The notes beneath the pieces are model-generated. The model searched no databases and was not told the origin of the DNA. It saw only the letters and a program-made list of their open reading frames with translations. Positions 1 through 64,000 of a stretch of 64,000 nt of DNA are shown here, piece after piece. The stretch is from the NCBI RefSeq assembly GCF_004348445.1, contig NZ_SMKV01000016.1, positions 1 through 64,000 of the forward strand, in the 5' to 3' direction. Source of the stretch: Saccharopolyspora aridisoli. Lineage in GTDB: Bacteria > Actinomycetota > Actinomycetes > Mycobacteriales > Pseudonocardiaceae. How positions within the stretch are numbered: position 1 is the stretch's first letter; every line of letters starts with the position of its first letter. The translations under genes and the position numbers were made by a program.

Positions 1-222
1 CCCTGACCGCCTCGACTGCTCCCGACGAACCCCTCACCCGCCCGACACCGCCCCCTCCTGTTGCGGCGGTTGCAAGGTCCCCTGGGTCGTCCTGCTGGGC
101 GTGTCGTGATCGCGTTCTCGCTGCGGGTGCCGGGGTGGAGTCCGAGGGCGGCGAGGTGAGTTTGTCCTCGTAGGTGCGCGGGTAGGTCTTGGCCACGAGA
201 CGCTCGTGACGGGAGGAAGGCT

Positions 223-558
223 ATGCCGCAGAGCGCGTGGAACTCCAAGGAGGAGCGGCAGTACGAGCACATCAAGAAGGGCACCAAGAAGCGCGGTTCC
301 AGTGAGGGCCGGGCGGAGGAGATCGCCGCCCGGACGGTGAACAAGGACCGCGCGCAGAAGGGGACGGCCAAGCAGCGCAGCAAGGTCTCCACCGAGGACA
401 TCCCGCCGCAGCGGCGTGGCGGGAAGCGCTCCGGGAACCGCCAAGGACCCGGCGGCCGCACCAAGCAGCAGCTCTACGAGGACGCCAAGCGGCAGGGCAT
501 CGAAGGCCGTTCCAAGATGACCAAGGATGAGCTGCAGAAGGCCCTCTCGCGGAGGTGA
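223..558 (+). CDS. Small basic protein with Rho-N-like C-terminal motif
   Basis: A 111-residue, strongly basic, hydrophilic protein starting at ATG behind a good ribosome site (GGAGGAAG, 212-219). Residues 1-75 are low complexity, rich in Lys, Arg, Glu and Gln, with no membrane segment or signal peptide. The last 35 residues (LYEDAKRQGIEGRSKM then TKDELQKAL) resemble the helix-extension-helix of Rho N-terminal/SAP-like domains, a small nucleic-acid-binding fold often found at the end of actinobacterial proteins annotated as plasmid stabilisation or DUF7218. That resemblance is family knowledge; nucleic-acid binding is inference. It stands alone, with no partner gene, upstream of a decayed region. 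Real gene: very likely. Function: unknown. Confidence 0.75.
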   Translation: MPQSAWNSKEERQYEHIKKGTKKRGSSEGRAEEIAARTVNKDRAQKGTAKQRSKVSTEDIPPQRRGGKRSGNRQGPGGRTKQQLYEDAKRQGIEGRSKMTKDELQKALSRR

Positions 559-669
559 GGTTGAGTCCGGGCGTGGCCGCCGGTCACATCCGGACTCCTT
601 CTCGTTCGGAAGCAATCGGGACTTCGCGTTCGTCGCGGAACCGCGCCGGAACCGGCGACGTCGGAGCCG

Positions 670-880
670 TGCAGGCGGCGTCCGAGCGCGAGCGAGCCAT
701 CCAGCTGCTGGAGCGCTGCGGCGACCGGCTGGAACTCGCCCGCGCGCTGGCCGACCTCAGTCAGGCAAACAGCGAGATCGGACAGCTCCGCAACGCCCGC
801 CAGGTGCTGCGCAAGGCCGACCAGATGCCAAGGGGTGCCAGGCCGACGCCCTGTCCCACCGGGTCCGCGACTCCCTCGAC
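670..880 (+). pseudogene. Remnant of a LuxR-family ATPase regulator (TPR-like part)
   Basis: The stretch from about 676 reads ERERAIQLLERCGDRLELA, then ALADLSQANSEIGQLRNARQ, then VLRKADQ. This is typical of the helical tandem-repeat region just before the DNA-binding domain in large LuxR-type ATPase regulators (LAL/MalT class). Near 830 the reading moves to another frame, where it continues AKGCQADALSHRV, so a frameshift breaks the gene. No ATPase domain precedes it and no LuxR helix-turn-helix follows. Only about 70 codons of a protein normally near 900 residues survive. Family assignment rests on the repeat pattern alone. Confidence 0.55.
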
Positions 881-1615
881 GCGGGCCACACCCACGAAAA
901 CGCACACACCCCCACGATCGACCCGGCCGGTGTCGCCCGGGCACTCCGTCTTCCAGTCCTCGAAGAGCGGATGGTGATGGTGCCGGTGGAGGTCCGGGGC
1001 GACGGTGGCGACCAACTGCGCCAACCCACGTGCTCGTTCGCTGCGCGGGTTCTTCTCGCACTGCTCGCACAGGTTGAGCAACGCTCGCAGTGATGACTTG
1101 CGCGTCCGCTGATCGAGGAAGAGACGCCGGAGGAGTCGCGCGACAGCCACGGGTGCGGGTCGATGAGGATTGGGCTCTCCAGCGTGGGGAGGGATTGCAC
1201 GTCGTGCTTCGCGTCAGTGAGACCGAGCGCGGCTCGTGGCAGACAACCGGCATCGACGTCTGCTGCTGTGCAGATCCACCGGCTGATCGTCCGTAGCGAA
1301 GTGGGGACGGCCAGCGCTTCTCGAGCGATTGGTTGCCACTGAACGGATGAGACCTCGTTGTGGAATCCACATTGTAACGATCTTCACCTCGTTGGAGCAG
1401 TGGCGGTGTCGGGTCATGCTCCGGTGAGCGGGTTTTCGGGGTGTGGGTTGTTGACGTTGGAAGTGCGGAATGCGACTACCGTGCGCACCACTGAGCCAGC
1501 CGTCGCCGTAGACGGCGAAGTACGGGCCCTCGTACCACCGGCCGTGGCGCATCCCGGCGACCCGGCCGCGGTCAAGAAGTTCGACGAGGCCGCGCTGGAA
1601 GAGCGTCACTCTGAC
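881..1615. other. Non-coding or decayed stretch, no supportable gene
   Basis: No reading frame here has both a ribosome site and recognisable protein character. On the minus strand, about 1150 down to 900 gives a coding-like stretch (LLNLCEQCEKNPRSERARGL and onward) that cannot be assigned and lacks a start with a ribosome site. A minus-strand frame near 1600-1490 (GRWYEGPYFAVYGDGWLSGA) also looks protein-like but runs into low-quality sequence. I read the interval as decayed DNA continuous with the broken regulator before it. Confidence 0.4.
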
Positions 1616-2041
1616 ATGATCTTGATTATGTCTATTCTATTCCAGTGGCTGCGATCCAGGCCGGGTTCCGACGCGCAGCCGCAGCAGGAGCAGCTGTGGG
1701 CGATCCCGGTACCGTCGGACATCCGGCAGGCGGTGCGCAAGCTCATGCTCACCGGTGATCAGGTGCGCGCGGTGTCGACGCTGCGCGAAGCGATTCCCGC
1801 GCTCTCGCTGGTGCAGGCGAAGTTGCTCACCGACCGCCTCGCCGAGCAGGACGATCACCCCACCAGCTACGCCGAAGTGGTCCGGGAGCTCCGAACACGC
1901 GATCCTGAGCTGGACGCGCAGCTATGGTCGCTGGTCGAGAAAAAAGCGGAGACCGAGATCGTGCGCCTGCTGCGGGAACGACTTGGAGTGGACCTCCGCG
2001 TCGCGAACGAAATCGCCGAATTCATGCAGGAATCCGTTTGA
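1616..2041 (+). CDS. Hypothetical protein with two L7/L12-C-terminal-like motifs
   Basis: The frame is open from 1358, but protein-like sequence begins around ATG 1616 (or ATG 1628), giving about 141 residues. A short hydrophobic start (MILIMSILFQWL) is followed by two copies of a helix pattern. The first is DQVRAVSTLREAIPALSLVQ near residues 45-65; the second is ETEIVRLLRERLGVDLRVA near 115-135. Both resemble the K-I-x-x-I-K-x-x-R-E-x-x-G-L-x-L-x-E-A-K helix-turn of ribosomal protein L7/L12 C-terminal domains, which also occurs duplicated in small actinobacterial hypothetical proteins. The start lies in a locally AT-rich patch (1613-1640) that stands out from its surroundings. Function unknown; no operon partner. 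Confidence 0.6.
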   Translation: MILIMSILFQWLRSRPGSDAQPQQEQLWAIPVPSDIRQAVRKLMLTGDQVRAVSTLREAIPALSLVQAKLLTDRLAEQDDHPTSYAEVVRELRTRDPELDAQLWSLVEKKAETEIVRLLRERLGVDLRVANEIAEFMQESV

Positions 2042-2116
2042 GTCCTCGGGTCTGACTAAGACCGTGTCTTAGTTGGTTGTGGCGACGTGGATGCTCGTAG
2101 CTGATGGATGATCGCG

Positions 2117-2192
2117 GAAGGAACGGTCGGGGTACGACCCACTCCCACGGCCGCTGCAGGCGGGGGCGCGGGTTAGGTGGTGCCGGACACGG
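2117..2192. repeat. Direct repeat copy 1
   Basis: This segment shares GGTCGGGGTACGACCCACTC, then CCGCTGCAGGCGGGGGCGCG, then GGTTAGGTGGTGCCGG with 2958-3044. Compared with that copy it lacks about 11 bases between CCCACTCC and GGCCGCTGCAGG. The two copies bracket the TetR remnant. Read on the minus strand the repeat ends an open frame with Gly-Thr-Thr-stop in both copies. Confidence 0.8.
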
Positions 2193-2616
2193 CAGTCAGC
2201 CTGACCCGCCACGCCGCCACCTACGCCCTCACGCAAACCCTGACCAAAGCCGCCTGTACCGGGTGGCCGGCCACCGCGTGCACCCTGCAGCCGAGGTGGC
2301 CGGAGCCCTCGCCGAAGGTGCGCTGCACGCGTTGATCGAAGACGGGCGAACGGGAAGCATCGCGGCCCATCGCGCTGCGGCGCCCCAAATGTCCGGTTCT
2401 GCACCGCGCATAATGGCAGGCACTTATGTGCGGTAGCCGGTCTCGGGCGATCGGGCCAACCCAAGCGGAGCCGTCGAAGTCGCGCGGCGGGCGCACCCCG
2501 GCGTCACCTCGGTGATCTCGAACTTGAAGATCGTTCTCCGGTCAGCGAGTGTTGATCATCAGGCGTCGTCGCGGGGAAGTCGGCCCCGGTGACGTCCTCA
2601 TCAACCAACCGGCCTC
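2193..2616. other. Stretch between repeat and TetR remnant, no gene seen
   Basis: Several frames are open on both strands, as expected at this base composition, but none has a ribosome site with a start or a family resemblance I can defend. A short coding-like piece (EVAGALAEGALHALIEDG, plus strand, near 2290-2345) is the only hint of former protein sequence. Confidence 0.4.
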
Positions 2617-2800
2617 CACCTCATCCGCGTAACCGAGACCGCCGAGAATTCCCACCGCAACTCCGGCAACACGGACGAACTGTTCTCGCGGTGATCGTCG
2701 ACGTCCTCAACACCTTCACCGCCCAGGTGCTCGCAGGAATCGAAGCCGCCGACGTCGATCCAGCGGAACGCGTCGCAGCCGTGTTCGCTTGGCCCCCCGA
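2617..2800 (+). pseudogene. Degenerate TetR-family regulator fragment
   Basis: One plus-strand frame from 2617 gives HLIRVTETA, then SGNTDELFSR and a stop. A second frame, from 2691, continues DVLNTFTAQVLAGIEAADVD and then PAERVAAVFAW. Joined, these follow the TetR pattern: helix-turn-helix, Phe-Gly-N-K-D-E-L-F, then the start of the ligand-binding helices. The turn and recognition helix are damaged and a frameshift separates the two parts, so no functional protein is possible. Assignment to TetR is by pattern only. Confidence 0.45.
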
Positions 2801-2957
2801 GACCGCGCGGGGACCGGTCGGAATGGATCACGCGCCACTGGTCGATCCCCATCGGGAAGGTCGGCCTCCGCGGGCGGGCGTGGCGGTGCCGTGTTCTTGA
2901 GGTGTTGTTCGATGAACTGGACGTGCGAGGGACCAGGTCCTCAGCCGCCAGCAGCCC

Positions 2958-3044
2958 GAAGGAGCGGTCGGGGTACGACCCACTCCAGTTGATGGTGGCC
3001 GGCCGCTGCAGGCGGGGGCGCGGGTTAGGTGGTGCCGGGCACGG
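2958..3044. repeat. Direct repeat copy 2
   Basis: Second copy of the element at 2117-2192, in the same orientation, carrying an extra short segment (AGTTGATGGTGGCC) after CCCACTCC. Its right end contains the stop codon and last residues of the VapC-like remnant on the minus strand. The repeat may therefore include the tail of a toxin gene. Confidence 0.8.
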
Positions 3045-3141
3045 ACTCGGCGCGGGCGCAGCCGCGGGCCAGGCGGTGATCGGTGGTGACCAGCGGGACG
3101 TCGAGGTGGGTGGCCAGGGCGACGCGGTCTGCACCCGGGCG
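3025..3141 (-). pseudogene. C-terminal remnant of a VapC-like PIN-domain toxin
   Basis: Reading the minus strand from 3141 to the stop at 3025 gives ADRVALATHLDVPLVTTDHR followed by LARGCARAESVPGTT. This is the closing part of a PIN-domain RNase: the A-x-x-L-x-x-P-L-V-T-x-D-x-x-L motif carries a late conserved acidic residue. The first ~90 residues and any VapB antitoxin are absent. The break lies exactly where the Mce remnant begins on the other strand (about 3143), so the two truncated genes share one junction. Confidence in the PIN call is good despite the short length. Confidence 0.6.
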
Positions 3142-3143
3142 CG

Positions 3144-4243
3144 ATGGTCGGCTACCGGGACGTCGAGATCGGCAAGGTGCGATCGATCGACCTCGGCGAC
3201 GGCACCGCGGTGGCCACGCTCGGCATCGACGACGACGTCCGCGTCCCCGCGCGGGTGAGCGCCGGGATCCGCAGCAAGTCAGCGATCGGGGAGCAGTCGG
3301 TCAACCTCACCCCGTCCGGCGACGGGCCGCCCTGGCTGGAACCGGGCGACCGCATCACCGACACGACGTCGCTGCCGCGCACCGACGAGCTCATCACCAG
3401 CCTCGACGACCTCGCCGCCTCGATCCCGCATGAGGAGCTCAACGTCGTGCTCGATGAGCTCACCACCGGACTGCGAGGCAAAGACCCGCAGGTCACGACC
3501 CTCCTGGAGAACACCAGGACGGTGCTGCACCAGGCCGGGCTCAACCTGGAACCCACCGTCGGGCTCATCGCCGAGCTCGGACTGTTCCTGCGCACCCAGC
3601 GCGACATCGCACCCGAAACCCGTTCCACGCTGGGAGATCTCGCCTCGTTCAGCGAGCAGCTGCGGCCCAGCGACGGCGACCTGCGCGGAGTCCTGGCCCG
3701 CACCCCGCCCGCGGCCGAGGAGCTGATCGGCCTGCAGGACCGGCTGATCCCGGCGCTGCCGCAGCTGCTCGCCGACCTGGACGCCACCGGGCAGGTGGTC
3801 CGGACCCAGCTGCCCGGCGTTTCCCAGACGCTGGTGCTCTACCCGGCGATGACCGCGGCGCTGCAACGCGTCGTCCAGCAGCCCGGTGCCGCGCCCACTC
3901 GGGCATCCGCTACTCCGTCAACAGCACGCCGCCCTGCTGCTCGGGGTACACGCCGATGTCGCAGCAGCGCTCCTTCGACGACGAATCGCCCGCGCGGACA
4001 CCTCCGGACCAGTACTGCGAGGTCGCGCCGGACGATCCCCGCTCGATCCGCGGAACGCGGAATCGCCCGTGCGCCAACGATCCTGGCCGACGCGGACCGA
4101 CCGCGGCCGCGTGCGGTGCACGACCGGAGGAGGTCGTGGCCGAGTACGACCCGAGCACCGGCAACGCGATGCTGCCCGACGGTCATCTCCCGGTGCTCGG
4201 TCACGTGGGTGGACAACGGGGAGGGAAGCCGGCGACATGGTGA
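3144..4243 (+). pseudogene. Truncated, frameshifted Mce-family protein
   Basis: Mce proteins carry lipids through the cell envelope of mycolata. The sequence opens inside an MlaD/MCE domain (YRDVEIGKVRSIDLGDG, then IRSKSAIGEQSVNLTPSGDG), so the N-terminal membrane anchor and about 30 domain residues are missing. The helical tail follows in frame to about 3890. At 3890-3900 the frame shifts, and the typical Mce C-terminus continues in another frame: SGIRYSVNSTPPCCSGYTP, then QYCEVAPDD and RNRPCANDPGRRGPT. No yrbE or further mce genes are present. The 5' junction coincides with the VapC remnant. A dead leftover of an mce operon is the simplest reading, although the frameshift alone could be a sequencing error. 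Confidence 0.8.
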
Positions 4244-4437
4244 CCTCCCGGGGCGAGGTGGTCGAGGCGGCGCTGTCGAGCTCCGACGGCACGACGGCGG
4301 TCGCGCTCGCCGCGGTGCGGGCCACCGTCGGCAACGCGGCGTCACCGGAAGGCCAGCAGCGCCAGTACCGGCTGCGGATCACCTTGGAGAAGACCGGCGA
4401 GACCTGGCTCGTCGCCAACCTGGAGTTCGTGCCATGA
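4237..4437 (+). pseudogene. C-terminal fragment of an Mce-associated protein
   Basis: Sixty-six codons (VTSRGEVVEAALSSSDGTTA to TWLVANLEFVP) match the end of actinobacterial Mce-associated proteins: a beta-rich NTF2-like half ending W-L-V-x-x-L-x-F-V. The membrane helix and first half are missing, apparently lost in a deletion that joined this tail to the end of the Mce remnant. It overlaps the next start as ATGA (4434-4437), the coupling expected in an intact mce operon. It might be translated but would lack its anchor. Confidence 0.6.
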
Positions 4438-4958
4438 CCACCGCAGAGGTCGTCGAAGAGCAGGAAGTCGTCGAGAAGCCGGGACGTCGGCGGATCGCCA
4501 CCGCGCTCGTCGTGGTGGTGCTGCTGGCGGGCAGCGCCGCCGTGGTGTTCCTGCACCAGCGGCAGGACGCTGCCGCGCGGGTCGCAGCGGCACGGGCCGC
4601 GGCCACGGAGGTGGCGACCCGGCGCATCCCCGAAGTGCTCAGCTGCAGCCACGAATCGCTCGACCGCGACCTGGCCGCCGCCGAGCGCGCGGTGACCGGC
4701 GGTTTCGCCCGCGACTACCTCGAACTCCAGCGCACCACGATCCGGCCCGCAGCCGTCCGCGACCGCATCAGCACGCGCACCACGCTGTCCGCACTCGGTG
4801 TCACCGCCACCGACCGGCGGGTGGTGCTGCCGGCGTTCATCAACCAGCTCACCACCAGCAGCCGCCAACCGGCTCCGCTGATCGAGGGAGCCCGGGTCCG
4901 GGTCACCATGGAGAAGGTCGGCGACGATTGGCTCATGTCCACTCTGGACACCGTTTGA
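4434..4958 (+). CDS. Mce-associated membrane protein
   Basis: This 174-residue protein has an acidic N-terminus, one membrane helix (residues ~23-43, TALVVVVLLAGSAAVVFLHQ) and an extracytoplasmic NTF2-like domain ending in DDWLMSTLDTV. This is the layout of Mam proteins that stabilise Mce lipid-transport complexes. Domain class is established for the family; a working role here is doubtful because the Mce partner upstream is truncated. It starts at ATG 4434, overlapping the previous stop by four bases. The frame is fortuitously continuous with the Mce remnant upstream, but the two are not one protein. Intact at its own level. Confidence 0.75.
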   Translation: MTTAEVVEEQEVVEKPGRRRIATALVVVVLLAGSAAVVFLHQRQDAAARVAAARAAATEVATRRIPEVLSCSHESLDRDLAAAERAVTGGFARDYLELQRTTIRPAAVRDRISTRTTLSALGVTATDRRVVLPAFINQLTTSSRQPAPLIEGARVRVTMEKVGDDWLMSTLDTV

Positions 4959-5059
4959 GCTGGGTCTGCACTTCTCGGAATCGATCGCCTCCATGACAGC
5001 GGGGGTGAGACCCGGTTCATGTGCCAGTGCTGGTGTGATGTTGACCCCGGGGTGACGCG

Positions 5060-5078
5060 GTGCGAGTATCGGTCGCAC
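5060..5078. promoter_or_regulatory. Perfect inverted repeat upstream of the P450 gene
   Basis: GTGCGA, seven bases, then TCGCAC (5060-5065 and 5073-5078) lies in the 289-base gap before the P450. A TTGACC hexamer begins at 5041. The dyad has the size of a TetR/MarR operator, but no regulator is adjacent, so a regulatory role is only possible. Confidence 0.3.
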
Positions 5079-5247
5079 GACGTTCCCACCACGAGCCGCA
5101 TCAGAGCCCGTTCCGCTGAGTTCACGAGCTGATCCCCCTCTTGTCGTTCACCGAGGTCGTTCCCCGCTCAGGGCGGAGGTGGTCGCTCGACGGTCGGCCG
5201 AAAACTCGGTAGGACCACGCCGTTCTTCCAAAGGGGGAGGAGCAGCA

Positions 5248-6699
5248 ATGGTTTTCCAGCTGGAGAAGGTCAACGAAGCGATACGAAGGCGGGTTCCGCC
5301 GCTCACCTCGATGCCGCTGCCGCGCTCGGTGGACCAGCGCATCTTCGAGAAGCGGTGGCCCGTCACCGAGCTCGCACCACCACCGCCCGGCAGCGGCCTC
5401 AACCCCGTGCTCGGCGACGCCGGAGCACCGCTGATCGGTCACTCGCTGGACTTCATGCGCTACGGCCCCGCGTTCGCGCTGCGCCGGTTCGAGCTCTACG
5501 GTCCGGTCTCCTGGGCGTACTCCCTCGGCCAGCGCATGGTCACCCTCGGCGGCCCGGAAGCCACCTCGGCCGCCCTGGTCAACAAGGACAAGGCGTTCTC
5601 CCAAGGCGGCTGGCGCAAGCTCATCGACAGGTTCTTCCACCGCGGCCTGATGCTGCTGGACTTCGATGAGCACCTCGGGCACCGGCGCATCATGCAGCAG
5701 GCGTTCACCCGGCAGCGCCTCGCCGGCTACGTCGACCAGATGGGCCCGACGCTGCGCGGAGGTGTCACCGCTTGGGGCGGGCAGGACAAGACCCGGCTGT
5801 ACTGGCTGCTCAAGCAGCTGACGCTCGACGTGGCGACCCGGGTGTTCATGGACCGGCGCAGCGGTCAGGAAGCCGACCGCGTCAACCGCGCCTTCGTCGA
5901 CTCGGTGCGCGCGGCCACCGCCGTGGTGCGCTACCCCGTTCCGGGCGGGCGCTGGGCGGCCGGCCTCGCCGGGCGCAAGCTGCTGGAGCGCTACTTCGCC
6001 GACAACATCGGGACCGCCCGCGCGGTCGAGGGCGACGACCTGTTCTCCGCGCTGTGCCACGCCCGCAGCGAGGACGGTGAGCGGTTCGGCGACGACGACG
6101 TCATCAACCACATGATCTTCCTGATGATGGCCGCTCACGACACCTCCACCATCACCAGCTCCGCCGTGGCCTACTACCTCGCCAAGCACCCCGACTGGCA
6201 GGAGCGGGCACGCGCCGAGTCGCTGGCGATGGGGAAGGAGATCCCCGACATCGAGGCGCTGGAGGGGCTCGAAACGCTGGACCTGGTGCTCAAGGAGGCG
6301 CTGCGGCTGGTGGCGCCGGTGCCGTCGATGGTGCGCGAGACCGTCCGCGACACCGAAGTGCTGGGTCACCACGTGCCGGCGGGCACGATGGTCGGCGTCT
6401 CGCCGCTGGTCAACCACTTCTCCCCGGACCACTGGACCAACCCGTTCGACTTCGACCCGGAGCGCTTCGCCGAGCACCGTCGGGAGGACAAGTCGCACCG
6501 CTTCGCCTGGATGCCGTTCGGCGGCGGGGCGCACAAGTGCATCGGCCTGCACTTCGGGACGCTGGAGGTGAAGCTGCTGCTGCACGAGATGCTGCGCGCC
6601 TACACCTGGAGCGTCCCGGACGACTACGAGGTCAAGTGGGACTACGTCTCGCTGCCGGTTCCGGTCGACGGGCTGCCGGTGCGGTTGCGGCGGAGGTGA
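5248..6699 (+). CDS. Cytochrome P450
   Basis: A 483-residue P450 monooxygenase, starting at ATG 5248 behind AAGGGGGAGG (5231-5240). The haem-binding loop FGGGAHKCIG carries the thiolate ligand Cys431. The I-helix oxygen-activation motif reads AAHDTS (295-300), with Ala-His where most P450s have Gly-x. The K-helix E-x-x-R is Glu350/Arg353, followed by the PERF-type segment FDPERF. Length and motifs are complete. The general look (MPFGGGAHKCIG, A-x-H-D-T-S) is nearest to CYP51/CYP120/CYP26-like bacterial P450s that act on sterols, retinoids or fatty acids. No ferredoxin or reductase gene is nearby, so electrons must come from elsewhere. Substrate unknown; position beside mce remnants hints at lipid substrates, which is inference. 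Confidence 0.93.
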   Translation: MVFQLEKVNEAIRRRVPPLTSMPLPRSVDQRIFEKRWPVTELAPPPPGSGLNPVLGDAGAPLIGHSLDFMRYGPAFALRRFELYGPVSWAYSLGQRMVTLGGPEATSAALVNKDKAFSQGGWRKLIDRFFHRGLMLLDFDEHLGHRRIMQQAFTRQRLAGYVDQMGPTLRGGVTAWGGQDKTRLYWLLKQLTLDVATRVFMDRRSGQEADRVNRAFVDSVRAATAVVRYPVPGGRWAAGLAGRKLLERYFADNIGTARAVEGDDLFSALCHARSEDGERFGDDDVINHMIFLMMAAHDTSTITSSAVAYYLAKHPDWQERARAESLAMGKEIPDIEALEGLETLDLVLKEALRLVAPVPSMVRETVRDTEVLGHHVPAGTMVGVSPLVNHFSPDHWTNPFDFDPERFAEHRREDKSHRFAWMPFGGGAHKCIGLHFGTLEVKLLLHEMLRAYTWSVPDDYEVKWDYVSLPVPVDGLPVRLRRR

Positions 6700-6721
6700 C
6701 CTTCGCTTCAGTGGTTCCCGG

Positions 6722-6764
6722 CCCGATCTCCGCGGGGCCAGCACCGTTCCTCGTGGAGATCGGG
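6722..6764. terminator. Hairpin downstream of the P450
   Basis: CCCGATCTCCGCG (6722-6734) pairs with CGTGGAGATCGGG (6752-6764), 12 of 13 positions matching, with a loop of 17 bases, beginning 23 bases after the P450 stop. No U-run follows, as is usual in actinomycetes. Placement fits a terminator. Confidence 0.5.
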
Positions 6765-7355
6765 TTGTCCCGGGCCCCGGCTTCGACCAGCTGCCGGGCA
6801 CCGTCTCGGTGGTGATGGCTCACCTTGACGATCGCGGGCCGCAACACCCCCGTGCCGCTGTCCCTGCCGTACGCCCTCGACCAGTTCCGCCCGGCCTGGA
6901 AGCCGCCGCGGCGAAGTGATCGGCCCGCGTGCGCAGCGGGTCTCGACGTCCGCGTTCTGCGAGAAGTGGCCGGTCCTGGCCCGCAACGTCCATGATCGGA
7001 GCTCCTTCTGCCCGGTCGTTCCGGGCCGAGAACCGCTGGTGGTCAAACGAACGACGCGCCGATGAGGGGGAGGGCGCGCAGTTCCTCGATCGTGAAGGTG
7101 AGGCCGGCGAGGGCGCAGGTGGCGCGCATGGTCACCGCGTGGTCGAGGCCGCGAACGACGCGCAGGACGTGGTTCGGATCCGCGCAGGCCAGTTCATGAT
7201 CCACTTCGGACCGCCGTCGTCGTCCAGTGCGTTCGGTGGAAGATGTGGTACGGACACGGATTCTCGCTTCCGATCGCTGATCACGTGCGGGCATCCCGCA
7301 CCCACCACACGTGCGACGGAGCGAATCCGGATCACTCCGGAAGGTGACGAAGGGC
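6765..7355. other. Long intergenic stretch before furA, possible remnant
   Basis: No convincing gene. The best candidate is on the minus strand, roughly 7210 down to 7046. There the tail of a 105-codon open frame reads HELACADPNHVLRVVRGLDH and then TCALAGLTFTIEELRAL. It looks protein-like but matches no family I recognise and has no ribosome site or good start, so it may be the end of a decayed gene. Confidence 0.35.
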
Positions 7356-7359
7356 CGCA

Positions 7360-7380
7360 TTGACTTGATTAGTTCAAGAA
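7360..7380. promoter_or_regulatory. Probable FurA operator/promoter of the furA-katG operon
   Basis: TTGACT at 7360-7365 runs into the palindrome CTTGATTAGTTCAAG (7364-7378), arms CTTGA/TCAAG around five bases. It is AT-rich against its surroundings and sits 20-40 bases before the GTG start of furA. FurA/CatR proteins of actinomycetes autoregulate through a TTGA-centred palindrome at exactly this place; the assignment combines that knowledge with the sequence. Confidence 0.65.
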
Positions 7381-7400
7381 AATGCGGCAGGCTGCAGGGC

Positions 7401-10069
<2,669 letters not shown>

Positions 10070-10133
10070 CACCTCCGATCGTGGCCCCTGCTCGCTCTGC
10101 ATCGCGGTGCGGGTAGCGGTCTCTGGCTACGAT

Positions 10134-10229
10134 ATCCGCGACCGGTGCCCAACCCGCGGCGTCGCGGCTGTCCTCGCCAGAGGACCCGCGGCGGTGCGAG
10201 CTGGGTCCCGCACACTCGGAGCAGCGGCT
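10134..10229 (+). repeat. Dispersed intergenic repeat, copy A
   Basis: This is copy A of an element also found at 25118-25227 (same strand) and 29956-29994 (opposite strand). The shared right-hand core reads GGCGGTGCGAGCTG, then GTCCCGCACACTCGG, then AGCAGCGGCT (10190-10229). Copies A and B also share a left part: TATCCGCG, then CGGCGTCGCGGC and CTCGCCA. It lies between katG and a convergent gene. No coding function is visible. Confidence 0.7.
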
Positions 10230-10268
10230 AGCGCTGCGGTGAGGCCCCGTCCTGTTCAGGGCGGGGCC
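10221..10268. terminator. Twin hairpins between convergent genes
   Basis: GCAGCG/CGCTGC (10221-10237, five-base loop) is followed by GGCCCCGTCCTG/CAGGGCGGGGCC (10243-10268, two-base loop, one G-T wobble). The second is a strong 12-bp stem, placed to end both katG from the left and the minus-strand hotdog gene from the right. The first hairpin overlaps the end of the dispersed repeat. Confidence 0.75.
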
Positions 10269-10285
10269 CTTCCGCGTCTTCGGCG

Positions 10286-10762
10286 CTACTCCTTCTTGCG
10301 GGTGACCCAGATGGTGATGGTGGCGCGGACGACGACCTGGTCTTCCTTGTCGTGGACGTTGACCGGGACGTCGATCTCCTGGCCCTCGTCGCCGAACTCC
10401 GGGATGCCGTCGAGCTCCGCGACCGCGCGCAGGCTCGTCTCGGCCTTGGCGAGGTACTCGACGTCCATCTTCTTCGGCAGCCAACGGTGCGAGGTGGGCA
10501 CGGTGGCTTCGGCGAGCATGCCCATCGCGACTTCGGCGAGGTTGCACGCGGCGATGGCGTGATAGGTGCCGATGTGGTTGTGCACGCCCCACCACTTCGG
10601 CGAGGTGACCACGCAGCGGCCGGGCTTCATCTCCTGGACCATCGGCAGGATCGTCCGGAAGTAGGGCGCCTTGAGGCTCACGCTCAACGAGAACAGTCCG
10701 CGGCCGCCGAAGACCTGGGAAACCTTGTTCCAGAGCGCGAAGGTCGGAGTCTGGGAGCTCAT
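10286..10762 (-). CDS. Hotdog-fold DUF4442 protein (PaaI-like thioesterase)
   Basis: A 158-residue hotdog-fold protein. The central segment WWGVHNHIGTYHAIAACNLA is the usual H-N-H-x-G-T-x-H-x-x-A helix of DUF4442/PaaI-like acyl-thioesterase relatives, and the protein ends in beta-strands (VRATITIWVTRKKE). Start is ATG at 10762-10760; an in-frame upstream start would run through the promoter dyad. The gene stands alone between terminators and a TTACT dyad, so it is probably monocistronic. Hydrolysis of an acyl-CoA is the family expectation; the substrate is unknown. Confidence 0.8.
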   Translation of the reverse strand: MSSQTPTFALWNKVSQVFGGRGLFSLSVSLKAPYFRTILPMVQEMKPGRCVVTSPKWWGVHNHIGTYHAIAACNLAEVAMGMLAEATVPTSHRWLPKKMDVEYLAKAETSLRAVAELDGIPEFGDEGQEIDVPVNVHDKEDQVVVRATITIWVTRKKE

Positions 10763-10778
10763 GACCCGAGAGCGTATA

Positions 10779-10792
10779 TTACTCGGCAGTAA
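10779..10792. promoter_or_regulatory. TTACT-N4-AGTAA operator-like dyad
   Basis: TTACTCGGCAGTAA lies 17 bases before the start codon of the hotdog gene, in an AT-richer patch. This perfect TTACT/AGTAA dyad has the form of TetR-family operators that control fatty-acid and acyl-CoA genes in actinobacteria, fitting a thioesterase-like target. No adjacent TetR gene is present, so the regulator would act in trans. Confidence 0.45.
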
Positions 10793-10819
10793 CCTCTGCG
10801 GTCCGGTGCGCCGGCTCAC

Positions 10820-11896
10820 TCAGCCCAGGAACCTCCGCGCCAGCTTCGCCGCACCCCGCAGCACGCCTCCGGACTCGCCAGGCGGCGGGGGAGGAGGCAG
10901 CGGCTGGTCACCGGGACGTGGCGCGGTGCCGGCGAACTGCATCGCCCGGTACGGCCAGTTGCGCTCGGTGTTCCACTGGCTGACGACCAGGTGCAGGTCG
11001 TCGAGCGTGGATCCGGGAACGATGTAGCCGCCGTAGAGCTGAGCGACGTGACCGGCGCCGTGGTCCTCGCAGCCCCACGCGCAGCCGTGCAGGACCGTGC
11101 CCCGGATCGCCTCGTAGAGGTTCGAGGTCGGCTCGTCGATGTTGAGCACGTCCACCCGGTAGTCGCCGGCGTTGAAGAGCGCCAGGAGCCAGCGGTTCTG
11201 CACCTTCCGCAGGCACAGCTCGCCGTAGGAACCGGTGAGCACGACCGTCGGCGGGTTGTGCCACGCCCACTGGCCGTCCCGGAAGCCCCAGCCCTGCCAC
11301 GCGCCGGGATCGGTGATCCGGTCGGCGGGCACGCGTTGCAGGATCAGGCCCTTGTCGCGCTGGAAACCGGTGGAGAAGGCGTAGACGAACCCGTCGTCGC
11401 CGAGTTCCCAGGTCAGCACCTGGAACAGGCCGCCGTGCGCGTCGCCGGGCCAGGTGGCCCCGGTGTGCTCCCAGGTCTCGCCGTTGTCGGTCGAGCGGTG
11501 GATCTCCGTCCAGTGCACGTTGCCGAGCCCCTGGCACACCATCACGTGCAGGAACATCTCGCCGCCGATGGTGATGAGGTCGGTGGGAAGCACGGTGCTG
11601 ACCTGGCGTCCGTGGATGACCGAGTCGTGGTCGTAGGGCAGGGCCTGGTCAGCGTAGTCGCTGCGCGGCCCGCACGAGCCCGTCCACCGGATGCCGGTCA
11701 GCGCGCGGGCGGCATCGCCGAAGACCACGACCGGCGAGCGCCAGCCCGGTCCGCCGACACCGGCGCGGTCGAAGGTGTCGCCGAACACCGCCACCAGCCG
11801 GCCGTCCGGTGCTACTGCGGTGACCCCCAGATCGGTGCCGCCGATGCCCAGGTGGTCGGTGATCCCCGGTCCGGTGAGGTCCTTGACCTTGCGCAA
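10820..11896 (-). CDS. DUF4185-domain beta-propeller protein (GH183-like)
   Basis: A 358-residue DUF4185 protein: T-D-x-x-G-x-G-G-T-D-L-G near the start, then GDTF, SVIHGRQVSTVLP, VHWTEIHRSTDNGETW and a closing LHLVVSQW. Some members of DUF4185 have been shown to be endo-D-arabinanases (GH183) that cut arabinogalactan, a cell-wall polymer of mycolata and Pseudonocardiaceae. Whether this member has that activity is inference. The start appears to be TTG 11896 (GAAGG eight bases before). No signal peptide is visible, which is odd for a wall enzyme. A proline run and GGVLRGAAKLARRFLG form an amphipathic tail. Confidence 0.75.
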   Translation of the reverse strand: MRKVKDLTGPGITDHLGIGGTDLGVTAVAPDGRLVAVFGDTFDRAGVGGPGWRSPVVVFGDAARALTGIRWTGSCGPRSDYADQALPYDHDSVIHGRQVSTVLPTDLITIGGEMFLHVMVCQGLGNVHWTEIHRSTDNGETWEHTGATWPGDAHGGLFQVLTWELGDDGFVYAFSTGFQRDKGLILQRVPADRITDPGAWQGWGFRDGQWAWHNPPTVVLTGSYGELCLRKVQNRWLLALFNAGDYRVDVLNIDEPTSNLYEAIRGTVLHGCAWGCEDHGAGHVAQLYGGYIVPGSTLDDLHLVVSQWNTERNWPYRAMQFAGTAPRPGDQPLPPPPPPGESGGVLRGAAKLARRFLG

Positions 11897-12058
11897 GCCG
11901 TTGCCCTTCGTCCGCTCTCGTCCTTCACCCCGACGGTACGTGCTGCAACTCGGTGGCCGCCTAGCGGCGAAGCTCGTTGATCATGTGGTGGGCACTGGAT
12001 CGCGCATGAGCGGCGAACATCGGGAACCTCCCTGACGATCACCGCGTGCCCGAACCCG

Positions 12059-12859
12059 TCAAGGTGCTCCGGTCAAGCCCGTGTAGAGGGCGGGGCGGCG
12101 TTCGGCGAGCTGGGTGTTGACCCGCCTGGCGGAGGCGGTGGCCGTCGGGTCGACGCGGGCGTAGAGCAGCTCCTCACCGCTGCCTGCGCGGGCGAGTTCG
12201 GTGCCGTCGGGGGCGATCAGGCAGGTCTTGCCGATGTAGCTCAACTCGTCCTCGCGCCCGCAGCGATCGACGTAGGCGACGTGCATCTGGTTCTCGTAAG
12301 CCCTTGCCGGGACCAGGGTCTCGGCCACGACGTCCTCCGGCGGCAGCAGCGCCGTCGGCACCACCAGGAACTCGGTGCCCGCCAACGCGTGGGCACGCGC
12401 CGGTTCGGGGAACTCGATGTCGTAGCAGATCAGCAGGCCGATGCGGACGCCGTCGAAGTCGGCTTGAACGACCGGCACATCACCGGGGCGGAAGTGCTCC
12501 TGCTCCATCGGACCGTAGAGGTGGGTCTTGCGGTAAGCCGCGAGCAGCTCGCCGGTCGCGGAGACGAGGAACGACGTGTTGTAGACGGCATCGCCGTCGC
12601 GCTCGGGGTTGCCGTAGACGATCCCGATCCCGTGCTCGGCGGCGATCCGGCGGACGCGCCGGCCGACCGGTCCGTCGGCGGGCTCGGCGAGCCGCTCGAT
12701 GTCGGCGCCGATGTTGTAGCCGGTCACCGACATCTCCGGGCACACCAGCAGCCGGGCGCCTCCGGCTGCGGCGCGGTGCGCGACCTCGTCGAGGCGCGAC
12801 AGCGCCGCCTGCGGGGTGTGGCGTTCGATCGGACCCTGGTCCAGTGCGACGGTGAGCAT
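12059..12859 (-). CDS. Carbon-nitrogen hydrolase (nitrilase superfamily amidase)
   Basis: A 266-residue nitrilase-fold amidase with the complete triad: Glu in LLVCPEMSVTGYN, Lys in YRKTHLYG and Cys in LLICYDIEFPE. Length and motifs fit aliphatic amidases acting on amino-acid-derived amides (5-aminovaleramide, N-carbamoyl or omega-amide substrates). ATG 12859 is preferred to an adjacent TTG 12862; it overlaps the stop of the upstream permease gene by one base (TGATG), showing tight co-translation. The pairing with an amino-acid importer suggests that an imported amine or amide is processed, for example from lysine or arginine breakdown; that is inference. Confidence 0.88.
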   Translation of the reverse strand: MLTVALDQGPIERHTPQAALSRLDEVAHRAAAGGARLLVCPEMSVTGYNIGADIERLAEPADGPVGRRVRRIAAEHGIGIVYGNPERDGDAVYNTSFLVSATGELLAAYRKTHLYGPMEQEHFRPGDVPVVQADFDGVRIGLLICYDIEFPEPARAHALAGTEFLVVPTALLPPEDVVAETLVPARAYENQMHVAYVDRCGREDELSYIGKTCLIAPDGTELARAGSGEELLYARVDPTATASARRVNTQLAERRPALYTGLTGAP

Positions 12860-14289
12860 CAATCCGACAGACTAGAGCGCCGCCGTCCGTAAGCGAAGTA
12901 GACCAGCAGTCCGGCCAGCATCCAGACGCCGAAGGCCACCCACGTCGCCGAGCCCAGGCTCAGCATCAAGTAGCAGCAGGACAGCACACCCAGCATCGGG
13001 ACCAGCGGGACCAGAGGCGCCCGGAACGAGCGAGGCAGCTCCGGGTTGCGCCGTCGCAGGACCACGACCGCCAGGTTGACCAGCGCGAACGCGAACAGTG
13101 TCCCGATGCTGGTGGCGTCGGCGAGCTCGCCGAGCGGCACCACCGCCGCGAGCACCGCGATGAAGCCCGACACCAGCACGGTGTTCGCCCGCGGGACCCC
13201 GGTCCGCTCGTCGACCCGGGAGAACAGGGGCGGGACCAGGCCGTCCCGCGACATCGAGAACAGGATCCGGGTCTGCCCGTACAAGACCGTGAGCACCACG
13301 CTGGCCACCGCCACGATCGCACCCGCCGACAGCAGGACCGACCCCGTCGTGCCGCCGAGCACCTTGCTCAGCGCCGCCTCGGTGCCCTCGAACAGCGTCC
13401 AGTGCATCGCGCCCACCGCGGCCAGCGCGACCAGGCAGTACAGCACCGTGATCAGCACCAGCGACAACATGATCGCGCGCGGCAGGTCGCGCTGCGGATC
13501 GCGGGCCTCCGAACCGGCGGTGGAGGCGGCGTCGAAACCGATGTAGGAGAAGAACAGCTTCCCGGCCGCCGCGCTCACCCCGCCCATGCCCAGCGGCAGC
13601 AGTGGCGAGAAGTTGCCGTCCTGCACGGCGGTGAACGCCAGCGCGCAGAACAGCACCAGCGTCGCCGTCTTGATCAGCACCATCGCGGTGTTGATCCGCG
13701 CGCTCTCCCGCGCGCCGCCCAGCAGTGCGACCATCGCCAGGACCACCACGACAGCGGCCGGCACGTTGAGGATTCCGCCGTCGCCCGGTGGTGAGCTCAG
13801 CGATTCAGGCAGCGACACGCCCGCCACCAGTTGCAAGAGCTCGTTGACGTACTGCCCCCAGCCGACCGCGACGGCCGCGACCGACACGCCGTACTCCAGC
13901 ATCAGGCACCAGCCGCACACCCAGGCGGCCAACTCACCCATCGTCGCGTAGGCGTAGGAGTAGGACGATCCGGCGACCGGGATCATGCCCGCGAGCTCGG
14001 CGTAGGACAGCGCCGAGAGCAGTGCGGTGACACCGGCGATGACGAACGCCAGCGCCACGCCCGGTCCGGCCAGCGGCACCGCCTCGCCCAGCACCACGAA
14101 GATCCCGGTGCCCAGCGTGGCCCCGACGCTGAGCATGGTCAGCTGCCACAGCCCCAGGGAACGCCGCAGCGAGCCGCCCTGACCCTGCCCGCTGTCGGCG
14201 ACGAGGTCCGCGATGGCTTTGCGCCGCATGAGCTGCGCCCCAACGCCGGTCCTCGGTCCGCGCGACGGCGCGGTAGCGTCCTGCACCAC
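12859..14289 (-). CDS. APC-family amino-acid permease (cationic amino-acid transporter-like)
   Basis: A 476-residue APC-superfamily permease with about 12 membrane helices. The signature helix 1 reads SVGATLGTGIFVVLGE; IPVAGSSYSYAYATMGELAA and FFSYIGFDAAS are typical of the CAT/YfnA subgroup that imports basic amino acids. I place the start at GTG 14289 because GGAGG sits five bases upstream; the frame stays open to 14856 but that extension is not permease-like. It overlaps the downstream amidase by one base. Membrane protein; probably an amine or amino-acid importer feeding the amidase. Confidence 0.88.
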   Translation of the reverse strand: MVQDATAPSRGPRTGVGAQLMRRKAIADLVADSGQGQGGSLRRSLGLWQLTMLSVGATLGTGIFVVLGEAVPLAGPGVALAFVIAGVTALLSALSYAELAGMIPVAGSSYSYAYATMGELAAWVCGWCLMLEYGVSVAAVAVGWGQYVNELLQLVAGVSLPESLSSPPGDGGILNVPAAVVVVLAMVALLGGARESARINTAMVLIKTATLVLFCALAFTAVQDGNFSPLLPLGMGGVSAAAGKLFFSYIGFDAASTAGSEARDPQRDLPRAIMLSLVLITVLYCLVALAAVGAMHWTLFEGTEAALSKVLGGTTGSVLLSAGAIVAVASVVLTVLYGQTRILFSMSRDGLVPPLFSRVDERTGVPRANTVLVSGFIAVLAAVVPLGELADATSIGTLFAFALVNLAVVVLRRRNPELPRSFRAPLVPLVPMLGVLSCCYLMLSLGSATWVAFGVWMLAGLLVYFAYGRRRSSLSD

Positions 14290-14541
14290 GAATTCCTCCA
14301 CTGTGGACGCCTCGATGCGCCCGGCTCGATGTGAACTGCCACACCACGCTCGGCGGGCAACGTTAGCGAGGCAACCGTGTACAGAGAAGCCGCATTCGTT
14401 GCGGAGGAAGCCGCCTCGCGATCGAACGTTGCGGCATCCGGAAATACCGGCGATATCGCCGCATCGGCTCCCGCTGGGGCGGGTTGCGCGGTGCCGGGCC
14501 AGGTGGCGAGTAGGGTCGGCGTTTTCGGGAGAGGTGGCGCT

Positions 14542-15249
14542 GTGGGTGTGCGGTTCGAGGAGCTCGATTGGCGGGAGACGCCGATCGGTGCGATCAGCCT
14601 GCGGAGGCGCCGGGACCCGGTGCTCGACGTGGACGTCTTCGAGGTCAAGCTCGACGACGAGTACCTGATGTCGAGCCTGTTCACCGTCGCCGAGGTCGAA
14701 CTCGCGCGGCTGGGCCTGGCCAAGTCGTCCGGATCGGACCTCGACGTCGTGGTCGGCGGCCTCGGGTTGGGCTACACCGCGCGGGCCGCGCTGGAGGACC
14801 GGCGCGTGCGGTCGCTGCTGGTCGTGGAAGGGCTCGGCGAGGTCATCGAGTGGCACGAGCGCGGATTTCTCCCGCTCGCGCCCGAGCTGACCGGTGATCC
14901 GCGGAACCGGTTCTTGCGAGGGGACTTCTTCGCCCTCGCCGAGTCACCCGGAGGATTCGACGGCGGTCGGCGGTTCGACGCGATCCTGCTCGACATCGAC
15001 CACTCGCCGCAGAACGTGCTCGACACCGGGCACGCCGGTTTCTACGCCCCCGACGGCCTGCGGAAGATGGCCGCGCACCTGCGTCCGCGCGGCGTCTTCG
15101 CGCTGTGGTCCGACGATCCGCCCGAGGACGGCTTCACCCGCGACCTCGCCGAGGTCTTCGACGACGTCACCGCCCACGTGGTCCGCTTCGACAACCACTA
15201 CACCGGCGGCACGTCGGCAAACACCGTCTACGTAGGGGTGTCCACCTAG
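14542..15249 (+). CDS. Spermidine-synthase-like methyltransferase-fold protein
   Basis: A 235-residue protein with a class I SAM-binding fold: V-V-V-G-G-L-G-L-G-Y-T-A near residue 72, the acidic strand-2 end LLVVEGLGEV, and DAILLDIDHSP. This is the polyamine-synthase-like subgroup common in actinobacteria. Start is GTG 14542 behind GGGAGAGG (14527-14534); the open frame extends upstream but is not protein-like. It lacks a clear aminopropyl-acceptor pocket, so it may be a methyltransferase-like protein rather than a true spermidine synthase. Single gene, divergent from the permease. Confidence 0.75.
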   Translation: MGVRFEELDWRETPIGAISLRRRRDPVLDVDVFEVKLDDEYLMSSLFTVAEVELARLGLAKSSGSDLDVVVGGLGLGYTARAALEDRRVRSLLVVEGLGEVIEWHERGFLPLAPELTGDPRNRFLRGDFFALAESPGGFDGGRRFDAILLDIDHSPQNVLDTGHAGFYAPDGLRKMAAHLRPRGVFALWSDDPPEDGFTRDLAEVFDDVTAHVVRFDNHYTGGTSANTVYVGVST

Positions 15250-15338
15250 GACGTGTCCCGTCTGCACCCACGTCGCTTCCTCCCTCACGCCCGGGTGGAC
15301 CGCCGAGCGACGCCGGGCGCGGGGCAAGGGGCTTCCGG

Positions 15339-15920
15339 TCACGCACCCGCGGTCAGCGCGGCGTAGGCGATGATGTTGTCGCGGTAGCTGTCGCGCTCCG
15401 GGTCGAACGATCCGCCGCAGGTGATCAACCGCAGCTCCGCGGCGTTGCTGTTGCCGTAGACCTCCTGGACCGGGAACTCGGTCTTGGGCACCTGCGCGAC
15501 GCGGGTGACGGTGAACGTCGCGGTGCGGCCGTCGCGGCGGGTCACGATCACCTCGTCCTCGGGCTCGACCTCGTGGAGCCGGGCGAAGATCCCGTCGTGA
15601 CCGCCGCCGTCGACGTGTCCGAGGATCACCGCCGGGCCGAGCTGCCCGGGTGTCGGCCCGAACCGGTACCACCCCGCCTGCATCGGTGTCTCCACCGGCG
15701 GCACCTCGACGGTGTCGTCGGCGTTCAGCCCGAGCGGGACGAGCGTCGACGTGGCCTCGATGGCGGGGATGTGCAGCTCCACCGGGTTCGAGGCGGGAAG
15801 CGCGACGCCTTCCCGCGTGATCGGCGTCGGAGGTGCGGTGGGGCCGTTGATGGCGGCCCCACCGCAGCTGGTGAGCGACCCGATCAGCGCTGCGAGCAGC
15901 ACCGCGCGCAGTCGGTTCAC
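15339..15920 (-). CDS. Class F sortase
   Basis: A 193-residue transpeptidase of the actinobacterial class F group. The N-terminus is a signal/anchor with a lipobox-like LTSC. Catalytic His is in ILGHVDGG, catalytic Cys in RLITCGGSFD, and the Arg follows in RDSYRDN. Start GTG 15920 overlaps the stop of the upstream secreted-protein gene (GTGA), so the two are co-translated. The gene pair suggests that the upstream protein is its substrate. Sortases of this class attach proteins to the cell wall or modify them outside the membrane. Confidence 0.88.
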   Translation of the reverse strand: MNRLRAVLLAALIGSLTSCGGAAINGPTAPPTPITREGVALPASNPVELHIPAIEATSTLVPLGLNADDTVEVPPVETPMQAGWYRFGPTPGQLGPAVILGHVDGGGHDGIFARLHEVEPEDEVIVTRRDGRTATFTVTRVAQVPKTEFPVQEVYGNSNAAELRLITCGGSFDPERDSYRDNIIAYAALTAGA

Positions 15921-16486
15921 CGGTTCACCGCGACGGCGTGGAACCACGCCGGACTAACGCCCTCCGGGCCACCGCCGGTCTCGGGAGCGCCCTTCGGGAT
16001 CCGGGTGACCTGCCGCGGCTCCGCGCCGCTGCTCCTGGACGGTGCAGCCGCCTCGTCGCCGTCGTCCGAGGCGTCGGCCGGGTAGACGGTGAACGTCCAC
16101 TTCAGGTGGTGCCCTCGCCCGCACCACGCGGTGACCGGGTAGTCGCCTGGCACGGTCTTGGGGTCGATGGTGGCGGGCGCCACGTGCGTGTTGATGCCCG
16201 AAGGCGTCTCCACCTGCTCGTAGGCGCCGATGTCGAGCACGGGCGAATGAGCCTCGCGCGGTTCGAACGGGCATCCGACCACGACCCCGATGTCGTCACC
16301 GGGCTGCGGTCGGCCGTCGCCGGTGATGTGGATGAACGGAGATGGCGGTGGGTAGCCCGGCTCCGTCGTCGTCGGTTCGGTGGGAACCGGTTCGGTGGTG
16401 GATGTTTCGGCCAGCGCCACCGGCGCAGCCGCCAGGGTTGCGGTCAACCCCAGCAGCGCGAGCGTGCTGGAAGTGGGCGTGCGCAT
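15917..16486 (-). CDS. Secreted protein with sortase-type motif, probable sortase cargo
   Basis: A 189-residue exported protein: cleavable signal peptide (LALLGLTATLAAAPVALAE), a Thr/Pro/Glu-rich linker (residues ~28-50), then a compact beta-rich domain with two Cys (VVVGCPFEP, TAWCGRGHH) that may form a disulphide. Near the C-terminus, RIPKGAPETGGGPEGV resembles the P-x-G-A-x-x-T-G-G-G motif seen in actinobacterial proteins encoded beside class F sortases. Unusually, only about a dozen residues follow and there is no membrane helix or basic anchor tail. It overlaps the sortase gene by four bases. Cargo status is inferred from motif and linkage. Confidence 0.75.
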   Translation of the reverse strand: MRTPTSSTLALLGLTATLAAAPVALAETSTTEPVPTEPTTTEPGYPPPSPFIHITGDGRPQPGDDIGVVVGCPFEPREAHSPVLDIGAYEQVETPSGINTHVAPATIDPKTVPGDYPVTAWCGRGHHLKWTFTVYPADASDDGDEAAAPSRSSGAEPRQVTRIPKGAPETGGGPEGVSPAWFHAVAVNR

Positions 16487-16601
16487 GGTGTGCCTCCTTC
16501 ACCAAGCCCCGATCAGGCGGATCGCCTCGGGGTCATGTGAGAGGAACGCCGGTGGCCGGGAAAGGTTGGGCGCGTTGCTCAACCGAGATGTCCGGTCCGG
16601 T

Positions 16602-17336
16602 TCACCGCATGAACAGGCCTCCGTTGACGTCCCAGCAGGCGCCGGTGACCGAGTGGGCACCCGGTGATGCGAGCAGGGCGACCACCTCGGCGACGAACGC
16701 GGGGTCGCCGAGGCGGCCCACCGGGATGCTGCGCTGGAACGCCTCCAGGTTCTGCTCGCCGACGATGTCGCGGACCATCGGGGAGTCCTGGGGGCCGGGG
16801 GAGACGGCGTTGACCGTCACGCCCCGGGCGGCGAGCTCGCGGGCGAAGACCTTCGTGGCCGACATGACCGCGCCCTTCGACGACGCGTAGTGTCCGCCCG
16901 TGGCGGTGCCGCCGTTCTGCCCGGCGAGCGAAGCCATGTTCACGATCCGCCCGTATCCCTGCTCGGCCATGTGGGCACCGAAGACCTGGCAGGCGGTGAA
17001 GGTTCCGGTGAAGTTGACGGCCATCACGGCCTCCAGCTCCTGCGGGGTGATCTCGAGCAGCGGCGTGGCGCGGGTGCGGGCCGCGTTGTTCACCAGCACC
17101 CGCACCGGCCCGAAGTCCGCGAGCACCGAGTCCAGGAGGCCGGTGAGCGCGGCGCGGTCGGCCACGTCGGCGGAGTACCCGCGCGCGGTCTCGCCGCTGG
17201 GATCCAGCGCGGTGGCCAGCTCCACCGCCCCGGTGCCGTCGACGTCGGCGACCGCCACGGCCTGACCCTCCGCGTGCAGGCGCCGGGCGATGGCCTCGCC
17301 GAGCCCGTTGGCGCCTCCGGTGACCACGGCGGTCAT
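16602..17336 (-). CDS. iacE: Short-chain dehydrogenase, IacE-like
   Basis: A 244-residue SDR with cofactor motif TGGANGLGEAIA (residues ~6-17), NNAA, catalytic Tyr and Lys in YASSKGAVM, and the structural Ser/Asn. Position immediately after the small dioxygenase subunit, with four-base ATGA overlap, is the conserved order iacA-B-C-D-E of indole-3-acetate degradation clusters. In the characterised pathway IacE acts on a hydroxylated or oxindole-type intermediate. Start ATG 17336; an open frame running up to 17777 is antiparallel noise in the overlap. Symbol assigned from gene order plus family. Confidence 0.78.
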   Translation of the reverse strand: MTAVVTGGANGLGEAIARRLHAEGQAVAVADVDGTGAVELATALDPSGETARGYSADVADRAALTGLLDSVLADFGPVRVLVNNAARTRATPLLEITPQELEAVMAVNFTGTFTACQVFGAHMAEQGYGRIVNMASLAGQNGGTATGGHYASSKGAVMSATKVFARELAARGVTVNAVSPGPQDSPMVRDIVGEQNLEAFQRSIPVGRLGDPAFVAEVVALLASPGAHSVTGACWDVNGGLFMR

Positions 17337-17842
17337 AGGAGGAATCCCGCCGCCGGGACCGCGTCCTCGCTGTTGACCAGCCGGATCACCTTGCGCGCGA
17401 TGGTGTCCTCGGCGGGCGCGGCGCCCAGCCGGACGGTGTAGTCGACGTCGGCGGCCCACAGGTCGTGGATGCCGCGCTTGTGGGCCACCAGCACCTGCGC
17501 GGCGTGCAACGACACCTCCGAGTCGGAGACCTCGGTGGCCACGAACCGGGAGACCGTTCGAACCGTGGTCGCCGAGTCGACCGCGGCGATCGCGTACCCC
17601 TCGGTCATCCGGTTCACCCGCAGCCGCCGCATCCGCTGGTCGTCGTAAACCATGTTGAGGACGTCGTCGAACTCCTCGGCGTCGCGGTCGATCGGGATGA
17701 CGTAGATGCCGTCGTCGGCGTAGAGCCCCTGCCAGGTGACGTAGTCCTTGCGGTCGAGCAGGTCGGCCTCCCGCCACACCAGCTCGATCGCGCGCGACAC
17801 GCGCACGTCGCCGAGCGTCGTCGGGTTCGGCAGATCAGTCAT
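17333..17842 (-). CDS. iacD: Ring-hydroxylating dioxygenase small subunit, IacD-like
   Basis: A 169-residue NTF2-fold beta subunit of aromatic dioxygenases (AIELVWREADLLDRKDYVTW, then YADDGIYVIPIDRD, closing IARKVIRLVNSED). It contributes to the alpha3beta3 enzyme with the Rieske subunit encoded just upstream, whose end it overlaps by eight bases. It overlaps iacE by four. In known iac systems the CD enzyme carries out a late ring or side-chain oxidation leading to catechol; that role is taken from the literature on the family. Confidence 0.8.
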   Translation of the reverse strand: MTDLPNPTTLGDVRVSRAIELVWREADLLDRKDYVTWQGLYADDGIYVIPIDRDAEEFDDVLNMVYDDQRMRRLRVNRMTEGYAIAAVDSATTVRTVSRFVATEVSDSEVSLHAAQVLVAHKRGIHDLWAADVDYTVRLGAAPAEDTIARKVIRLVNSEDAVPAAGFLL

Positions 17843-19133
17843 CGCCCATCACCTGCTTCCACTTCGCGTAGGCGGCGCGCATGCCGGTCTCGTCGGTGAC
17901 GTGGGAGGTCGGCCAGCCCTCCGGCGAGGGCTTCTCGCGTCCCAGCCCGCGGTTGACCATGATCGGCATCTCCGGGGCGCCCGCGGTGCCGCGCTGCACG
18001 CGGTCCCAGCCCTCGGCGTCGTCGGGCGTGCCGAAGCCGAACGGGCCCTGGAAGTGCTCGTGGACGCGCAGCCGCTCGCGGTTGACCGGACCGGTGATCT
18101 CTGCAGGTCCGTCCGGGCCGATCGCGATGTGCTCGACCTCGGTCTCGCCGACGCTGATCGGGCGCAACACCCGGAAGAACGAGATCGACATCGACACGTT
18201 CGGGAACAGGTTGAGGTTGAACCCGGTTCCGTGCATCGCCCGCACGAGCCGCCGGATCTCGACCTGGTCGACACCCACCGACTCCAGCTGGGAGATGAGG
18301 CCGCCGAAGCGGTCCGGGAGCTTCTCCGTGCCCTCGTCGGCGTCGAGATCGGAGTGCTCGGGCACCATCTGCATGACCGAGTGCCCGTTGCCGAGGTCGT
18401 GCGTGGTGGCCGCGGGATCGGTCATGAAGCTCATCATGTTCGCCGTCTCGGCGTCCACGGAGGCCATCCAGGACCGGTGCACGATCGGGAAGTGGTATCC
18501 GTCGGTGGTGTTCTCCAGCTGGATCTTCCAGTTCCCGCTGAACCGGAACCGGTGCGTTCCCAGCACTTTCACCGGGTACCCGCCGCCCTGCTTCATGAAC
18601 CGGTCGATCCACGTCCGCGCATCGCCCAGGAACTCGGCGAGCGGTTCGGCGTCGTCGGCGAACGTCGCGAAGACCATCCCGCCGTAGGACTCGGTGCGCA
18701 GCCGCTTGAGCCCCATGTCGCTGCGGTCCACCACCCCGTTGTAGCCGTCGGGGTAGGGGAGTCCGCGCAACGAGCCGTCCAGGCCGTAGGACCAGGCGTG
18801 GTAGGGGCAGGTGAAACCGTTGGCGCGACCGGTCTTCCGCTCGCACACGCTCGCGCCCCGGTGGCGGCAGCGGTTGAGCATCGTGCGGACCTCGCCGTGC
18901 CGGTCCCGGGTGACGATGACCGGCTGCCTGCCGACGTGGGTCGACTTGAAGGTGCCAGGCCCGGGCAGTTCGCTGTCGTGGGCGACCCACACCCAGGTCC
19001 GCTCGAAGACCCGGGTCATCTCCAGCTCGAAGATCTCCGGGTCGGTGTAGACCCGGCCCGCGACCCGGTCGGGTGCGACGAGGTCGGCGGGCGCGAGGTC
19101 GTGGACGTTGCTCGCGGTGATCTCGGAGTGCAT
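17835..19133 (-). CDS. iacC: Rieske dioxygenase large subunit, IacC-like
   Basis: A 432-residue catalytic subunit. The Rieske [2Fe-2S] ligands are Cys89, His91, Cys109 and His112 (C-x-H-x17-C-x2-H). The mononuclear iron site is in NTTDGYHFPIVHRS. Length and motifs are intact. It lies between iacB and iacD in the canonical order. A Rieske enzyme needs a reductase or ferredoxin (IacF in characterised clusters), and none is encoded in this window. Cytoplasmic. Confidence 0.88.
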   Translation of the reverse strand: MHSEITASNVHDLAPADLVAPDRVAGRVYTDPEIFELEMTRVFERTWVWVAHDSELPGPGTFKSTHVGRQPVIVTRDRHGEVRTMLNRCRHRGASVCERKTGRANGFTCPYHAWSYGLDGSLRGLPYPDGYNGVVDRSDMGLKRLRTESYGGMVFATFADDAEPLAEFLGDARTWIDRFMKQGGGYPVKVLGTHRFRFSGNWKIQLENTTDGYHFPIVHRSWMASVDAETANMMSFMTDPAATTHDLGNGHSVMQMVPEHSDLDADEGTEKLPDRFGGLISQLESVGVDQVEIRRLVRAMHGTGFNLNLFPNVSMSISFFRVLRPISVGETEVEHIAIGPDGPAEITGPVNRERLRVHEHFQGPFGFGTPDDAEGWDRVQRGTAGAPEMPIMVNRGLGREKPSPEGWPTSHVTDETGMRAAYAKWKQVMGDD

Positions 19134-19142
19134 CGGGTCACC

Positions 19143-19508
19143 TCAGTACTCGCGCGGCGTGAGCGCCCGGCCGATCCGGGCCTCGATCTTGGCGTACTTC
19201 CACAGCTTCCAGTCCGACCGTCCTACCTGGACCGTCCGGAAGAGGTTGCAGGCGGCCTTCACGGTCTCCTGGGTGTCGACGTCGGCCAGCAGGTAGCAGG
19301 TCCACGGCCACGAATCGGACGGCCCCACCAGGTGGCCGTCGTCGTCGATGTCGCCGATGAAGTCGACCCCGGGCAGCGCCTTGATGCCGTCCATCATCTC
19401 GACGAAGGCCGTCCACACGTCGCCGGCGGTGACCCCGTCGCGCGGGAGGTCGAAGAAGTTCTGGTTGATGCCGATGCAGAACAGCACGCGCAATGGCGGA
19501 TTGGCCAT
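19143..19508 (-). CDS. iacB: Small conserved protein, IacB-like
   Basis: A 121-residue protein with no membrane segment: NPPLRVLFCIGINQNFF, then DVWTAFVEMMDGIKALPG, a GDIDDDGHLVGPSDSWPWTC core and AKIEARIGRALTPREY. It sits between the genes for the flavin monooxygenase and the Rieske subunit, as iacB does, nine bases before iacC. The repeated alpha-beta pattern with Trp-Pro-Trp suggests a dimeric ferredoxin-like (ABM/EthD-type) fold. IacB is required in known pathways but its chemistry is not well defined; assignment rests on position and size. Confidence 0.7.
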   Translation of the reverse strand: MANPPLRVLFCIGINQNFFDLPRDGVTAGDVWTAFVEMMDGIKALPGVDFIGDIDDDGHLVGPSDSWPWTCYLLADVDTQETVKAACNLFRTVQVGRSDWKLWKYAKIEARIGRALTPREY

Positions 19509-19533
19509 GGGAACTCCTGTGTCGTGGGCGGCG

Positions 19534-20667
19534 TCAGCGGAATCCTGGGACGGTCGGCGGCCTGCCCAGCAGCACGGCGCCCGCGGCGTCGTACATCGAG
19601 GGCATCAGGAACGCGTGCAGCGCGGGCACCTGCGAGTCCTGGCGCATGCGTTGCAGCGGGTGGGAGTTGTCGATGGTGGAGGTCCCGGAGAAACCGCAGA
19701 CCTCGTGCACGACCTGCGCCGCCGTCGCGGCCAGGTGGGTGGCCGAGAGCCGGACCAGCGCGTTGTGCTCGTCGCTGACCTCGCCGCCGCGGGCCACGGC
19801 GTCCCAGACCTCCTCGGCGACCTCGTAGTAGAACGCCCTCGCCGAGCGCATCGCGGCCACGGCTTGGGCGTACCCGGTGCGGTAGTAGGCGCGGTCGGCC
19901 AGCGGTGGAGCTCCGGTGACACCCGTGCGAGAACCGGCCCGGGCGGCGAAGTCCAGCGCGGCCTGCGCTACCCCGAGACCGACGGCGGCGTGCACCTGCG
20001 CCTGGTAACCGATGGTGGGGTAGCGGTAGAGCGGTTCGTCCACGCACGCCCCGCCGCCCCGGATGAACGTCCACTCGCGCGGCACCTCGACTTCGTCGAC
20101 GACCACGTCGAAGGAGCCCGACGCCCGCATCCCCGAGACGTCCCAGTCCCGCACGATCTCGACCTGATCGGGCCGCAGCATCGCCGCGCGCGGCCGGTTG
20201 TCGCCGTCGGCGTCGCCGGGGATGCCGACGCTGAGGACGTCGGCGGCCATGCAGCCGCTGGCGAACCGCCACCGCCCCTTGACCAGGTAGCCGCGCTCGG
20301 TCGGGGTGACGGGGTTGACCGGGAACATCGCGCCCCCGTACACCACGTCGGGCCCGTCGGCGTAGAGCTCGGCCTGGGTGTCGAGCGGCAGGCACGCCAG
20401 GTACGTCCCGGCCGAGCCGAAACCGGCCACCCACCCGGTCGACCCGTCCACCGACGCGATGCGCTCGACGCCGCGCAGGAACTCCGGCGGCGGCATCGGC
20501 TCACCGCCGAACCTCTCAGGCGTGGAGGCGCGGAACAGGCCGAGCTCCTTGAGCCGGCCGACGAAGTCAGGAGGTACGTAGGACTGCTCGTGGAACTCAT
20601 CGCGGCGCTCGGTGAGCTCGGCCAGCACGGCCTCCCACACCGCGTCGCCGGCGAATCCCTGGGACAT
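19534..20667 (-). CDS. iacA: Flavin-dependent monooxygenase of acyl-CoA-dehydrogenase fold, IacA-like
   Basis: A 377-residue group D flavin monooxygenase: acyl-CoA dehydrogenase fold with GSTGWVAGFGSAGTYLA, KGRWRFASGCMAADVLSVG, and VHEVCGFSGTSTIDNSHPLQ. IacA performs the first hydroxylation of indole-3-acetate using reduced flavin from IacG. It is the first gene of the minus-strand iacABCDE run, 25 bases before iacB, and has the regulon promoter (20697-20765) directly upstream. HsaA-like or other two-component monooxygenases are the alternative, but the gene order supports IacA. Confidence 0.82.
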   Translation of the reverse strand: MSQGFAGDAVWEAVLAELTERRDEFHEQSYVPPDFVGRLKELGLFRASTPERFGGEPMPPPEFLRGVERIASVDGSTGWVAGFGSAGTYLACLPLDTQAELYADGPDVVYGGAMFPVNPVTPTERGYLVKGRWRFASGCMAADVLSVGIPGDADGDNRPRAAMLRPDQVEIVRDWDVSGMRASGSFDVVVDEVEVPREWTFIRGGGACVDEPLYRYPTIGYQAQVHAAVGLGVAQAALDFAARAGSRTGVTGAPPLADRAYYRTGYAQAVAAMRSARAFYYEVAEEVWDAVARGGEVSDEHNALVRLSATHLAATAAQVVHEVCGFSGTSTIDNSHPLQRMRQDSQVPALHAFLMPSMYDAAGAVLLGRPPTVPGFR

Positions 20668-20696
20668 GGCACGCTCCTGTCGTCGGGTTGTGATCC

Positions 20697-20765
20697 GACG
20701 CTATGCAGCCGCGACCCGACGCGACATCGGGATTGCCCAGACACCCACTAGGGGAATCCTTCAGG
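20697..20765 (-). promoter_or_regulatory. iacA promoter with shared regulon operator
   Basis: On the minus strand a TAGCGTCG -10 element starts at 20703. An 18-base operator, read on plus as CTAGGGGAATCCTTCAGG (20748-20765), has its near edge 45 bases upstream of that -10, and a second half-conserved box (GGGATTGCCC on plus) lies at 20729-20738. The same layout recurs at 22334-22403 and 27193-27261. The distance, about -57 from the presumed transcript start, suits an activator such as the FixJ-like regulator encoded nearby. Confidence 0.7.
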
Positions 20766-20821
20766 CGCGGTGGCGGGATGACCTATCCGCTCACCGGGCC
20801 ACCGGGATCTAGCCTGGCCCG

Positions 20822-22312
20822 ATGGTGGTCGACTCGCAGGCACCCGAACTGGTGGATTCCGACTTCGTCGCGATGATGCGCGCCTCCCACCTGTGCGTGC
20901 TGATCCACGACGCGGCGACCAAGAACATCCTGTGGGCCAACCCGGCGGCCTGCGCGCTGCTGGAGTGGAGTGTCACCGAGTTGCGCCCGCTCAAGGCCAA
21001 CCACATGAGCAGCTCCGCCCAGCAGTACGACCGGGTGATCGGCCGCGCCTGGTTGCACGAGGCGGTCGAGAGAGGCATGAGCCGCATCGAATGGCACTAC
21101 CGGTCCAGGTCGGGCCGGGTGATCCCCACCGACGCGATCGCGGTGCGCGTCGAACTGGCCCAAGGACCTGCGGTGATGGTGCAGTTCCGGGACGTCGAGC
21201 GGGAGCAGCGCGTGGAGCGCGAGCTGCGCCAGACCACCTCCTACGTCGACGCCCTGGCGCGGCACACCTCGACGGTCGCGTTCATGCTCGACTCGGTCGG
21301 CGCGATCCGCTTCGCCACCGACACGGCCCTGGCGCACCTCGGCCTGTCGGGTGACGCCGACCCACCGGTCGGCCTGCTGCTGGAGTCACACGCCCGGCTG
21401 CGCCGGGACGGCACCGAGGTCAGCTGGGAGCAGGCGGCCGCCGCGGCCGACCCGGTCGAGCCGGTGCGACTGGAGATCCCGGGAGCCGATCCGGTGACGC
21501 TGGAGGGCAGCCTGGAGCGGCTGCGCGACGTCGACGCGTTCCTGATGATCCTGCACGACGTCTCCACCCGAGTTCGCGGTGAGGAGCGGCGCGAGCTGGA
21601 GCTGCGCCACGAGAACTACCTGGCCCGCTACAACGCGATGGGCGACATGGCGATGGCCATCGCCCACGAGCTCGGCCAGCCGCTCGCCGCGGCGGCGAAC
21701 TTCATCGCCGGGGTGCACGCCCGCGCGCAGGTGCTGGAAACCTCCGGGCAGGTTCCGGAGGGCACGACCGGACAGCTCGCGTACGGGCTGGACAGCGCCA
21801 ACCGCCAGATCGATCGGGTCTCGGCGATCGTCAGCGCACTGCGGTCGTTCGTCGGCCACCTCGAACACGTCGAGCAGGTCGCCGACCTCAACGCGGTGAT
21901 CGATGAGTGCCTCTACTTCGTGCGGCTGCGCGCCGCGGCCGTCGGCGTGGAGGTCGAGGTGCGGTTGAGCGAGCAGCCGGTGCTGGTGCGCTGCGAACGG
22001 GTGCTGACCGGGCAGGTGGTGCTCAACCTGTGCTTCAACGCGGTCGACGAGATCGTCGAGGGCGACGCCGAGCAGCGGCGCATCGAACTGGTCACCGAAA
22101 CCCGGGAGGCAGGCGGCACCGTCACCGTCGCCGACCGGGGCCGGGGTGTGCGCAAGGACGTGTTCGCCGAGTCGTTCACCAGCAAGGAGCACGGCAGCGG
22201 CATCGGACTCGCGCTCTGCTACCGCATCATCAACCGCCAGCACGGCTCCATCTGGTGCCGACCGCGCGACGGCGGCGGCTCGGTGTTCGGCTTCTCCTTG
22301 CCCTCGGCGTAG
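20822..22312 (+). CDS. PAS-domain sensor histidine kinase (FixL/TodS-like)
   Basis: A 496-residue soluble kinase without membrane helices, so it senses a cytoplasmic signal. A PAS domain spans residues ~15-135 (HLCVLIHDAATKNILWANPA), with a less clear second sensor region at ~140-260. The dimerisation helix has phospho-acceptor His282 in AIAHELGQPLAAAANF. The ATPase has the N box (NLCFNAVDEI), G1 (DRGRGV) and G2 (GSGIGLAL). TAGCCT at 20810-20815 suggests a leaderless transcript beginning at the ATG. It lies inside the iac locus, divergent from iacA; its probable partner is the FixJ-like regulator at 24408-25031. Signal likely indole-3-acetate or a catabolite (inference). Confidence 0.88.
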   Translation: MVVDSQAPELVDSDFVAMMRASHLCVLIHDAATKNILWANPAACALLEWSVTELRPLKANHMSSSAQQYDRVIGRAWLHEAVERGMSRIEWHYRSRSGRVIPTDAIAVRVELAQGPAVMVQFRDVEREQRVERELRQTTSYVDALARHTSTVAFMLDSVGAIRFATDTALAHLGLSGDADPPVGLLLESHARLRRDGTEVSWEQAAAAADPVEPVRLEIPGADPVTLEGSLERLRDVDAFLMILHDVSTRVRGEERRELELRHENYLARYNAMGDMAMAIAHELGQPLAAAANFIAGVHARAQVLETSGQVPEGTTGQLAYGLDSANRQIDRVSAIVSALRSFVGHLEHVEQVADLNAVIDECLYFVRLRAAAVGVEVEVRLSEQPVLVRCERVLTGQVVLNLCFNAVDEIVEGDAEQRRIELVTETREAGGTVTVADRGRGVRKDVFAESFTSKEHGSGIGLALCYRIINRQHGSIWCRPRDGGGSVFGFSLPSA

Positions 22313-22333
22313 GAGGCCGCTGCCGGTGGGGCT

Positions 22334-22403
22334 CTAGGGGAAAGCTTCAGGTCGCGCCGAGGAATCCTCGATACCGGCAAGACCGCCGACGGCCGTAGTT
22401 TCG
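22334..22403 (+). promoter_or_regulatory. iacG promoter with shared regulon operator
   Basis: CTAGGGGAAAGCTTCAGG (22334-22351) matches the iacA operator at 16 of 18 positions. Its near edge is 45 bases from a TAGTTTCG -10 element starting at 22396, the same distance as at iacA. A 13-base palindrome, CGAGGAATCCTCG (22358-22370), lies between them where iacA and the transporter promoter carry a related AATC box. iacG starts at 22430. Confidence 0.7.
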
Positions 22404-22429
22404 AGAGGGATCAGCGGGGAGGAGGCACC

Positions 22430-22933
22430 GTGGCGGATTCGACGCCCGCCCAGCGGGAGTTCCGCGCGGCGATGGCGAACCTCTCGTCCGGGGTCAACAT
22501 CGTCACCACCGACGGTCCGCGCGGACGCGCCGGGATCACGGTCAGCGCGGCCTGCTCGGTCACCGACGACCCGCCGACCATGCTGGTGTGCGTGCACCGA
22601 GCGAGCCGCGCCCACGACGTGCTGGCGGGCAACGAACGGGTCTGCGTCAACGTCCTCGGCTCGGGGCAGCAGGACCTGGCGCTGCGGTTCGCGGGCGCGA
22701 CCGGGCTGCCGATGCACGAGCGGTTCGCCGGGGTGGTCTGCGACTTCGCGGAAGTGCCCGTGCTGCGCGACGCCGCCGCGTCGGTCATCGGACACCTCGC
22801 GCAGGTGCGCGCGCAGGGTTCGCACTCGGTGATGTTCGTGGAGGTCGAGCGTGTGATCACGCGCTCTGGCAGCGGCGCCCTGGTGTACTTCCAGCGGGAG
22901 TTCCACAGCCTCGCAGGAGCACGTCGTGGATGA
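22430..22933 (+). CDS. iacG: Flavin reductase, IacG-like
   Basis: A 167-residue FMN reductase of the split-barrel (flavin_reduct/HpaC) family. It has FRAAMANLSSGVNIVTTDGP, the flavin-contact segment GITVSAACSVTDDPPTMLVC, and the closing HSVMFVEVERV with YFQREFHSL. It supplies reduced flavin to IacA. Start GTG 22430 sits behind GGGGAGGAGG. First gene of the plus-strand operon iacG-unknown-iacH; its end overlaps the next start by eight bases. Confidence 0.85.
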   Translation: MADSTPAQREFRAAMANLSSGVNIVTTDGPRGRAGITVSAACSVTDDPPTMLVCVHRASRAHDVLAGNERVCVNVLGSGQQDLALRFAGATGLPMHERFAGVVCDFAEVPVLRDAAASVIGHLAQVRAQGSHSVMFVEVERVITRSGSGALVYFQREFHSLAGARRG

Positions 22934-23189
22934 CCGGAACATGACTCTGACCTGCTACAACGACACCCACGGCTACGGGTGGCGACACGTCGACCTGTTC
23001 GTGCACGACGCCTCCGGCCGCGAGGTCGAGTGGGTGCACTGGCTGGTCGCCGCCGACGGCCCGGAGGCCGCCGACGCCGCCACCGCCGAGGTGGAGCCGC
23101 TGCTGCGCCGCACCTCGCCGTGGCGGCACGGCCTCAGCGCCTCCGGCATGGACTACTGGGTCGCCGACGCCGAGTGGGAGCGACCGTGA
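22926..23189 (+). CDS. Unknown 87-residue protein in the iac operon
   Basis: I do not recognise this gene. It encodes 87 residues, acidic, with no membrane helix, and rich in aromatic residues (CYNDTHGYGWRHVDLFVHDA, VEWVHWLVAA, SGMDYWVADAEW). Start GTG 22926 overlaps iacG by eight bases, and its end overlaps the amidase start as GTGA. This double translational coupling between two pathway genes argues that it is real and belongs to indole-acetate breakdown, perhaps as a small ring-intermediate-binding or accessory protein. An alternative ATG at 22941 would shorten it by five residues. Confidence 0.7.
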   Translation: MDDRNMTLTCYNDTHGYGWRHVDLFVHDASGREVEWVHWLVAADGPEAADAATAEVEPLLRRTSPWRHGLSASGMDYWVADAEWERP

Positions 23190-24411
23190 CGCTGTGGAAC
23201 CCGTGGTCGCTGCGCGAACTGGTCACCGACCTGGCCGCTGGGCGCACCACCCCCGCCGAGGCGCTGGAGCGCAGCCGCAGCAGGATCGCCGACACCGACC
23301 CCGTCCTCCGGGCGTGGGTCGAGCACCTGCCCGAACCCGCTCTCGCGGGAGGCCCGCTGCGCGGAGTTCCGCTGGCGGTCAAGGACATCATCGACGTCGC
23401 AGGTGCGCCCACCCGCTGCGGTTCGGCGCTCCGCGCCGATTCGCCACCCGCGACCGACGACGCCGCGATCGTGCGGGCGTGGCGGGCAGCCGGTGCCACG
23501 CCGATCGGCAAGACCGTGACCACCGAGTTCGCGTTCTTCTCCCCGGGGCCCACCCGCAACCCGGCCGCGCCCGAGCACACACCGGGCGGGTCGTCCAGCG
23601 GATCGGCCGCAGCCGTCGCCGCCGGGCAGGTCCCGCTCGCGCTCGGCTCGCAGACCGCTGGCTCGGTCACCCGGCCGCGTTCTGCGGCGTCGCCTCGTTG
23701 GTGCTCGGCCACGGCAGGTTCCCGGCCGACGGCGTCGTGGGCCTCGCACCGAGCCTGGACTCGCACGGCGTGTTCACCGCTACGGCGGGCGACCTCGCCC
23801 TGGCCTGGTCGGCGCTCACCGGCACCGCGGAACCGCCGCCGAACCGCGCACCTCGCCTGCTGCGCTGGAACGCGTCCGCGCTGGGCGTCGACCACGAGAT
23901 GGGCGCGGCGCTGGAGAAGACCTGCGCGGCCCTCACCGGCCGAGGCGCGGTGGTCACCGCCTTCCCGGAGGAACAGCTCATCGCCGAACTCACCGAAGCC
24001 CACCCGGTGGTCATGGCCTACGAGGCGGCGCGGGAACGCGCCGACGAACTCGCCGCGGCTGACGAGCTCAGCGACCACCTCGCCACCCTGCTGCGCTACG
24101 GAGCGACCATCACGGACGCCGACCACCAGGCGGCCCGGCGGGTCGTCGTCGAGGCGGAACGGCACCTGGCGCGGCTCACCGAGTCCTGCCACGCCATCAT
24201 CGGTCCCGCCGCCCAGGGGGCCGCTCCGCGCGGTCTCGACGCGACCGGTGATCCGGTGATGAGCCGCGCCTGGCAGGCGCTCGGCCTCCCGACGACCACC
24301 GTCCCCGGCCCGCGCGGTGGAAGCGGATTGCCGCTCGGAATTCAGCTCATCGGCCACGACAGCGGTGAAACCACCTTGCTGGCAACGGCCAGGGGAGTCG
24401 AAGAAGCCTAG
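23186..24411 (+). pseudogene. iacH: Amidase-signature enzyme, IacH-like, with one-base frameshift
   Basis: The amidase-signature family core is present: PLAVKDIIDVAGAPT with the catalytic Lys, and GGSSSGSAAAVAAGQ with the Ser-cisSer pair, followed by GSQTAGSVTRP in the first frame. Between 23674 and 23677 one base appears to be missing. The protein continues in the next frame as AFCGVASLVLGHGRFPADGV through to GIQLIGHDSGE at the end. Without the frameshift it would be about 408 residues, a normal length. Start GTG 23186 overlaps the previous stop. IacH is an amidase-family step of the pathway. Codon use and motifs are otherwise intact, so either a very recent inactivation or an assembly error. 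Confidence 0.8.
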
Positions 24412-25031
24412 AACTCCACCCCGTGCAGGAGGAGGTCCCGGACGAGCGTGCCCAGGCTCTCGGAACCGGTCTTGGCCTTGATGCGGGCCCGGTGCACGTC
24501 AACGGTTTTCACACTCGTGCCGAGGTCGCGGGCGATGAGCTGGCTCGACCGCCCGTCCACGACCAGCCGCAGCACCTCCCGCTCACGCGGCGTCAGCGAC
24601 GCGACCCGCCCGCGCACGCGCAGCCGCTCGGCGTGGGCGGCGAAGCACTGCTCCGCCTCGCGCAGCTGGTCCTGGACGACGTCGAGCATGCGCTGCGGCT
24701 CGTACGGCTTCTCCAGGAAGTCCACCGCGCCCAGGCGCATCGCCCGCACCGACATCGGGATGTCGCCGTGGGCGGAGCAGAAGATCACCGGGGCCGGGTA
24801 CTCGCGTTCGGACAGCTCCTCCTGCAGCTGGAAACCGCTCAGGCCGGGCATCCGGACGTCCACGACCACCACACCGGGCTCGCCGGGGTCGAACTCGGCG
24901 AGGAACCCGGCGGCGTCGGGATAGGTGAGGGCCTGAACACCGACGGTCTGCAGCAGGAACACCAGGGACCGCCGGTGCGCCTCGTCGTCGTCGACGATGT
25001 GCACCACCGGCGCGGGAAGCGTCGTCGTCAT
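24408..25031 (-). CDS. FixJ/NarL-type response regulator
   Basis: A 207-residue response regulator. Receiver: acidic pocket Asp14-16, phospho-acceptor Asp58 (VVVVDVRMPG), and conserved Lys in FLEKPYEP. It ends with a LuxR-type helix-turn-helix (LTPREREVLRLVVDGRSSQL, ARDLGTSVKTVDVHRARI). The FixJ-like receiver pairs naturally with the FixL-like kinase at 20822. Start ATG 25031. Its 3' end overlaps the amidase end by four bases on the opposite strand. It is the best candidate to bind the three CTAGGGGA operators of the locus. Confidence 0.9.
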   Translation of the reverse strand: MTTTLPAPVVHIVDDDEAHRRSLVFLLQTVGVQALTYPDAAGFLAEFDPGEPGVVVVDVRMPGLSGFQLQEELSEREYPAPVIFCSAHGDIPMSVRAMRLGAVDFLEKPYEPQRMLDVVQDQLREAEQCFAAHAERLRVRGRVASLTPREREVLRLVVDGRSSQLIARDLGTSVKTVDVHRARIKAKTGSESLGTLVRDLLLHGVEF

Positions 25032-25117
25032 CGTTGCTCCAGGCGAACCAGGGGAAGACCGCTGTCGAGGGGCTGCGTTGCTCAGCGGTCGAGCAGCGGC
25101 ACTGGGCGGCGCTGTGG

Positions 25118-25227
25118 AATCCGCGCCACTGCTCGGGTATGCCAACACGGCGTCGCGGCGTGCTCGCCACAGCACCGCTTGCGGACCGCGGCGGTGCGAG
25201 CTGATTCCCTCACCAGGAACAGCGGCT
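25118..25227 (+). repeat. Dispersed intergenic repeat, copy B
   Basis: It matches copy A (10134-10229) from AATCCGCG through CGGCGTCGCGGC and GCTCGCCA to the core GGCGGTGCGAGCTG, then TTCCCTCACCAGG and AACAGCGGCT (25190-25227). The core can fold on GCTCGCCA...CACCGC with GCGGTGCGAGC. It lies in the 257-base gap upstream of the response regulator, so it might influence that gene's leader or simply be a mobile relic. Confidence 0.7.
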
Positions 25228-25288
25228 CCGCCGCGCGCCTGAGCAGATCCTAGGCAAGCGGTCCGAGCCTGGGATAGGTCCGTTGGCG

Positions 25289-25843
25289 TTAGTCCCGCAG
25301 CAGCACCGAGGTCGTCGGGTGGTCGGAGGTGAAGCGGTCGGGAAGCGGAGCGGTGAACACGTTCTCCGTGCGGGTGCGGGTGATCTTCCAGCCTTCGGGG
25401 TCGCGGCGGAAGGCGTTGTTGAGCCGGCTGGAGCGCAGCAGAGCGCTGCCGTCGGCGAACAGCCAGGGCTGCACGTGGATCCACAGCCCGGTGGCCTGAT
25501 CGCCGCTCACGTGGATCTGCTCGGAGGTCAGGTAGTGCGCGTTGAGCAGCAGCGCCGGGTCCCCCTCCCGGCTCCAGAACCGCTCGAAGTGCGCCCGGAT
25601 CGCCGCGTGCCCCTCGGCGCGGCCGAACTGGCCTTCGTAGTGCTCGCCGACGCCCTCCCAGACCGCGTCGGAGGCGTAGAGCTCCATGATCGCGTCGATG
25701 CGCTCGGCGTCGTCGCGCACCGCCAACTCCGGGCACGGCGAGTCGCACAGGAACATGTAGCGGGCCTGGATGCGGCGGATGTCCGCCTCGGCCTCCAGGG
25801 CCTCGATCCGCCTGGTCAGCGCGGTGATGGTCGACTCGGTCAT
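25289..25843 (-). CDS. SnoaL/NTF2-like protein in the iac locus
   Basis: A 184-residue NTF2-fold protein related to SnoaL-like dehydratases and dioxygenase small subunits. A coiled N-terminal helix (TALTRRIEALEAEADIRRIQ) precedes YMFLCDSP, SDAVWEGVGEHYEGQFGRAE and a closing W-K-I-T-R-T-R-T. Start ATG 25843 overlaps the transporter stop by four bases, so they form one operon whose promoter carries the regulon operator. It might correspond to the poorly characterised IacI of other clusters, but I cannot show this. Possible role: cyclase, dehydratase or isomerase on an oxindole intermediate. Confidence 0.75.
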   Translation of the reverse strand: MTESTITALTRRIEALEAEADIRRIQARYMFLCDSPCPELAVRDDAERIDAIMELYASDAVWEGVGEHYEGQFGRAEGHAAIRAHFERFWSREGDPALLLNAHYLTSEQIHVSGDQATGLWIHVQPWLFADGSALLRSSRLNNAFRRDPEGWKITRTRTENVFTAPLPDRFTSDHPTTSVLLRD

Positions 25844-27144
25844 CGGGCTCCTCTCGTGCGCGCGGGCGCGGTTTCGGGCAGGCGGAGCAGGCACAGCAGG
25901 GACACCAGCAGACCGGCGGCGATGTACCAGCCGACAGACGTCGAGCTGCCGGTCACGGCGATCAGGCGGTTGGCGATCATCGGTGCGAACCCGCCGCCGA
26001 GCACGCTGCCGATCTGGAACGCCAAACCCACGCCGGACTGCCGCTGCTCGACGGTGAACAGCTCCGAGTAGTAGGTCAGCAGCGGGCCCCACAGGAATCC
26101 ACCGATGGTGAACCCGATGATGACCGCCAACCCCACCGCGAGCGGCGTGCCGATGTCGGCGATCCGGAACATCACCAGCGCGTACACCAGCGCACCCACC
26201 GCGCCGGAGATCATCACCGGTTTGCGGCCCACCCGGTCCGACAACCAGCAGGCCAGCACGATCGTGATCGCGTGGCACAGCAGCCCGACCATGCTGCCGA
26301 TCACGATCGGCTGTCGAGGCAGCGCGAGCCCCTGCGGTGCGGCGGCCGTGGCGTAGGACAGCATGAACGTCGCCAGGATGAACATGTTGGCGTTCAGGCC
26401 CAGGTTCACCCCCGCAGCCAGCAGCAGCCGTCTCCGGTCCTGCCGGAACACCGCGAGGAACGGCACCTCGCGGCCGCGGGCGAGGGCGACGAACTCCGGT
26501 GTCTCGGCGATGCCGCGGCGCGCCCACACGCCGAGTGCCAGCACGAAACCGCCGATCAGGAACGGCACGCGCCAGCCCCAGGCGATCACGGCCTGCATCG
26601 GCATCAGCAGCACCAGTGCGAACGCCAGGTTGGCCAGCAGCTGCCCGAGCGGCGAGCCCATCGTCGCGAACGACCCGTACAGCCCTCGCCGGTGCGGCGG
26701 TGCGTGCTCGACGGCCAGCACCGCGGCACCGCCGATCTCCCCGCCGCGCGCGAGCCCGTGCAACATGCGCAGCGCGATCAGCAGCAGCGGAGCGGTGATG
26801 CCGATCGCCAGGTAGGACGGCAGCACGCCCATCAGCAGCGTCGAGGAACCCATCACCACGAACGTCAGCTGCAGCGAGAACCGGCGCCCGTAGCGGTCGC
26901 CGAGCCACCCGAACAGCAGCGCCCCCAGCGGGGTGAGCAGGAACCCGACGGCGAAGGTCGCCAGTCCCACGAACGAGCCGAACCACTCGTCGCCGCTGAT
27001 GAAGAAGATCTGCCCGAACACCAGGGCCGCGGCCGTGCCGTAGATGGCGAAGTCGTAGAACTCCAGCGTGGAACCCACCCCGCTGGCCAGGCCGATCCGT
27101 CTGACACCGGCGCGCGAGGCGCCGTCCTCACTGAGCACGGGCAT
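25840..27144 (-). CDS. MHS-family MFS transporter, probable indole-acetate importer
   Basis: A 434-residue, 12-helix major facilitator of the metabolite:H+ symporter group (ProP/KgtP/ShiA-like). It shows GSTLEFYDFAIYGTAAALVF at the start, the loop 2-3 motif GWLGDRYGRRFSL, and ARGGEIGGAAVLAVEH. Such symporters import organic acids with protons. It is translationally coupled to the SnoaL-like gene and carries the same operator as iacA and iacG, so uptake of the pathway substrate is the natural inference. ATG 27144. Confidence 0.85.
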   Translation of the reverse strand: MPVLSEDGASRAGVRRIGLASGVGSTLEFYDFAIYGTAAALVFGQIFFISGDEWFGSFVGLATFAVGFLLTPLGALLFGWLGDRYGRRFSLQLTFVVMGSSTLLMGVLPSYLAIGITAPLLLIALRMLHGLARGGEIGGAAVLAVEHAPPHRRGLYGSFATMGSPLGQLLANLAFALVLLMPMQAVIAWGWRVPFLIGGFVLALGVWARRGIAETPEFVALARGREVPFLAVFRQDRRRLLLAAGVNLGLNANMFILATFMLSYATAAAPQGLALPRQPIVIGSMVGLLCHAITIVLACWLSDRVGRKPVMISGAVGALVYALVMFRIADIGTPLAVGLAVIIGFTIGGFLWGPLLTYYSELFTVEQRQSGVGLAFQIGSVLGGGFAPMIANRLIAVTGSSTSVGWYIAAGLLVSLLCLLRLPETAPARTRGAR

Positions 27145-27192
27145 GGCGAGTCCTGTCGGTCGAGGAGACGGGCGCGTCCGCGTTGTCGCTCA

Positions 27193-27261
27193 ACGCTAGG
27201 GACGGCCCCGAGACGCCGCCATTGGTGATTTCCCGACCTGCCACTAGGGGATTTCCCTACC
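27193..27261 (-). promoter_or_regulatory. Transporter promoter with shared regulon operator
   Basis: On the minus strand TAGCGTTG starts at 27198. The operator, on plus CTAGGGGATTTCCCTAC (27244-27260), has its near edge 46 bases upstream, and the secondary box GTGATTTCCC lies at 27225-27234, exactly 19 bases from the operator start as at iacA. This copy is the most symmetrical (CTAGGG...CCCTA), showing that the site is a dyad. Confidence 0.7.
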
Positions 27262-27518
27262 GCAGCGCCGCCGCGCGGATCGCCAGGAGCAGTGGCAGCG
27301 AACTGGATTCCCGGAGCGACTGCGGAAGGCTGGGCGCTTCCAGAACGTTGGTGCCCGCGCGGAGCGCGCGGCTCATCGTGGCCAGGTCGATGTCTGCGTC
27401 GTCCTGGTGATAGCCCATCGACGGCCAGCGCCGGCTTTCCCGGACCCGTACCGCTGTCGGAGACGTAGAGGGCCGGGCATTCCTTGCCGGCGCACTCGGA
27501 CACCTCGTGCAGCTTCAT
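27257..27518 (-). pseudogene. Small conserved protein split by a one-base frameshift
   Basis: From ATG 27518 the minus strand reads MKLHEVSECAGKECPALYVS, then DSGTGPGKPALAVDG. At a GGG run (about 27413-27416) the frame must slip by one to continue YHQDDADIDLATMSRALRAG and onward to the stop at 27257. The joined product (~86 residues) resembles a family of short actinobacterial proteins that open M-x-L-H-E-V-x-x-C-x-G-x-x-C-P-x-V-x-V-S-D and have no known function. An extra G in the homopolymer may be a mutation or a read error. Its tail overlaps the transporter operator. Confidence 0.5.
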
Positions 27519-27687
27519 GGTCGCAAACCTTGACCAGGTGATCAGTTGTGTTCGCGTGCTGTCCGCGCTCCGCGCAGCTCGATCGGGCTCAAGATCACCA
27601 CGACTCGGTTCCGGGTCCGGGTTGTCGGGTCCGGGCGGTACCGTCGCGCTCGTAGTTGGGGAGGGGGCCGAACGGGGGGAGTCGGAG

Positions 27688-28485
27688 ATGCCGGACGTCG
27701 CAGTCGAGGCCGCGTGCTTCATCGCGGGTCATGCCGGGGAGCCGATCACCCTGGCCGACGTCGCCGACCACGTCGGCTACAGCCCGTTCCACCTCGCCCG
27801 CGCGTTCGCGCGCGCCCACGGTCAGCCGCCGGGGAGGTTCTTGGCCGCGCACCGCTTCCAACGGGCGAAGCGGCTGCTGCTGGCAACCGACGAACGCGTC
27901 AGCGAAATCTGCTGCGAGGTCGGCTTCAGCTCGGTGGGAACGTTCACCCGCCGCTTCACGGCTGAGATCGGCCTGCCCCCGGTGAGCTTCCGCAGGCTGC
28001 CCGACCTGCTCAGCGACGCACCGCCGCGCCCGGTGCTGGTACCAGGCCACGACGACTCGGGCGGCGTCGTCACCGGGCAGGTCCACCTGGCCACCGCAGC
28101 GCGCATCGCGCTCGGCGGCGCCGCCGCCATCTACGTGGGCCTGTTCGCGCAGCGAACCCCGCGCGGCGTCCCGGTCGTCGGGGCGCTGCTGGACGAGCAG
28201 GGACGCTTCGCGCTCACCGGGATCCCGCGCGGGACCTACTGGGTGCTGGCGACCGCCTTCTCCGCGCGGGCCGACCACGCCGAGCAGCTGGTTCCCGGCT
28301 GGAACGTCGTCGGGGGCTCACCCGCACCACTGGTCATCGGCCCCGCCCGGCCCCCGGAGCACCGCGAGATCACCTTGCGGGTCGTGCCGCCGTGGTCGGC
28401 CCCGGTGCTGGTGGCGCTGCCGCCGCTGGCCGCTCCGATTGCGCAAGATCGGAGAAGACAACCCCTCGCAGCGGGCCTACCTTGA
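27688..28485 (+). CDS. AraC-family regulator with N-terminal DNA-binding domain
   Basis: A 265-residue regulator in which the double helix-turn-helix comes first (residues ~18-110): [20 protein letters not shown], then [10 protein letters not shown]-like [20 protein letters not shown]. The C-terminal half is beta-rich with V-T-G-Q-V-H and [12 protein letters not shown], like a carboxypeptidase-regulatory or transthyretin-like domain, an uncommon arrangement for AraC proteins. Start ATG 27688 follows a purine-rich GGGGGGAG. It ends 38 bases before the BNR protein gene, so it may regulate it. Confidence 0.82.
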
Positions 28486-28522
28486 GCTTGACACCAGCCG
28501 TGACCAGCGCAGGGATCCCATC

Positions 28523-29638
28523 ATGAGTCGAGTCCGAGTCCTCGTCGGCACCCGCAAGGGAGCTTTCATCCTCACCGCCGACGGCAAGCGCGAGTCATGG
28601 GAAGTCGACGGCCCGCACTTCGGCGGCTGGGAGCTCTACCACCTCAAAGCCTCCAAGGTCGATCCCGACCGCATCTTCGCCTCCCAGTCCATGGGCTGGT
28701 TCGGGCAGCAGATCCAGCGCTCCGACGACGGCGGTCGAAGCTGGCGGCCGGTCGACAACCACTTCTCCTACGACGGAACGCCCGGCACGCACCTCTGGTA
28801 CGACGGGACGCCGAGACCGTGGGAGTTCACCCGCGTGTGGCACCTGGAACCGTCGGCCACCGACCCGGACACCCTCTACGCCGGTGTCGAAGACGCCGCG
28901 CTGTTCCGCACCACCGATGCCGGGCGCAGCTGGCACGAGCTGCCCGCGCTCCGCGAGCACGAATCGGCGCCGAACTGGCAGCCGGGCGCTGGCGGCATGT
29001 GCCTGCACACGATCATCCAGGCGCCGAACAACCCCGACCGCTTCTACATCGCGATCTCGGCGGCGGGCGCGTTCCGCACCGACGACGGCGGCAAGTCCTG
29101 GCGGCCGATCAACAAGGGCTTGCACTCCGGCCAGATCCCGGCTCCGGACGCCGACGTCGGCCACTGCGTGCACCGCCTCGCCCTGCACCGCGACCGGCCG
29201 GACGTGCTGTTCATGCAGAAGCACTGGGACGTGATGCGCAGCGACGACGCGGGCGACTCCTGGTACGAGATCAGCGGCGACCTGCCCAGCGACTTCGGGT
29301 TCCCGATCGACGTGCACGCCCACGAGCCCGACACCGTCTACGTGGTGCCGATCCTCAGCGACGAGCAGCACTTCCCGCCGGAGGGCAAGCTGCGCGTGTA
29401 CCGCAGCCGGGTCGGCGGCAACGAGTGGGAACCGCTGACCAACGGCCTCCCGCAGGAGAACTGCTACGTCAACGTCCTGCGCGACGCCATGGCCGTCGAC
29501 GAGGTGGACGACTGCGGGATCTACTTCGGCACCACCGGCGGTGACGTCTACGTCTCGCCCGACTCCGGTGACACGTGGCGGCCCATCGTCAACAACTTGC
29601 CCTCGGTCCTGTCGGTGGAGGTGCAAACTCTCCCGTGA
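28523..29638 (+). CDS. BNR/Asp-box beta-propeller protein
   Basis: A 371-residue propeller with five Asp-box motifs (S/T-x-D-x-G-x-x-W): [40 protein letters not shown]. It begins [20 protein letters not shown] and has no signal peptide, so it is probably cytoplasmic. It belongs to the WD40/YVTN/BNR-repeat group often labelled exo-alpha-sialidase, but no sialidase catalytic residues are evident. Start ATG 28523. Its end overlaps the ubiquitin-like gene by four bases, a pairing seen repeatedly in bacteria and of unknown purpose. Confidence 0.85.
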
Positions 29639-29934
29639 TCCGCATCCTGCTTCCCGCGCACCTGCGCACGCTCGCGAAGATCCCCGAGCGCGAAGTGGTT
29701 GTCGAGGTCGACGGCATCCCGACGCAGCGGCTCGTGCTCGACGCCTTGGAGGCCCGCTACCCGGCGCTGCGCGGCACGGTCCGCGATCACGACACCAAGA
29801 AGCGGCGCGCATTCATCAGGTTCTTCGCCTGCGAGCAGGACCTGTCCAACGAGCCGCTCGACGACCCGCTGCCCGAAGAGGTCGCGGTCGGCAAGGAGCC
29901 CTACATGATCATCGGAGCGATGGCCGGTGGCTGA
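29635..29934 (+). CDS. MoaD/ThiS-like beta-grasp protein with C-terminal Gly-Gly
   Basis: A 99-residue beta-grasp, ubiquitin-like protein ([37 protein letters not shown], then IIGAMAGG). The terminal Gly-Gly is the site where MoaD, ThiS and their relatives are adenylated to carry sulphur or to be conjugated. Start GTG 29635 overlaps the propeller stop (GTGA). No adenylating enzyme or molybdopterin gene is adjacent, so it is probably not MoaD itself but a dedicated partner of the propeller. Confidence 0.85.
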
Positions 29935-29955
29935 TCGCGAGCGAGCTGCGGGCAT

Positions 29956-29994
29956 AGCCGCTGTTCGAGGTGTGGGACTCAGCTCGCACCGCTG
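29956..29994 (-). repeat. Dispersed intergenic repeat, copy C (inverted)
   Basis: Read on the minus strand it gives CAGCGGTGCGAGCTGAGTCC, then CACACCTCGAACAGCGGCT, matching the cores of copies A and B over about 39 bases. It lies in the 96-base gap between the MoaD-like gene and the metallo-hydrolase gene, in the opposite orientation to the other copies. Confidence 0.7.
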
Positions 29995-30030
29995 AGCAGG
30001 AGCGCCCCGCAACGGTTCTAGTGTGGTGGC

Positions 30031-30840
30031 ATGAGAGTTCATCACCTGGATTGCGGCCCGATGCGGCCCTTCGGCGGCCGGTTGATCGACGGCGAGGGGT
30101 CAGTGCTGCGCCGGGCGCGGATGGTGTGCCACTGCCTGCTGATCGAGACCGAGAGCGGGTTGGTGCTGGTCGACAGCGGTATCGGCACCGAGGACTCCGA
30201 CCCGGCGCGGACCTCGCTGCCGAAGGCGTTCCGGATGCTGATGAACCCGCAGCTGGATCCGGCGACCACCGCTGTCGCGCAGGTGAGGCGGCTCGGGTTC
30301 GACCCGGCCGACGTGCGGCACGTGGTGCTCACCCACCTCGACCTCGACCACGCGGGCGGGCTGCGGGACTTCCCGCAGGCGAAGGTGCACGTCCACGGGC
30401 CCGAACTGCGGGCGGCCACCGGCAGTTCGGACATGCGCTACCGCAAGGCCCAGTGGGCGCACGGACCCGACTGGGCCGTCCACGACGACCGTTCCGGGCA
30501 GGACTGGTTCGGGTTCGAGGCGGTGCGCGAGCTCGACGGGCTCCCGGAGGAGATCCTGCTCGTCCCGCTGGTCGGCCACACCACCGGCCACGTCGGCGTC
30601 GCCGTGGACGCGGGCGAGCGGTGGCTGCTGCACGCGGGCGACGCGTACTTCTGGCAAGGGGAGATGTCGCAGCCCCCGCACTGCCCGCCCGCGCTGCGCG
30701 CGTTCCAGCGTGCGATGGCGGTGGACGACCGCGCGCGGCTGAACAACCAGGGCCGTCTCCGCGACCTCGCACGCGCGATCGACGTCATCTCCGCGCACGA
30801 CCCAGTCGGCTTCGACAGCCACGTGCGCGCTCTCAGCTGA
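30031..30840 (+). CDS. Metallo-beta-lactamase fold hydrolase (lactonase-like)
   Basis: A 269-residue MBL-fold enzyme with the metal motif THLDLDHAGG (H-x-D-x-D-H, Asp replacing the usual second His), a later His in LVGHTTGHVGVAV, and Asp in LHAGDAYFW. N-acyl-homoserine-lactonase and related hydrolase groups show this pattern. TAGTGT at 30019-30024 lies six bases before ATG 30031, suggesting a leaderless transcript. Cytoplasmic. Substrate unknown; quorum-signal lactones or other esters are possibilities. Confidence 0.85.
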   Translation: MRVHHLDCGPMRPFGGRLIDGEGSVLRRARMVCHCLLIETESGLVLVDSGIGTEDSDPARTSLPKAFRMLMNPQLDPATTAVAQVRRLGFDPADVRHVVLTHLDLDHAGGLRDFPQAKVHVHGPELRAATGSSDMRYRKAQWAHGPDWAVHDDRSGQDWFGFEAVRELDGLPEEILLVPLVGHTTGHVGVAVDAGERWLLHAGDAYFWQGEMSQPPHCPPALRAFQRAMAVDDRARLNNQGRLRDLARAIDVISAHDPVGFDSHVRALS

Positions 30841-30879
30841 CGCTCCGGCTCTTCCCGGTGCAACCGGTGCCCAGCCGCG

Positions 30880-31119
30880 TTCACCGATCAGCGGCCAGCA
30901 CTGCGGCGAGTCCTTCTCGCCAGCATCATCGCGGGCGAGCGAGACGGGAGGTTGGCCTTGTGCGCATCGCAGACCTGCCGGGCCGCCTTCTTCGACACCA
31001 GTCAGAGCCGCACCCGCAAGTGGTGTGACATGAACACGTGCGGGAACCGCCAGAAGAAGGCGCGCTTGAACGCCAACCAGCGGAAGAACAGGACCGGCGC
31101 GCGGATGAGCACCAGCTGA
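30880..31119 (+). pseudogene. C-terminal remnant of an ABATE/CGNR zinc-finger protein
   Basis: In the frame ending at 31119 the sequence reads ALRRVLLASIIAGERDGRLA, then LCASQTCRAAFFDTSQSRTR, then KWCDMNTCGNRQKKARLNAN. This is the CGNR zinc finger (C-x4-C ... W-C-x-x-x-x-C-G-N-R) that ends ABATE-domain, stress-related transcription regulators. The ABATE domain (~120 residues) is missing and no ribosome site precedes it. The finger itself is intact, so the truncation is recent or only the promoter-proximal part was deleted. Confidence 0.65.
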
Positions 31120-31203
31120 CCCGGCCGAAGGGGCGGCCTGCTCCCCGGAACTGGTTTGACCGCTCACCTGCGAGGGCCGCAGACTGGTGCGCGGTCTGGA
31201 TCG

Positions 31204-32409
31204 ATGCTGGGGGTCGTGGTGGCGGTCGAAACGCGCGCAGATTCCGGTGTGCTGCGTGCTCGCAACGCTGTCGCGGTGGTGTTCGCCCTGAACGGGTTCG
31301 CGATGGCCAGCTGGATGTCGCGAATCCCGGAGGCGCGCGACGCGCTGTCGGTTTCGCCGGGCGAGCTGGGCAGGCTGCTGCTGGCGATCTCCGTCGGATC
31401 GATCCTCGCGCTGCCGCTGGCAGGTGCGCTGGTGCACCGCTTCGGCGCCCGCGCGGTCATCACCGGCGCTGCCGTGCTCGACGCCGTCGGAGTGGCGCTG
31501 GCCGGCACCGGTTCCGGGATGTTCGGCGACGTCTGGGTCACCGCTGCGGGCCTGCTCGCGTTCGGGCTGGGCACGGGCCTGTGGGACGTGGCGATGAACA
31601 TCGACGGCGCCGCGGTGGAACGCCGGATCGGTCGCACCATCATGCCGCGCTTCCACGCGGGTTTCAGCCTCGGCACGGTCGTCGGAGCCGGGGTGGGGGC
31701 GGCCTGCGCCGGGCTGGGCGTGCCGATGGTGGTGCACCTGGTCGGTGCGGCGGTCCTGGTCGCGGTGGTCCCGACGCTCGCGGCACCCTCACTGCTGCCC
31801 GCGCACGATGACGAGGAGGAGGAGTCGCCAGGCGGCGGGATCGTCCGCGCCTGGGCCGAACCGCGAACCCTGCTGGTGGGGTTGGTGGTTCTGGCGATGG
31901 CGCTGACCGAGGGCACCGCCAACGACTGGCTGGCCGTGGCCCTGGTCGACGGCTACGACATCCCGCCGTGGCTCGGTGCGGTCGGTTTCGCGGTGTTCCT
32001 CAGCGCCATGACCGCCGGCCGCGTGGTCGGCACGATCCTGCTCGACCGCTTCGGCCGCACGAAGGTCCTCTGGGCGACCATGGCGACCGCCGGGATCGGC
32101 GTGCTGCTGGTGGTCTTCGGAAACTGGCTCCCGCTGGTGTTCTTGGGTGCCGCGATCTGGGGGATCGGCGCGTCCCTGGGCTTCCCGGTGGGCATGAGCG
32201 CAGCCGCCGACGACCCGGCCCGCGCGGCAGCCCGCGTCAGCGTCGTCTCCACCGTCGGCTACACGGCGTTCCTCGCGGGTCCGCCGCTGCTGGGCTACCT
32301 CGCCGACCACGTCGGCACGCTGCACGCCCTGCTGCTTGTGGCAGCACTGCTCGTCCCGTCCGCACTGGCCGTTCCGGCCGCGAGGCCACCCGCGCACGAA
32401 CCAGGTTAG
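31204..32409 (+). CDS. MFS transporter (YbjJ-like)
   Basis: A protein of about 401 residues with 12 membrane helices: N-terminal RARNAVAVVFALNGFAMASW, the short-chain SRIPEARDALSVSPGELGRL typical of the YbjJ/FucP-like group, and a charged central loop (DDEEEESPGG). Start ATG 31204 is preferred; a GTG a few codons later is possible. The 3' end overlaps the convergent gnd gene by four bases. Substrate not predictable. Confidence 0.8.
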   Translation: MLGVVVAVETRADSGVLRARNAVAVVFALNGFAMASWMSRIPEARDALSVSPGELGRLLLAISVGSILALPLAGALVHRFGARAVITGAAVLDAVGVALAGTGSGMFGDVWVTAAGLLAFGLGTGLWDVAMNIDGAAVERRIGRTIMPRFHAGFSLGTVVGAGVGAACAGLGVPMVVHLVGAAVLVAVVPTLAAPSLLPAHDDEEEESPGGGIVRAWAEPRTLLVGLVVLAMALTEGTANDWLAVALVDGYDIPPWLGAVGFAVFLSAMTAGRVVGTILLDRFGRTKVLWATMATAGIGVLLVVFGNWLPLVFLGAAIWGIGASLGFPVGMSAAADDPARAAARVSVVSTVGYTAFLAGPPLLGYLADHVGTLHALLLVAALLVPSALAVPAARPPAHEPG

Positions 32410-33845
32410 GCCTCGACCTCGGAGCGGTCACCGCCCCACAGGGTGTGGAAGGTGCCTTCCCGGTCGGTGCGGCGGTAGGTGTGGGCGCCGAAGAAGTCCC
32501 GCTGGCCCTGCGTGAGCGCCGCCGGGAGGCGTTCGGCGCGCAGCGCGTCGTAGTGGGCGAGGGCGGCGGCGAAACCCGGTGCGGGAACGCCCTGTTCGGT
32601 GGCACCGACGAGCACCGCGCGCCAGTCGTCCTGGGCTTCGGCGATCTCCTCCGCGAACTCGTCGTCGGAGAGCAGGCTCGGCAGGTCGGGTCGGTTGTCG
32701 TAGGCCGCGCGGATGCGGTCCAGGAACGCCGCGCGGATGATGCACCCACCGCGCCAGATCGCGGCGATGGCACCGAGGTCCAACCGCCAGTCGTACTCGG
32801 CGCTGCCCGCGGCGAGCTCGTGGAAGCCTTGCGCGTAGGACACGATCTTCGACGCGTACAGCGCCTGCTCAACCCTGTCGGCGAACCTCGCCGCCTCGGC
32901 GTCCCCGAGCGCTCGCGGGGTGGGGCCCGCCAAGCCGCGGGAGGCCTCCCGCAGCGCGGTGTGCCCGGACAGCGAGCGCGCGAACACCGCTTCGGCGATG
33001 CCCGAGACAGGAACGCCCAGTTCCAACGCCAGTTGCACCGTCCAGCGCCCGGTTCCCTTCTGCTCGGCCCGATCGGCGACCACGTCGACGAACGGTCGCC
33101 CCGTCGCAGCGTCCACGTGGGACAGGACTTCGGCGGTGATCTCGATCAAGTACGAGTCGAGCCTGCCGGTGTTCCACGCGCGGAAGATCCCGGCGATCTC
33201 CTTCGGCGGATATCCGGCGACGTCACGGAGCAGCTGGTACGCCTCACCGATGAGCTGCATGTCGGCGTACTCGATGCCGTTGTGCACCATCTTCACGAAA
33301 TGCCCGGCTCCGTCCGCGCCCACGTGCGTCACGCACGGTGCGCCGTCGGCGGCCTTGGCGGCGATCTTCTCCAGCATCGGGCCGAGTGAGGCGTAGGACT
33401 CCGCTGAACCACCGGGCATGATGCTCGGACCGTGCAGCGCGCCTTCCTCCCCACCGGAGATGCCGGTGCCGACGAAGTGGATGCCCTGCGCGCGCAGCTC
33501 CTGCTCGCGGCGGCGGGTGTCGGCAAGGTGCGCGTTGCCGCCGTCGATGATCACGTCCCCGGTGTCCAGCAGCGGGGCGAACTCGCGGATCACCGCGTCG
33601 GTGGGGTCACCGGCCTTGACCATGATGACCAGTCGTCGCGGCCGTTCGAGCGCTGCCACGAAGTCTTCGGCGGATTCGGCCGGGACGAACGTGCCCTCCT
33701 GCCCGAACTCGGCGACGAGCTCGCGGGTTCTGGCCGGGGTGCGGTTGTGCAGCGCGACGGCGTAGCCGTTGCGCGCGAAGTTGCGCGCCAGGTTGCGGCC
33801 CATGACCGCCAGTCCGCTGACGCCGATCTGCGCTGTTGTGCTCAT
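32406..33845 (-). CDS. gnd: 6-phosphogluconate dehydrogenase, decarboxylating
   Basis: A 479-residue full-length enzyme of the pentose phosphate pathway, converting 6-phosphogluconate to ribulose 5-phosphate with NADP+. Rossmann motif GVSGLAVMGRNLARNFARNG, substrate loop GTGISGGEEGA, catalytic Lys in HFVKMVHNGIEYADMQ, and C-terminal HTYRRTDREGTFHTLW. This is the long (GndA) form. Its end overlaps the convergent MFS gene by four bases. It lies 38 bases downstream of the diiron protein gene and may be read from the same transcript. Confidence 0.95.
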   Translation of the reverse strand: MSTTAQIGVSGLAVMGRNLARNFARNGYAVALHNRTPARTRELVAEFGQEGTFVPAESAEDFVAALERPRRLVIMVKAGDPTDAVIREFAPLLDTGDVIIDGGNAHLADTRRREQELRAQGIHFVGTGISGGEEGALHGPSIMPGGSAESYASLGPMLEKIAAKAADGAPCVTHVGADGAGHFVKMVHNGIEYADMQLIGEAYQLLRDVAGYPPKEIAGIFRAWNTGRLDSYLIEITAEVLSHVDAATGRPFVDVVADRAEQKGTGRWTVQLALELGVPVSGIAEAVFARSLSGHTALREASRGLAGPTPRALGDAEAARFADRVEQALYASKIVSYAQGFHELAAGSAEYDWRLDLGAIAAIWRGGCIIRAAFLDRIRAAYDNRPDLPSLLSDDEFAEEIAEAQDDWRAVLVGATEQGVPAPGFAAALAHYDALRAERLPAALTQGQRDFFGAHTYRRTDREGTFHTLWGGDRSEVEA

Positions 33846-33883
33846 CGGTGCGACTCCCGTGGTGACGTCGGTTGTCGGCGGGC

Positions 33884-34888
33884 TCAGCTGCTCGCGGCGG
33901 GCTCCGGGACGTCGAGCGGTTGCAGCAGCGAGGTCTCGTCGCGGCCCCAGGCGCCCAGCAGGTGGTCGGCGAGCCTGCCCTCCAGGAGTTCGGTGGCCCG
34001 GACGCCGAAGACGACGTCCTCGGCCAGCTGCGGTTCCCGATCGAGCAGATCACCGATCACGTCCCGCCGCATGACCTGCTCGTGCACCGCGTCGGCCTCG
34101 ACGTGCTCGGTGAAGAAGTGGACGCACTCCTGCGCCGCCCCGAGCCTGTCCAGGGCCTTGGCGAGGCGTTGCGCGCTGGGTGCCGTGGTGATCTCGGCGG
34201 CGGCGAAGTGACCGACGAGCGCACCGCGCAGTCCCCGGTGCAGCCCCAAAAGCGACATCAGGTTGACGATGGCGATCTGCGGTGCGGGCACCACGTCCAG
34301 GTAGTGCAGGTAGTCGGCGGACAGTCCGGCACCGGCCAGCAGGTCGGCGAAGAGCTGCGCGTGGACCCGCTCACCGCGCCCGCCGCCGAACTCGTCGAAC
34401 TCCACCGCCACCAGCGACGCCTTGGCCTGGCCCTGGAGGCGCGGGATGACCCACACGTGCGGGTCGGCCTCCTTGAGGTGGTAGATCGAGCGGTGCGCGA
34501 AGTACTCCTGCACCTGCCACCACTGGCCCCGGTCGCGCAGGTGGTGCGAGACGCCGTTACCGGGCACGGGTTCCACCAGCAGTGCGTCGAGCACGCTCGC
34601 GACGTCGTCGGAGGCGTCGGTGCTGGCGCGCAGCGCGTGCAGGAAGACGCGTTCGAGCTCGCCGCGCAGGGCCAGCAGGCCCGGGTCCCACTCCCACTCC
34701 GGTGAGACGCCGTGGAACCCGCGGTAGTGCAGCTCGTAGCAGGTGTGCAGTGCGATCGCGAGGTCTGACCCCCAAGGGTCGCAGTCGTGCGCCAGCTCAG
34801 GCGGTGGCGCGGGGGCGGGTGGTTCCCGGCGGAGCGTGGCGGTGACCGCGGCGGACAGCGGGCCGCGCGGTTCCGGCAGGCTGGTCAT
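33884..34888 (-). CDS. Heme-oxygenase-like iron-containing redox protein
   Basis: A 334-residue all-helical protein of the heme-oxygenase-like diiron superfamily. Likely metal residues lie in CYELHYRGFHG (E, H), the segment EFDEFGGGRGERVHAQLF (E-x-x-E and H) and HFFTEHVEADAVHEQ (E, H, H). Other members of the superfamily hydroxylate or cleave amino-acid-derived substrates with oxygen. It is translationally coupled (ATGA) to the carboxylate-amine ligase upstream. With the methyltransferase and CDGSH genes across the divergent gap it forms a recurring actinobacterial neighbourhood without a known product. Confidence 0.78.
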   Translation of the reverse strand: MTSLPEPRGPLSAAVTATLRREPPAPAPPPELAHDCDPWGSDLAIALHTCYELHYRGFHGVSPEWEWDPGLLALRGELERVFLHALRASTDASDDVASVLDALLVEPVPGNGVSHHLRDRGQWWQVQEYFAHRSIYHLKEADPHVWVIPRLQGQAKASLVAVEFDEFGGGRGERVHAQLFADLLAGAGLSADYLHYLDVVPAPQIAIVNLMSLLGLHRGLRGALVGHFAAAEITTAPSAQRLAKALDRLGAAQECVHFFTEHVEADAVHEQVMRRDVIGDLLDREPQLAEDVVFGVRATELLEGRLADHLLGAWGRDETSLLQPLDVPEPAASS

Positions 34889-36045
34889 CGCACCCCTCCC
34901 TCGAGTCGGATGGCGGCGAGCAGCGCCCGATCACCTCGGGCCGCCGCAGCGCGTTGTCTGCGGGCGCCGGTACCGCAGTGCAGCAGTCCGGCGATGAGCT
35001 TGCGGACCGTCGCAAGATCGCGGGTCTCCTCCAGTTCGGGCGCCGCCCACCGGATCATGCGGTGCACGAGCTCGGCGGACTGCACGCGGCGCTGCGCCAC
35101 CAGGTCGATGCCAGGCCCGTCGAGCCCGTGGCGGGCTGCGGTCCACACGGCGGCCTGTTCGAGTCGCGGGTCGATCTCGGGTGCCTCGCGGCCGGCGTCC
35201 AGCTCGCGCTGCGCGGTGCGCACCAGAGCCCGGGTCACCACCGCTTGCAGCAGCGCCTCGCCCACGGTGGTGGCCGCGTCGGCGACGCGCAGCTCGATGG
35301 TCGGCAGATGCGGTGATGGCCGCGCCAGCCAGAACGACATGGCCTCGTCGACGAGCACTCCGCACTCGACCAGCCGTGCGACCTGCTCGTCGTGCTCGGC
35401 CGCGGAGCGGAACCGCGGTGGGATTCCCGAGCCGGGGAACCGCGTCTGCTGCACCATGCGCCAGCTCGCGTAGCCGGTGTCGGCGCCGAGGTGGAACGGC
35501 GAGTTCGCCGACATCGCCAACAGCGACGGCAGCCACGGGTGGAGGTGGTTGATCACGGCCACGGCCTTCTCCCGGTCGGGCACGCCGACGTGCACGTGGC
35601 AGCCGCAGGCCTGGTAGTCGGTGACGACCGCGCGGTAGGTCTGGGCGATCCGGGTGAAGCGCGTGCCGGGTGAGATCGCGCCCGGTTCCCCCAGGAACGG
35701 CGGTGTTCCGGACGAGATCAGCGCGAGCCCTTCAGCCTGCGCCGCCCGGCTCATCCGCTCGCGCGCGGAGCGCAGCTGCCCGCGCAGCTGCGCCGAGGAG
35801 GTGCACACACCGGTGGCGGCCTCGGCCTGGCTGGTCAGCAGTTCGGGGTGGAAGCTGTGCCGCGGATCGAGGTCGGTCGCTCCGGCCAGCACGGCCGGGC
35901 CACGTCCGGACGGCGCACCGCTTTCCGGATCGACCACGAGGAACTCCTCTTCGACACCGAGCGTGCGGGGGAGTTCGGCAGCTTGTTCGACCGCTGGCTC
36001 GGCGTTCTCGACCGCGGGAGTGTTCACCGGCGAGCTCCTCCCCAT
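34885..36045 (-). CDS. Carboxylate-amine ligase of the glutamate-cysteine ligase 2 family (YbdK-like)
   Basis: A 386-residue ATP-dependent ligase: TLGVEEEFLVVDPESG with the metal-binding Glu cluster, TDYQACGCHVHVGVPD, and the Arg-bearing PTIELRVADAATTV. The family joins the side-chain or alpha-carboxyl of an amino acid, often glutamate, to an amine. Start ATG 36045; an N-terminal acidic leader (~25 residues) precedes the core. It overlaps the diiron protein gene by four bases. YbdK-type enzymes have weak glutamate-cysteine ligase activity; a dedicated peptide or amide product here is inference. Confidence 0.85.
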   Translation of the reverse strand: MGRSSPVNTPAVENAEPAVEQAAELPRTLGVEEEFLVVDPESGAPSGRGPAVLAGATDLDPRHSFHPELLTSQAEAATGVCTSSAQLRGQLRSARERMSRAAQAEGLALISSGTPPFLGEPGAISPGTRFTRIAQTYRAVVTDYQACGCHVHVGVPDREKAVAVINHLHPWLPSLLAMSANSPFHLGADTGYASWRMVQQTRFPGSGIPPRFRSAAEHDEQVARLVECGVLVDEAMSFWLARPSPHLPTIELRVADAATTVGEALLQAVVTRALVRTAQRELDAGREAPEIDPRLEQAAVWTAARHGLDGPGIDLVAQRRVQSAELVHRMIRWAAPELEETRDLATVRKLIAGLLHCGTGARRQRAAAARGDRALLAAIRLEGGVR

Positions 36046-36141
36046 GGCTGCGATCCGGCCTGCATGGCGTTGCTTTCCCTGGTGAGGGCGTGGTCAAACC
36101 TCGGAGCTCGTGGTTTGCGGCCCGGCGGGGACGGAAACCTG

Positions 36142-36801
36142 ATGTGCATGAGATTGCTGAGGACCTCGGCTGTCTACCGGCCGCAGGGCGACACCTGGCT
36201 ACTGGCGCGGGCTTTGGGTGACGCGGGGATCAAGCCGGGCAGCCGGGTGCTCGACGTGGGCACCGGAACGGGTGCTCTGGCGCTGGCGGCAGCCCGAACC
36301 GGCGCTGGTGAGGTGACGGCCGTGGACGTCTCGATCGCGGCGGTCGCGGTGGCGGGCGTCAACGCCTGGCTGCGCGGCTTGCCGGTGCGCGCGGAGAGGG
36401 GCGACGCGCTGGCGCGCGACTACTCCGATCCGTTCGACGTGGTGGTGGCCAACCCGCCCTACGTCCCCGCCCAGGGCCCCGAGCCACCACGAGGTGCCGC
36501 GCGTGCGTGGGACGCCGGGTACGACGGCCGCGCGGTCATCGACCGGCTGTGCGTTCGCGCGCCCGAGCTCCTGGGCAGTGGCGGGACGCTGCTGCTGGTC
36601 CAGTCCGATCTGGCCGACGTAGAAGCGACGTTGGCGCGACTCCGCGCCGGGGGCCTGAAGGCCGCTGTGGTGGACCGCCAAGCGCAGGCGTTCGGCCCGG
36701 TCCTCGACGAGCGCGCGACCATGATGGAGGACCGCGGGCTGATCCGGCGAGGACAGCGCTGCGAGGAACTGGTGGTGATCCGTGCGGACCGGCCCCGCTG
36801 A
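36142..36801 (+). CDS. HemK/MTQ2-like N5-glutamine methyltransferase
   Basis: A 219-residue class I methyltransferase: LDVGTGTGALALAAARTGAG (SAM loop), TAVDVS, and the catalytic NPPYVPAQG (N-P-P-Y, the motif for methylating a planar amide nitrogen). It lacks the N-terminal domain of PrmC and matches the short HemK2/MTQ2-like type. Start ATG 36142, with a second ATG two codons on. It is divergent from the ligase and overlaps the CDGSH gene by 20 bases. N-P-P-Y implies an amide or adenine substrate, possibly a product of the neighbouring ligase (inference). Confidence 0.82.
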   Translation: MCMRLLRTSAVYRPQGDTWLLARALGDAGIKPGSRVLDVGTGTGALALAAARTGAGEVTAVDVSIAAVAVAGVNAWLRGLPVRAERGDALARDYSDPFDVVVANPPYVPAQGPEPPRGAARAWDAGYDGRAVIDRLCVRAPELLGSGGTLLLVQSDLADVEATLARLRAGGLKAAVVDRQAQAFGPVLDERATMMEDRGLIRRGQRCEELVVIRADRPR

Positions 36802-36991
36802 CCCCGACGTCCGGCGGGTCACCGTCGTCCCCGGAGGGCCGGTCCTCGTCGAAGGTCCGGTGCGACTGGTCCTCGAGGACGGGACCACAGTGGACTCCGA
36901 CCGGTTCGTGGTCGCCGTCTGCGCGTGCCGCCGCAGTCGGAACTACCCCTTCTGCGACACCAGCCACCGCCGCAAGGTGCGCGAGGCCTGA
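36782..36991 (+). CDS. CDGSH iron-sulphur protein
   Basis: A 69-residue single CDGSH-type [2Fe-2S] protein. Ligands are Cys47, Cys49, Cys58 and His62 in CACRRSRNYPFCDTSH; the usual C-D-G-S/T-H reads C-D-T-S-H, so the Gly is replaced by Thr while all ligands remain. Start GTG 36782 overlaps the methyltransferase gene by 20 bases. Such proteins transfer electrons or clusters; a redox role with the diiron protein on the other side of the divergent gap is plausible. Confidence 0.85.
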   Translation: MRTGPADPDVRRVTVVPGGPVLVEGPVRLVLEDGTTVDSDRFVVAVCACRRSRNYPFCDTSHRRKVREA

Positions 36992-37102
36992 GCCGTGCGC
37001 GACGCCTGAGCCGGGGACCAACCGCCGCGCTGATCCGCTTGACGTTTCGCCAGCAGGGCCTCCGGGTAAACCGTGGTTTCCCGAGATGAGGAGGGTGTTC
37101 AG

Positions 37103-37282
37103 ATGTCTGCGATGGACAAGGCTCGCCACAAGGTCGAAGAGGCCGTGGGCAAGGCAAAGGACAAGCTCGGCGGTGCCACGGGCGATCGCAGGACCCAGGC
37201 CGAGGGCAAGACCGAGCAGACCAAGGGCAACCTCAAGCAAGCCGGTGAGAACGCGAAGGACGCCGTCCGCAAGGACGAGTGA
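37103..37282 (+). CDS. CsbD-family stress protein
   Basis: A 59-residue, very hydrophilic, helical protein: KARHKVEEAVGKAKDKLGGA then EGKTEQTKGNLKQAGENAKD, the CsbD repeat. Family members are induced by general stress; their biochemical role is unknown. ATG 37103. A strong hairpin follows at 37330. Confidence 0.9.
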   Translation: MSAMDKARHKVEEAVGKAKDKLGGATGDRRTQAEGKTEQTKGNLKQAGENAKDAVRKDE

Positions 37283-37329
37283 CTCCCAGCGCCGGTCCGG
37301 AAGTCCGTGCGCGACTCAGCCGGTTCCCC

Positions 37330-37352
37330 GGCGGGGGCTGCGAGCCCCCGCC
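37330..37352. terminator. Perfect ten-base hairpin after csbD
   Basis: GGCGGGGGCT, loop GCG, AGCCCCCGCC. It begins 48 bases after the CsbD stop and ends 34 bases before the next start. It probably ends the CsbD transcript or limits read-through into the next gene. Confidence 0.7.
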
Positions 37353-37386
37353 GAGTCACGCCCGAAAACTCCCGAGGAGGCTCCCG

Positions 37387-37713
37387 ATGCAGGAGCAGGA
37401 CTTTCCGCTGCCGGACTACGACCAGTTGTCGACGGGCTCGTTGCAGCACATGATCCGTTCGCTCGGTAAGGACGAGTTGACTCGCGTGCTGGGGTACGAG
37501 CAGGAGCACAACGACCGCCCGCAGGTCGTCGAGATGATGCGGCAGCGGCTCGACGAGCTCCGCCGTGGTGCGGAACCCGGGTCGGGTGAGCACCGCGCGG
37601 AGCCGGCAGAGGCGCAGGGCTCCACGAAGGGGTCGCCGGTGACTCCGGCCGGTGCCCCGGAACCGATGCATCCGCTGCGGCACGGAAACCACAACCGTCC
37701 CGGCACGACGTAG
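37387..37713 (+). CDS. Hypothetical stress-locus protein
   Basis: A 108-residue protein starting at ATG 37387 behind GAGGAGG. Residues 1-60 form a helical domain (LPDYDQLSTGSLQHMIRSLG, KDELTRVLGYEQEH, QVVEMMRQRLDELR) typical of short actinobacterial proteins found near CsbD and general-stress genes. The last 45 residues are disordered and Pro/Gly-rich. Function unknown; probably a stress-induced adaptor. Confidence 0.75.
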   Translation: MQEQDFPLPDYDQLSTGSLQHMIRSLGKDELTRVLGYEQEHNDRPQVVEMMRQRLDELRRGAEPGSGEHRAEPAEAQGSTKGSPVTPAGAPEPMHPLRHGNHNRPGTT

Positions 37714-37744
37714 CCCGCGAGAGTCCGCTGACCAGGAAGTCGCG

Positions 37745-37789
37745 CGCGAGGCGGGGTCGGGGCCACCAGCGGCGCGGACCCGCCTCGCG
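37745..37789. terminator. Hairpin downstream of the hypothetical stress gene
   Basis: CGCGAGGCGGGGTC (37745-37758) pairs with GACCCGCCTCGCG (37777-37789) with one bulged G and an 18-base loop. It separates the plus-strand stress genes from the convergent Lrp gene. Confidence 0.55.
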
Positions 37790-37946
37790 GTGGCACGACG
37801 CTGGGGTCTTGTTCGACCCGGGACGACATCGCCGCGAGCGCATCCGGGCGCTCCTCCCGGACGGTGCCGACCGCCCGGCGAGTCGCAGCGCCCACCGCGG
37901 TCCCGGCACGGCCTCACCTGCCTCGGCGTGGCTCTGATCACCGAGG

Positions 37947-38393
37947 TCAGTCGCTCGTCTTGAGCTTCTTCATGATCATGTGCGAATCGACCCTGGCCAC
38001 CGCGCGCAGGGCCATGAGCTTGGTCGTGAGGAAGGACTCGAAGGTCGCCGAGTCCTCCACGGCCACGCGGATGAGGTAGTCGGGGCGGCCGAAGAGGCGG
38101 TGGACCTCGACCACCTCGTCGTAGGCGGTGATGGCTCCTTCGAGCTCCTCGACGGTCTGCAGGTCGTTGATGCTGATCTCGACCGAGACCATGACCTCGA
38201 AGCCGCGACCGGTCGCGGCCGGGTCGATGCGGGCGCGGTACCCGGTGATGATCCCCTCGGACTCCAGGCGCTTGACCCTGCGCAGGCACGGGGCGGGCGT
38301 GAGGCCGACCCGCTGGGCGAGTTCGACGTTGGTCAACCTGCCGTCCTGGCTCAGGTGAGACAATATTGCGCGGTCTAGGGCATCTATCGACAT
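37947..38393 (-). CDS. Lrp/AsnC-family regulator
   Basis: A 148-residue Lrp-type regulator: AsnC helix-turn-helix (LDRAILSHLSQDGRLTNVEL, RVGLTPAPCLRRVKRLESEG) and the RAM ligand-binding domain (VMVSVEISINDLQTVEELEG, HRLFGRPDYLIRVAVEDSA). It responds to amino acids and is divergent from azlCD, whose products export branched-chain amino acids and analogues, so control of that exporter is the natural inference. Confidence 0.9.
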   Translation of the reverse strand: MSIDALDRAILSHLSQDGRLTNVELAQRVGLTPAPCLRRVKRLESEGIITGYRARIDPAATGRGFEVMVSVEISINDLQTVEELEGAITAYDEVVEVHRLFGRPDYLIRVAVEDSATFESFLTTKLMALRAVARVDSHMIMKKLKTSD

Positions 38394-38468
38394 CGCGTTG
38401 CTCTCAGTGCCGGGAATGGGGAACTCACGGCAACCACATTACTGCTTTCGCCGCCTAAGATTGCAGCC

Positions 38469-39188
38469 ATGCCTGCTGTTCTGGTCGCTGAGACCGCTCC
38501 CTCGCCGCGCGCCGACCTGCGGGGTGCTCTGCGCGACTCGAGCTCCGTGGGGCTCGCGATGATCCCGTTGGGCATCGCGTTCGGACTGCTCGTGGCGCAC
38601 GCCGGTCTCGACTGGTGGTGGGCGACGGCGTTCGCCGCCCTGGTGTACGCGGGGTCGCTGGAGTTCCTGCTGATCGGCCTCGTCGTGGCCGCCGCGCCGC
38701 TGGCGCACGTCGCGGTGACGGCGCTGCTGGTCAACTTCCGTCACGTGTTCTACGCGCTGTCCTTCCCGCTGCACCGAGTGCGCGGCCGAATCGGCAAGGT
38801 GTACAGCACTTTCGCGCTCACCGACGAGGCCTACGCGCTGTCCACCGGCCCCGCGGCGCAGGAGTGGAGCGGCAGGCGGATCGTGTGGTTGCAGGTGCTG
38901 CTGCACTTCTTCTGGGTGGCAGGCGCGACGCTGGGCGCGCTCTTCGGGGCGCTGGTGCCGTTCCGGCTCGACGGTCTCGACTTCGCGCTCACCGCGCTGT
39001 TCGTCGTGCTGGCCATCGACGCCTTCCGGGCGCGTCGCAGCGTTCCCGTCCCGGTGCTGGCGATGATCTGCGCGCTGGTGAGCGCGCTGCTGTTCCCCGA
39101 GCAGCTGCTGCTGGTCTCCTTCGGCCTGTTCACCGCCTGCCTGCTGGCGAGTCGATTCCTGCTGCGGAAGAAGGACGTCGATGCCTGA
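38469..39188 (+). CDS. azlC: AzlC-family amino-acid exporter, large subunit
   Basis: A 239-residue membrane protein with about seven helices (SVGLAMIPLGIAFGLLVAHA, SLEFLLIGLVVAAAPLAHVA, NFRHVFYALSFPLHR, the AzlC signature). It forms the exporter for branched-chain amino acids with AzlD, whose start it overlaps by eight bases. TAAGAT at 38456-38461, seven bases before the ATG, indicates a leaderless transcript. Confidence 0.9.
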   Translation: MPAVLVAETAPSPRADLRGALRDSSSVGLAMIPLGIAFGLLVAHAGLDWWWATAFAALVYAGSLEFLLIGLVVAAAPLAHVAVTALLVNFRHVFYALSFPLHRVRGRIGKVYSTFALTDEAYALSTGPAAQEWSGRRIVWLQVLLHFFWVAGATLGALFGALVPFRLDGLDFALTALFVVLAIDAFRARRSVPVPVLAMICALVSALLFPEQLLLVSFGLFTACLLASRFLLRKKDVDA

Positions 39189-39510
39189 CCCGATGCACAT
39201 CGCCGGCGCGGTGGCCGTGTCCGTCGCCGTGACCTGGGCGCTGCGGGCGTTGCCGTTCGCCGCGCTGGCACCGCTGCGCAGCAGCGCGACCGTGCACTAC
39301 CTCGGCGCGCGGATGCCGGTCGGCGTCATGGTGATCCTCGCCGTCTACACGTTGCACGACACCCAGGCCACCGCGCACGCGCCGACCGCGCTGTCGCTGG
39401 TGGCGACGATCGGGTTGCACCTGTGGAAGCGCGACCCGGTGCTGAGCATCCTCGGCGGAACGACCGTCCACGTGCTGCTGACGAGCGTGGTCTTCGCTCA
39501 GTCCTGGTAA
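39181..39510 (+). CDS. azlD: AzlD-family amino-acid exporter, small subunit
   Basis: A 109-residue protein with four membrane helices (AVSVAVTWALRALPFAALAP, YLGARMPVGVMVILAVYTLH). The small AzlD partner of AzlC, translationally coupled. Its end overlaps the convergent GntR gene by 13 bases. Confidence 0.9.
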   Translation: MPDPMHIAGAVAVSVAVTWALRALPFAALAPLRSSATVHYLGARMPVGVMVILAVYTLHDTQATAHAPTALSLVATIGLHLWKRDPVLSILGGTTVHVLLTSVVFAQSW

Positions 39511-40190
39511 GTGCGGTAGGCGGCGACGAGCTGGGTCTCGGCGGCGTCGAAGTAGGCGTCGAGCTTCTCCGCCGCCGCCTCCCGGCGTCCCGCGGTGAGC
39601 AGGTCGGCGATCTCCCGGTTGAACCCGAGGTAGGGCTTGTGGAACTCCTCCGGGCGCGACATCACGTGGAACGCCAGGCGCAGCTCGGCCAGCAGCTGGC
39701 GCATCGTGTCGTTGACCCGGGGACTGCCCGCCAGCGCCGCTAGCGCCTCGTGGAAGCGCATGTTCGCCGTGCCCACGTCCCACCAGCGCTCCTCGGTCGC
39801 CGCGCGCTCGCCGTCGCTGACCGCGCGGTCGACCGCGGGGACCAGGTCGGGGTTCTCGCCGCGGCGCACCGCGCTGGTCTCCAGCAGGCGGCGGATCCGG
39901 TAGAGGTCGATGACGTCCTCGCCGGAGAGAACCCGGACGAACACGCCGCGGTGGAACTCGTGCACCAGCAGTCGTTCGTGCACCAGCAGCCGGAAGGCTT
40001 CGCGCAGCGTGTTGCGGGAGACCGCGAGGGCCTTGCCCGCGCTCTCCTCGGACAGCCGGGTGCCCGGGGACAGGGCGCCGTCGATGATCCGCTGCCGCAG
40101 CACGTCGGCGACCCGCTCGGCGGTGCTGGTGCGGTCGAGCAGCGCCCGGTCGGCCGCCAGCAGGTCAGCCCACGGATCGGTCGCGGTCAA
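39498..40190 (-). CDS. GntR-family regulator, FCD subgroup
   Basis: A 230-residue regulator: winged helix (DVLRQRIIDGALSPGTRLSE, ALAVSRNTLREAFRLLVHE) and a helical FCD domain whose His/Asp metal ligands fall in YRIRRLLETSA, DVGTANMRFHEALA and REIADLLTAGR. It is divergent from the NRAMP-like/PxpABC operon, and the palindrome at 40262-40274 in the gap is the expected binding site. Effector likely 5-oxoproline, glutamate or a carboxylate (inference). Confidence 0.88.
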   Translation of the reverse strand: MTATDPWADLLAADRALLDRTSTAERVADVLRQRIIDGALSPGTRLSEESAGKALAVSRNTLREAFRLLVHERLLVHEFHRGVFVRVLSGEDVIDLYRIRRLLETSAVRRGENPDLVPAVDRAVSDGERAATEERWWDVGTANMRFHEALAALAGSPRVNDTMRQLLAELRLAFHVMSRPEEFHKPYLGFNREIADLLTAGRREAAAEKLDAYFDAAETQLVAAYRTYQD

Positions 40191-40261
40191 GCCGGCTCCC
40201 TGTTCAGTAGGTGTAGGTGATCAACAGTCTAACGGGAGAGTTCCAAACGGGGTATTGCGGG

Positions 40262-40274
40262 ATTGTTGAACAAT
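40262..40274. promoter_or_regulatory. GntR/FCD operator upstream of the oxoprolinase operon
   Basis: ATTGTTGAACAAT is a perfect palindrome around a central G, AT-rich in a GC-rich genome, in the gap between the divergent GntR gene and the NRAMP-like gene. FCD regulators bind T-T-G-T-x-x-A-C-A-A type sites. A related TGTTGTTCCGAAC lies 15 bases downstream. Confidence 0.65.
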
Positions 40275-40319
40275 TCTCTATGTTGTTCCGAACCACAGCC
40301 ACCGCGGGATCGGAGTGCC

Positions 40320-41540
40320 ATGACCGAGACGAGCACACCCCGGCAGAACGGATCGAAGGGGAAGCGCAGCACGCTGCTCGGTGCGGTGTTCCTGATGGCC
40401 ACCAGCGCCATCGGACCCGGATTCATCACGCAGACGACCCAGTTCACCATCCAGCTCGGGGCCGCCTTCGCCTTCGCGATCCTGGTGTCGATCCTGGTCG
40501 ACATCGCCGTCCAGCTGAACGTCTGGCGGGTCATCGGCGTCTCCGGCATGCGCGCCCAGGACCTGGGCAACAAGGTGCTGCCCGGCCTCGGCTACGTGAT
40601 GGCCGCGCTGGTGGTCTTCGGCGGGCTCGTGTTCAACATCGGCAACATCGCGGGCACCTCGTTGGGCATGGACGCGCTGTTCGGGCTCGACGCCAAGATC
40701 GGTGGCACGCTCTCCGCGGTGATCGCGATCGGCATCTTCCTCAGCAAGCGCGCGGGTGTGGCGATGGACCGCATCGTCGTGGTGCTGGGGATCGTGATGA
40801 TCGCGCTGACCGCCTTCGTCGCGTTCTCCTCCGCACCTCCCGTCGGCCAGGCGCTGGTGCAGGCCGTGTGGCCGAGCGAGGTCGACTTCCTGGCCATCAC
40901 CACGCTCATCGGCGGCACCGTCGGCGGCTACATCACCTACGCCGGGGCGCACCGGCTGGTCGACGCCGGCGTGACCGGACCGGACCAGATCACCGACGTC
41001 AGCCGCAGCTCCGTGGTGTCGCTGCTGGTCACCGGCGTGATGCGGCTGGTGCTGTTCCTCGCGGTGCTCGGCGTGGTCGCCGGTGGCGTCGCGCTCGGAT
41101 CGGCCAACCCCACCGCGGAGGCGTTCCAGCAGGCGGCCGGTGAGGTCGGGCTGCGGCTGTTCGGCATGATCCTCTGGGCGGCCAGCATCACCTCGGTCGT
41201 CGGCGCCGCCTACACCTCGGTGTCGTTCCTGGTCACCTTCTCCAGCTCGCTGGAGAAGGCCCGCAACTGGCTGGTCGTGGCGTTCGTGGCGGTCTCAGCG
41301 CTGGTGTTCGTGCTGCTGGACCAGGCGCCCACCACACTGCTGGTGCTGGCCGGTGCGCTCAACGGGTTGATCCTGCCGGTGGGCTTCGGCGTGCTGATGT
41401 TCGTGGCGGCCCGGCGCGGCGACCTGCTCGGCGGCTATCGCTACCCGCGCTGGCTGCTGGTGATCGGAGCGGTCGCCTGGCTGCTGACGGTCTACCTGGG
41501 CGTCAACTCCGTCGGCGGCATCGCGGCGCTGTGGAAGTGA
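40320..41540 (+). CDS. NRAMP-like membrane transporter (YcsG-like)
   Basis: A 406-residue, ~11-helix protein of the NRAMP-related group: [20 protein letters not shown] in place of the metal-binding D-P-G-N of true NRAMPs, then [19 protein letters not shown]. The loss of D-P-G-N argues against metal transport. YcsG-like members lie in 5-oxoproline clusters and probably import the substrate. First gene of the operon; ATG 40320. It ends eight bases before pxpA. Confidence 0.82.
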
Positions 41541-41548
41541 GGGCGACG

Positions 41549-42310
41549 ATGGATCTCAACGCGGACCTGGCCGAGGGTTTCGGCCGCTGGGAACTCGGCG
41601 ACGATCAAGCTCTGCTGGGCGTGGTGACCAGCGCCAACGTGGCCTGCGGCTTCCACGCCGGAGATTCCGTGGTGATCCGCGCGGCGGTGACCCGGGCCGC
41701 CGAGCGCGACGTGGCGGTCGGCGCGCAGGTCGGCTACCGGGACCTGGCCGGGTTCGGCCGCCGGTTCATCGACGTGCCGCCGCGAGAGCTGACCGACGAC
41801 GTGATCTACCAGATCGGCGCGCTGTCCGGGTTCGCCCGCGTGGCCGGCACCGAGGTCGCCTACGTCAAGCCGCACGGCGCCCTCTACAACGCGATCGTGC
41901 ACCACGCCGAGCAGGCCGCCGCCGTGGTCGAAGCGGTCCGCTCCTACGACCCGGGACTGGCCGTGCTGGGCCTGCCCGGTTCGGAATGGCTCTCCCAGGC
42001 CGAGCAGGCCGGGCTGCGGACCTTCCGCGAGGCCTTCGCCGACCGCGCCTACACGCCGGAAGGCACCCTCGTGTCGCGGCGAGAACCCGGCGCGGTGCTG
42101 CACGACCCCGAGGAGATCGCCCAGCGCTGCCTTGACCTCGCCGCGGGCGAACCGATCCGCGCCGTCGACGGCAGCGAGATCCAGGTGTGCGCCGATTCGA
42201 TCTGCGTGCACGGCGACAGCCCGGGAGCGGTCGCCATCGCCCAGGCCGTGCACGACCGGCTCAGCGGTGCCGGCGTTGCGCTGCGGCCGTTCGTGGCGGG
42301 AGGAAGCTGA
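41549..42310 (+). CDS. pxpA: 5-oxoprolinase subunit PxpA (LamB/YcsF family)
   Basis: A 253-residue TIM-barrel subunit: [20 protein letters not shown] (family signature with metal/acid residues), [11 protein letters not shown] and VKPHGALYN. PxpABC hydrolyses 5-oxoproline to glutamate with ATP. I take ATG 41549, five bases after GAGGG; an upstream in-frame GTG at 41531 overlaps the transporter end but has no ribosome site. Ends with TGATG overlap into pxpB. Confidence 0.93.
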
Positions 42311-42921
42311 TGCGCTTCCTTCCCTGCGCCGACTCGGGACTGCTGATCGAACTGGCCGATCTGCAGGAGGTGCACGCGTTGTACGCGGCGCTCGCCGACT
42401 CGCCGCCCGAAGGCGTCATCGACCTCGTGCCGGCGGCGAGAACGCTGCTGCTGCAACTGGATCCGCAGCGGTCCGACGTCAAGGCGGTCGAGGCCGCGGT
42501 GCGCGCCGCCGAACCGCGCGCCGGCCTGCGCGAGGTGGGCGAGCAGCTGGAGGTGCCGGTGGTCTACGACGGCGCCGACCTCGCCGAGGTCGCCCGGCTG
42601 ACCGGGCTCACCGAGCGAGAGGTCGTCGACAAGCACACCGGAGCGGAGTGGAAGGTCGCCTTCGGTGGATTCGCACCGGGTTTCGGCTACCTCAGCGGCG
42701 GTCCGCAAGACCTGGTGGTGCCTCGCCGGTCCGAGTCGCGCACTGCCGTTCCCGCCGGAGCCGTGGGGCTGGCGGGCGCGTTCAGCGGCATCTACCCGCG
42801 GGAGTCGCCCGGCGGCTGGCAGCTCATCGGGCACACCGACCTGCAGGTCTTCAGCATCGACCGCGATCCGCCCGCGCTCCTGCGCCCGGGTGTGCGAGTG
42901 CGGTTCCGGGAGATCGGATGA
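42310..42921 (+). CDS. pxpB: 5-oxoprolinase subunit PxpB (KipI-like)
   Basis: A 203-residue subunit: FLPCADSGLLIELADLQEVH, VDKHTGAEWKVAFGGFAPGF, GYLSGGPQDLVVPRRS, and the closing LIGHTDLQVFSIDRDPPALL. It is full length, starts at ATG 42310 and overlaps pxpC as ATGA. Cyclophilin-like fold; forms the ATP-using component with PxpC. Confidence 0.93.
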   Translation: MRFLPCADSGLLIELADLQEVHALYAALADSPPEGVIDLVPAARTLLLQLDPQRSDVKAVEAAVRAAEPRAGLREVGEQLEVPVVYDGADLAEVARLTGLTEREVVDKHTGAEWKVAFGGFAPGFGYLSGGPQDLVVPRRSESRTAVPAGAVGLAGAFSGIYPRESPGGWQLIGHTDLQVFSIDRDPPALLRPGVRVRFREIG

Positions 42922-43769
42922 CACTGGAAGTCCTGGCCACCGGCCCGCTCGCCACCGTTCAAGACCTCGGCAGACCGGGCCTGGCGGGTATCGGCGTGGG
43001 CACCTCCGGCGCCGCCGACGCCGCTTCGCTGCGGCTGGCGAACCGACTGGTGGGCAACGACGAGGACAACGCCGCCATCGAGGTCACCTTCGGCGGACTC
43101 ACCGTGCGCCCCACCTGCGACGTGACCGTGGCGCTCACCGGAGCACCGTGCCCGATCGCGGTCGACGGTCGAGGCGCGGCTGCGAACGCGGTGCTGCGCG
43201 TGCCCGCCGGGGCGGTGCTGCGGCTCGGCGTCCCGGCGATCGGGTTGCGCAGCTACCTCGCGGTGCGCGGCGGCATCGACGTCGAACCGGTGCTGGGATC
43301 GCGCTCCACAGACGTGCTCTCCGGGCTCGGTCCCGCTCAGCTCCGTCCCGGCTCCGTGCTGCCGATCGGTGCGCCGCCCTCCCGGTTCCCGGTCGTGGAC
43401 ATCGCGCCCGTCGCCGGTCCGGCCGAGCAGGTCGTGCTTCGGGTCCAGCCGGGCCCGCGCAACGACTGGTTCACCGACGAGGCGCTGGAATCGCTGGTCA
43501 GCGCGCCGTACGAGGTCACCGCTGAGAGCAACCGGGTCGGCATGCGCCTCGACGGACCGGTGCTGGAGCGCAGCCGGACCGAGGAACTGCCCAGCGAGGG
43601 CGTGGTCGCCGGCGCGCTCCAGGTACCGCCGCTGGGAACCCCGACGCTGTTCCTGGCCGACCACCCCGTCACCGGCGGGTACCCGGTGATCGGCGTGGTG
43701 CTGGCCGCCGACGTGGCCAAGGCCGCGCAGGCGCGACCCGGCCAGCACGTCCACTTCCGCTGCATCTGA
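42918..43769 (+). CDS. pxpC: 5-oxoprolinase subunit PxpC (KipA-like)
   Basis: A 283-residue biotin-dependent-carboxylase-like domain protein: [78 protein letters not shown]. It is complete, coupled to pxpB by four bases and followed ten bases later by the DUF1445 gene. Confidence 0.93.
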
Positions 43770-43779
43770 GGAGGCCAGG

Positions 43780-44556
43780 ATGTCCAAGGACATGCCACCC
43801 GAGCAGGCCCGGGAAGCGTTCCGCGGTGGGCTGCGCGTGCCGACCTCGGGCTTCAGCGCCGGGTGGGCGCAGGCGAACCTGATCTCGCTACCGCGCGAGC
43901 ACGCCTACGACTTCCTGCTGTTCGCCCAGCGCAACCCCAAGTCCTGCCCGGTGCTGGACGTGACCGAGCCGGGGGAGACCAGCGCGTCGATCTTCCGGGG
44001 AGATCTGCGCACCGACCTGCCCGCCTACACGGTCTACCGGGACGGCGAGCTGGTGGAGGAACGCGCCGAGGTCGTCGACCTGTGGCGGGAGGACCTGGTC
44101 AGCTTCTTCGTGGGGTGCAGCTTCACCTTCGAGGCCGCGCTGCTGGAGTCCGGCGTCCCGGTCCGGCACATCGAGGCCGGCAGCAACGTGCCGATGTACC
44201 GGACCGCCCGGCAGTGCCGACCGGCCGGAGGACTGTCGGGTCCGCTGGTGGTGTCGATGCGTCCCATCCCCGCCGAACTGGTCGCCACCGCCGTGCGGGT
44301 GACTACCCGCTACCCGGCGGTGCACGGAGCCCCGGTGCACGTCGGTCCTCCGGAAGCCCTGGGGATCAACGACCTCGACGCACCTGACTTCGGCGAAGCC
44401 GTGGAGATCCGCCCCGGTGAGGTCCCGGTCTTCTGGGCCTGCGGGGTCACGCCGCAGGCCGCGGTGATGCAGTCAAAGCCGCCGTTCGCCATCGGTCACG
44501 CCCCCGGCCACATGGCCATCACCGACGCACGCGACAGCGCCTACCAGGTCCCGTAG
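43780..44556 (+). CDS. DUF1445 putative hydro-lyase (D-glutamate cyclase family)
   Basis: A 258-residue protein: [56 protein letters not shown] and [20 protein letters not shown]. The family contains the D-glutamate cyclase that makes 5-oxo-D-proline, and it sits next to oxoprolinase genes in many bacteria (YcsI in Bacillus). Here it would convert D-glutamate to the PxpABC substrate or recycle it; that link is inference from context. Good ribosome site (GAGGAGG) before ATG 43780. Confidence 0.88.
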
Positions 44557-44650
44557 CCCGGCGGCGGGGTCGTGGGCGCGGACCACGATCGGCTGCGATC
44601 CACGTCATGATTGCGACACCGACGCGGTGACCTCCGATTAGCGTGGGCGC

Positions 44651-45073
44651 GTGACTTTTCGCATTCCGCTCCAGGTCCGCAGCTACGAGCTCGATGCGCT
44701 CGGCCACGTCAACCACGCCGTGTACCACCAGTACGGCGAGGTGGCGCGGGTCGCCGGGTTCCAGGCGGCCGGGTGCGACTGGAACCGGCTGGTCGCCCAG
44801 GAGCTGTCGCCGGTGCTGCTGAGCACGACGGTGAACTTCCGGCGCGAGCTGCGCGCCAACGAGCAGATCGAGGCGTCCTGCGAGGCGAAGTTCGGCTCCG
44901 GGAAGTCCTTCAACCTCGACACGGTGATCACCAAGGCCGACGGCACGACCTCCGCGGACATCACCTGCGTGCTGGGCTTGATGGACCTCGAAGCGCGCAA
45001 GCTCGTCGCCGACCCCAAGGGCGCTCTCGAAGCCGTCGGTTTCGACGCCGAGGCGCTCGCACCGGGGGCCTGA
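44651..45073 (+). CDS. Acyl-CoA thioesterase, hotdog fold (YbgC/FadM-like)
   Basis: A 140-residue thioesterase of the 4-hydroxybenzoyl-CoA thioesterase class. Active-site Asp in YELDALGHVNHAVYHQYGEV (D-x-x-G-H-V-N-x-x-x-Y), then ANEQIEASCEAKFGSGKSF. TAGCGT at 44639-44644 is six bases before GTG 44651, suggesting a leaderless message. It hydrolyses acyl-CoAs; substrate undefined. Single gene. Confidence 0.87.
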   Translation: MTFRIPLQVRSYELDALGHVNHAVYHQYGEVARVAGFQAAGCDWNRLVAQELSPVLLSTTVNFRRELRANEQIEASCEAKFGSGKSFNLDTVITKADGTTSADITCVLGLMDLEARKLVADPKGALEAVGFDAEALAPGA

Positions 45074-45389
45074 GCGGTTCGGCGCACGGCGTCTACCGAG
45101 GTGCGCCGACCGGGGAGTCCGAATTCCAGTGCTCGACGAGCGGCGGCCGCGGCATCGCGGTCGAGTCGCCGCCAGTCGTCGTGGGGTTCGGCTTGCGCCC
45201 GCAGCGGGGCGAGGTTGTCCAGCAGGGCTCCGCGCGTGGAGCTTCCCGGCGTCGGGGTGTTCGCGCGGCGCGGGGCTCCTCGGTCTCAGCGGCCGCAGTT
45301 CGTCCGGTGTGGACGTTCCGGGGGGTCCGCGCACGTCCCGGTGACCGCGGCGGGGCGTTCCGGGACGGGAGGGAAGCCGCCGGCACCCG
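45074..45389. other. Intergenic stretch before bioD, nothing supportable
   Basis: A 316-base gap between the convergent thioesterase and bioD genes. A minus-strand frame (ALLDNLAPLRAQAEPHDDWR onwards, near 45240-45100) looks mildly protein-like but has no start codon after its upstream stop and matches nothing I know. No clear terminator hairpin or repeat found. Confidence 0.4.
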
Positions 45390-46046
45390 TCAGCGCGTTC
45401 GGAACCAGGACGCCGCGCGGCTGCGGAACTCGCGGGGTTCGAGCGCGCCCACCCCTTCGGGCAGCGCGGCGAGCACGGGCACGCCGGTGGTGCGGGGGAG
45501 TTCGGTCAGGTTGCAGCGCTCGGCCAGGCCCGGATCTTCCGGCACGGCGCCGAGCACCAGGCCGGCCGGTTCCAGGCCGCGTGAGCGCAGCGCCTCGACG
45601 GTGAGCTCGGTGTGGTTGAGCGTGCCCAGGCCGACCCGGGTGACGACGTGGACCCGGACCTCGTGGTCGCGGGCGAGTTCGGCGGCGAGGTCGGGCAGGG
45701 TGCCCCCGGTGGTGTCGAGGCGGACCAGCGCACCGCCCGCGCCCTCCACGATCACCGTGCCGTGCGCTCCGGCCAGCGCGCGGATGCGGGTCGCGTGGTC
45801 GCCGACCGTCGGGATGCCCACCTCGCGCAGGCGGGCGGCGGTGTCCGGGGCGAGGGGGTCCGGGAGGTGGGTGAACTGCGCGACCGCGCAGCCCGCCAGG
45901 CGGCGGACCACCTCGGCGTCGGGCTCGTCGGTGCCGGTCTGGGTCGGCTTCGCCACCACCAGTTCGGGTCCGAAGTGGACGGCCATCGCCGCCGTGGCCA
46001 CCGTCTTGCCGACCCCGGTGTCGGTTCCGGTGACGAAGATGATCAC
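45390..46046 (-). CDS. bioD: Dethiobiotin synthetase BioD
   Basis: A 218-residue ATP-dependent enzyme forming the ureido ring of dethiobiotin. Walker A GTDTGVGKT (residues 7-15), substrate segment VVAKPTQTGTDEPD, and VIVEGAGGALVRLD. Last gene of bioBAFD; its start ATG 46046 overlaps the bioF stop by four bases. Confidence 0.94.
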   Translation of the reverse strand: MIIFVTGTDTGVGKTVATAAMAVHFGPELVVAKPTQTGTDEPDAEVVRRLAGCAVAQFTHLPDPLAPDTAARLREVGIPTVGDHATRIRALAGAHGTVIVEGAGGALVRLDTTGGTLPDLAAELARDHEVRVHVVTRVGLGTLNHTELTVEALRSRGLEPAGLVLGAVPEDPGLAERCNLTELPRTTGVPVLAALPEGVGALEPREFRSRAASWFRTR

Positions 46047-47173
46047 GGTAGTCCTCCGTGCTGCTCGACGACGCGCGTCAGCGCCTCGACCGCGTGCTCC
46101 CAGGCGTCATCGGCCATCCCGGCCTGGGTGGTGATCCGCAGCCGCGACACGCCGTCGGGCACCGACGGCGGCCGGAAGCATCCGACCCGCACCCCGGCGT
46201 CGAGCGCGGCGGCCTGCGCCGCGAGCGCGACCTGCGGAGACGGCATCGGCACCGAAAGCACCGCGCCAGCGGACCGGCTCACCGAGAAGCGGTCGGCGAG
46301 CTCGGAGGCCCGCCGGTGGATGCGCTGCGGGAGTTCGGGCCGGTCGCGCAGCAAGCGCAGCGCGGCCAGCGCCCCCGCGACGGGCGCCGGGGCCAGCGCG
46401 GTGTCGAAGATGAACGGCCGCGCGCGGTTGACGAGGTGGTCGATCAGCGCGTCCGACCCGAGCACCGCGCCGCCCATCGCGCCGAGGGACTTCGACAACG
46501 TCGCCGTCATGACCACCTGCGGCGCCTCGCCCAGACCAGCCACCAGGCCCCGGCCGCCATCGCCCACCACGCCCAACCCGTGCGCTTCGTCGACCAGCAA
46601 CAACGCGCCCCGCTCGGCGCAGATCTCGGCCAGTTCGGGCAGTGGTGCCGCGTCGCCGAGCACCGAGAAGACCGACTCGGTCAGCACCAGCGCCCGCCGC
46701 CCACCGGCTTCGTCCAGCACCGCCCGCACCGCGTCGACCTCGTTGTGCGGCACCACCTCGATCGTCGCCCGGGACAACCGGGCCGCGTCGATCAGCGACG
46801 CGTGCACGTGCGCGTCCGAGACGATGAGCGCGTCGCGGTCGGCCAGCGCGGTCACCGCGGACAGGTTCGCGTGGTAGCCGCTGGACATCACCAGCGCCGA
46901 CCGCCGGCCCGTGAACCCAGCGAGCTCGGCCTCCAGCTCGCCGTGCGCCGTGGTGGTCCCGGTGACCAGCCGGGAGGCACCCGACCCCGCGCCCCACGCC
47001 AGCGCCGCGTCGGCGCTGGCCCGGCGCACCTCGGGATGCGTGCTCAAACCCAAGTAGTCGTTGCTGGCGAGGTCGATGACGTCCTCGTCCACCGAGCGCG
47101 CCCGCAGCGCGCGCTGCAGCCCCGCCCGCTCGCGAGCCTCCCGCTGCTCGGCCAGCCACCCGTCCCAGCTCAT
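46043..47173 (-). CDS. bioF: 8-amino-7-oxononanoate synthase BioF
   Basis: A 376-residue PLP enzyme that condenses pimeloyl-thioester with alanine. [24 protein letters not shown], and the PLP lysine in [13 protein letters not shown]. Start ATG 47173 overlaps the bioA stop by four bases; a longer open frame reaches 47863 but lies antisense-shifted inside bioA and is not real. Complete. Confidence 0.94.
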
Positions 47174-48429
47174 CCGGCTTCCACCGCTGCGGCGATGCCT
47201 GCGCACAGCACCGCCACGTCCTCGTCGGTGCACACGTACGGCGGCATCACGTAGATCAGGTCCCGGAACGGGCGCAGCCACGCGCCCTCCGCGAGCGCGG
47301 CCTCGGTCGCCGCGACCACGTCGACGGGGTGATCGAGCCGCACCACGCCGACGGCTCCGAGCACCCGCACCTCGGCCGCGTCGATGTCGTGCAGCGCCTG
47401 CAAACCGCGGTTGATCCGCCGCACGTCGTGCACCCACCGGCCGGTGGCGAGCAGGTCGAGGCTGGCGGAGGCGACCGCGCATGCCAGCGGATTTCCCATG
47501 AACGTCGGACCGTGCATGAGCACACCCGAATCGCTGCCGGAGATGCCGCGAGCCACCTCGCTGGTGCACAGCGTCGCAGCCAGCGTGAGGTACCCGCCCG
47601 TCAGCGCCTTGCCCAGGCACAGCACATCCGGGCTGACACCGCCCGCTTCGGACGCGAAAAGCGTTCCGGTGCGCCCGAAACCGGTGGCGATCTCGTCGAA
47701 GACCAGCACCAGCCCGTGCTCGTCGGCGACCTCCCGGAACACCCGGAGGCATTCGGCGGGGTAGGGGTGCATCCCGCCCGCCCCCTGCAGCAGCGGCTCC
47801 ACGATCAGCCCGGCCAGGGTGCCCGCGTGCTGGGCTGCGAGCGCGCGGAAACCCGACGCCCACTCGGCGACGTCACCGCCGAGCCCCGGCGGACGCTCGC
47901 CGAAGACCTGCTCCGGCAACACCGCCGACCACATCGAGTGCATGCCGCCGTCGGGATCGCACACGCTCATGCAGTCGAACGTGTCGCCGTGGTACCCACC
48001 GCGCACGGTGAGGAACCGCGTCCGCTCGGGCCGCCCGACGCCGCGCTGGTGCTGCAAGCACATCTTCATCGCGACCTCGACGCTCACCGATCCGGAATCG
48101 GCGAGGAAGACCCGGTCGAGCCCGTCAGGGGTGTGCTCGACCAGGCGTCTGGCCAGTTCGACGGCCGGCTCGTGGGTGAGGCCGCCGAACATCACGTGCG
48201 AGAACCGCTCCGCTTGCTCCCGCAGCGCCTCGTCGAGCACGGGGTGCCGGTAGCCGTGGATCGCCGACCACCACGACGCCATCCCGTCGACCACCTCGCC
48301 GGTGCCGTCGATGGTGATCCGGCTGCCCGAAGCACCCGTCACCAGCCGCGTCGGCGCGGGATCGAGCATCGAGGTGTAGGGGTGCCACAGGTGCTCGCGG
48401 TCGAAGGCGAGCAGGTCAGCCGCGCCCAT
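47170..48429 (-). CDS. bioA: Adenosylmethionine-8-amino-7-oxononanoate aminotransferase BioA
   Basis: A 419-residue class III aminotransferase. [10 protein letters not shown] at the start, [19 protein letters not shown]-like [33 protein letters not shown], and PLP lysine in [11 protein letters not shown]. It uses SAM as amino donor. ATG 48429 (TGATG with the bioB stop) is preferred; GTG one codon earlier (48432) would give a GTGA overlap. Confidence 0.94.
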
Positions 48430-49487
48430 CACGCGTTGGGCAGGACGTCGGTGCCCGCGCCCCGGCGCCGGATCGCCGGATCGACGGGTCGCTGCGCGAT
48501 CTCCTCGTCGGAGCCCAGGACGACGAAGCCGTTGTCGCGGATCATCGCGATGTCCGCATCGGCCTCCTGGCCCTCGGAGGTGAGGTAGTCGCCGAGGAAG
48601 ATCGAGTTGGCGACGTGCAGCGCGAGCGGTTGGGCGGAGCGCAGGTGCATCTCGCGGCCACCGGCGATCCTGACCTCCCGGTCCGGGCAGACGAACCGCG
48701 CCATCGCCAAGATCTTCACGCAGCGGGTGGGGGAGAGCTCCCAGGTGTTCTCGAACGGGGTGCCGTCGAAGGGCATCAGGAAGTTCACCGGGATCGAGTC
48801 GGATTCGAGCGCCTTGAGCGCGAACAGCGCCTCGACCAGCTGCTCATCGGTTTCGCCCAGTCCCGCGATGAGCCCCGAGCAGGGCGACAGGCCCGCGGCC
48901 TTGGCCTTGGCCACGGTGGCGACGCGGTCGGCGTAGGTGTGGGTCTGGACGATCGTGTCGTGGTGGCTCTCCGCCGTGTTGATGTTGTGGTTGTAGGCGT
49001 CCACCCCGGCGTCCCTGAGCCGCTCGGCTTGGCCGTCGGACAGCAGCCCGAGGCAGGCGCACACCTCGACGTCCGGGTGCTCGGACTTGAGCGCGCCGAC
49101 CATCTCGGTGACCTTGTCGATGTCGCGGTTCGACGGGCCGCGGCCGGAGGCGACCATGCACACCCGGCTGGCCCCGCCCTGGAGGCCGGCTCCCGCCTGC
49201 CGCAGCGCTTCGTCCTTGGACAGCCACGAGTACTTCAGGATCGGTGCGTTCGAGCCGAGGGCCTGCGAGCAGTAGTTGCAGTTCTCCGGGCACAGACCCG
49301 ACTTCAGGTTCACCAGGTAGTTGACCTTCACGGTGTTGCCGAAGTGCGCCCGCCGCAGCCTGCCCGCCGCCGCCACGACGGACATCAGGTCGGCGTCGTC
49401 GGCGCGCAGGACGGCGAGCGCGTCGTCGGCCGTCGCCGGAGTTCCGGCCAGGACCGCGTCGGCGAGCTGATCGAAGGTGGTGCCCAT
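48429..49487 (-). CDS. bioB: Biotin synthase BioB
   Basis: A 352-residue radical-SAM enzyme inserting sulphur into dethiobiotin. The [4Fe-4S] motif is Cys66-x3-Cys70-x2-Cys73 (CPENCNYC). The auxiliary-cluster Cys residues and Arg lie in [24 protein letters not shown] and [11 protein letters not shown]. First gene of the operon; the start is 24 bases from the tandem BioQ boxes. Expression is expected to fall when biotin is plentiful. Confidence 0.96.
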
Positions 49488-49510
49488 GGGGTCCTCTCCC
49501 GAAGTCGACC

Positions 49511-49547
49511 TGAACAGTGTTCACCTGAACAGTGTTCAGGCTAGACT
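49511..49547. promoter_or_regulatory. Tandem BioQ boxes over divergent bioB/bioQ promoters
   Basis: Two identical palindromes, TGAACAGTGTTCA, at 49511-49523 and 49526-49538, form of the BioQ box (TGAAC-N3-GTT). Adjacent are overlapping divergent -10 elements: TAGACT (49542-49547) for bioQ and, on the minus strand, TAGCCT (49543 to 49538) for bioB. A repressor on the boxes would block both promoters. Confidence 0.85.
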
Positions 49548-49580
49548 GGGGGCACCGACCGGTCAACTGGAGGTTTTCGA

Positions 49581-50138
49581 GTGCGCTACCACCGCAGCGA
49601 TGTCGTGGCTCGGGCCATCGAGGTCCTCGACGAGTACGGGCTGGAATCGCTCACCATGCGCCGCCTCGCTTCGGAGCTCGGCGTGCAGCCCAGCGCGCTC
49701 TACCACCACGTCCCCAACAAGCAGTCGTTGCTGGCGGCCGTCGCCGACGAGATCCTCCAGCGCGGCGGCAGACCTCGCCACGCCGAGCGCTGGGACCGGC
49801 GGGTGATCGAGGTCTGCGCCGAACTGCGCGACGCGATGCTCGCCTACCGCGATGGCGCCGAAGTCGTCGTCACGGCGCACACCTTCGGGCTCGGGGCCCG
49901 CGAGCCCGCGACCGCGCTGCGCTCGGCGCTCGGCGACGGCGGGCTCCCCGGCGACCTGGTGGACGTGGGCACCCGCGCGATCCTGCACCTGGTCTTCGGC
50001 CACACCGTCGAGGAGCAGACCGCGATGCAGGCGGCCAGCGCCGGCGCCATCGACCGGAACCCCGACGGCGCAGCTGATTTCGAGCAGGGCCTGCAATTGC
50101 TGCTCGACGGTCTCCGCGCTCGGGTCTCGGCGAGCTGA
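49581..50138 (+). CDS. bioQ: BioQ-type TetR repressor of biotin synthesis
   Basis: A 185-residue TetR-family protein: helix-turn-helix SLTMRRLASELGVQPSALYH with HVPNKQSLLAAVADEIL, and a TetR_C-type ligand domain (AYRDGAEVVVTAHTFGLG, LVFGHTVEEQTAMQAAS). Divergent from bioB over the two BioQ boxes, the arrangement known in mycobacteria and corynebacteria. Start GTG 49581 with GGAGG upstream. Confidence 0.88.
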   Translation: MRYHRSDVVARAIEVLDEYGLESLTMRRLASELGVQPSALYHHVPNKQSLLAAVADEILQRGGRPRHAERWDRRVIEVCAELRDAMLAYRDGAEVVVTAHTFGLGAREPATALRSALGDGGLPGDLVDVGTRAILHLVFGHTVEEQTAMQAASAGAIDRNPDGAADFEQGLQLLLDGLRARVSAS

Positions 50139-50144
50139 GCCGGT

Positions 50145-50330
50145 CAGGTCGCTGCGGTGGCGCGATGAGGCTCTTCACCGCCTGTGGGCGTCGTTGCGCT
50201 CGGCCGTGGCGGATCTCGCCGACGACGACCTGATGCAGCCGTCCGGGTGCCGCGGCTGGCTGGTGCGAGACCTGGTGCGCCACCTGATCACCACCGATGC
50301 GCAGGACGTCCCGGCATGCACCAGGAGTGG
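50145..50330 (+). pseudogene. N-terminal remnant of a mycothiol-dependent isomerase/DinB-like protein
   Basis: The plus strand reads DEALHRLWASLRSAVADLAD, then QPSGCRGWLVRDLVRHLITT. This is the first helix pair of the maleylpyruvate-isomerase-type DinB fold, with W-x-V-x-D-L-x-x-H and its metal-type His. The sequence then loses similarity at about 50310 and runs into the DHFR-like gene. Remaining ~200 residues and a start codon are missing. Confidence 0.5.
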
Positions 50331-50407
50331 CGCACGGAGTTGCGGCACCGGTCTCAGGTCCTGCTACCCCGCACCGCTGCGCAAGGCGAATGCCGAACAG
50401 CTCCTGG

Positions 50408-51019
50408 TCAGTCCCCGACCGTCCCGTACCCGGGGCGGCCCGTGGTCCGGTAGGTCTGGATCGCCACGCCCCGCGGCGTGGTTCGACTCGCGACGAGTTC
50501 GAGCTCGGTGTCGAGCCCCCGCTCGGCGAACAGCCGCATCCCCTGGCCGACGATCACCGGGAAGGTGATCAGGTTGAGCTCGTCGACCAGGTCGTTCGCC
50601 AGCAAGAACCGCACCAGTGTGGCGCTGCCGTGGACCTGCAGCTCCTCGCCGGGCCGGTCCTTGAGTTCGCGCACGGCCGCCGCGACGTCGCCGTTGAGCA
50701 CCGTCGTGTTGGCCCAGCTCGGGTCCGTCAGGGTCGTGGAGGCGACGTACTTCGGCAGCGTGTTGAGCTGGGTCGCGATCGGGTTGTCCGGGTCATCGAC
50801 CTTCGGCCAGTAGGCGGCGAAGATGTCGTAGGTCCGCCGCCCGAGCAGGAAGGCCCCGACCCGCCCGAACATCGCGTCCATGAACTGCCCGACCTCGTCG
50901 TCGAACAGCGGCGCGAGCCATCCGCCGCGTTCGAAACCGCCGCTGCGGTCCTCGTCCGGGCCGCCGGGGCCTTGCATCACGCCGTCGACCGAGAGGAACG
51001 TGCTCACCGTCAGCTTCAT
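50408..51019 (-). CDS. Dihydrofolate-reductase-like protein (RibD C-terminal/YyaP family)
   Basis: A 203-residue reductase-like protein: KLTVSTFLSVDGVMQGPGGP, FLLGRRTYDIFAAYWPKVDD, LQVHGSATLVRFLLANDLVD and FPVIVGQGMRLFAE. The family shares the DHFR fold with the RibD reductase; substrates are unknown. Start ATG 51019 rather than an in-frame start at 51130, which would add a Thr-rich leader unlike the family. Single gene. Confidence 0.87.
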   Translation of the reverse strand: MKLTVSTFLSVDGVMQGPGGPDEDRSGGFERGGWLAPLFDDEVGQFMDAMFGRVGAFLLGRRTYDIFAAYWPKVDDPDNPIATQLNTLPKYVASTTLTDPSWANTTVLNGDVAAAVRELKDRPGEELQVHGSATLVRFLLANDLVDELNLITFPVIVGQGMRLFAERGLDTELELVASRTTPRGVAIQTYRTTGRPGYGTVGD

Positions 51020-51084
51020 CGTCCTGGTCCTTTCCGTGGTCGTCACCAGGGTGGACTCCCCGCGGCCGGAAAACTCATCGGTGG

Positions 51085-51960
51085 TCAGTCGCGGCGCGGC
51101 TGGCGGTGCAGGAGCCTGAACCGCGACCACTGCGTCTCGGCAGCCTCGATGGAGCGCCGGGTGCGGTCCGGATCCACTGTGGAGAGCTGGGCGGCGATCG
51201 CCTGTGCGACCGCGAGCCCGGGGACCAGCGACGGGAAGAAGGCGACGCCCTCGGCGGGGATCAGGAGGATCTGCTCGGACGCGGCCGCCAGGGCGGGGCT
51301 GGCCGCGTCGGTGAGGGCGAAGACTCGCGCGCCTCGGTCGTGGGCTTCCTGGGCTGCGGTCACCGTGCTCTGGTAGAGCCGCCAGAAGCTGATCGCGATG
51401 AGGACGTCGCCCGGTTCGATCCGGGAGACCGCGTTGGCCAGCTCGGCGTCGTCGTGCACGACCGTCGCCTCGTAGCCGGCCAGCTGCACGTTGTGCCCGA
51501 GTGCGGAACCCACCGAGAAGTAGCTCCCGTTGGCCACGATCACGGTCCGCCTGGACTGCGCGATCGCCTCGGCGGTGGTGCGCAGCAGCTGCTCGTCCAG
51601 ACGGCGGGTGAGCAGAGCCAGCGACTCCAGATCGCGGCGCATCGACGCCCCGCCCAGCTCACCCTCGGTCTGCTGCGCGGCGGCCACTTCCGGAGCGCTG
51701 AGCGAGGACAGGTAGCGGGCCCGCAGCTCCTGCTGCAGGTCGGACCAGCCGCTGAACCCCAAGGCCTGGGCGGTCCTGCTGACCGTGGCGACGTTGACGC
51801 CGGCCAGTTCGGCGGCCTCCGCTGCCGAGCTGTAGGACACCCGCCGGGGCTGCGTGAGCAGCACCTGCAGAACCGAGGCGCCCTTGCTGCGCAACCCGCG
51901 TTCGGGAACGCGCCCGCGCAACCAGCTCTCGAACCCGTCGGGCTCGGCATCGGTGGTCAA
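51085..51960 (-). CDS. MurR/RpiR-family regulator
   Basis: A 291-residue regulator: RpiR helix-turn-helix (SSAAEAAELAGVNVATVSRT, LGFSGWSDLQQELRARYL) and a SIS sugar-isomerase-like domain (TVIVANGSYFSVGSALGHNV, GDVLIAISFWRLYQSTVTAA, DRGARVFALTDAASPALAAA). Start is TTG 51960, six bases after GAGGGGA; the frame is open to 51999. It is divergent from the transporter/GAF/amidohydrolase operon, with a large dyad between. A SIS domain suggests a phosphosugar or similar ligand, but the operon points to a hydrolysable amide or peptide. Confidence 0.87.
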   Translation of the reverse strand: MTTDAEPDGFESWLRGRVPERGLRSKGASVLQVLLTQPRRVSYSSAAEAAELAGVNVATVSRTAQALGFSGWSDLQQELRARYLSSLSAPEVAAAQQTEGELGGASMRRDLESLALLTRRLDEQLLRTTAEAIAQSRRTVIVANGSYFSVGSALGHNVQLAGYEATVVHDDAELANAVSRIEPGDVLIAISFWRLYQSTVTAAQEAHDRGARVFALTDAASPALAAASEQILLIPAEGVAFFPSLVPGLAVAQAIAAQLSTVDPDRTRRSIEAAETQWSRFRLLHRQPRRD

Positions 51961-52002
51961 TCGGGCTCCCCTCGTCGACGCACAGCTTAACGAGCTCAAA
52001 AC

Positions 52003-52044
52003 GCAACAGGTATTGCAGTTTGCGATTACTGCACTATATGTTGC
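52003..52044. promoter_or_regulatory. Large nested dyad between rpiR-type gene and transporter operon
   Basis: GCAACAGGTATTGCAGT (52003-52019) and ACTGCACTATATGTTGC (52028-52044) form an inverted repeat, identical in the outer and inner six bases, variable in the middle five, with an eight-base spacer. Each arm also contains its own GCA...TTGC dyad. AT-rich compared with its surroundings. Likely operator bound by two RpiR dimers. Confidence 0.7.
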
Positions 52045-52103
52045 TGGTCACTTCGCTCGGTGCTGCGACTCACCTGGACGCACCCCCTCAACTGGAGGCA
52101 ATC

Positions 52104-53483
52104 GTGTCCCTGCTGGCCCGACTCGACCGGCTCCCGCTGAGCCGGCCGCACTACCTCCTGCTGCTGCTAGGCGGACTCGGCTACACCTTCGACGGCATGG
52201 ACTCGGCCGTGGTGGCCTTCCTGCTGCCGAGCGTCCAGGACGAGTGGGGGCTGACCAACGCCCAGCTCGGCCTGATCGGCTCGGCCACGCCCTTCGGCTT
52301 CCTCTTCGGCGCCACCTGCGCTGGCCTGCTCGGCGACCGCATCGGCCGCCGCAAGGTCATGATGTGGGCGCTGGCCGTCTACGCGCTGTTCTCCATCATC
52401 GGAGCCCTCTCACCCAACTACGAGATCTTCCTCGGCGCCCGCGTGCTCGCCGGGTTCGGCGCCGGGGCCGAGAGCGCGATCATCGCGCCGTTCCTGTCCG
52501 AGTTCGTCCCCGCCGCTCGGCGGGGGTGGTTCGTCGGCGCGCTCGCCGGGTTCTTCTCCTTCGGCTTCGTCGCCGCGGCGCTGCTCGGCCGGTTCGTGGT
52601 GCAGCCGGTCCCCGAGGGCTGGCGCTGGGCCCAGCTCATCACCGCACTGCCGATCGTGATGCTGCTCTGGTGGCGCCGATCGCTACCGGAATCACCCCGA
52701 TACCTGCTGGCCAACGGGCGGACGGGCGAGGCGGAGGAGGTCGTGGTCGACCTGGAGGAGAAGGTTCGGGCGGCCACCCGCGCCCCGCTGCCGCCGATCC
52801 CCGAAGTCGCGGTCGAGAAGCCGGTGGAGGCGCGCAAGATCGGGCTGGTCTCCGCGCTGAAGTACCTGTGGAGCGGCTCGATGGCACGGCGCACCGCGAT
52901 CACCTGGCTGATCTGGTTCGTGATCACCTTCTCCTACTACGGCTTCTTCACCTGGATCCCGACCTTGCTCGTGCAGCAGGGGATCGCGGTCACCAAGAGC
53001 TTCGAGTTCGCGATCATCATCTACCTCGCGCAGGTGCCCGGGTACTTCTCAGCGGCCTGGCTGGGCGAGTACCTGGACCGCAAGAACACCATCGCGCTCT
53101 ACCTCGCCGGGGCCGCGGCCAGCGCGTTCTGGATGAGCCAGATGACCGACCCGGTGCTGATCACGACTTCCGCGGCGGTGCTGTCGTTCTTCCTCAACGG
53201 CACCTACGCGGCGGTCTACTCATACACCCCGGAGGTCTTCCCGACCTGGATCCGGGCCTCGGGAACCGGCCTGTCCAGCGCGTTCGGCCGCGTCGGCAGC
53301 ATCATCGCACCCTCGGTGATCGGCATCTCCGCCGCTTCCTTGGGGTTCGCCGGAGTCTTCGGGCTCACCACCGCTGTGCTGGCGGTCGGTGTCGTGTGCA
53401 CCCTGCTGTTCGGGCTGTCCACCGCGGGCCGGTCGCTGGAGGACCTCACCGAAACCGACCGGATGGAGGCGGTGCCGCGATGA
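52104..53483 (+). CDS. MFS transporter of the RpiR-controlled operon
   Basis: A 459-residue, 12-helix major facilitator (aromatic acid:H+ symporter/sugar-porter-like). YTFDGMDSAVVAFLLPSVQD in helix 1, GLLGDRIGRRKVMMW in loop 2-3, PESPRYLLANGRTGEAEEVV in the central loop and YTPEVFPTWIRASGTGLSSA near helix 10. Start GTG 52104 follows GGAGG. It imports an organic solute for the downstream hydrolase. Coupled to the GAF gene by ATGA. Confidence 0.87.
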   Translation: MSLLARLDRLPLSRPHYLLLLLGGLGYTFDGMDSAVVAFLLPSVQDEWGLTNAQLGLIGSATPFGFLFGATCAGLLGDRIGRRKVMMWALAVYALFSIIGALSPNYEIFLGARVLAGFGAGAESAIIAPFLSEFVPAARRGWFVGALAGFFSFGFVAAALLGRFVVQPVPEGWRWAQLITALPIVMLLWWRRSLPESPRYLLANGRTGEAEEVVVDLEEKVRAATRAPLPPIPEVAVEKPVEARKIGLVSALKYLWSGSMARRTAITWLIWFVITFSYYGFFTWIPTLLVQQGIAVTKSFEFAIIIYLAQVPGYFSAAWLGEYLDRKNTIALYLAGAAASAFWMSQMTDPVLITTSAAVLSFFLNGTYAAVYSYTPEVFPTWIRASGTGLSSAFGRVGSIIAPSVIGISAASLGFAGVFGLTTAVLAVGVVCTLLFGLSTAGRSLEDLTETDRMEAVPR

Positions 53484-53938
53484 TGTTGTCCGAAGTGGAG
53501 CAACGCGTCCGCGAGGACGTCGGAGTCCGGCTGTTCACCGTGCTCGCGTGGTTGCCCGGCCGTCGCGTGCTGCACCGCGCGCACAGCAGCCACCCCGAGC
53601 AGTACCCGGTGGGGGGTGAGAAGTCCGTCGAGGTCACCGCGGGATGGCTGGACCGGTGCATCACCGCGCAGCTGCCCTACTTCGGCCCCGACGAGGCCGC
53701 GGTGCGCGAGGTCTTCGCCGACCACATGCTCATCGCCGGGCTCGGGTGCGGATCGGTGATCAACGTCCCGGTCCTTGGCCAGTCCGGAACGTTGGGCGTG
53801 CTCAACCTGCTCGACGCGTCCGGCGCCTACGAGCGGTCCCAGGTGGCGCGGGCCGCAGGACTGGCGGTGCTGGCCGCGCCGGCGCTGAGCGAGCTCGTGC
53901 AGCGCATCGACGAACCCGAGGAGGACCCGACACCGTGA
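53480..53938 (+). CDS. Stand-alone GAF-domain protein
   Basis: A 152-residue single GAF domain (VRLFTVLAWLPGRRVLHRAH, IAGLGCGSVINVPVLGQSGT, LGVLNLLDASGAYERSQVAR) with no output domain. It is translationally coupled on both sides (ATGA into it, GTGA out of it), so it is a genuine member of the transporter/amidohydrolase operon. It may bind the substrate or act as a small-molecule sensor for the operon. Unusual as an operon component; function unknown. Confidence 0.8.
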   Translation: MMLSEVEQRVREDVGVRLFTVLAWLPGRRVLHRAHSSHPEQYPVGGEKSVEVTAGWLDRCITAQLPYFGPDEAAVREVFADHMLIAGLGCGSVINVPVLGQSGTLGVLNLLDASGAYERSQVARAAGLAVLAAPALSELVQRIDEPEEDPTP

Positions 53939-55143
53939 CCACCCTGCTGCTGCGTTCGGGCACGTTGCTCGACGTCGAGACCGGCGAGTGCGCCGAAGCC
54001 GACCTGCTGTGCGCCGACGGCCGCATCGTCGAGACCGGCCGCGGCCTGCGAGCACCGGACGGTGCACGTGCGGTGGAGCTGGCCGGCGCGACGGTGCTCC
54101 CCGGTCTCATCGACGCCCACGTGCACGTCACCGCCGCCACCGCCGACCTCGGGGCGCTGACCACCTGGTCCCCGTCCTACGCCACCGCGCACTCCGCGCG
54201 GATCATGGGCGGGATGCTCGACCGCGGCTTCACCACCGTGCGCGACGCCTCCGGTGCGGACTTCGGGCTCGCCGACGCGCAGGCCGAGGGGCTCGTTCGC
54301 GGGCCACGGCTCGCGTTCTGCGGAAAGGCGCTGAGCCAGACCGGAGGTCATGGCGACAGCCGACCGCGCGGCACCCGCGTGCACGACGGCCACCAGTGCT
54401 GCGCGGGGCTGGGCCGCATCGCCGACGGCGTGGACGCGGTGCGCGCCGCCGCCCGCGACGAACTGCGCAAGGGCGCCCACCACATCAAGGTGATGGCTGG
54501 GGGAGGGGTCGCCTCGCCGACCGACCGCATCGACTCCACCCAGTACTCGATGGACGAACTGCGCGCCATCGTGCAGGAAGCCGAGGCGGCCAACCGCTAC
54601 GTCGCCGCCCACGCCTACACGGCGCGCTCTGCAAGCCGCTCGCTGCGCGCCGGAATCCGCTCCATCGAGCACGGCAACCTCATCGACGAGTCCAACGTGG
54701 ACGAATTCCTCGAGCGCGACGCGTTCCTGGTGCCCACGCTGGTCACCTACTGGGCGCTCAAGACCGAGGGTCGGCAGTTCGGCCTGCCCGAGGACAGCTG
54801 GCGCAAGGTCGACGAGGTGCTCGGCGCCGGACTGGCCGCGCTGGAGATCGCTCACCGAGGCGGCGTGAAGATCGCCTACGGCACGGACCTGCTCGGCGGC
54901 ATGCACCGCCACCAGAACGAGGAGTTCCGAATCCGCAGCGAGGTCCAGCCGCCGCTGGAGGTGATCCGCTCGGCGACCAGCACCGCGGCCGAACTGCTCG
55001 GCATGAGCGGCGAGATCGGCACCCTCCGCGAAGGAGCGGTGGCCGACCTGGTCGTCCTCGACGGCGACCCGCTCGAGGACATCGCGGTGCTCGCAGAGCC
55101 CGAGCACATCACGCACGTCGTGCAGGGCGGTCGACTCGTCTGA
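53935..55143 (+). CDS. Amidohydrolase (prolidase/imidazolonepropionase-like)
   Basis: A 402-residue metal-dependent amidohydrolase. Metal motif LPGLIDAHVHV, bridging Lys in GAHHIKVMAGGG, metal His in VAAHAYTARSA and SIEHGNLID, and Asp in KIAYGTDLLGG. Complete TIM barrel with N- and C-terminal beta-sandwich. Start GTG 53935 overlaps the GAF stop. The closest groups hydrolyse N-acyl or dipeptide-like bonds (carboxypeptidase Sgx9260-type). Third gene of the RpiR operon. Confidence 0.88.
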   Translation: MTTLLLRSGTLLDVETGECAEADLLCADGRIVETGRGLRAPDGARAVELAGATVLPGLIDAHVHVTAATADLGALTTWSPSYATAHSARIMGGMLDRGFTTVRDASGADFGLADAQAEGLVRGPRLAFCGKALSQTGGHGDSRPRGTRVHDGHQCCAGLGRIADGVDAVRAAARDELRKGAHHIKVMAGGGVASPTDRIDSTQYSMDELRAIVQEAEAANRYVAAHAYTARSASRSLRAGIRSIEHGNLIDESNVDEFLERDAFLVPTLVTYWALKTEGRQFGLPEDSWRKVDEVLGAGLAALEIAHRGGVKIAYGTDLLGGMHRHQNEEFRIRSEVQPPLEVIRSATSTAAELLGMSGEIGTLREGAVADLVVLDGDPLEDIAVLAEPEHITHVVQGGRLV

Positions 55144-55162
55144 GAGCGGGAAGAATGGTGGT

Positions 55163-55960
55163 GTGATCGCTTCAGCACCTCGTGAGCCGGTGGAGACGCC
55201 GTCCGTGGTCCGCGCCATCGCGGGCGGCAGGCCGGTTCGTGCGGTGTGGCGGAACGAGCTGGGAGGTCTGACCTTCCGGATCGGGTCAGGAACCCGCGCG
55301 CAGTTCGTGAAGTGGTCGCCCGGCGGCCTGCCGTTGGCTCCTGAGGTGGAACGGTTGCGCTGGGCAAGCCAGTACGCTGCGGTTCCACCCGTGCTGGACC
55401 ACAGTTCCGACAGCACCGGGGATTGGATGGTCACCGCGGGGCTGCCCGGTCTCTCAGCCGTCGACGACCGCTGGATCGTCCAGCCCGAAACCGCGGTGCG
55501 CGCCATCGGTTCCGGGCTGCGCGCACTGCACGATGCGCTACCGGTCGCGAACTGCCCTTTCGACTGGTCAACCGACTCACGGCTGACCCGTGCTCGGCAA
55601 CGCGCCGCCGCAGGCCTGATCGACCCGGCGGAATGGCCTCCCGAGCTCGCCCGGACCGGCGGAGTCGACGAGGCCCTGGACGCCCTCGCCGAACCACCTC
55701 CGGTCGACCGCCTGGTGGTCTGCCACGGCGACGCCTGCGCCCCCAACACCCTCATCGGAGACGGGGGCCGGTGCGCCGGCCACGTCGACCTCGGCAGCCT
55801 CGGTGTGGCCGACCGCTGGGCCGACCTCGCCGTCGCCACGTGGGCCACCCCGTGGAACTACGGTCCGGGCTGGGAGGAAGTCCTCCTGGACGCCTACGGC
55901 GTCGCTCCCGACCCGGACCGCACGGCCCACTACCGGCTCCTGTGGTGGCTGGCGGACTGA
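55163..55960 (+). CDS. Aminoglycoside 3'-phosphotransferase-like kinase
   Basis: A 265-residue kinase-fold protein of the APH(3') type. ATP-binding Lys in GTRAQFVKWSPGG, catalytic loop VCHGDACAPNTLI (H-G-D-x4-N), and metal Asp in GHVDLGSLGVADRWADLAV. Compact APH(3') length. The motifs are intact, so it is probably an active small-molecule kinase; self-resistance to an aminoglycoside is possible but not shown. It starts at GTG 55163, 20 bases after the amidohydrolase, and may be co-transcribed. Confidence 0.83.
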   Translation: MIASAPREPVETPSVVRAIAGGRPVRAVWRNELGGLTFRIGSGTRAQFVKWSPGGLPLAPEVERLRWASQYAAVPPVLDHSSDSTGDWMVTAGLPGLSAVDDRWIVQPETAVRAIGSGLRALHDALPVANCPFDWSTDSRLTRARQRAAAGLIDPAEWPPELARTGGVDEALDALAEPPPVDRLVVCHGDACAPNTLIGDGGRCAGHVDLGSLGVADRWADLAVATWATPWNYGPGWEEVLLDAYGVAPDPDRTAHYRLLWWLAD

Positions 55961-55966
55961 ACTCGC

Positions 55967-57253
55967 TCAGCCGAAACCTGGCAGGACCAGCAGGATCCAG
56001 AGGGCCAGCGGCGTGGCGGCGACGATGATGCCTCCGTAGATGAGGAGCTTCCGGAAGAAGGCGTCCTTGTCCACGTCCTTGGCGTTGGCGAGCACGATCG
56101 CGCCGTTGGTGGAGAACGGGCTCACGTCGACGACCGTGGCCGCCACCGCGAAGGCCGTGATCATGCCGATCGGCCCGACGCTGCCCGTCTGCAGGAACGG
56201 CACCGCCAGCGGGATGAGGGCGCCCATGATGCCGACCGAGGAGGCGAACGCCGAGACGATCGCGCCGATGTAGCACAGCAGGAGCGCCGCCAGCAGCGGA
56301 ACGCCGATGCCGGCCACCGAGTGGCCCACGTAGTCGATCGTGCCCATCTTCTCCAGCACGCCGACGTAGGTGAGGACACCGCAGATCAGCAGCACGGTGG
56401 GCCACGCGACCTCGCTCGGCGCCGCCTTGCCCGTCTTCGGCGACAGGACGCTGAGCACCACGGCGATGCACATCGCCATCAGGCCGACGTCGAGCCCGAA
56501 CCCGAGCGTGGTGACCACGAGGACCACGAGACCGGTCAGCGTCAGGACGCGATCGCGGTTGAGCCGCAGCTCCTCGCCCGGCTCGCCGTCGGAGACCTCC
56601 GCGCCGCCGCCCGAACCCGTCGCGATGAGCCGCCGGGCCTCAGCTCCCCTGCGCAGCCGCAGGCCGCCGAAGACCACGAACACGATCCCGGCGATCACCG
56701 CGTTGGCCGCGAAGCTGCCGAGGAACAGCACCAGCGGACTGCCCGGCAACCCGCTGTTGGCCACGACCTCGTTGACGATGCTGCCGTAGATGCTGATCGG
56801 GGAGAAGCCGCCCGCCTGCGTGCCGTGCACGACCATCGCGCCCATCAGCAGCGGGTTGATCCGGTACTGCGCGGCCAGGTTCAGCGCGATCGGAGCCACG
56901 ATCGCCACAGCGGCGGGACTGACGGCGCCGATCGCGGTGAGCAGCGCCCCGATCCCGAACATCACCCACGGGATCAGCGCGATCCGGCCACCCACCAACC
57001 GAACGGCGCGTTGCACCACCCAGTCGGTCGTGCCGTTCGCCCGGGCTATCGCGAACAGGAACGTCACGCCCACCAGGACCACGAACAGGTCCCCGGGGAA
57101 GCCGTCGAAGATGTCGTCTTCGGACAGCCCGCCGAACACCGTGGCGACCAGGAACGCTGCTGCGAAGCAGAGCACTCCCATGTTCACCGACAGCGTCGTG
57201 GCGATGACGAACGCGGCGACCAGCACCAGGATGGATACGACTTCGGGCGGCAC
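55967..57253 (-). CDS. SLC13/MatC-like dicarboxylate carrier
   Basis: A 428-residue, ~12-helix carrier: EDDIFDGFPGDLFVVLVGVT, VHGTQAGGFSPISIYGSIVN, VGIMGALIPLAVPFLQTGSV, VVDVSPFSTNGAIVLANAKD. The two S-P-x-S/N re-entrant motifs and the MatC-type N-terminus point to malonate or C4-dicarboxylate uptake. Start GTG 57253 after GGAGG; the frame is open to 57382 but that part is the promoter region. Two operator-like motifs lie at 57310-57388. Confidence 0.82.
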   Translation of the reverse strand: MPPEVVSILVLVAAFVIATTLSVNMGVLCFAAAFLVATVFGGLSEDDIFDGFPGDLFVVLVGVTFLFAIARANGTTDWVVQRAVRLVGGRIALIPWVMFGIGALLTAIGAVSPAAVAIVAPIALNLAAQYRINPLLMGAMVVHGTQAGGFSPISIYGSIVNEVVANSGLPGSPLVLFLGSFAANAVIAGIVFVVFGGLRLRRGAEARRLIATGSGGGAEVSDGEPGEELRLNRDRVLTLTGLVVLVVTTLGFGLDVGLMAMCIAVVLSVLSPKTGKAAPSEVAWPTVLLICGVLTYVGVLEKMGTIDYVGHSVAGIGVPLLAALLLCYIGAIVSAFASSVGIMGALIPLAVPFLQTGSVGPIGMITAFAVAATVVDVSPFSTNGAIVLANAKDVDKDAFFRKLLIYGGIIVAATPLALWILLVLPGFG

Positions 57254-57309
57254 CTTTGCCTCCTTGCCTGCGCGGCCCGCGCACCACGAAGGGGTGTGGT
57301 GCGCGGCAC

Positions 57310-57388
57310 AGTGGCTCACTGGCTCAGCCACTTTCCGTGAAACGCAGCCCGAAGTCAATACCGAACTGGCCAACTGGCTCATCCAGTT
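57310..57388. promoter_or_regulatory. Two related dyads upstream of the MatC-like gene
   Basis: CACTGGCTCAGCCA (57317-57330) and AACTGGCTCATCCA (57372-57385) share 11 of 14 positions, spaced 55 bases. Each lies inside a dyad: AGTGGCT...AGCCACT (57310-57332) and AACTGG...CCAGTT (57364-57388). Tandem spacing suggests cooperative binding of a GntR- or IclR-type regulator encoded elsewhere. Confidence 0.6.
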
Positions 57389-57427
57389 TCGAACACGATC
57401 CGCCGCCCGGACCGCCCAGTCGCGCGA

Positions 57428-58450
57428 TCAGCGCCAGCCGAGCTCCGGCGCCACGTGGCGCAGGATGCTGTCGATGACGTGGGCGTTGTAGTCCACGCCC
57501 AGCTGGTTGGGCACCGTGAGCAGGAGGGTGTCTGCCGCGGCGATCGCCTCGTCCTCGGCCAGCTGCTTGACCAGCACGTCCGGCGCCGCGGCGTAGGAAC
57601 GCCCGAAGATCGCGCGGGTGTTGGCGTCGATGTTGCCGATCTTGTCCTCGGTGTTGTCATCGCCGCCGAAGTACATGTCGTCGAGGTCGTTGACGATGGC
57701 GAAGATGCTGCGGCTGACCGACACCCGCGGCTCGCGCTCGTGCCCCTCGGCGCGCCAGGCTTCGCGGAACGCCTCGATCTGCTTGCGCTGCTGGACGTGC
57801 AGCGGTTCACCGCTCTCGTCGTCCTTGAGCGTGGAGCTCTGCAGGTTCATCCCCAGCTTCGCCGCCCACCGCGCCGTCGCGTTGGAGCTCGACCCCCACC
57901 AGATGCGGTCCCGCAGGCCGGGGGAATGCGGCTCGACGCGCAGCAGACCCGGCGGGTTGGGGAACATAGGCCGCGGATTGGGCTGCGCGAACCCCTCGCC
58001 CTTGAGGACTTCCAGCAGCACCTCGGTGTGGGTGCGGGCCATGTCCGCGTCGGTCTGGCCCTCCGGCGGCTGGTGGCCGAAGTAGCGCCAGCCCTCGATG
58101 ACCTGCTCCGGCGATCCCCGGCTGATGCCGAGCTGCAGCCTGCCGTCGGAGAGGAGGTCGGCCGAACCCGCGTCCTCGGCCATGTAGAGCGGGTTCTCGT
58201 AACGCATGTCGATCACGCCGGTGCCGATCTCGATGCGGCTGGTCCGGGCGCCGATCGCCGCCAGCAGCGGGAACGGCGACCCGTACTGCCGGGCGAAGTG
58301 GTGCACGCGGAAGTAGGCGCCGTCGGCGCCGAGCTCTTCCGCCGCGACGGAGAGGTCGACGGCCTGGTGCAGCGCGTCCGACGCGGTGCGCGTCTGCGAG
58401 TGCGGCGAGGCCGACCAGTGCCCGAAGGAGAGGAACCCGATCTTCTTCAC
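57428..58450 (-). CDS. LLM-class flavin-dependent oxidoreductase
   Basis: A 340-residue luciferase-like monooxygenase. KKIGFLSFGHW at the start, DGAYFRVHHFARQYGSPFPL, RIEIGTGVIDMRYENPLYMA, and GRLQLGISRGSPEQVI binding FMN. Start GTG 58450, eight bases after the acyltransferase stop, so probably one transcript. Substrate unknown; family members oxidise aldehydes, alkanes or sulphur compounds with reduced flavin. Confidence 0.87.
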   Translation of the reverse strand: MKKIGFLSFGHWSASPHSQTRTASDALHQAVDLSVAAEELGADGAYFRVHHFARQYGSPFPLLAAIGARTSRIEIGTGVIDMRYENPLYMAEDAGSADLLSDGRLQLGISRGSPEQVIEGWRYFGHQPPEGQTDADMARTHTEVLLEVLKGEGFAQPNPRPMFPNPPGLLRVEPHSPGLRDRIWWGSSSNATARWAAKLGMNLQSSTLKDDESGEPLHVQQRKQIEAFREAWRAEGHEREPRVSVSRSIFAIVNDLDDMYFGGDDNTEDKIGNIDANTRAIFGRSYAAAPDVLVKQLAEDEAIAAADTLLLTVPNQLGVDYNAHVIDSILRHVAPELGWR

Positions 58451-58457
58451 ACCGGGT

Positions 58458-59576
58458 TCAACGCGGACCGACCGCTTTTGCTTCCCGGGTGCGAGCCGCG
58501 CCACCACACTGCTCGAAGGGCATCATGAGCAGCTTGTGGGTCGGCTGTTCCACCGCACGGGTGAGCATCCACCCGAGGAGCGTGCCCGTCACCAGCATCG
58601 CCAAGGTCTGCGTGATGGTGTCGGCCCCGACGTCCTGCAGCCTGCGCAGCACGATGTAGCCGATGGCCTGGTGCATCAGGAAGGTGCCGTAGGAGATGCC
58701 GGCGAACCAGCTGATCGCGCGTCGCGCCGGCTGCGGCATCGCCATGTCGGGAGAGCGCGCGACCAGCGCGATCACGCACATGCCGATGGCCACGCCCACA
58801 GACGAACCGGTGTCGGCCAGCAGACCTTCGGGCGTGCGCGTGTAGTTGTGCACCTCCTGCGCGGCCATGCAGAGCGCCAGGAGAGCGGAGAAGTGCGGGG
58901 TGCTCAGGCGCTTGACCGACCACATCCAGATCGCCACGCCCGCGACGAACAGGTGCCAGCGGTGCATGCCGACCCCGTCGACCACGGTCCGGTAGGTCTC
59001 ATCGATCGGTTCGGCGATCCGGATCGGCCACTGCGCCAGCGGTACGAGCACCGCCACCCACAGCACGATCACGATCCTGCTGCCGTGGCCCCACCAGCTC
59101 CGGTACAGCAGGGCGGCGACCGTGAATCCCATCAGCTGCAGCGGCACCGTCCAGTGCGAGCCGTCGATGAACGGGTAGGACTGCGGCTTCCAGTGCCACA
59201 GCATCAGCAGGTTCGCCCGCAGGTCCTCGGGCAGCGGGAAGAACCAGCCCTCGATCGGGAACGCTCGCAGCACGAAGTAGCTGACCACCACGGCGGCCAG
59301 GAACGACGGGAGCAGTCTGGCCACGCGACCCCACCAGTAGCGGAGCAGGGAGCCGCGGCGGATCGTCACGCACGCGAAGTAGGCGGAGACGACCAGCAGC
59401 AGGCTGGCCCCGACCTGGTACGGGAACTCGAAGGTCCTCGGCTCCAGCTCGGGGTGGAGGAAGACGCTCAGGCTCGTGGAGTGGTAGAGCATCACCAGCA
59501 CCACGCAACCGGCTCGAACAAGATCCCAGCTGATCTTCCGGCGGCTCTGCCCACCGCCGGATCCGGCTGTCGTCAC
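58458..59576 (-). CDS. Acyltransferase 3 family membrane protein (OafA-like)
   Basis: A 372-residue, ~10-helix acyltransferase that O-acetylates surface sugars or lipids. It has the R-x10-H signature (DLVRAGCVVLVMLYHST) and closing helices ISYGTFLMHQAIGYIVLRRL. N-terminus cytoplasmic and Gly-rich. Upstream of the LLM gene by eight bases. The acceptor is unknown. Confidence 0.87.
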   Translation of the reverse strand: MTTAGSGGGQSRRKISWDLVRAGCVVLVMLYHSTSLSVFLHPELEPRTFEFPYQVGASLLLVVSAYFACVTIRRGSLLRYWWGRVARLLPSFLAAVVVSYFVLRAFPIEGWFFPLPEDLRANLLMLWHWKPQSYPFIDGSHWTVPLQLMGFTVAALLYRSWWGHGSRIVIVLWVAVLVPLAQWPIRIAEPIDETYRTVVDGVGMHRWHLFVAGVAIWMWSVKRLSTPHFSALLALCMAAQEVHNYTRTPEGLLADTGSSVGVAIGMCVIALVARSPDMAMPQPARRAISWFAGISYGTFLMHQAIGYIVLRRLQDVGADTITQTLAMLVTGTLLGWMLTRAVEQPTHKLLMMPFEQCGGAARTREAKAVGPR

Positions 59577-59732
59577 GCTTGTCGCTCTTCCTCTGCGCTA
59601 GTCCTGCAGCCAGCTTCACCCAGGAGAACGACCGTTGGCCATCGGGGCTGACACCCATCTTCGGTGCGCACGACCCGTATGGGTGTTCGAAGTGCGACCG
59701 GTGGTCGAATTGGGGTTCAGGAGGTGCGGGAC

Positions 59733-60680
59733 GTGTCCTTGTTCTGGCGGGTGTTCTTGCTCAACGCCGCCGTGCTCACCGGAGCGACGGTGCTGCTGAT
59801 GCTCAGCCCTGCCACCGTGTCCACGCCGGTGCTGCCCGCCGAAGGCCTGATCCTGGTCGCCGGGCTGGTCGCGATGCTGGTGGCCAACGCGGTGCTGCTG
59901 CGCATCGGGTTCTTGCCGCTGCGGCGGCTGACCCGCGCGATGACCACCATCGACCTGCTGCGACCAGGATCGCGGCCGCCGGTGTCCGGGCACGGGGGCA
60001 TCGCGGACCTGATCATGGCGTTCAACGCGATGCTGGACCGGCTGGAGTTCGAGCGCGCCACCAGCAACGCCCGCGCGCTGTCGGCGCAGGAGGCCGAGCG
60101 CCGCCGCATCGCCCGCGAGCTCCACGACGAGGTCGGGCAGAGCCTGACCGCGGTGTTGCTGGAGCTCAGGCGGGTCGCGGACGAGGCGCCCGAGGCGGTG
60201 TCCGCCGCGCTGCACCAGGTGCAGGAGACCACCCGCGACAGCCTCGACGAGATCCGCCGCATCGCCCGGCGGCTGCGCCCCGGGGTGCTGGAGGAGCTCG
60301 GCCTGGCCAGCGCGCTGAGATCGCTCACCGGTGAGGTTCGCGGCGCCGCCGCGCGGTGCCGGATCGACGGCGTGCTGCCGGAGCTGGGCGAGGAGGTCGA
60401 GCTGGTCATCTACCGGGTGGCGCAGGAGAGCATCACCAACGCGGTCCGGCACTCAGGTGCGACCCGCATCCACCTGCTGGTGCACGTGGAGCCTTCTGAG
60501 GTCCGGTTGCGGGTGCGGGACAACGGCGTGGGAACCGGGGACGCCCCGGAAGGCGCCGGCATCCGGGGGATGCGGGAGCGCGCGCTGCTGGCCGGGGCGA
60601 CGCTGGCCGTCGAAACGCTCGCGGAGGGCGGCACGCAAGTCCGGCTCGACGTGCCGATCAGCACCGGAGGCGGGCGATGA
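59733..60680 (+). CDS. NarL-type sensor histidine kinase
   Basis: A 315-residue kinase with two membrane helices (VFLLNAAVLTGATVLLML, LVAGLVAMLVANAVLL), a HAMP linker (RRLTRAMTTIDLLRPG), the HisKA_3 helix with phospho-acceptor His in IARELHDEVGQSLTAV, and an HATPase domain (QESITNAVRHSGA, RDNGVGTGD, GIRGMRERALLAG). Start GTG 59733 eight bases after AGGAGG; earlier starts would add residues unlike the family. Coupled to its regulator by four bases. Little extracytoplasmic sequence, so a membrane or intracellular signal is likely. Confidence 0.9.
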   Translation: MSLFWRVFLLNAAVLTGATVLLMLSPATVSTPVLPAEGLILVAGLVAMLVANAVLLRIGFLPLRRLTRAMTTIDLLRPGSRPPVSGHGGIADLIMAFNAMLDRLEFERATSNARALSAQEAERRRIARELHDEVGQSLTAVLLELRRVADEAPEAVSAALHQVQETTRDSLDEIRRIARRLRPGVLEELGLASALRSLTGEVRGAAARCRIDGVLPELGEEVELVIYRVAQESITNAVRHSGATRIHLLVHVEPSEVRLRVRDNGVGTGDAPEGAGIRGMRERALLAGATLAVETLAEGGTQVRLDVPISTGGGR

Positions 60681-61330
60681 CCGACACGACCCGCATCCTG
60701 CTGGCCGACGATCACGTGCTGGTCCGTCGCGGAGTCCGGCTCATCCTCGACAACGAACCCGACCTCGCCGTCGTGTCCGAGGCCGGTGACGGGGCCGAAG
60801 CCGTCGAGCTCGCGAAGGCCGAGGAGCTGGACCTGGCGATCCTCGACATCGCCATGCCCAGGCTGACCGGGCTGCAGGCCGCCCGGCAGCTCACCCGGCT
60901 GCAGCCGGACCTGCGCATCCTGATCCTGACGATGTACGACAACGAGCAGTACCTGTTCGAGGCGCTGAAGTCCGGTGCCTCCGGGTACGTGCTCAAGTCC
61001 GTCGCCGACCGCGACCTGGTGGAAGCGTGCCGCGCGGCCATGCGCGGCGAACCGTTCCTGTACCCGGGTGCGGTGACCTCGCTGATCCGCAGCTACCTCG
61101 ACCGCGCGGGTCAGGGGGAGGCCGTGCCCGAGCGGGCCATCACCGACCGGGAGGAGGAAATCCTCAAGCTCGTCGCCGAAGGGCACTCCTCGAAGGAGAT
61201 CGCCGACCTGCTCGTCATCAGCATCAAGACGGTCGAGCGCCACCGCTCCAACCTCATGGCGAAGCTGGGCATGAAGGACCGGCTTGAGCTCACCCGCTAC
61301 GCGATCCGGGCAGGCCTCATCGAACCGTGA
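60677..61330 (+). CDS. NarL/LuxR-type response regulator
   Basis: A 217-residue regulator: acidic pocket Asp11/Asp12, phospho-acceptor Asp57 (LAILDIAMPRLTG), Lys in YVLKSVADRDL, and LuxR helix-turn-helix ITDREEEILKLVAEGHSSKE with LVISIKTVERHRSNLMAKLG. Overlaps the kinase gene by four bases. Targets unknown. Confidence 0.93.
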   Translation: MTDTTRILLADDHVLVRRGVRLILDNEPDLAVVSEAGDGAEAVELAKAEELDLAILDIAMPRLTGLQAARQLTRLQPDLRILILTMYDNEQYLFEALKSGASGYVLKSVADRDLVEACRAAMRGEPFLYPGAVTSLIRSYLDRAGQGEAVPERAITDREEEILKLVAEGHSSKEIADLLVISIKTVERHRSNLMAKLGMKDRLELTRYAIRAGLIEP

Positions 61331-61531
61331 GCGCGTCACCGCTGGTGCGAGACGTTGTTCACGAGACGGCTTTCGCGCACGAGGGGTAGTGCGTCCGCGC
61401 GCTGAAAGGTCGAATCAGATCCTTCGTCCGGGTTAAAAGGCGACGAAATGCGGCGCGCTCCTCCGCGGTTCCGTGATCATGCGGTACCTACTGGAGCGCG
61501 AAACATCGGATCAGAGAAGGAGTTCGAAACC

Positions 61532-61654
61532 GTGACCGATCGACCGAGGATCCTGACCGTCTACCTCCTGCTGGCCTACCACTACGGGGCAGCTGCGGGC
61601 CGGGCCGCCGTTCACCCCTACACCGCTGTCAGGGGCAATCAGCGAGGAGCCTGA
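61532..61654 (+). CDS. Possible 40-residue peptide
   Basis: GTG 61532 lies nine bases after GAAGGAG and opens TDRPRILTVYLLLAYHYGAA ending in a short basic tail. One hydrophobic segment could cross or touch the membrane. It overlaps the end of the convergent WYL gene by 16 bases. No family recognised. The gap 61331-61531 otherwise holds no feature I can support. Could be spurious. Confidence 0.3.
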   Translation: MTDRPRILTVYLLLAYHYGAAAGRAAVHPYTAVRGNQRGA

Positions 61655-62616
61655 AACGGCAGCCCTGCCTGGGGACTCGGTGCGCCCGCCGCTCGGGCGT
61701 AGCGGTCGGCGAGTTGGGAGAAGGCGGTTCTCAGCTCCGGTGGCCCGAGGACCTCCACGTCCGCGTCGTACTTCCCGAGCTCTGCGGCCAGCGCTTCCCA
61801 GGACCACGACCCCAACGTGAGCCTGCACCGGTCGGCGGACAGCTCTTCGACCACACCGTCGTAGGTGTAGCGGGAGACCGTCGCCGCGGGCAGGTCCAAG
61901 GCGACCTCTCCTTGGCACGGCCACGCCTGCGCCCCCTGGAACCTGGTCCTGACGAACGCGGCCACGTCGCCGCCCGGGAGTTCGCGCCGGGTGAAGCGCG
62001 GGCCGGTCGGGATGCGCGGGGCGATCCGATCGGCGCGGAAGGTGCGCCAGTCGTCGCGGTCCAGGTCCCAGGCGAGGAGGTACCAGCGCCCGCCCCAGGT
62101 GATCAGGTGGTGCGGGTGCGTCCGACGAGGCGCGGGAGAGCCGGTGTAGTCGAACCGGAGTTCCTCCCGAGCGTGCACCGCGACGCTCAGGGCCATCAGG
62201 ACCTCGCTGTCCACGCGCTGGGCCGTGCTGCGCTCGACCGCGGTGATCTGCAACGAATCGATCCGGTGGCGGAGCCGCGAGGGCATCACCTGGCGGAGGG
62301 TGATCAGCGCGCGGGCAGCGGCCTCCTCGATGCCCGCGCCCGCCGTCGTGGCGATGCGCAGCGCGATCGCCAGCGCTACCGCCTGGTCATCGTCGAACAG
62401 CAGCGGCGGCAGGTTGCTGCCCGCTTCCAGCCGGTACCCGCCGTCCGGTCCTTTGACCGCCGCGATCGGATAACCCAGGTCCCGCAGTCGGTCGACGTCG
62501 CGCCGCACCGTGCGGTCGCTGACCTCCAGGCGCTCGGCGAGCACCGAACCCGGCCAGTCCCGACGCGCCTGGAGCAGCGACAGCAACGACAGCAGCCGCG
62601 TGGAGGTTCTCCGCAT
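61639..62616 (-). CDS. HTH/WYL-domain transcriptional regulator (YafY-like)
   Basis: A 325-residue regulator: DeoR/HTH_11 winged helix (SVLAERLEVSDRTVRRDVDR, LRDLGYPIAAVKGPDGGYRL), WYL ligand domain (HPHHLITWGGRWYLLAWDLD, WRTFRADRIAP) and a WCX C-terminal extension (LELGPPELR-like EVLGPPELRTAFSQLADRYA). Divergent from the DinB gene 61 bases away, the usual partner of such regulators, so it probably controls it. Confidence 0.88.
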   Translation of the reverse strand: MRRTSTRLLSLLSLLQARRDWPGSVLAERLEVSDRTVRRDVDRLRDLGYPIAAVKGPDGGYRLEAGSNLPPLLFDDDQAVALAIALRIATTAGAGIEEAAARALITLRQVMPSRLRHRIDSLQITAVERSTAQRVDSEVLMALSVAVHAREELRFDYTGSPAPRRTHPHHLITWGGRWYLLAWDLDRDDWRTFRADRIAPRIPTGPRFTRRELPGGDVAAFVRTRFQGAQAWPCQGEVALDLPAATVSRYTYDGVVEELSADRCRLTLGSWSWEALAAELGKYDADVEVLGPPELRTAFSQLADRYARAAGAPSPQAGLPFQAPR

Positions 62617-62677
62617 GACCCCATCGTGCCCGCGGTAGCGGACACGAACTGACCGCTACCGGTGCGAAGCTGCTCCC

Positions 62678-63247
62678 ATGACTGCTTCCAGCACCGCACT
62701 CGACTTTGAGAAGGGCGACCTGCTCACCGAGCTCGCCACCGTGCGCGGCCAGTTGCTCAACACCGTCCGGGGACTGACCGACGAACAGCTGGGCGAACGC
62801 CCGACCACGAGCGAGCTGTGCCTCGGCGGGATCGTCAAGCACGTCGCGAGCACCGAGGAGTCGTGGCTGCGGTTCATCACCGACGGGCCCTCGGCGATGA
62901 GCTTCGCGCTGCCCGACGGAGTCACCTGGGGCGACATCGAGGCCGGCACCGCGCGTGAGCACCCGCAGTGGATGATCGACCGGCTCGACGAGTTCCAGAT
63001 GCTCCCCGGTGACACCCTCGAAGGGATCGTGCAGCGCTGCGAGGACGTCGCCGCCCGCACCGAGGAGATCGTGACCGCGCTGCCCGACCTGCTGATCACG
63101 CACCCGGTGCCCGACGCGCCCTGGAACGAACCCGGCACCGAGCTCAGCGCCCGCCGCGTGCTGCTGCACGTGATCTCCGAGATCGCGCAGCACGCCGGAC
63201 ACGCGGACATCATCCGCGAGAGCATCGACGGCCAGACGACCACCTGA
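62678..63247 (+). CDS. DinB-family protein (DUF664-like)
   Basis: A 189-residue four-helix-bundle DinB-fold protein. Metal-type His in LGGIVKHVASTEESWLRF and HVISEIAQHAGHADIIRES (H-x3-H at the end). Actinobacterial members may use mycothiol as a cofactor. Divergent from the WYL regulator. ATG 62678. Substrate unknown. Confidence 0.88.
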   Translation: MTASSTALDFEKGDLLTELATVRGQLLNTVRGLTDEQLGERPTTSELCLGGIVKHVASTEESWLRFITDGPSAMSFALPDGVTWGDIEAGTAREHPQWMIDRLDEFQMLPGDTLEGIVQRCEDVAARTEEIVTALPDLLITHPVPDAPWNEPGTELSARRVLLHVISEIAQHAGHADIIRESIDGQTTT

Positions 63248-63251
63248 GCGC

Positions 63252-64000
63252 ATGACCGTTCTCGACACCCGCGCGCTCAACCGCGCGACGTTGGCCCGGC
63301 AGCTCCTGCTCCAGCCCGCGGACCTCGCACCGCGCGATGCCGTGGCGCACCTGTGCGGCGTGCAGGCCCAGGAACCGCAGGAACCCTTCGTCGGCCTCTG
63401 GTCCCGGCTGCGCGTCTTCGATCCGGCCGAGCTCTCGGAGCTGCTGATTCGGCGGAGAGTGGTGCGGACCCACCTGATGCGCCGCACCATGCACCTGCTG
63501 GCCGCCGAGGACGTCCTGTCCTGGAGGTCCCGGCACGACGCGATGCTGTTGCAGCGGGTCCTCGGCGTCCACCGGCGCGAGCTCGCGGAGGTCGACCTCG
63601 ACGAGCTCGCGGCGGCGGGCCGGGAGGTGCTGGCGGAGTGCGGACCGCATTCGCAGTCCGAGCTGGCGAGAGCGATCGCCCACCGCTGGCCCGGGCAGGG
63701 CCTCCGCGCGCTGGGCGAAGCGGTGGTCGGCGCCCTGGTTCCCGTCGTGCAGCTACCGCCGCGAGGTCTCTGGCGCACCAGCGGGGCTGCCCGCTACCTG
63801 CCGGTTTCCTCCTGGCTGGGCCGGGACGTCGACCAGGAGTCACCCGACGACCAGGTCGGCCGGAACCTGGTGCGCCGCTACCTCGCCGCGTTCGGCCCGG
63901 CCGCTACCGCCGAAATCCGCGCATGGTCGGGCCTGGCCGGCCTGCCGGGCGCGGTGAAGGCGGTGCGTGACCAGCTCGTGTCCTTCCGGGACGAGCGTGG
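63252..64000 (+). CDS. Winged-helix AlkZ-superfamily protein (3' end beyond window)
   Basis: The first 249 residues of an HTH_42 (YcaQ/AlkZ-like) protein; the gene continues past the window end. It begins ALNRATLARQLLLQPADLAP and has the Gln38-Ala-Gln40 motif in HLCGVQAQEPQEP, the catalytic Q-x-Q/D position in bacterial AlkZ/AlkX DNA glycosylases. It then shows RRRVVRTHLMRRTMHLLAAED and repeated winged-helix segments. ATG 63252, four bases after the DinB stop, so one operon. DNA-repair glycosylase function is possible but unproven for this subgroup. Confidence 0.8.
   Translation, partial: MTVLDTRALNRATLARQLLLQPADLAPRDAVAHLCGVQAQEPQEPFVGLWSRLRVFDPAELSELLIRRRVVRTHLMRRTMHLLAAEDVLSWRSRHDAMLLQRVLGVHRRELAEVDLDELAAAGREVLAECGPHSQSELARAIAHRWPGQGLRALGEAVVGALVPVVQLPPRGLWRTSGAARYLPVSSWLGRDVDQESPDDQVGRNLVRRYLAAFGPAATAEIRAWSGLAGLPGAVKAVRDQLVSFRDER

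Follow-up and report, generated by a model that had tools for sequence, protein, structure and literature searches.

Does the gene cluster between positions 16602 and 27263 of the 64,000-nucleotide stretch of DNA from a soil-dwelling Saccharopolyspora analysed here (the window) encode degradation of the plant auxin indole-3-acetate (IAA), and how much of the pathway does it hold? Such a gene set is of a known kind, and iac genes and IAA breakdown in actinobacteria are already in print: iac has been predicted in Nocardiaceae (PMC12462448), and Rhodococcus is one of the genera listed as reportedly degrading IAA completely under aerobic conditions (PMC11676955). We consider it likely, with a probability of about 0.8, that the cluster is an actinobacterial iac locus for IAA degradation that works through the reactions and control proposed below. 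New are the co-occurrence of an unnamed 87-amino-acid gene with iacC, an inverted-repeat box, and genomes that keep only iacA, iacB and iacE.

RESULTS

From position 20667 down to 16602, the minus strand carries iacA-iacB-iacC-iacD-iacE, so that iacB, the Rieske pair iacC-iacD and the dehydrogenase gene iacE are all linked to iacA (Table 1). Opposite, on the plus strand, lie a PAS histidine kinase gene, iacG, the 87-amino-acid gene and iacH, and past iacH the minus strand holds a FixJ-type regulator gene, iacI and an MHS transporter gene. The order of iacA to iacE given in the initial annotation is borne out by family matches and synteny, and the FixL/FixJ-like two-component system, SnoaL-like protein and MHS transporter that it listed are all present. 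Every locus gene has a syntenic counterpart of 93-97% identity in the closest named relative, S. endophytica (IacA, 95%; the two iacH pieces, 94% and 86%), which argues that the arrangement did not arise by chance. Relative to S. endophytica, dN/dS is 0.06-0.37 for iacA-E, iacG, iacI, the kinase, regulator and transporter genes and the 87-amino-acid gene, which indicates that iacA-E, iacG, iacI, the kinase and the regulator are under purifying selection.

Table 1. Features of the iac locus, in window coordinates
Feature	Position	Strand	Evidence
iacE, short-chain dehydrogenase, 244 aa	16602..17336	-	SDR families
iacD, Rieske oxygenase beta subunit, 169 aa	17333..17842	-	PF00866, E 1.5e-10
iacC, Rieske oxygenase alpha subunit, 432 aa	17835..19133	-	PF00355/PF00848
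iacB, no family, 121 aa	19143..19508	-	Homologues in 83 other loci (including 6 second records of the same genomes); predicted fold
iacA, flavin-dependent monooxygenase, 377 aa	19534..20667	-	Homology and tree
Box 1, inverted repeat between divergent iacA and kinase gene	20746..20767	.	PWM 25.2 (in the training set)
PAS histidine kinase, FixL-like, IacS-like	20822..22312	+	HATPase_c
Box 2, upstream of iacG	22332..22353	.	PWM 18.0 (outside the training set)
iacG, HpaC-type flavin reductase, 167 aa	22430..22933	+	PF01613, 5e-33; HpaC model, 165 bits (under cut-off 206)
Unnamed conserved gene (o87), 87 aa	22926..23189	+	Between iacG and iacH
iacH, amidase, interrupted by frame change	23195..24411	+	PF01425 split over two frames
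FixJ/LuxR-type response regulator, 207 aa	24408..25031	-	FixJ model, 202 bits (under cut-off 255)
iacI, SnoaL-fold protein (SnoaL_4), 184 aa	25289..25843	-	PF13577, 9.6e-18
MHS/MFS transporter, 434 aa	25840..27144	-	TIGR00883, 352 bits (under cut-off 443)
Box 3, weaker, upstream of the MHS-iacI-regulator unit	27241..27263	.	PWM 11.2 (within chance range on score alone)

IacA is a monooxygenase of the acyl-CoA dehydrogenase fold. It matches the families and solved structures of HsaA, Rv3094c and p-hydroxyphenylacetate hydroxylase, with which it shares a two-component flavin mechanism, and scores 134 bits against the HsaA model (cut-off 450). Its identity to the iac-linked homologues from Streptomyces and Rhodococcus plasmids, Burkholderiaceae and Pseudomonas is 47-54% (Streptomyces plasmid, 54%; Rhodococcus plasmid, 48%; Pseudomonas and Burkholderiaceae loci, 50-54%), and non-Iac homologues in relatives share 32-36%. 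As a point that would count against an iac locus, the initial annotation had named a placement outside the Iac clades; both identity and tree place IacA inside, with an SH-aLRT of 99 on the branch that separates 100 Iac-type rows from a four-row outgroup. The iac assignment is thus upheld by sequence, gene order and phylogeny. Within the tree, the window's clade forms its own branch of six Saccharopolyspora rows, separate from six same-genus rows with full clusters.

The remaining products of the iacA-E unit agree with this assignment. IacB shares 51-97% identity with its homologues at other loci and is predicted to adopt a ferredoxin-like beta-alpha-beta fold (mean pLDDT, 83). IacC carries the motifs CxH-C..H and DGYHFPIVH and is 66% and 68% identical to its counterparts in the Streptomyces and Rhodococcus plasmid loci, respectively, and 57-62% to those of Pseudomonas, Herbaspirillum and Burkholderiaceae. 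IacD is 48% identical to its Streptomyces counterpart, and IacE, which carries TGxxxGLG and YxxxK, is 56% identical to the iac short-chain dehydrogenase of Streptomyces sp. NBC_00564.

With the iac type of Paraburkholderia phytofirmans PsJN, Caballeronia glathei and Pseudomonas, represented in our comparison by other Pseudomonas, Caballeronia and Paraburkholderia loci, the window shares IacA-E, IacG, IacH, IacI, a homologous kinase and FixJ/LuxR regulator, a related inverted-repeat box upstream of iacA, and an MHS-type transporter (7 of 11 Burkholderiaceae loci; 35-39% identity). It differs from this type in phylum, gene order, the lack of linked iacF and cat genes, the 87-amino-acid gene and the broken frame of iacH. 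The plasmid loci of Streptomyces sp. NBC_00564 (NZ_CP107787) and Rhodococcus sp. USK13 (NZ_CP069241) have the same iacA-B-C-D-E order and an 87-amino-acid homologue on the same plasmid; unlike in the window, iacE is followed by iacF, cat genes are adjacent, and no kinase/regulator pair turned up in the flanks that were fetched. The iad operon of Variovorax has a Rieske-type oxygenase. It is likewise a dedicated operon for auxin degradation, with limited homology to iac according to PMC10374108.

The initial annotation had also proposed a distinct regulatory and transport set. This is not borne out, since homologous kinase and regulator genes stand beside iac in most fetched Pseudomonas and Burkholderiaceae loci (kinase, 35-40% identity; regulator, 51-56%), as do MHS transporters in 7 of the 11 Burkholderiaceae loci, and a LuxR/IacS two-component system has been described in the iac loci of Pseudomonas and PsJN (PMC11630574). 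The kinase has the H-box IAHELGQPLAA and no predicted membrane segment (maximal 19-residue hydropathy, 1.34). No MarR gene was matched in the window by tblastn with one Acinetobacter MarR query, a weak negative given the wide divergence of MarR proteins. An inverted-repeat box precedes all three transcription units of the locus, the third one being weak. At the position of box 3, S. endophytica scores 15.3 and the relatives G008 and S. flava 28.1, and S. dendranthemae has no site scoring at least 14. Related boxes are also present in front of iacA in proteobacteria and in further actinobacteria; the box was not seen in three iacA-kinase regions of actinobacteria, nor in nine of proteobacteria scored with the actinobacterial matrix.

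The plus-strand iacG and iacH, which the initial annotation placed facing iacA-E, are only partly as described: iacG and an amidase gene are present, but iacH is not a single open frame. Its N-terminal part lies in the frame of the open reading frame at 22979-24259 and its C-terminal part in that of 23194-24411, with the break near 23,660-23,700 (tblastn pieces, 23234-23746 and 23662-24408). The N-terminal part retains Lys and Ser, which we take to be residues of the amidase catalytic triad. Three close relatives have an uninterrupted iacH, and two others (G008 and S. flava) lack it at the locus, so the gene is dispensable in the window's clade. For the C-terminal part, dN/dS is 0.45 relative to S. 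endophytica and 0.40-0.41 for the other two pairs that include the window; the three pairs formed by the relatives whose iacH is open give 0.35-0.38. These values show no clear sign of extra decay. The amidase step is probably absent from the strain or carried out by another enzyme. The locus also holds, besides iacG, the SnoaL-fold iacI, whose product is 35-43% identical to the protein whose gene follows iacB at the Pseudomonas and Burkholderiaceae loci; this fold of IacI is described in PMC7225977.

With Streptomyces IacF as query, no iacF was found in the window, and the best match in the host genome, outside the locus, has 44% identity; IacCD in this strain would have to use a reductase from elsewhere. 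No catABC genes are linked to the locus, and a CatA homologue (65% identity to the Streptomyces query) is encoded unlinked in the same genome (C12:43187). The iacF and cat genes are unlinked in all six loci of the window's clade, in one of which (L033) the contig ends on the iacH side. In 6 of 13 same-genus relatives with IacA (L037, L039-L043), and also in L050, L060 and L062, the pathway genes lie together with iacF and catB-catA-catC, and Streptomyces locus L021 holds iacA-H plus cat genes. This linkage is consistent with catechol as the end product.

The 87-amino-acid gene, overlooked in the initial annotation, closely tracks IacC in the actinobacteria examined. Of 150 genomes, 19 (the window's own among them) have IacC, and precisely these 19 carry the gene; it is also present in 5 of 5 additional actinobacteria with IacC, in 0 of 10 without, and in none of six proteobacteria. 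Its product has no Pfam or NCBIfam match and hits a PHROG only at E 0.16. Given this gene, the broken iacH and the missing iacF, the description of the locus as complete-looking was too strong.

DISCUSSION

In the pathway that we propose, IacA with its reductase IacG would convert IAA to 2-oxindole-3-acetate, and IacE, with IacB alongside, would convert this to 3-hydroxy-2-oxindole-3-acetate (DOAA), in line with Caballeronia glathei, whose IacA and IacE produce Ox-IAA and DOAA (PMC7225977). A lower module of IacCD, IacI, IacH and probably the 87-amino-acid protein would take DOAA towards catechol, to be cleaved by an unlinked catechol 1,2-dioxygenase. The MHS protein may import the substrate, and the cytosolic kinase may detect a signal inside the cell, probably IAA itself or a compound formed from it, upon which the FixJ-type regulator would turn on the three transcription units through their common box. 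Auxin degradation by the strain, now or in the recent past, is plausible.

Since IacA and IacE of C. glathei accept several indole derivatives, converting indole-3-propionate and indole-3-butyrate (PMC7225977), the locus might naturally act on a different 3-substituted indole or a related aromatic, with IAA only on the side, and the separate branch of the window's clade, apart from the full-cluster rows of its genus, would fit this. We consider it improbable, however, as the pathway genes and regulator pair are common to Pseudomonas- and Caballeronia-type iac loci, and no extra enzyme that would point to another substrate was seen in the locus.

The last steps are less settled, because iacH is out of frame and iacF and the cat genes are unlinked. 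It is tempting to speculate that the pathway is being dismantled, such that auxin is inactivated to DOAA or a later intermediate and not mineralised: iacH is out of frame in the window and absent from the locus of two relatives, the iacF and cat genes are unlinked throughout the clade, and five genomes elsewhere have iacA, iacB and iacE without IacC. We regard this as rather unlikely, though with a real chance of being correct, given the purifying selection on the other pathway and regulatory genes, the lack of clear extra decay in iacH, a break that may be very recent or artefactual, and the three relatives with open iacH. Alternatively, the break might be a sequencing or assembly error in a locus intact except for iacF. 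A single frame change, two otherwise conserved halves and the retained Lys and Ser make this a tentative possibility, against which stands the dispensability of iacH in the clade.

According to PMC7225977, neither the route between DOAA and catechol nor the functions of the remaining Iac proteins had been filled in as of 2020, and no later paper that does so was among those listed by literature searches not aimed at this point alone. The five genomes that keep only iacA, iacB and iacE, among them Actinophytocola gossypii and Streptomyces niphimycinicus, suggest that these form an upper module whose end point is DOAA. By its distribution, the 87-amino-acid protein is somewhat more probably than otherwise a dedicated part of the lower pathway in actinobacteria, tied to the IacCD step between DOAA and catechol, for example as a chaperone or as a product-handling or ring-opening partner. 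Both observations offer direct handles, on the gap between DOAA and catechol and on IacB. The related box that Saccharopolyspora, Pseudomonas and Burkholderiaceae have in front of iacA opens regulation to testing and provides a marker with which auxin-responsive genes in actinobacteria may be found.

Gene content and identity of the locus

Contig C8 (149,208 bases), of which the window covers the first 64 kb, belongs to an assembly of 6.0 Mb and 83 contigs; the content of the window was established by gene calling and family scans. These confirmed the order iacA-B-C-D-E on the minus strand that the initial annotation had claimed, assigning a flavin monooxygenase of acyl-CoA dehydrogenase fold to iacA, Rieske alpha and beta subunits to iacC and iacD, an SDR to iacE, and no family to the small protein encoded by iacB. 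Opposite these genes, the plus strand encodes a PAS histidine kinase, an HpaC-type flavin reductase (iacG), a protein of 87 amino acids and an amidase (iacH); beyond the amidase, a FixJ-type response regulator, a SnoaL_4 protein and an MHS transporter are encoded on the minus strand. Of the two enzymes said to face iacA-E, the flavin reductase was recovered as described, but the amidase was not found as a single open frame.

Adjoining the locus is a carbon-nitrogen hydrolase gene, beside what we take to be an amino-acid permease-like gene; both are conserved at this place in S. endophytica (L032) and S. dendranthemae (L036). The other flanking genes in the table are likewise named on our presumption.

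Features of the iac locus and its surroundings in the window
Feature	Position	Strand	Box score	Remark
Presumed Fur-type regulator gene, then catalase-peroxidase-like gene	7485-10069			both judged from start of translation only
Carbon-nitrogen hydrolase gene and presumed permease-like gene	12059-14301			adjoins iac locus
iacA-B-C-D-E	20667 down to 16602	minus		
87-aa gene	22926-23189	plus		between iacG and iacH
Amidase, one tblastn piece	23234-23746	plus		
Amidase, other tblastn piece	23662-24408	plus		
Three genes presumably resembling a LamB/YcsF plus 5-oxoprolinase-type set	41549-43769			after a transporter gene
Box upstream of iacA/kinase			25.2	in matrix training set
Box upstream of iacG			18.0	outside training set
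Box upstream of transporter-iacI-regulator unit			11.2	outside training set

IacA is 95% identical to its counterparts in S. endophytica KCTC 19397 and the same-genus genome G016, 54% and 48% identical to iac-linked plasmid homologues from Streptomyces and Rhodococcus, respectively, and 50-54% identical to IacA of Burkholderiaceae and Pseudomonas iac loci. In a quick IacA tree of 104 rows with SH-aLRT support only, from which L031 and six second records of the same genomes had been left out beforehand and in which L022, L024 and others have long branches, the branch separating 100 Iac-type rows from four outgroup rows has a support of 99. Streptomyces NBC_00564 carries iacA-B-C-D-E as in the window, followed by genes for a PDR/VanB reductase (iacF), a flavin reductase and an amidase and then by muconate cycloisomerase-like, catA and catC genes, which are not linked in the window; in Rhodococcus USK13, catA and catB-like genes adjoin iacA-F. 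Genes A-E, F, G, H, I, kinase, regulator and catB-catA-catC occur together in six loci of the same genus (L037 and L039-L043) and in L050. IacI is described as SnoaL-fold in PMC7225977, and the SnoaL protein of the window corresponds to it. The IacA homology and tree, the matching Streptomyces, Rhodococcus and same-genus loci and the likeness to IacI therefore bear out the identification of the locus as iac.

An interrupted amidase and absent linked genes

The same annotation had called the locus complete-looking, which goes too far: the amidase is split over two frames, Pfam Amidase positions 43-176 and 158-445 falling in separate ORFs, and iacF was not found in the locus (best match elsewhere in the genome, 44%). 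A CatA homologue (65%) is encoded at C12:43187, unlinked to iac. Among relatives, iacH is open in G016, G010 and G001 and was not found in the locus of G008 or S. flava (G015), where the best matches elsewhere in the genome reach at most 39%. Compared with S. endophytica, A-E, G, I, the 87-aa gene and the genes for kinase, regulator and transporter have dN/dS values of 0.06-0.37, and the amidase pieces have values of 0.17 and 0.45. Since dN/dS of the amidase C-part in the window's two other pairs (0.40-0.41) is near that of three pairs of relatives with open iacH (0.35-0.38), there is no clear sign of long decay; a recent event and an assembly error are both possible causes of the break.

The G008 locus, also without iacH, has an MHS transporter gene (L034:5436-6732) matched as two pieces in different frames. 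Two further loci look reduced: L047 (G003), with iacI in two pieces and no match to kinase, flavin reductase, amidase or regulator, and L048 (G072), with the kinase matched over its first 79 residues only.

Two-component regulation and a shared inverted repeat

Homologues of the kinase (35-40%) and regulator (51-56%) flank iac in most of the proteobacterial loci examined (Pseudomonas, Caballeronia, Burkholderia, Paraburkholderia and Herbaspirillum, some ending at contig ends), and the proposal of a distinct regulatory and transport set is not supported; at iac, L118 has neither match and L107 no regulator match. According to PMC11630574, iac loci of PsJN and of four Pseudomonas strains hold a putative two-component system, LuxR plus IacS; its authors suggest that this system arose independently in Pseudomonas or was acquired there. 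By homology, a corresponding kinase/regulator pair is present at iac in a second phylum, and the window locus is an addition to two-component-controlled iac loci. As no membrane segment is predicted for the kinase, it likely senses an intracellular signal.

We gathered iacA-kinase intergenic regions from 73 loci, six being second records of genomes already included, and scored them for an inverted repeat (the box) with a position matrix built from the 39 of 52 actinobacterial regions found with a seed pattern (23 distinct sites); its form is TAGGGGAWTYCTTCAG. Of the 13 actinobacterial regions that lack the seed, ten have a matrix score reached by no more than 1 of 100 shuffles, and the other three (L093, L094 and L103) do not stand out from shuffles. 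Among 21 held-out proteobacterial regions, 11 (Pseudomonas, Herbaspirillum) scored above all 100 shuffles, L129 had a site at another place above all but 2 of 100, and nine were not above shuffles with this actinobacterial matrix. A variant one base shorter, TAARGAWWTCTTYAG, was present in 10/10 Burkholderiaceae regions, 0/63 other regions and 0/2000 shuffles, a descriptive result, as the pattern was written after viewing the Burkholderiaceae sequences.

The best three box sites in the 64-kb window are those of the table. Sixty shuffled windows held a mean of 1.10 sites at ≥10.9 and two sites in total at ≥17.5. Because shuffles often reach 10.9, the third box rests on its position and on higher scores there in three relatives (15.3, 28.1 and 28.1); in S. 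dendranthemae L036, no site at this position reaches 14. In L037, L041 and L042 a further box precedes catB or sits between this gene and iacI, and eight of 44 loci scanned (L022, L050, L083, L095, L101, L103, L108 and L124) have no site ≥14. We infer that the FixJ-type regulator would bind this putative box.

A small gene that accompanies iacC

The 87-aa protein has no Pfam or NCBIfam match and a sole PHROG match at E = 0.16; identity to the window copy is 59-81% in a 20-row alignment, with 78-97% within the clade of the window and close Saccharopolyspora loci. The gene is present in 19/150 relatives, own genome included, and IacC (E ≤ 1e-80) was found in the same 19; these genomes are not independent, as 14 belong to one genus. 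IacA (≥53%) occurs in 21, the additional two (G051 and G072) having iacA, iacB and iacE (A-B-E) and no C, D or 87-aa gene. An in-frame stop interrupts the copies of G074 and G554. Three of 72,556 plasmid records carry the gene, each together with an IacA homologue. IacA homologues occur in 42 plasmid records, five of the best 40 being actinobacterial; among the matches listed, the actinobacterial plasmids without the 87-aa gene are those of Nonomuraea gerenzanensis, where iacA is the only iac gene found in its flanks, and Streptomyces camelliae.

A co-occurrence test by profile search in 21 further genomes found the gene in 5/5 actinobacteria with IacC but without a copy near iacA, in three of them within ~1.5 kb of iacC, iacI or kinase/regulator genes. 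It was found in 0/4 A-B-E-only and 0/6 iacA-alone actinobacteria, none of these ten having IacC at E ≤ 1e-60, and in 0/6 proteobacteria. This distribution suggests that in actinobacteria the protein may function in connection with the IacCD step; proteobacteria presumably manage without it or with something unrelated. The prediction of iac in Nocardiaceae appears in PMC12462448, and in PMC11676955 Rhodococcus is one of the genera for which complete IAA degradation under aerobic conditions is reported. The actinobacterial form that carries the 87-aa gene, in the window with neither iacF nor cat genes linked, is a variant.

Proposed upper and lower modules

Among the 104 IacA tree rows, the locus holds C, B and E in 71, B and E without C in six, C without B or E in three, B alone in one, C and E without B in one and none of them in 22, the last including the four outgroup rows and loci cut short. 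One of the six B+E rows, L095, encodes IacC at another place on the contig. Five genomes are A-B-E-only: G051/L071, G072, L103 (a MAG, possibly incomplete), L108 and L127, the last with a nearby 33% partial match to a Rieske alpha subunit that lies below the genome-search threshold. The six-row label requires six changes on the IacA tree, at least three forced by starred branches, and reduction to A-B-E thus appears repeated. In these five genomes without C and D, iacB is kept alongside iacE; an upper module ending at 3-hydroxy-2-oxindole-3-acetate, with IacB part of it, fits. This agrees with a previous hypothesis, cited in PMC7225977, of IacB as an accessory of IacE; the paper's own result was that IacE sufficed in E. 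coli.

In L086 and L087 (Streptomyces) and L083 (Gordonia), iacA occurs with C, D, F, H, I and the 87-aa gene and has no iacB or iacE counterpart nearby; searches of the L086 and L083 genomes located IacB elsewhere in both. L057, L070, L072, L075, L080 and L091 (Nonomuraea, Lentzea, Pseudonocardia and Nocardioides) have an IacA homologue of 59-66%, and neither IacB (E ≤ 1e-8) nor IacC (E ≤ 1e-60) was found in their genomes. L091 retains kinase, regulator, flavin reductase and box, which suggests a stand-alone, similarly controlled monooxygenase.
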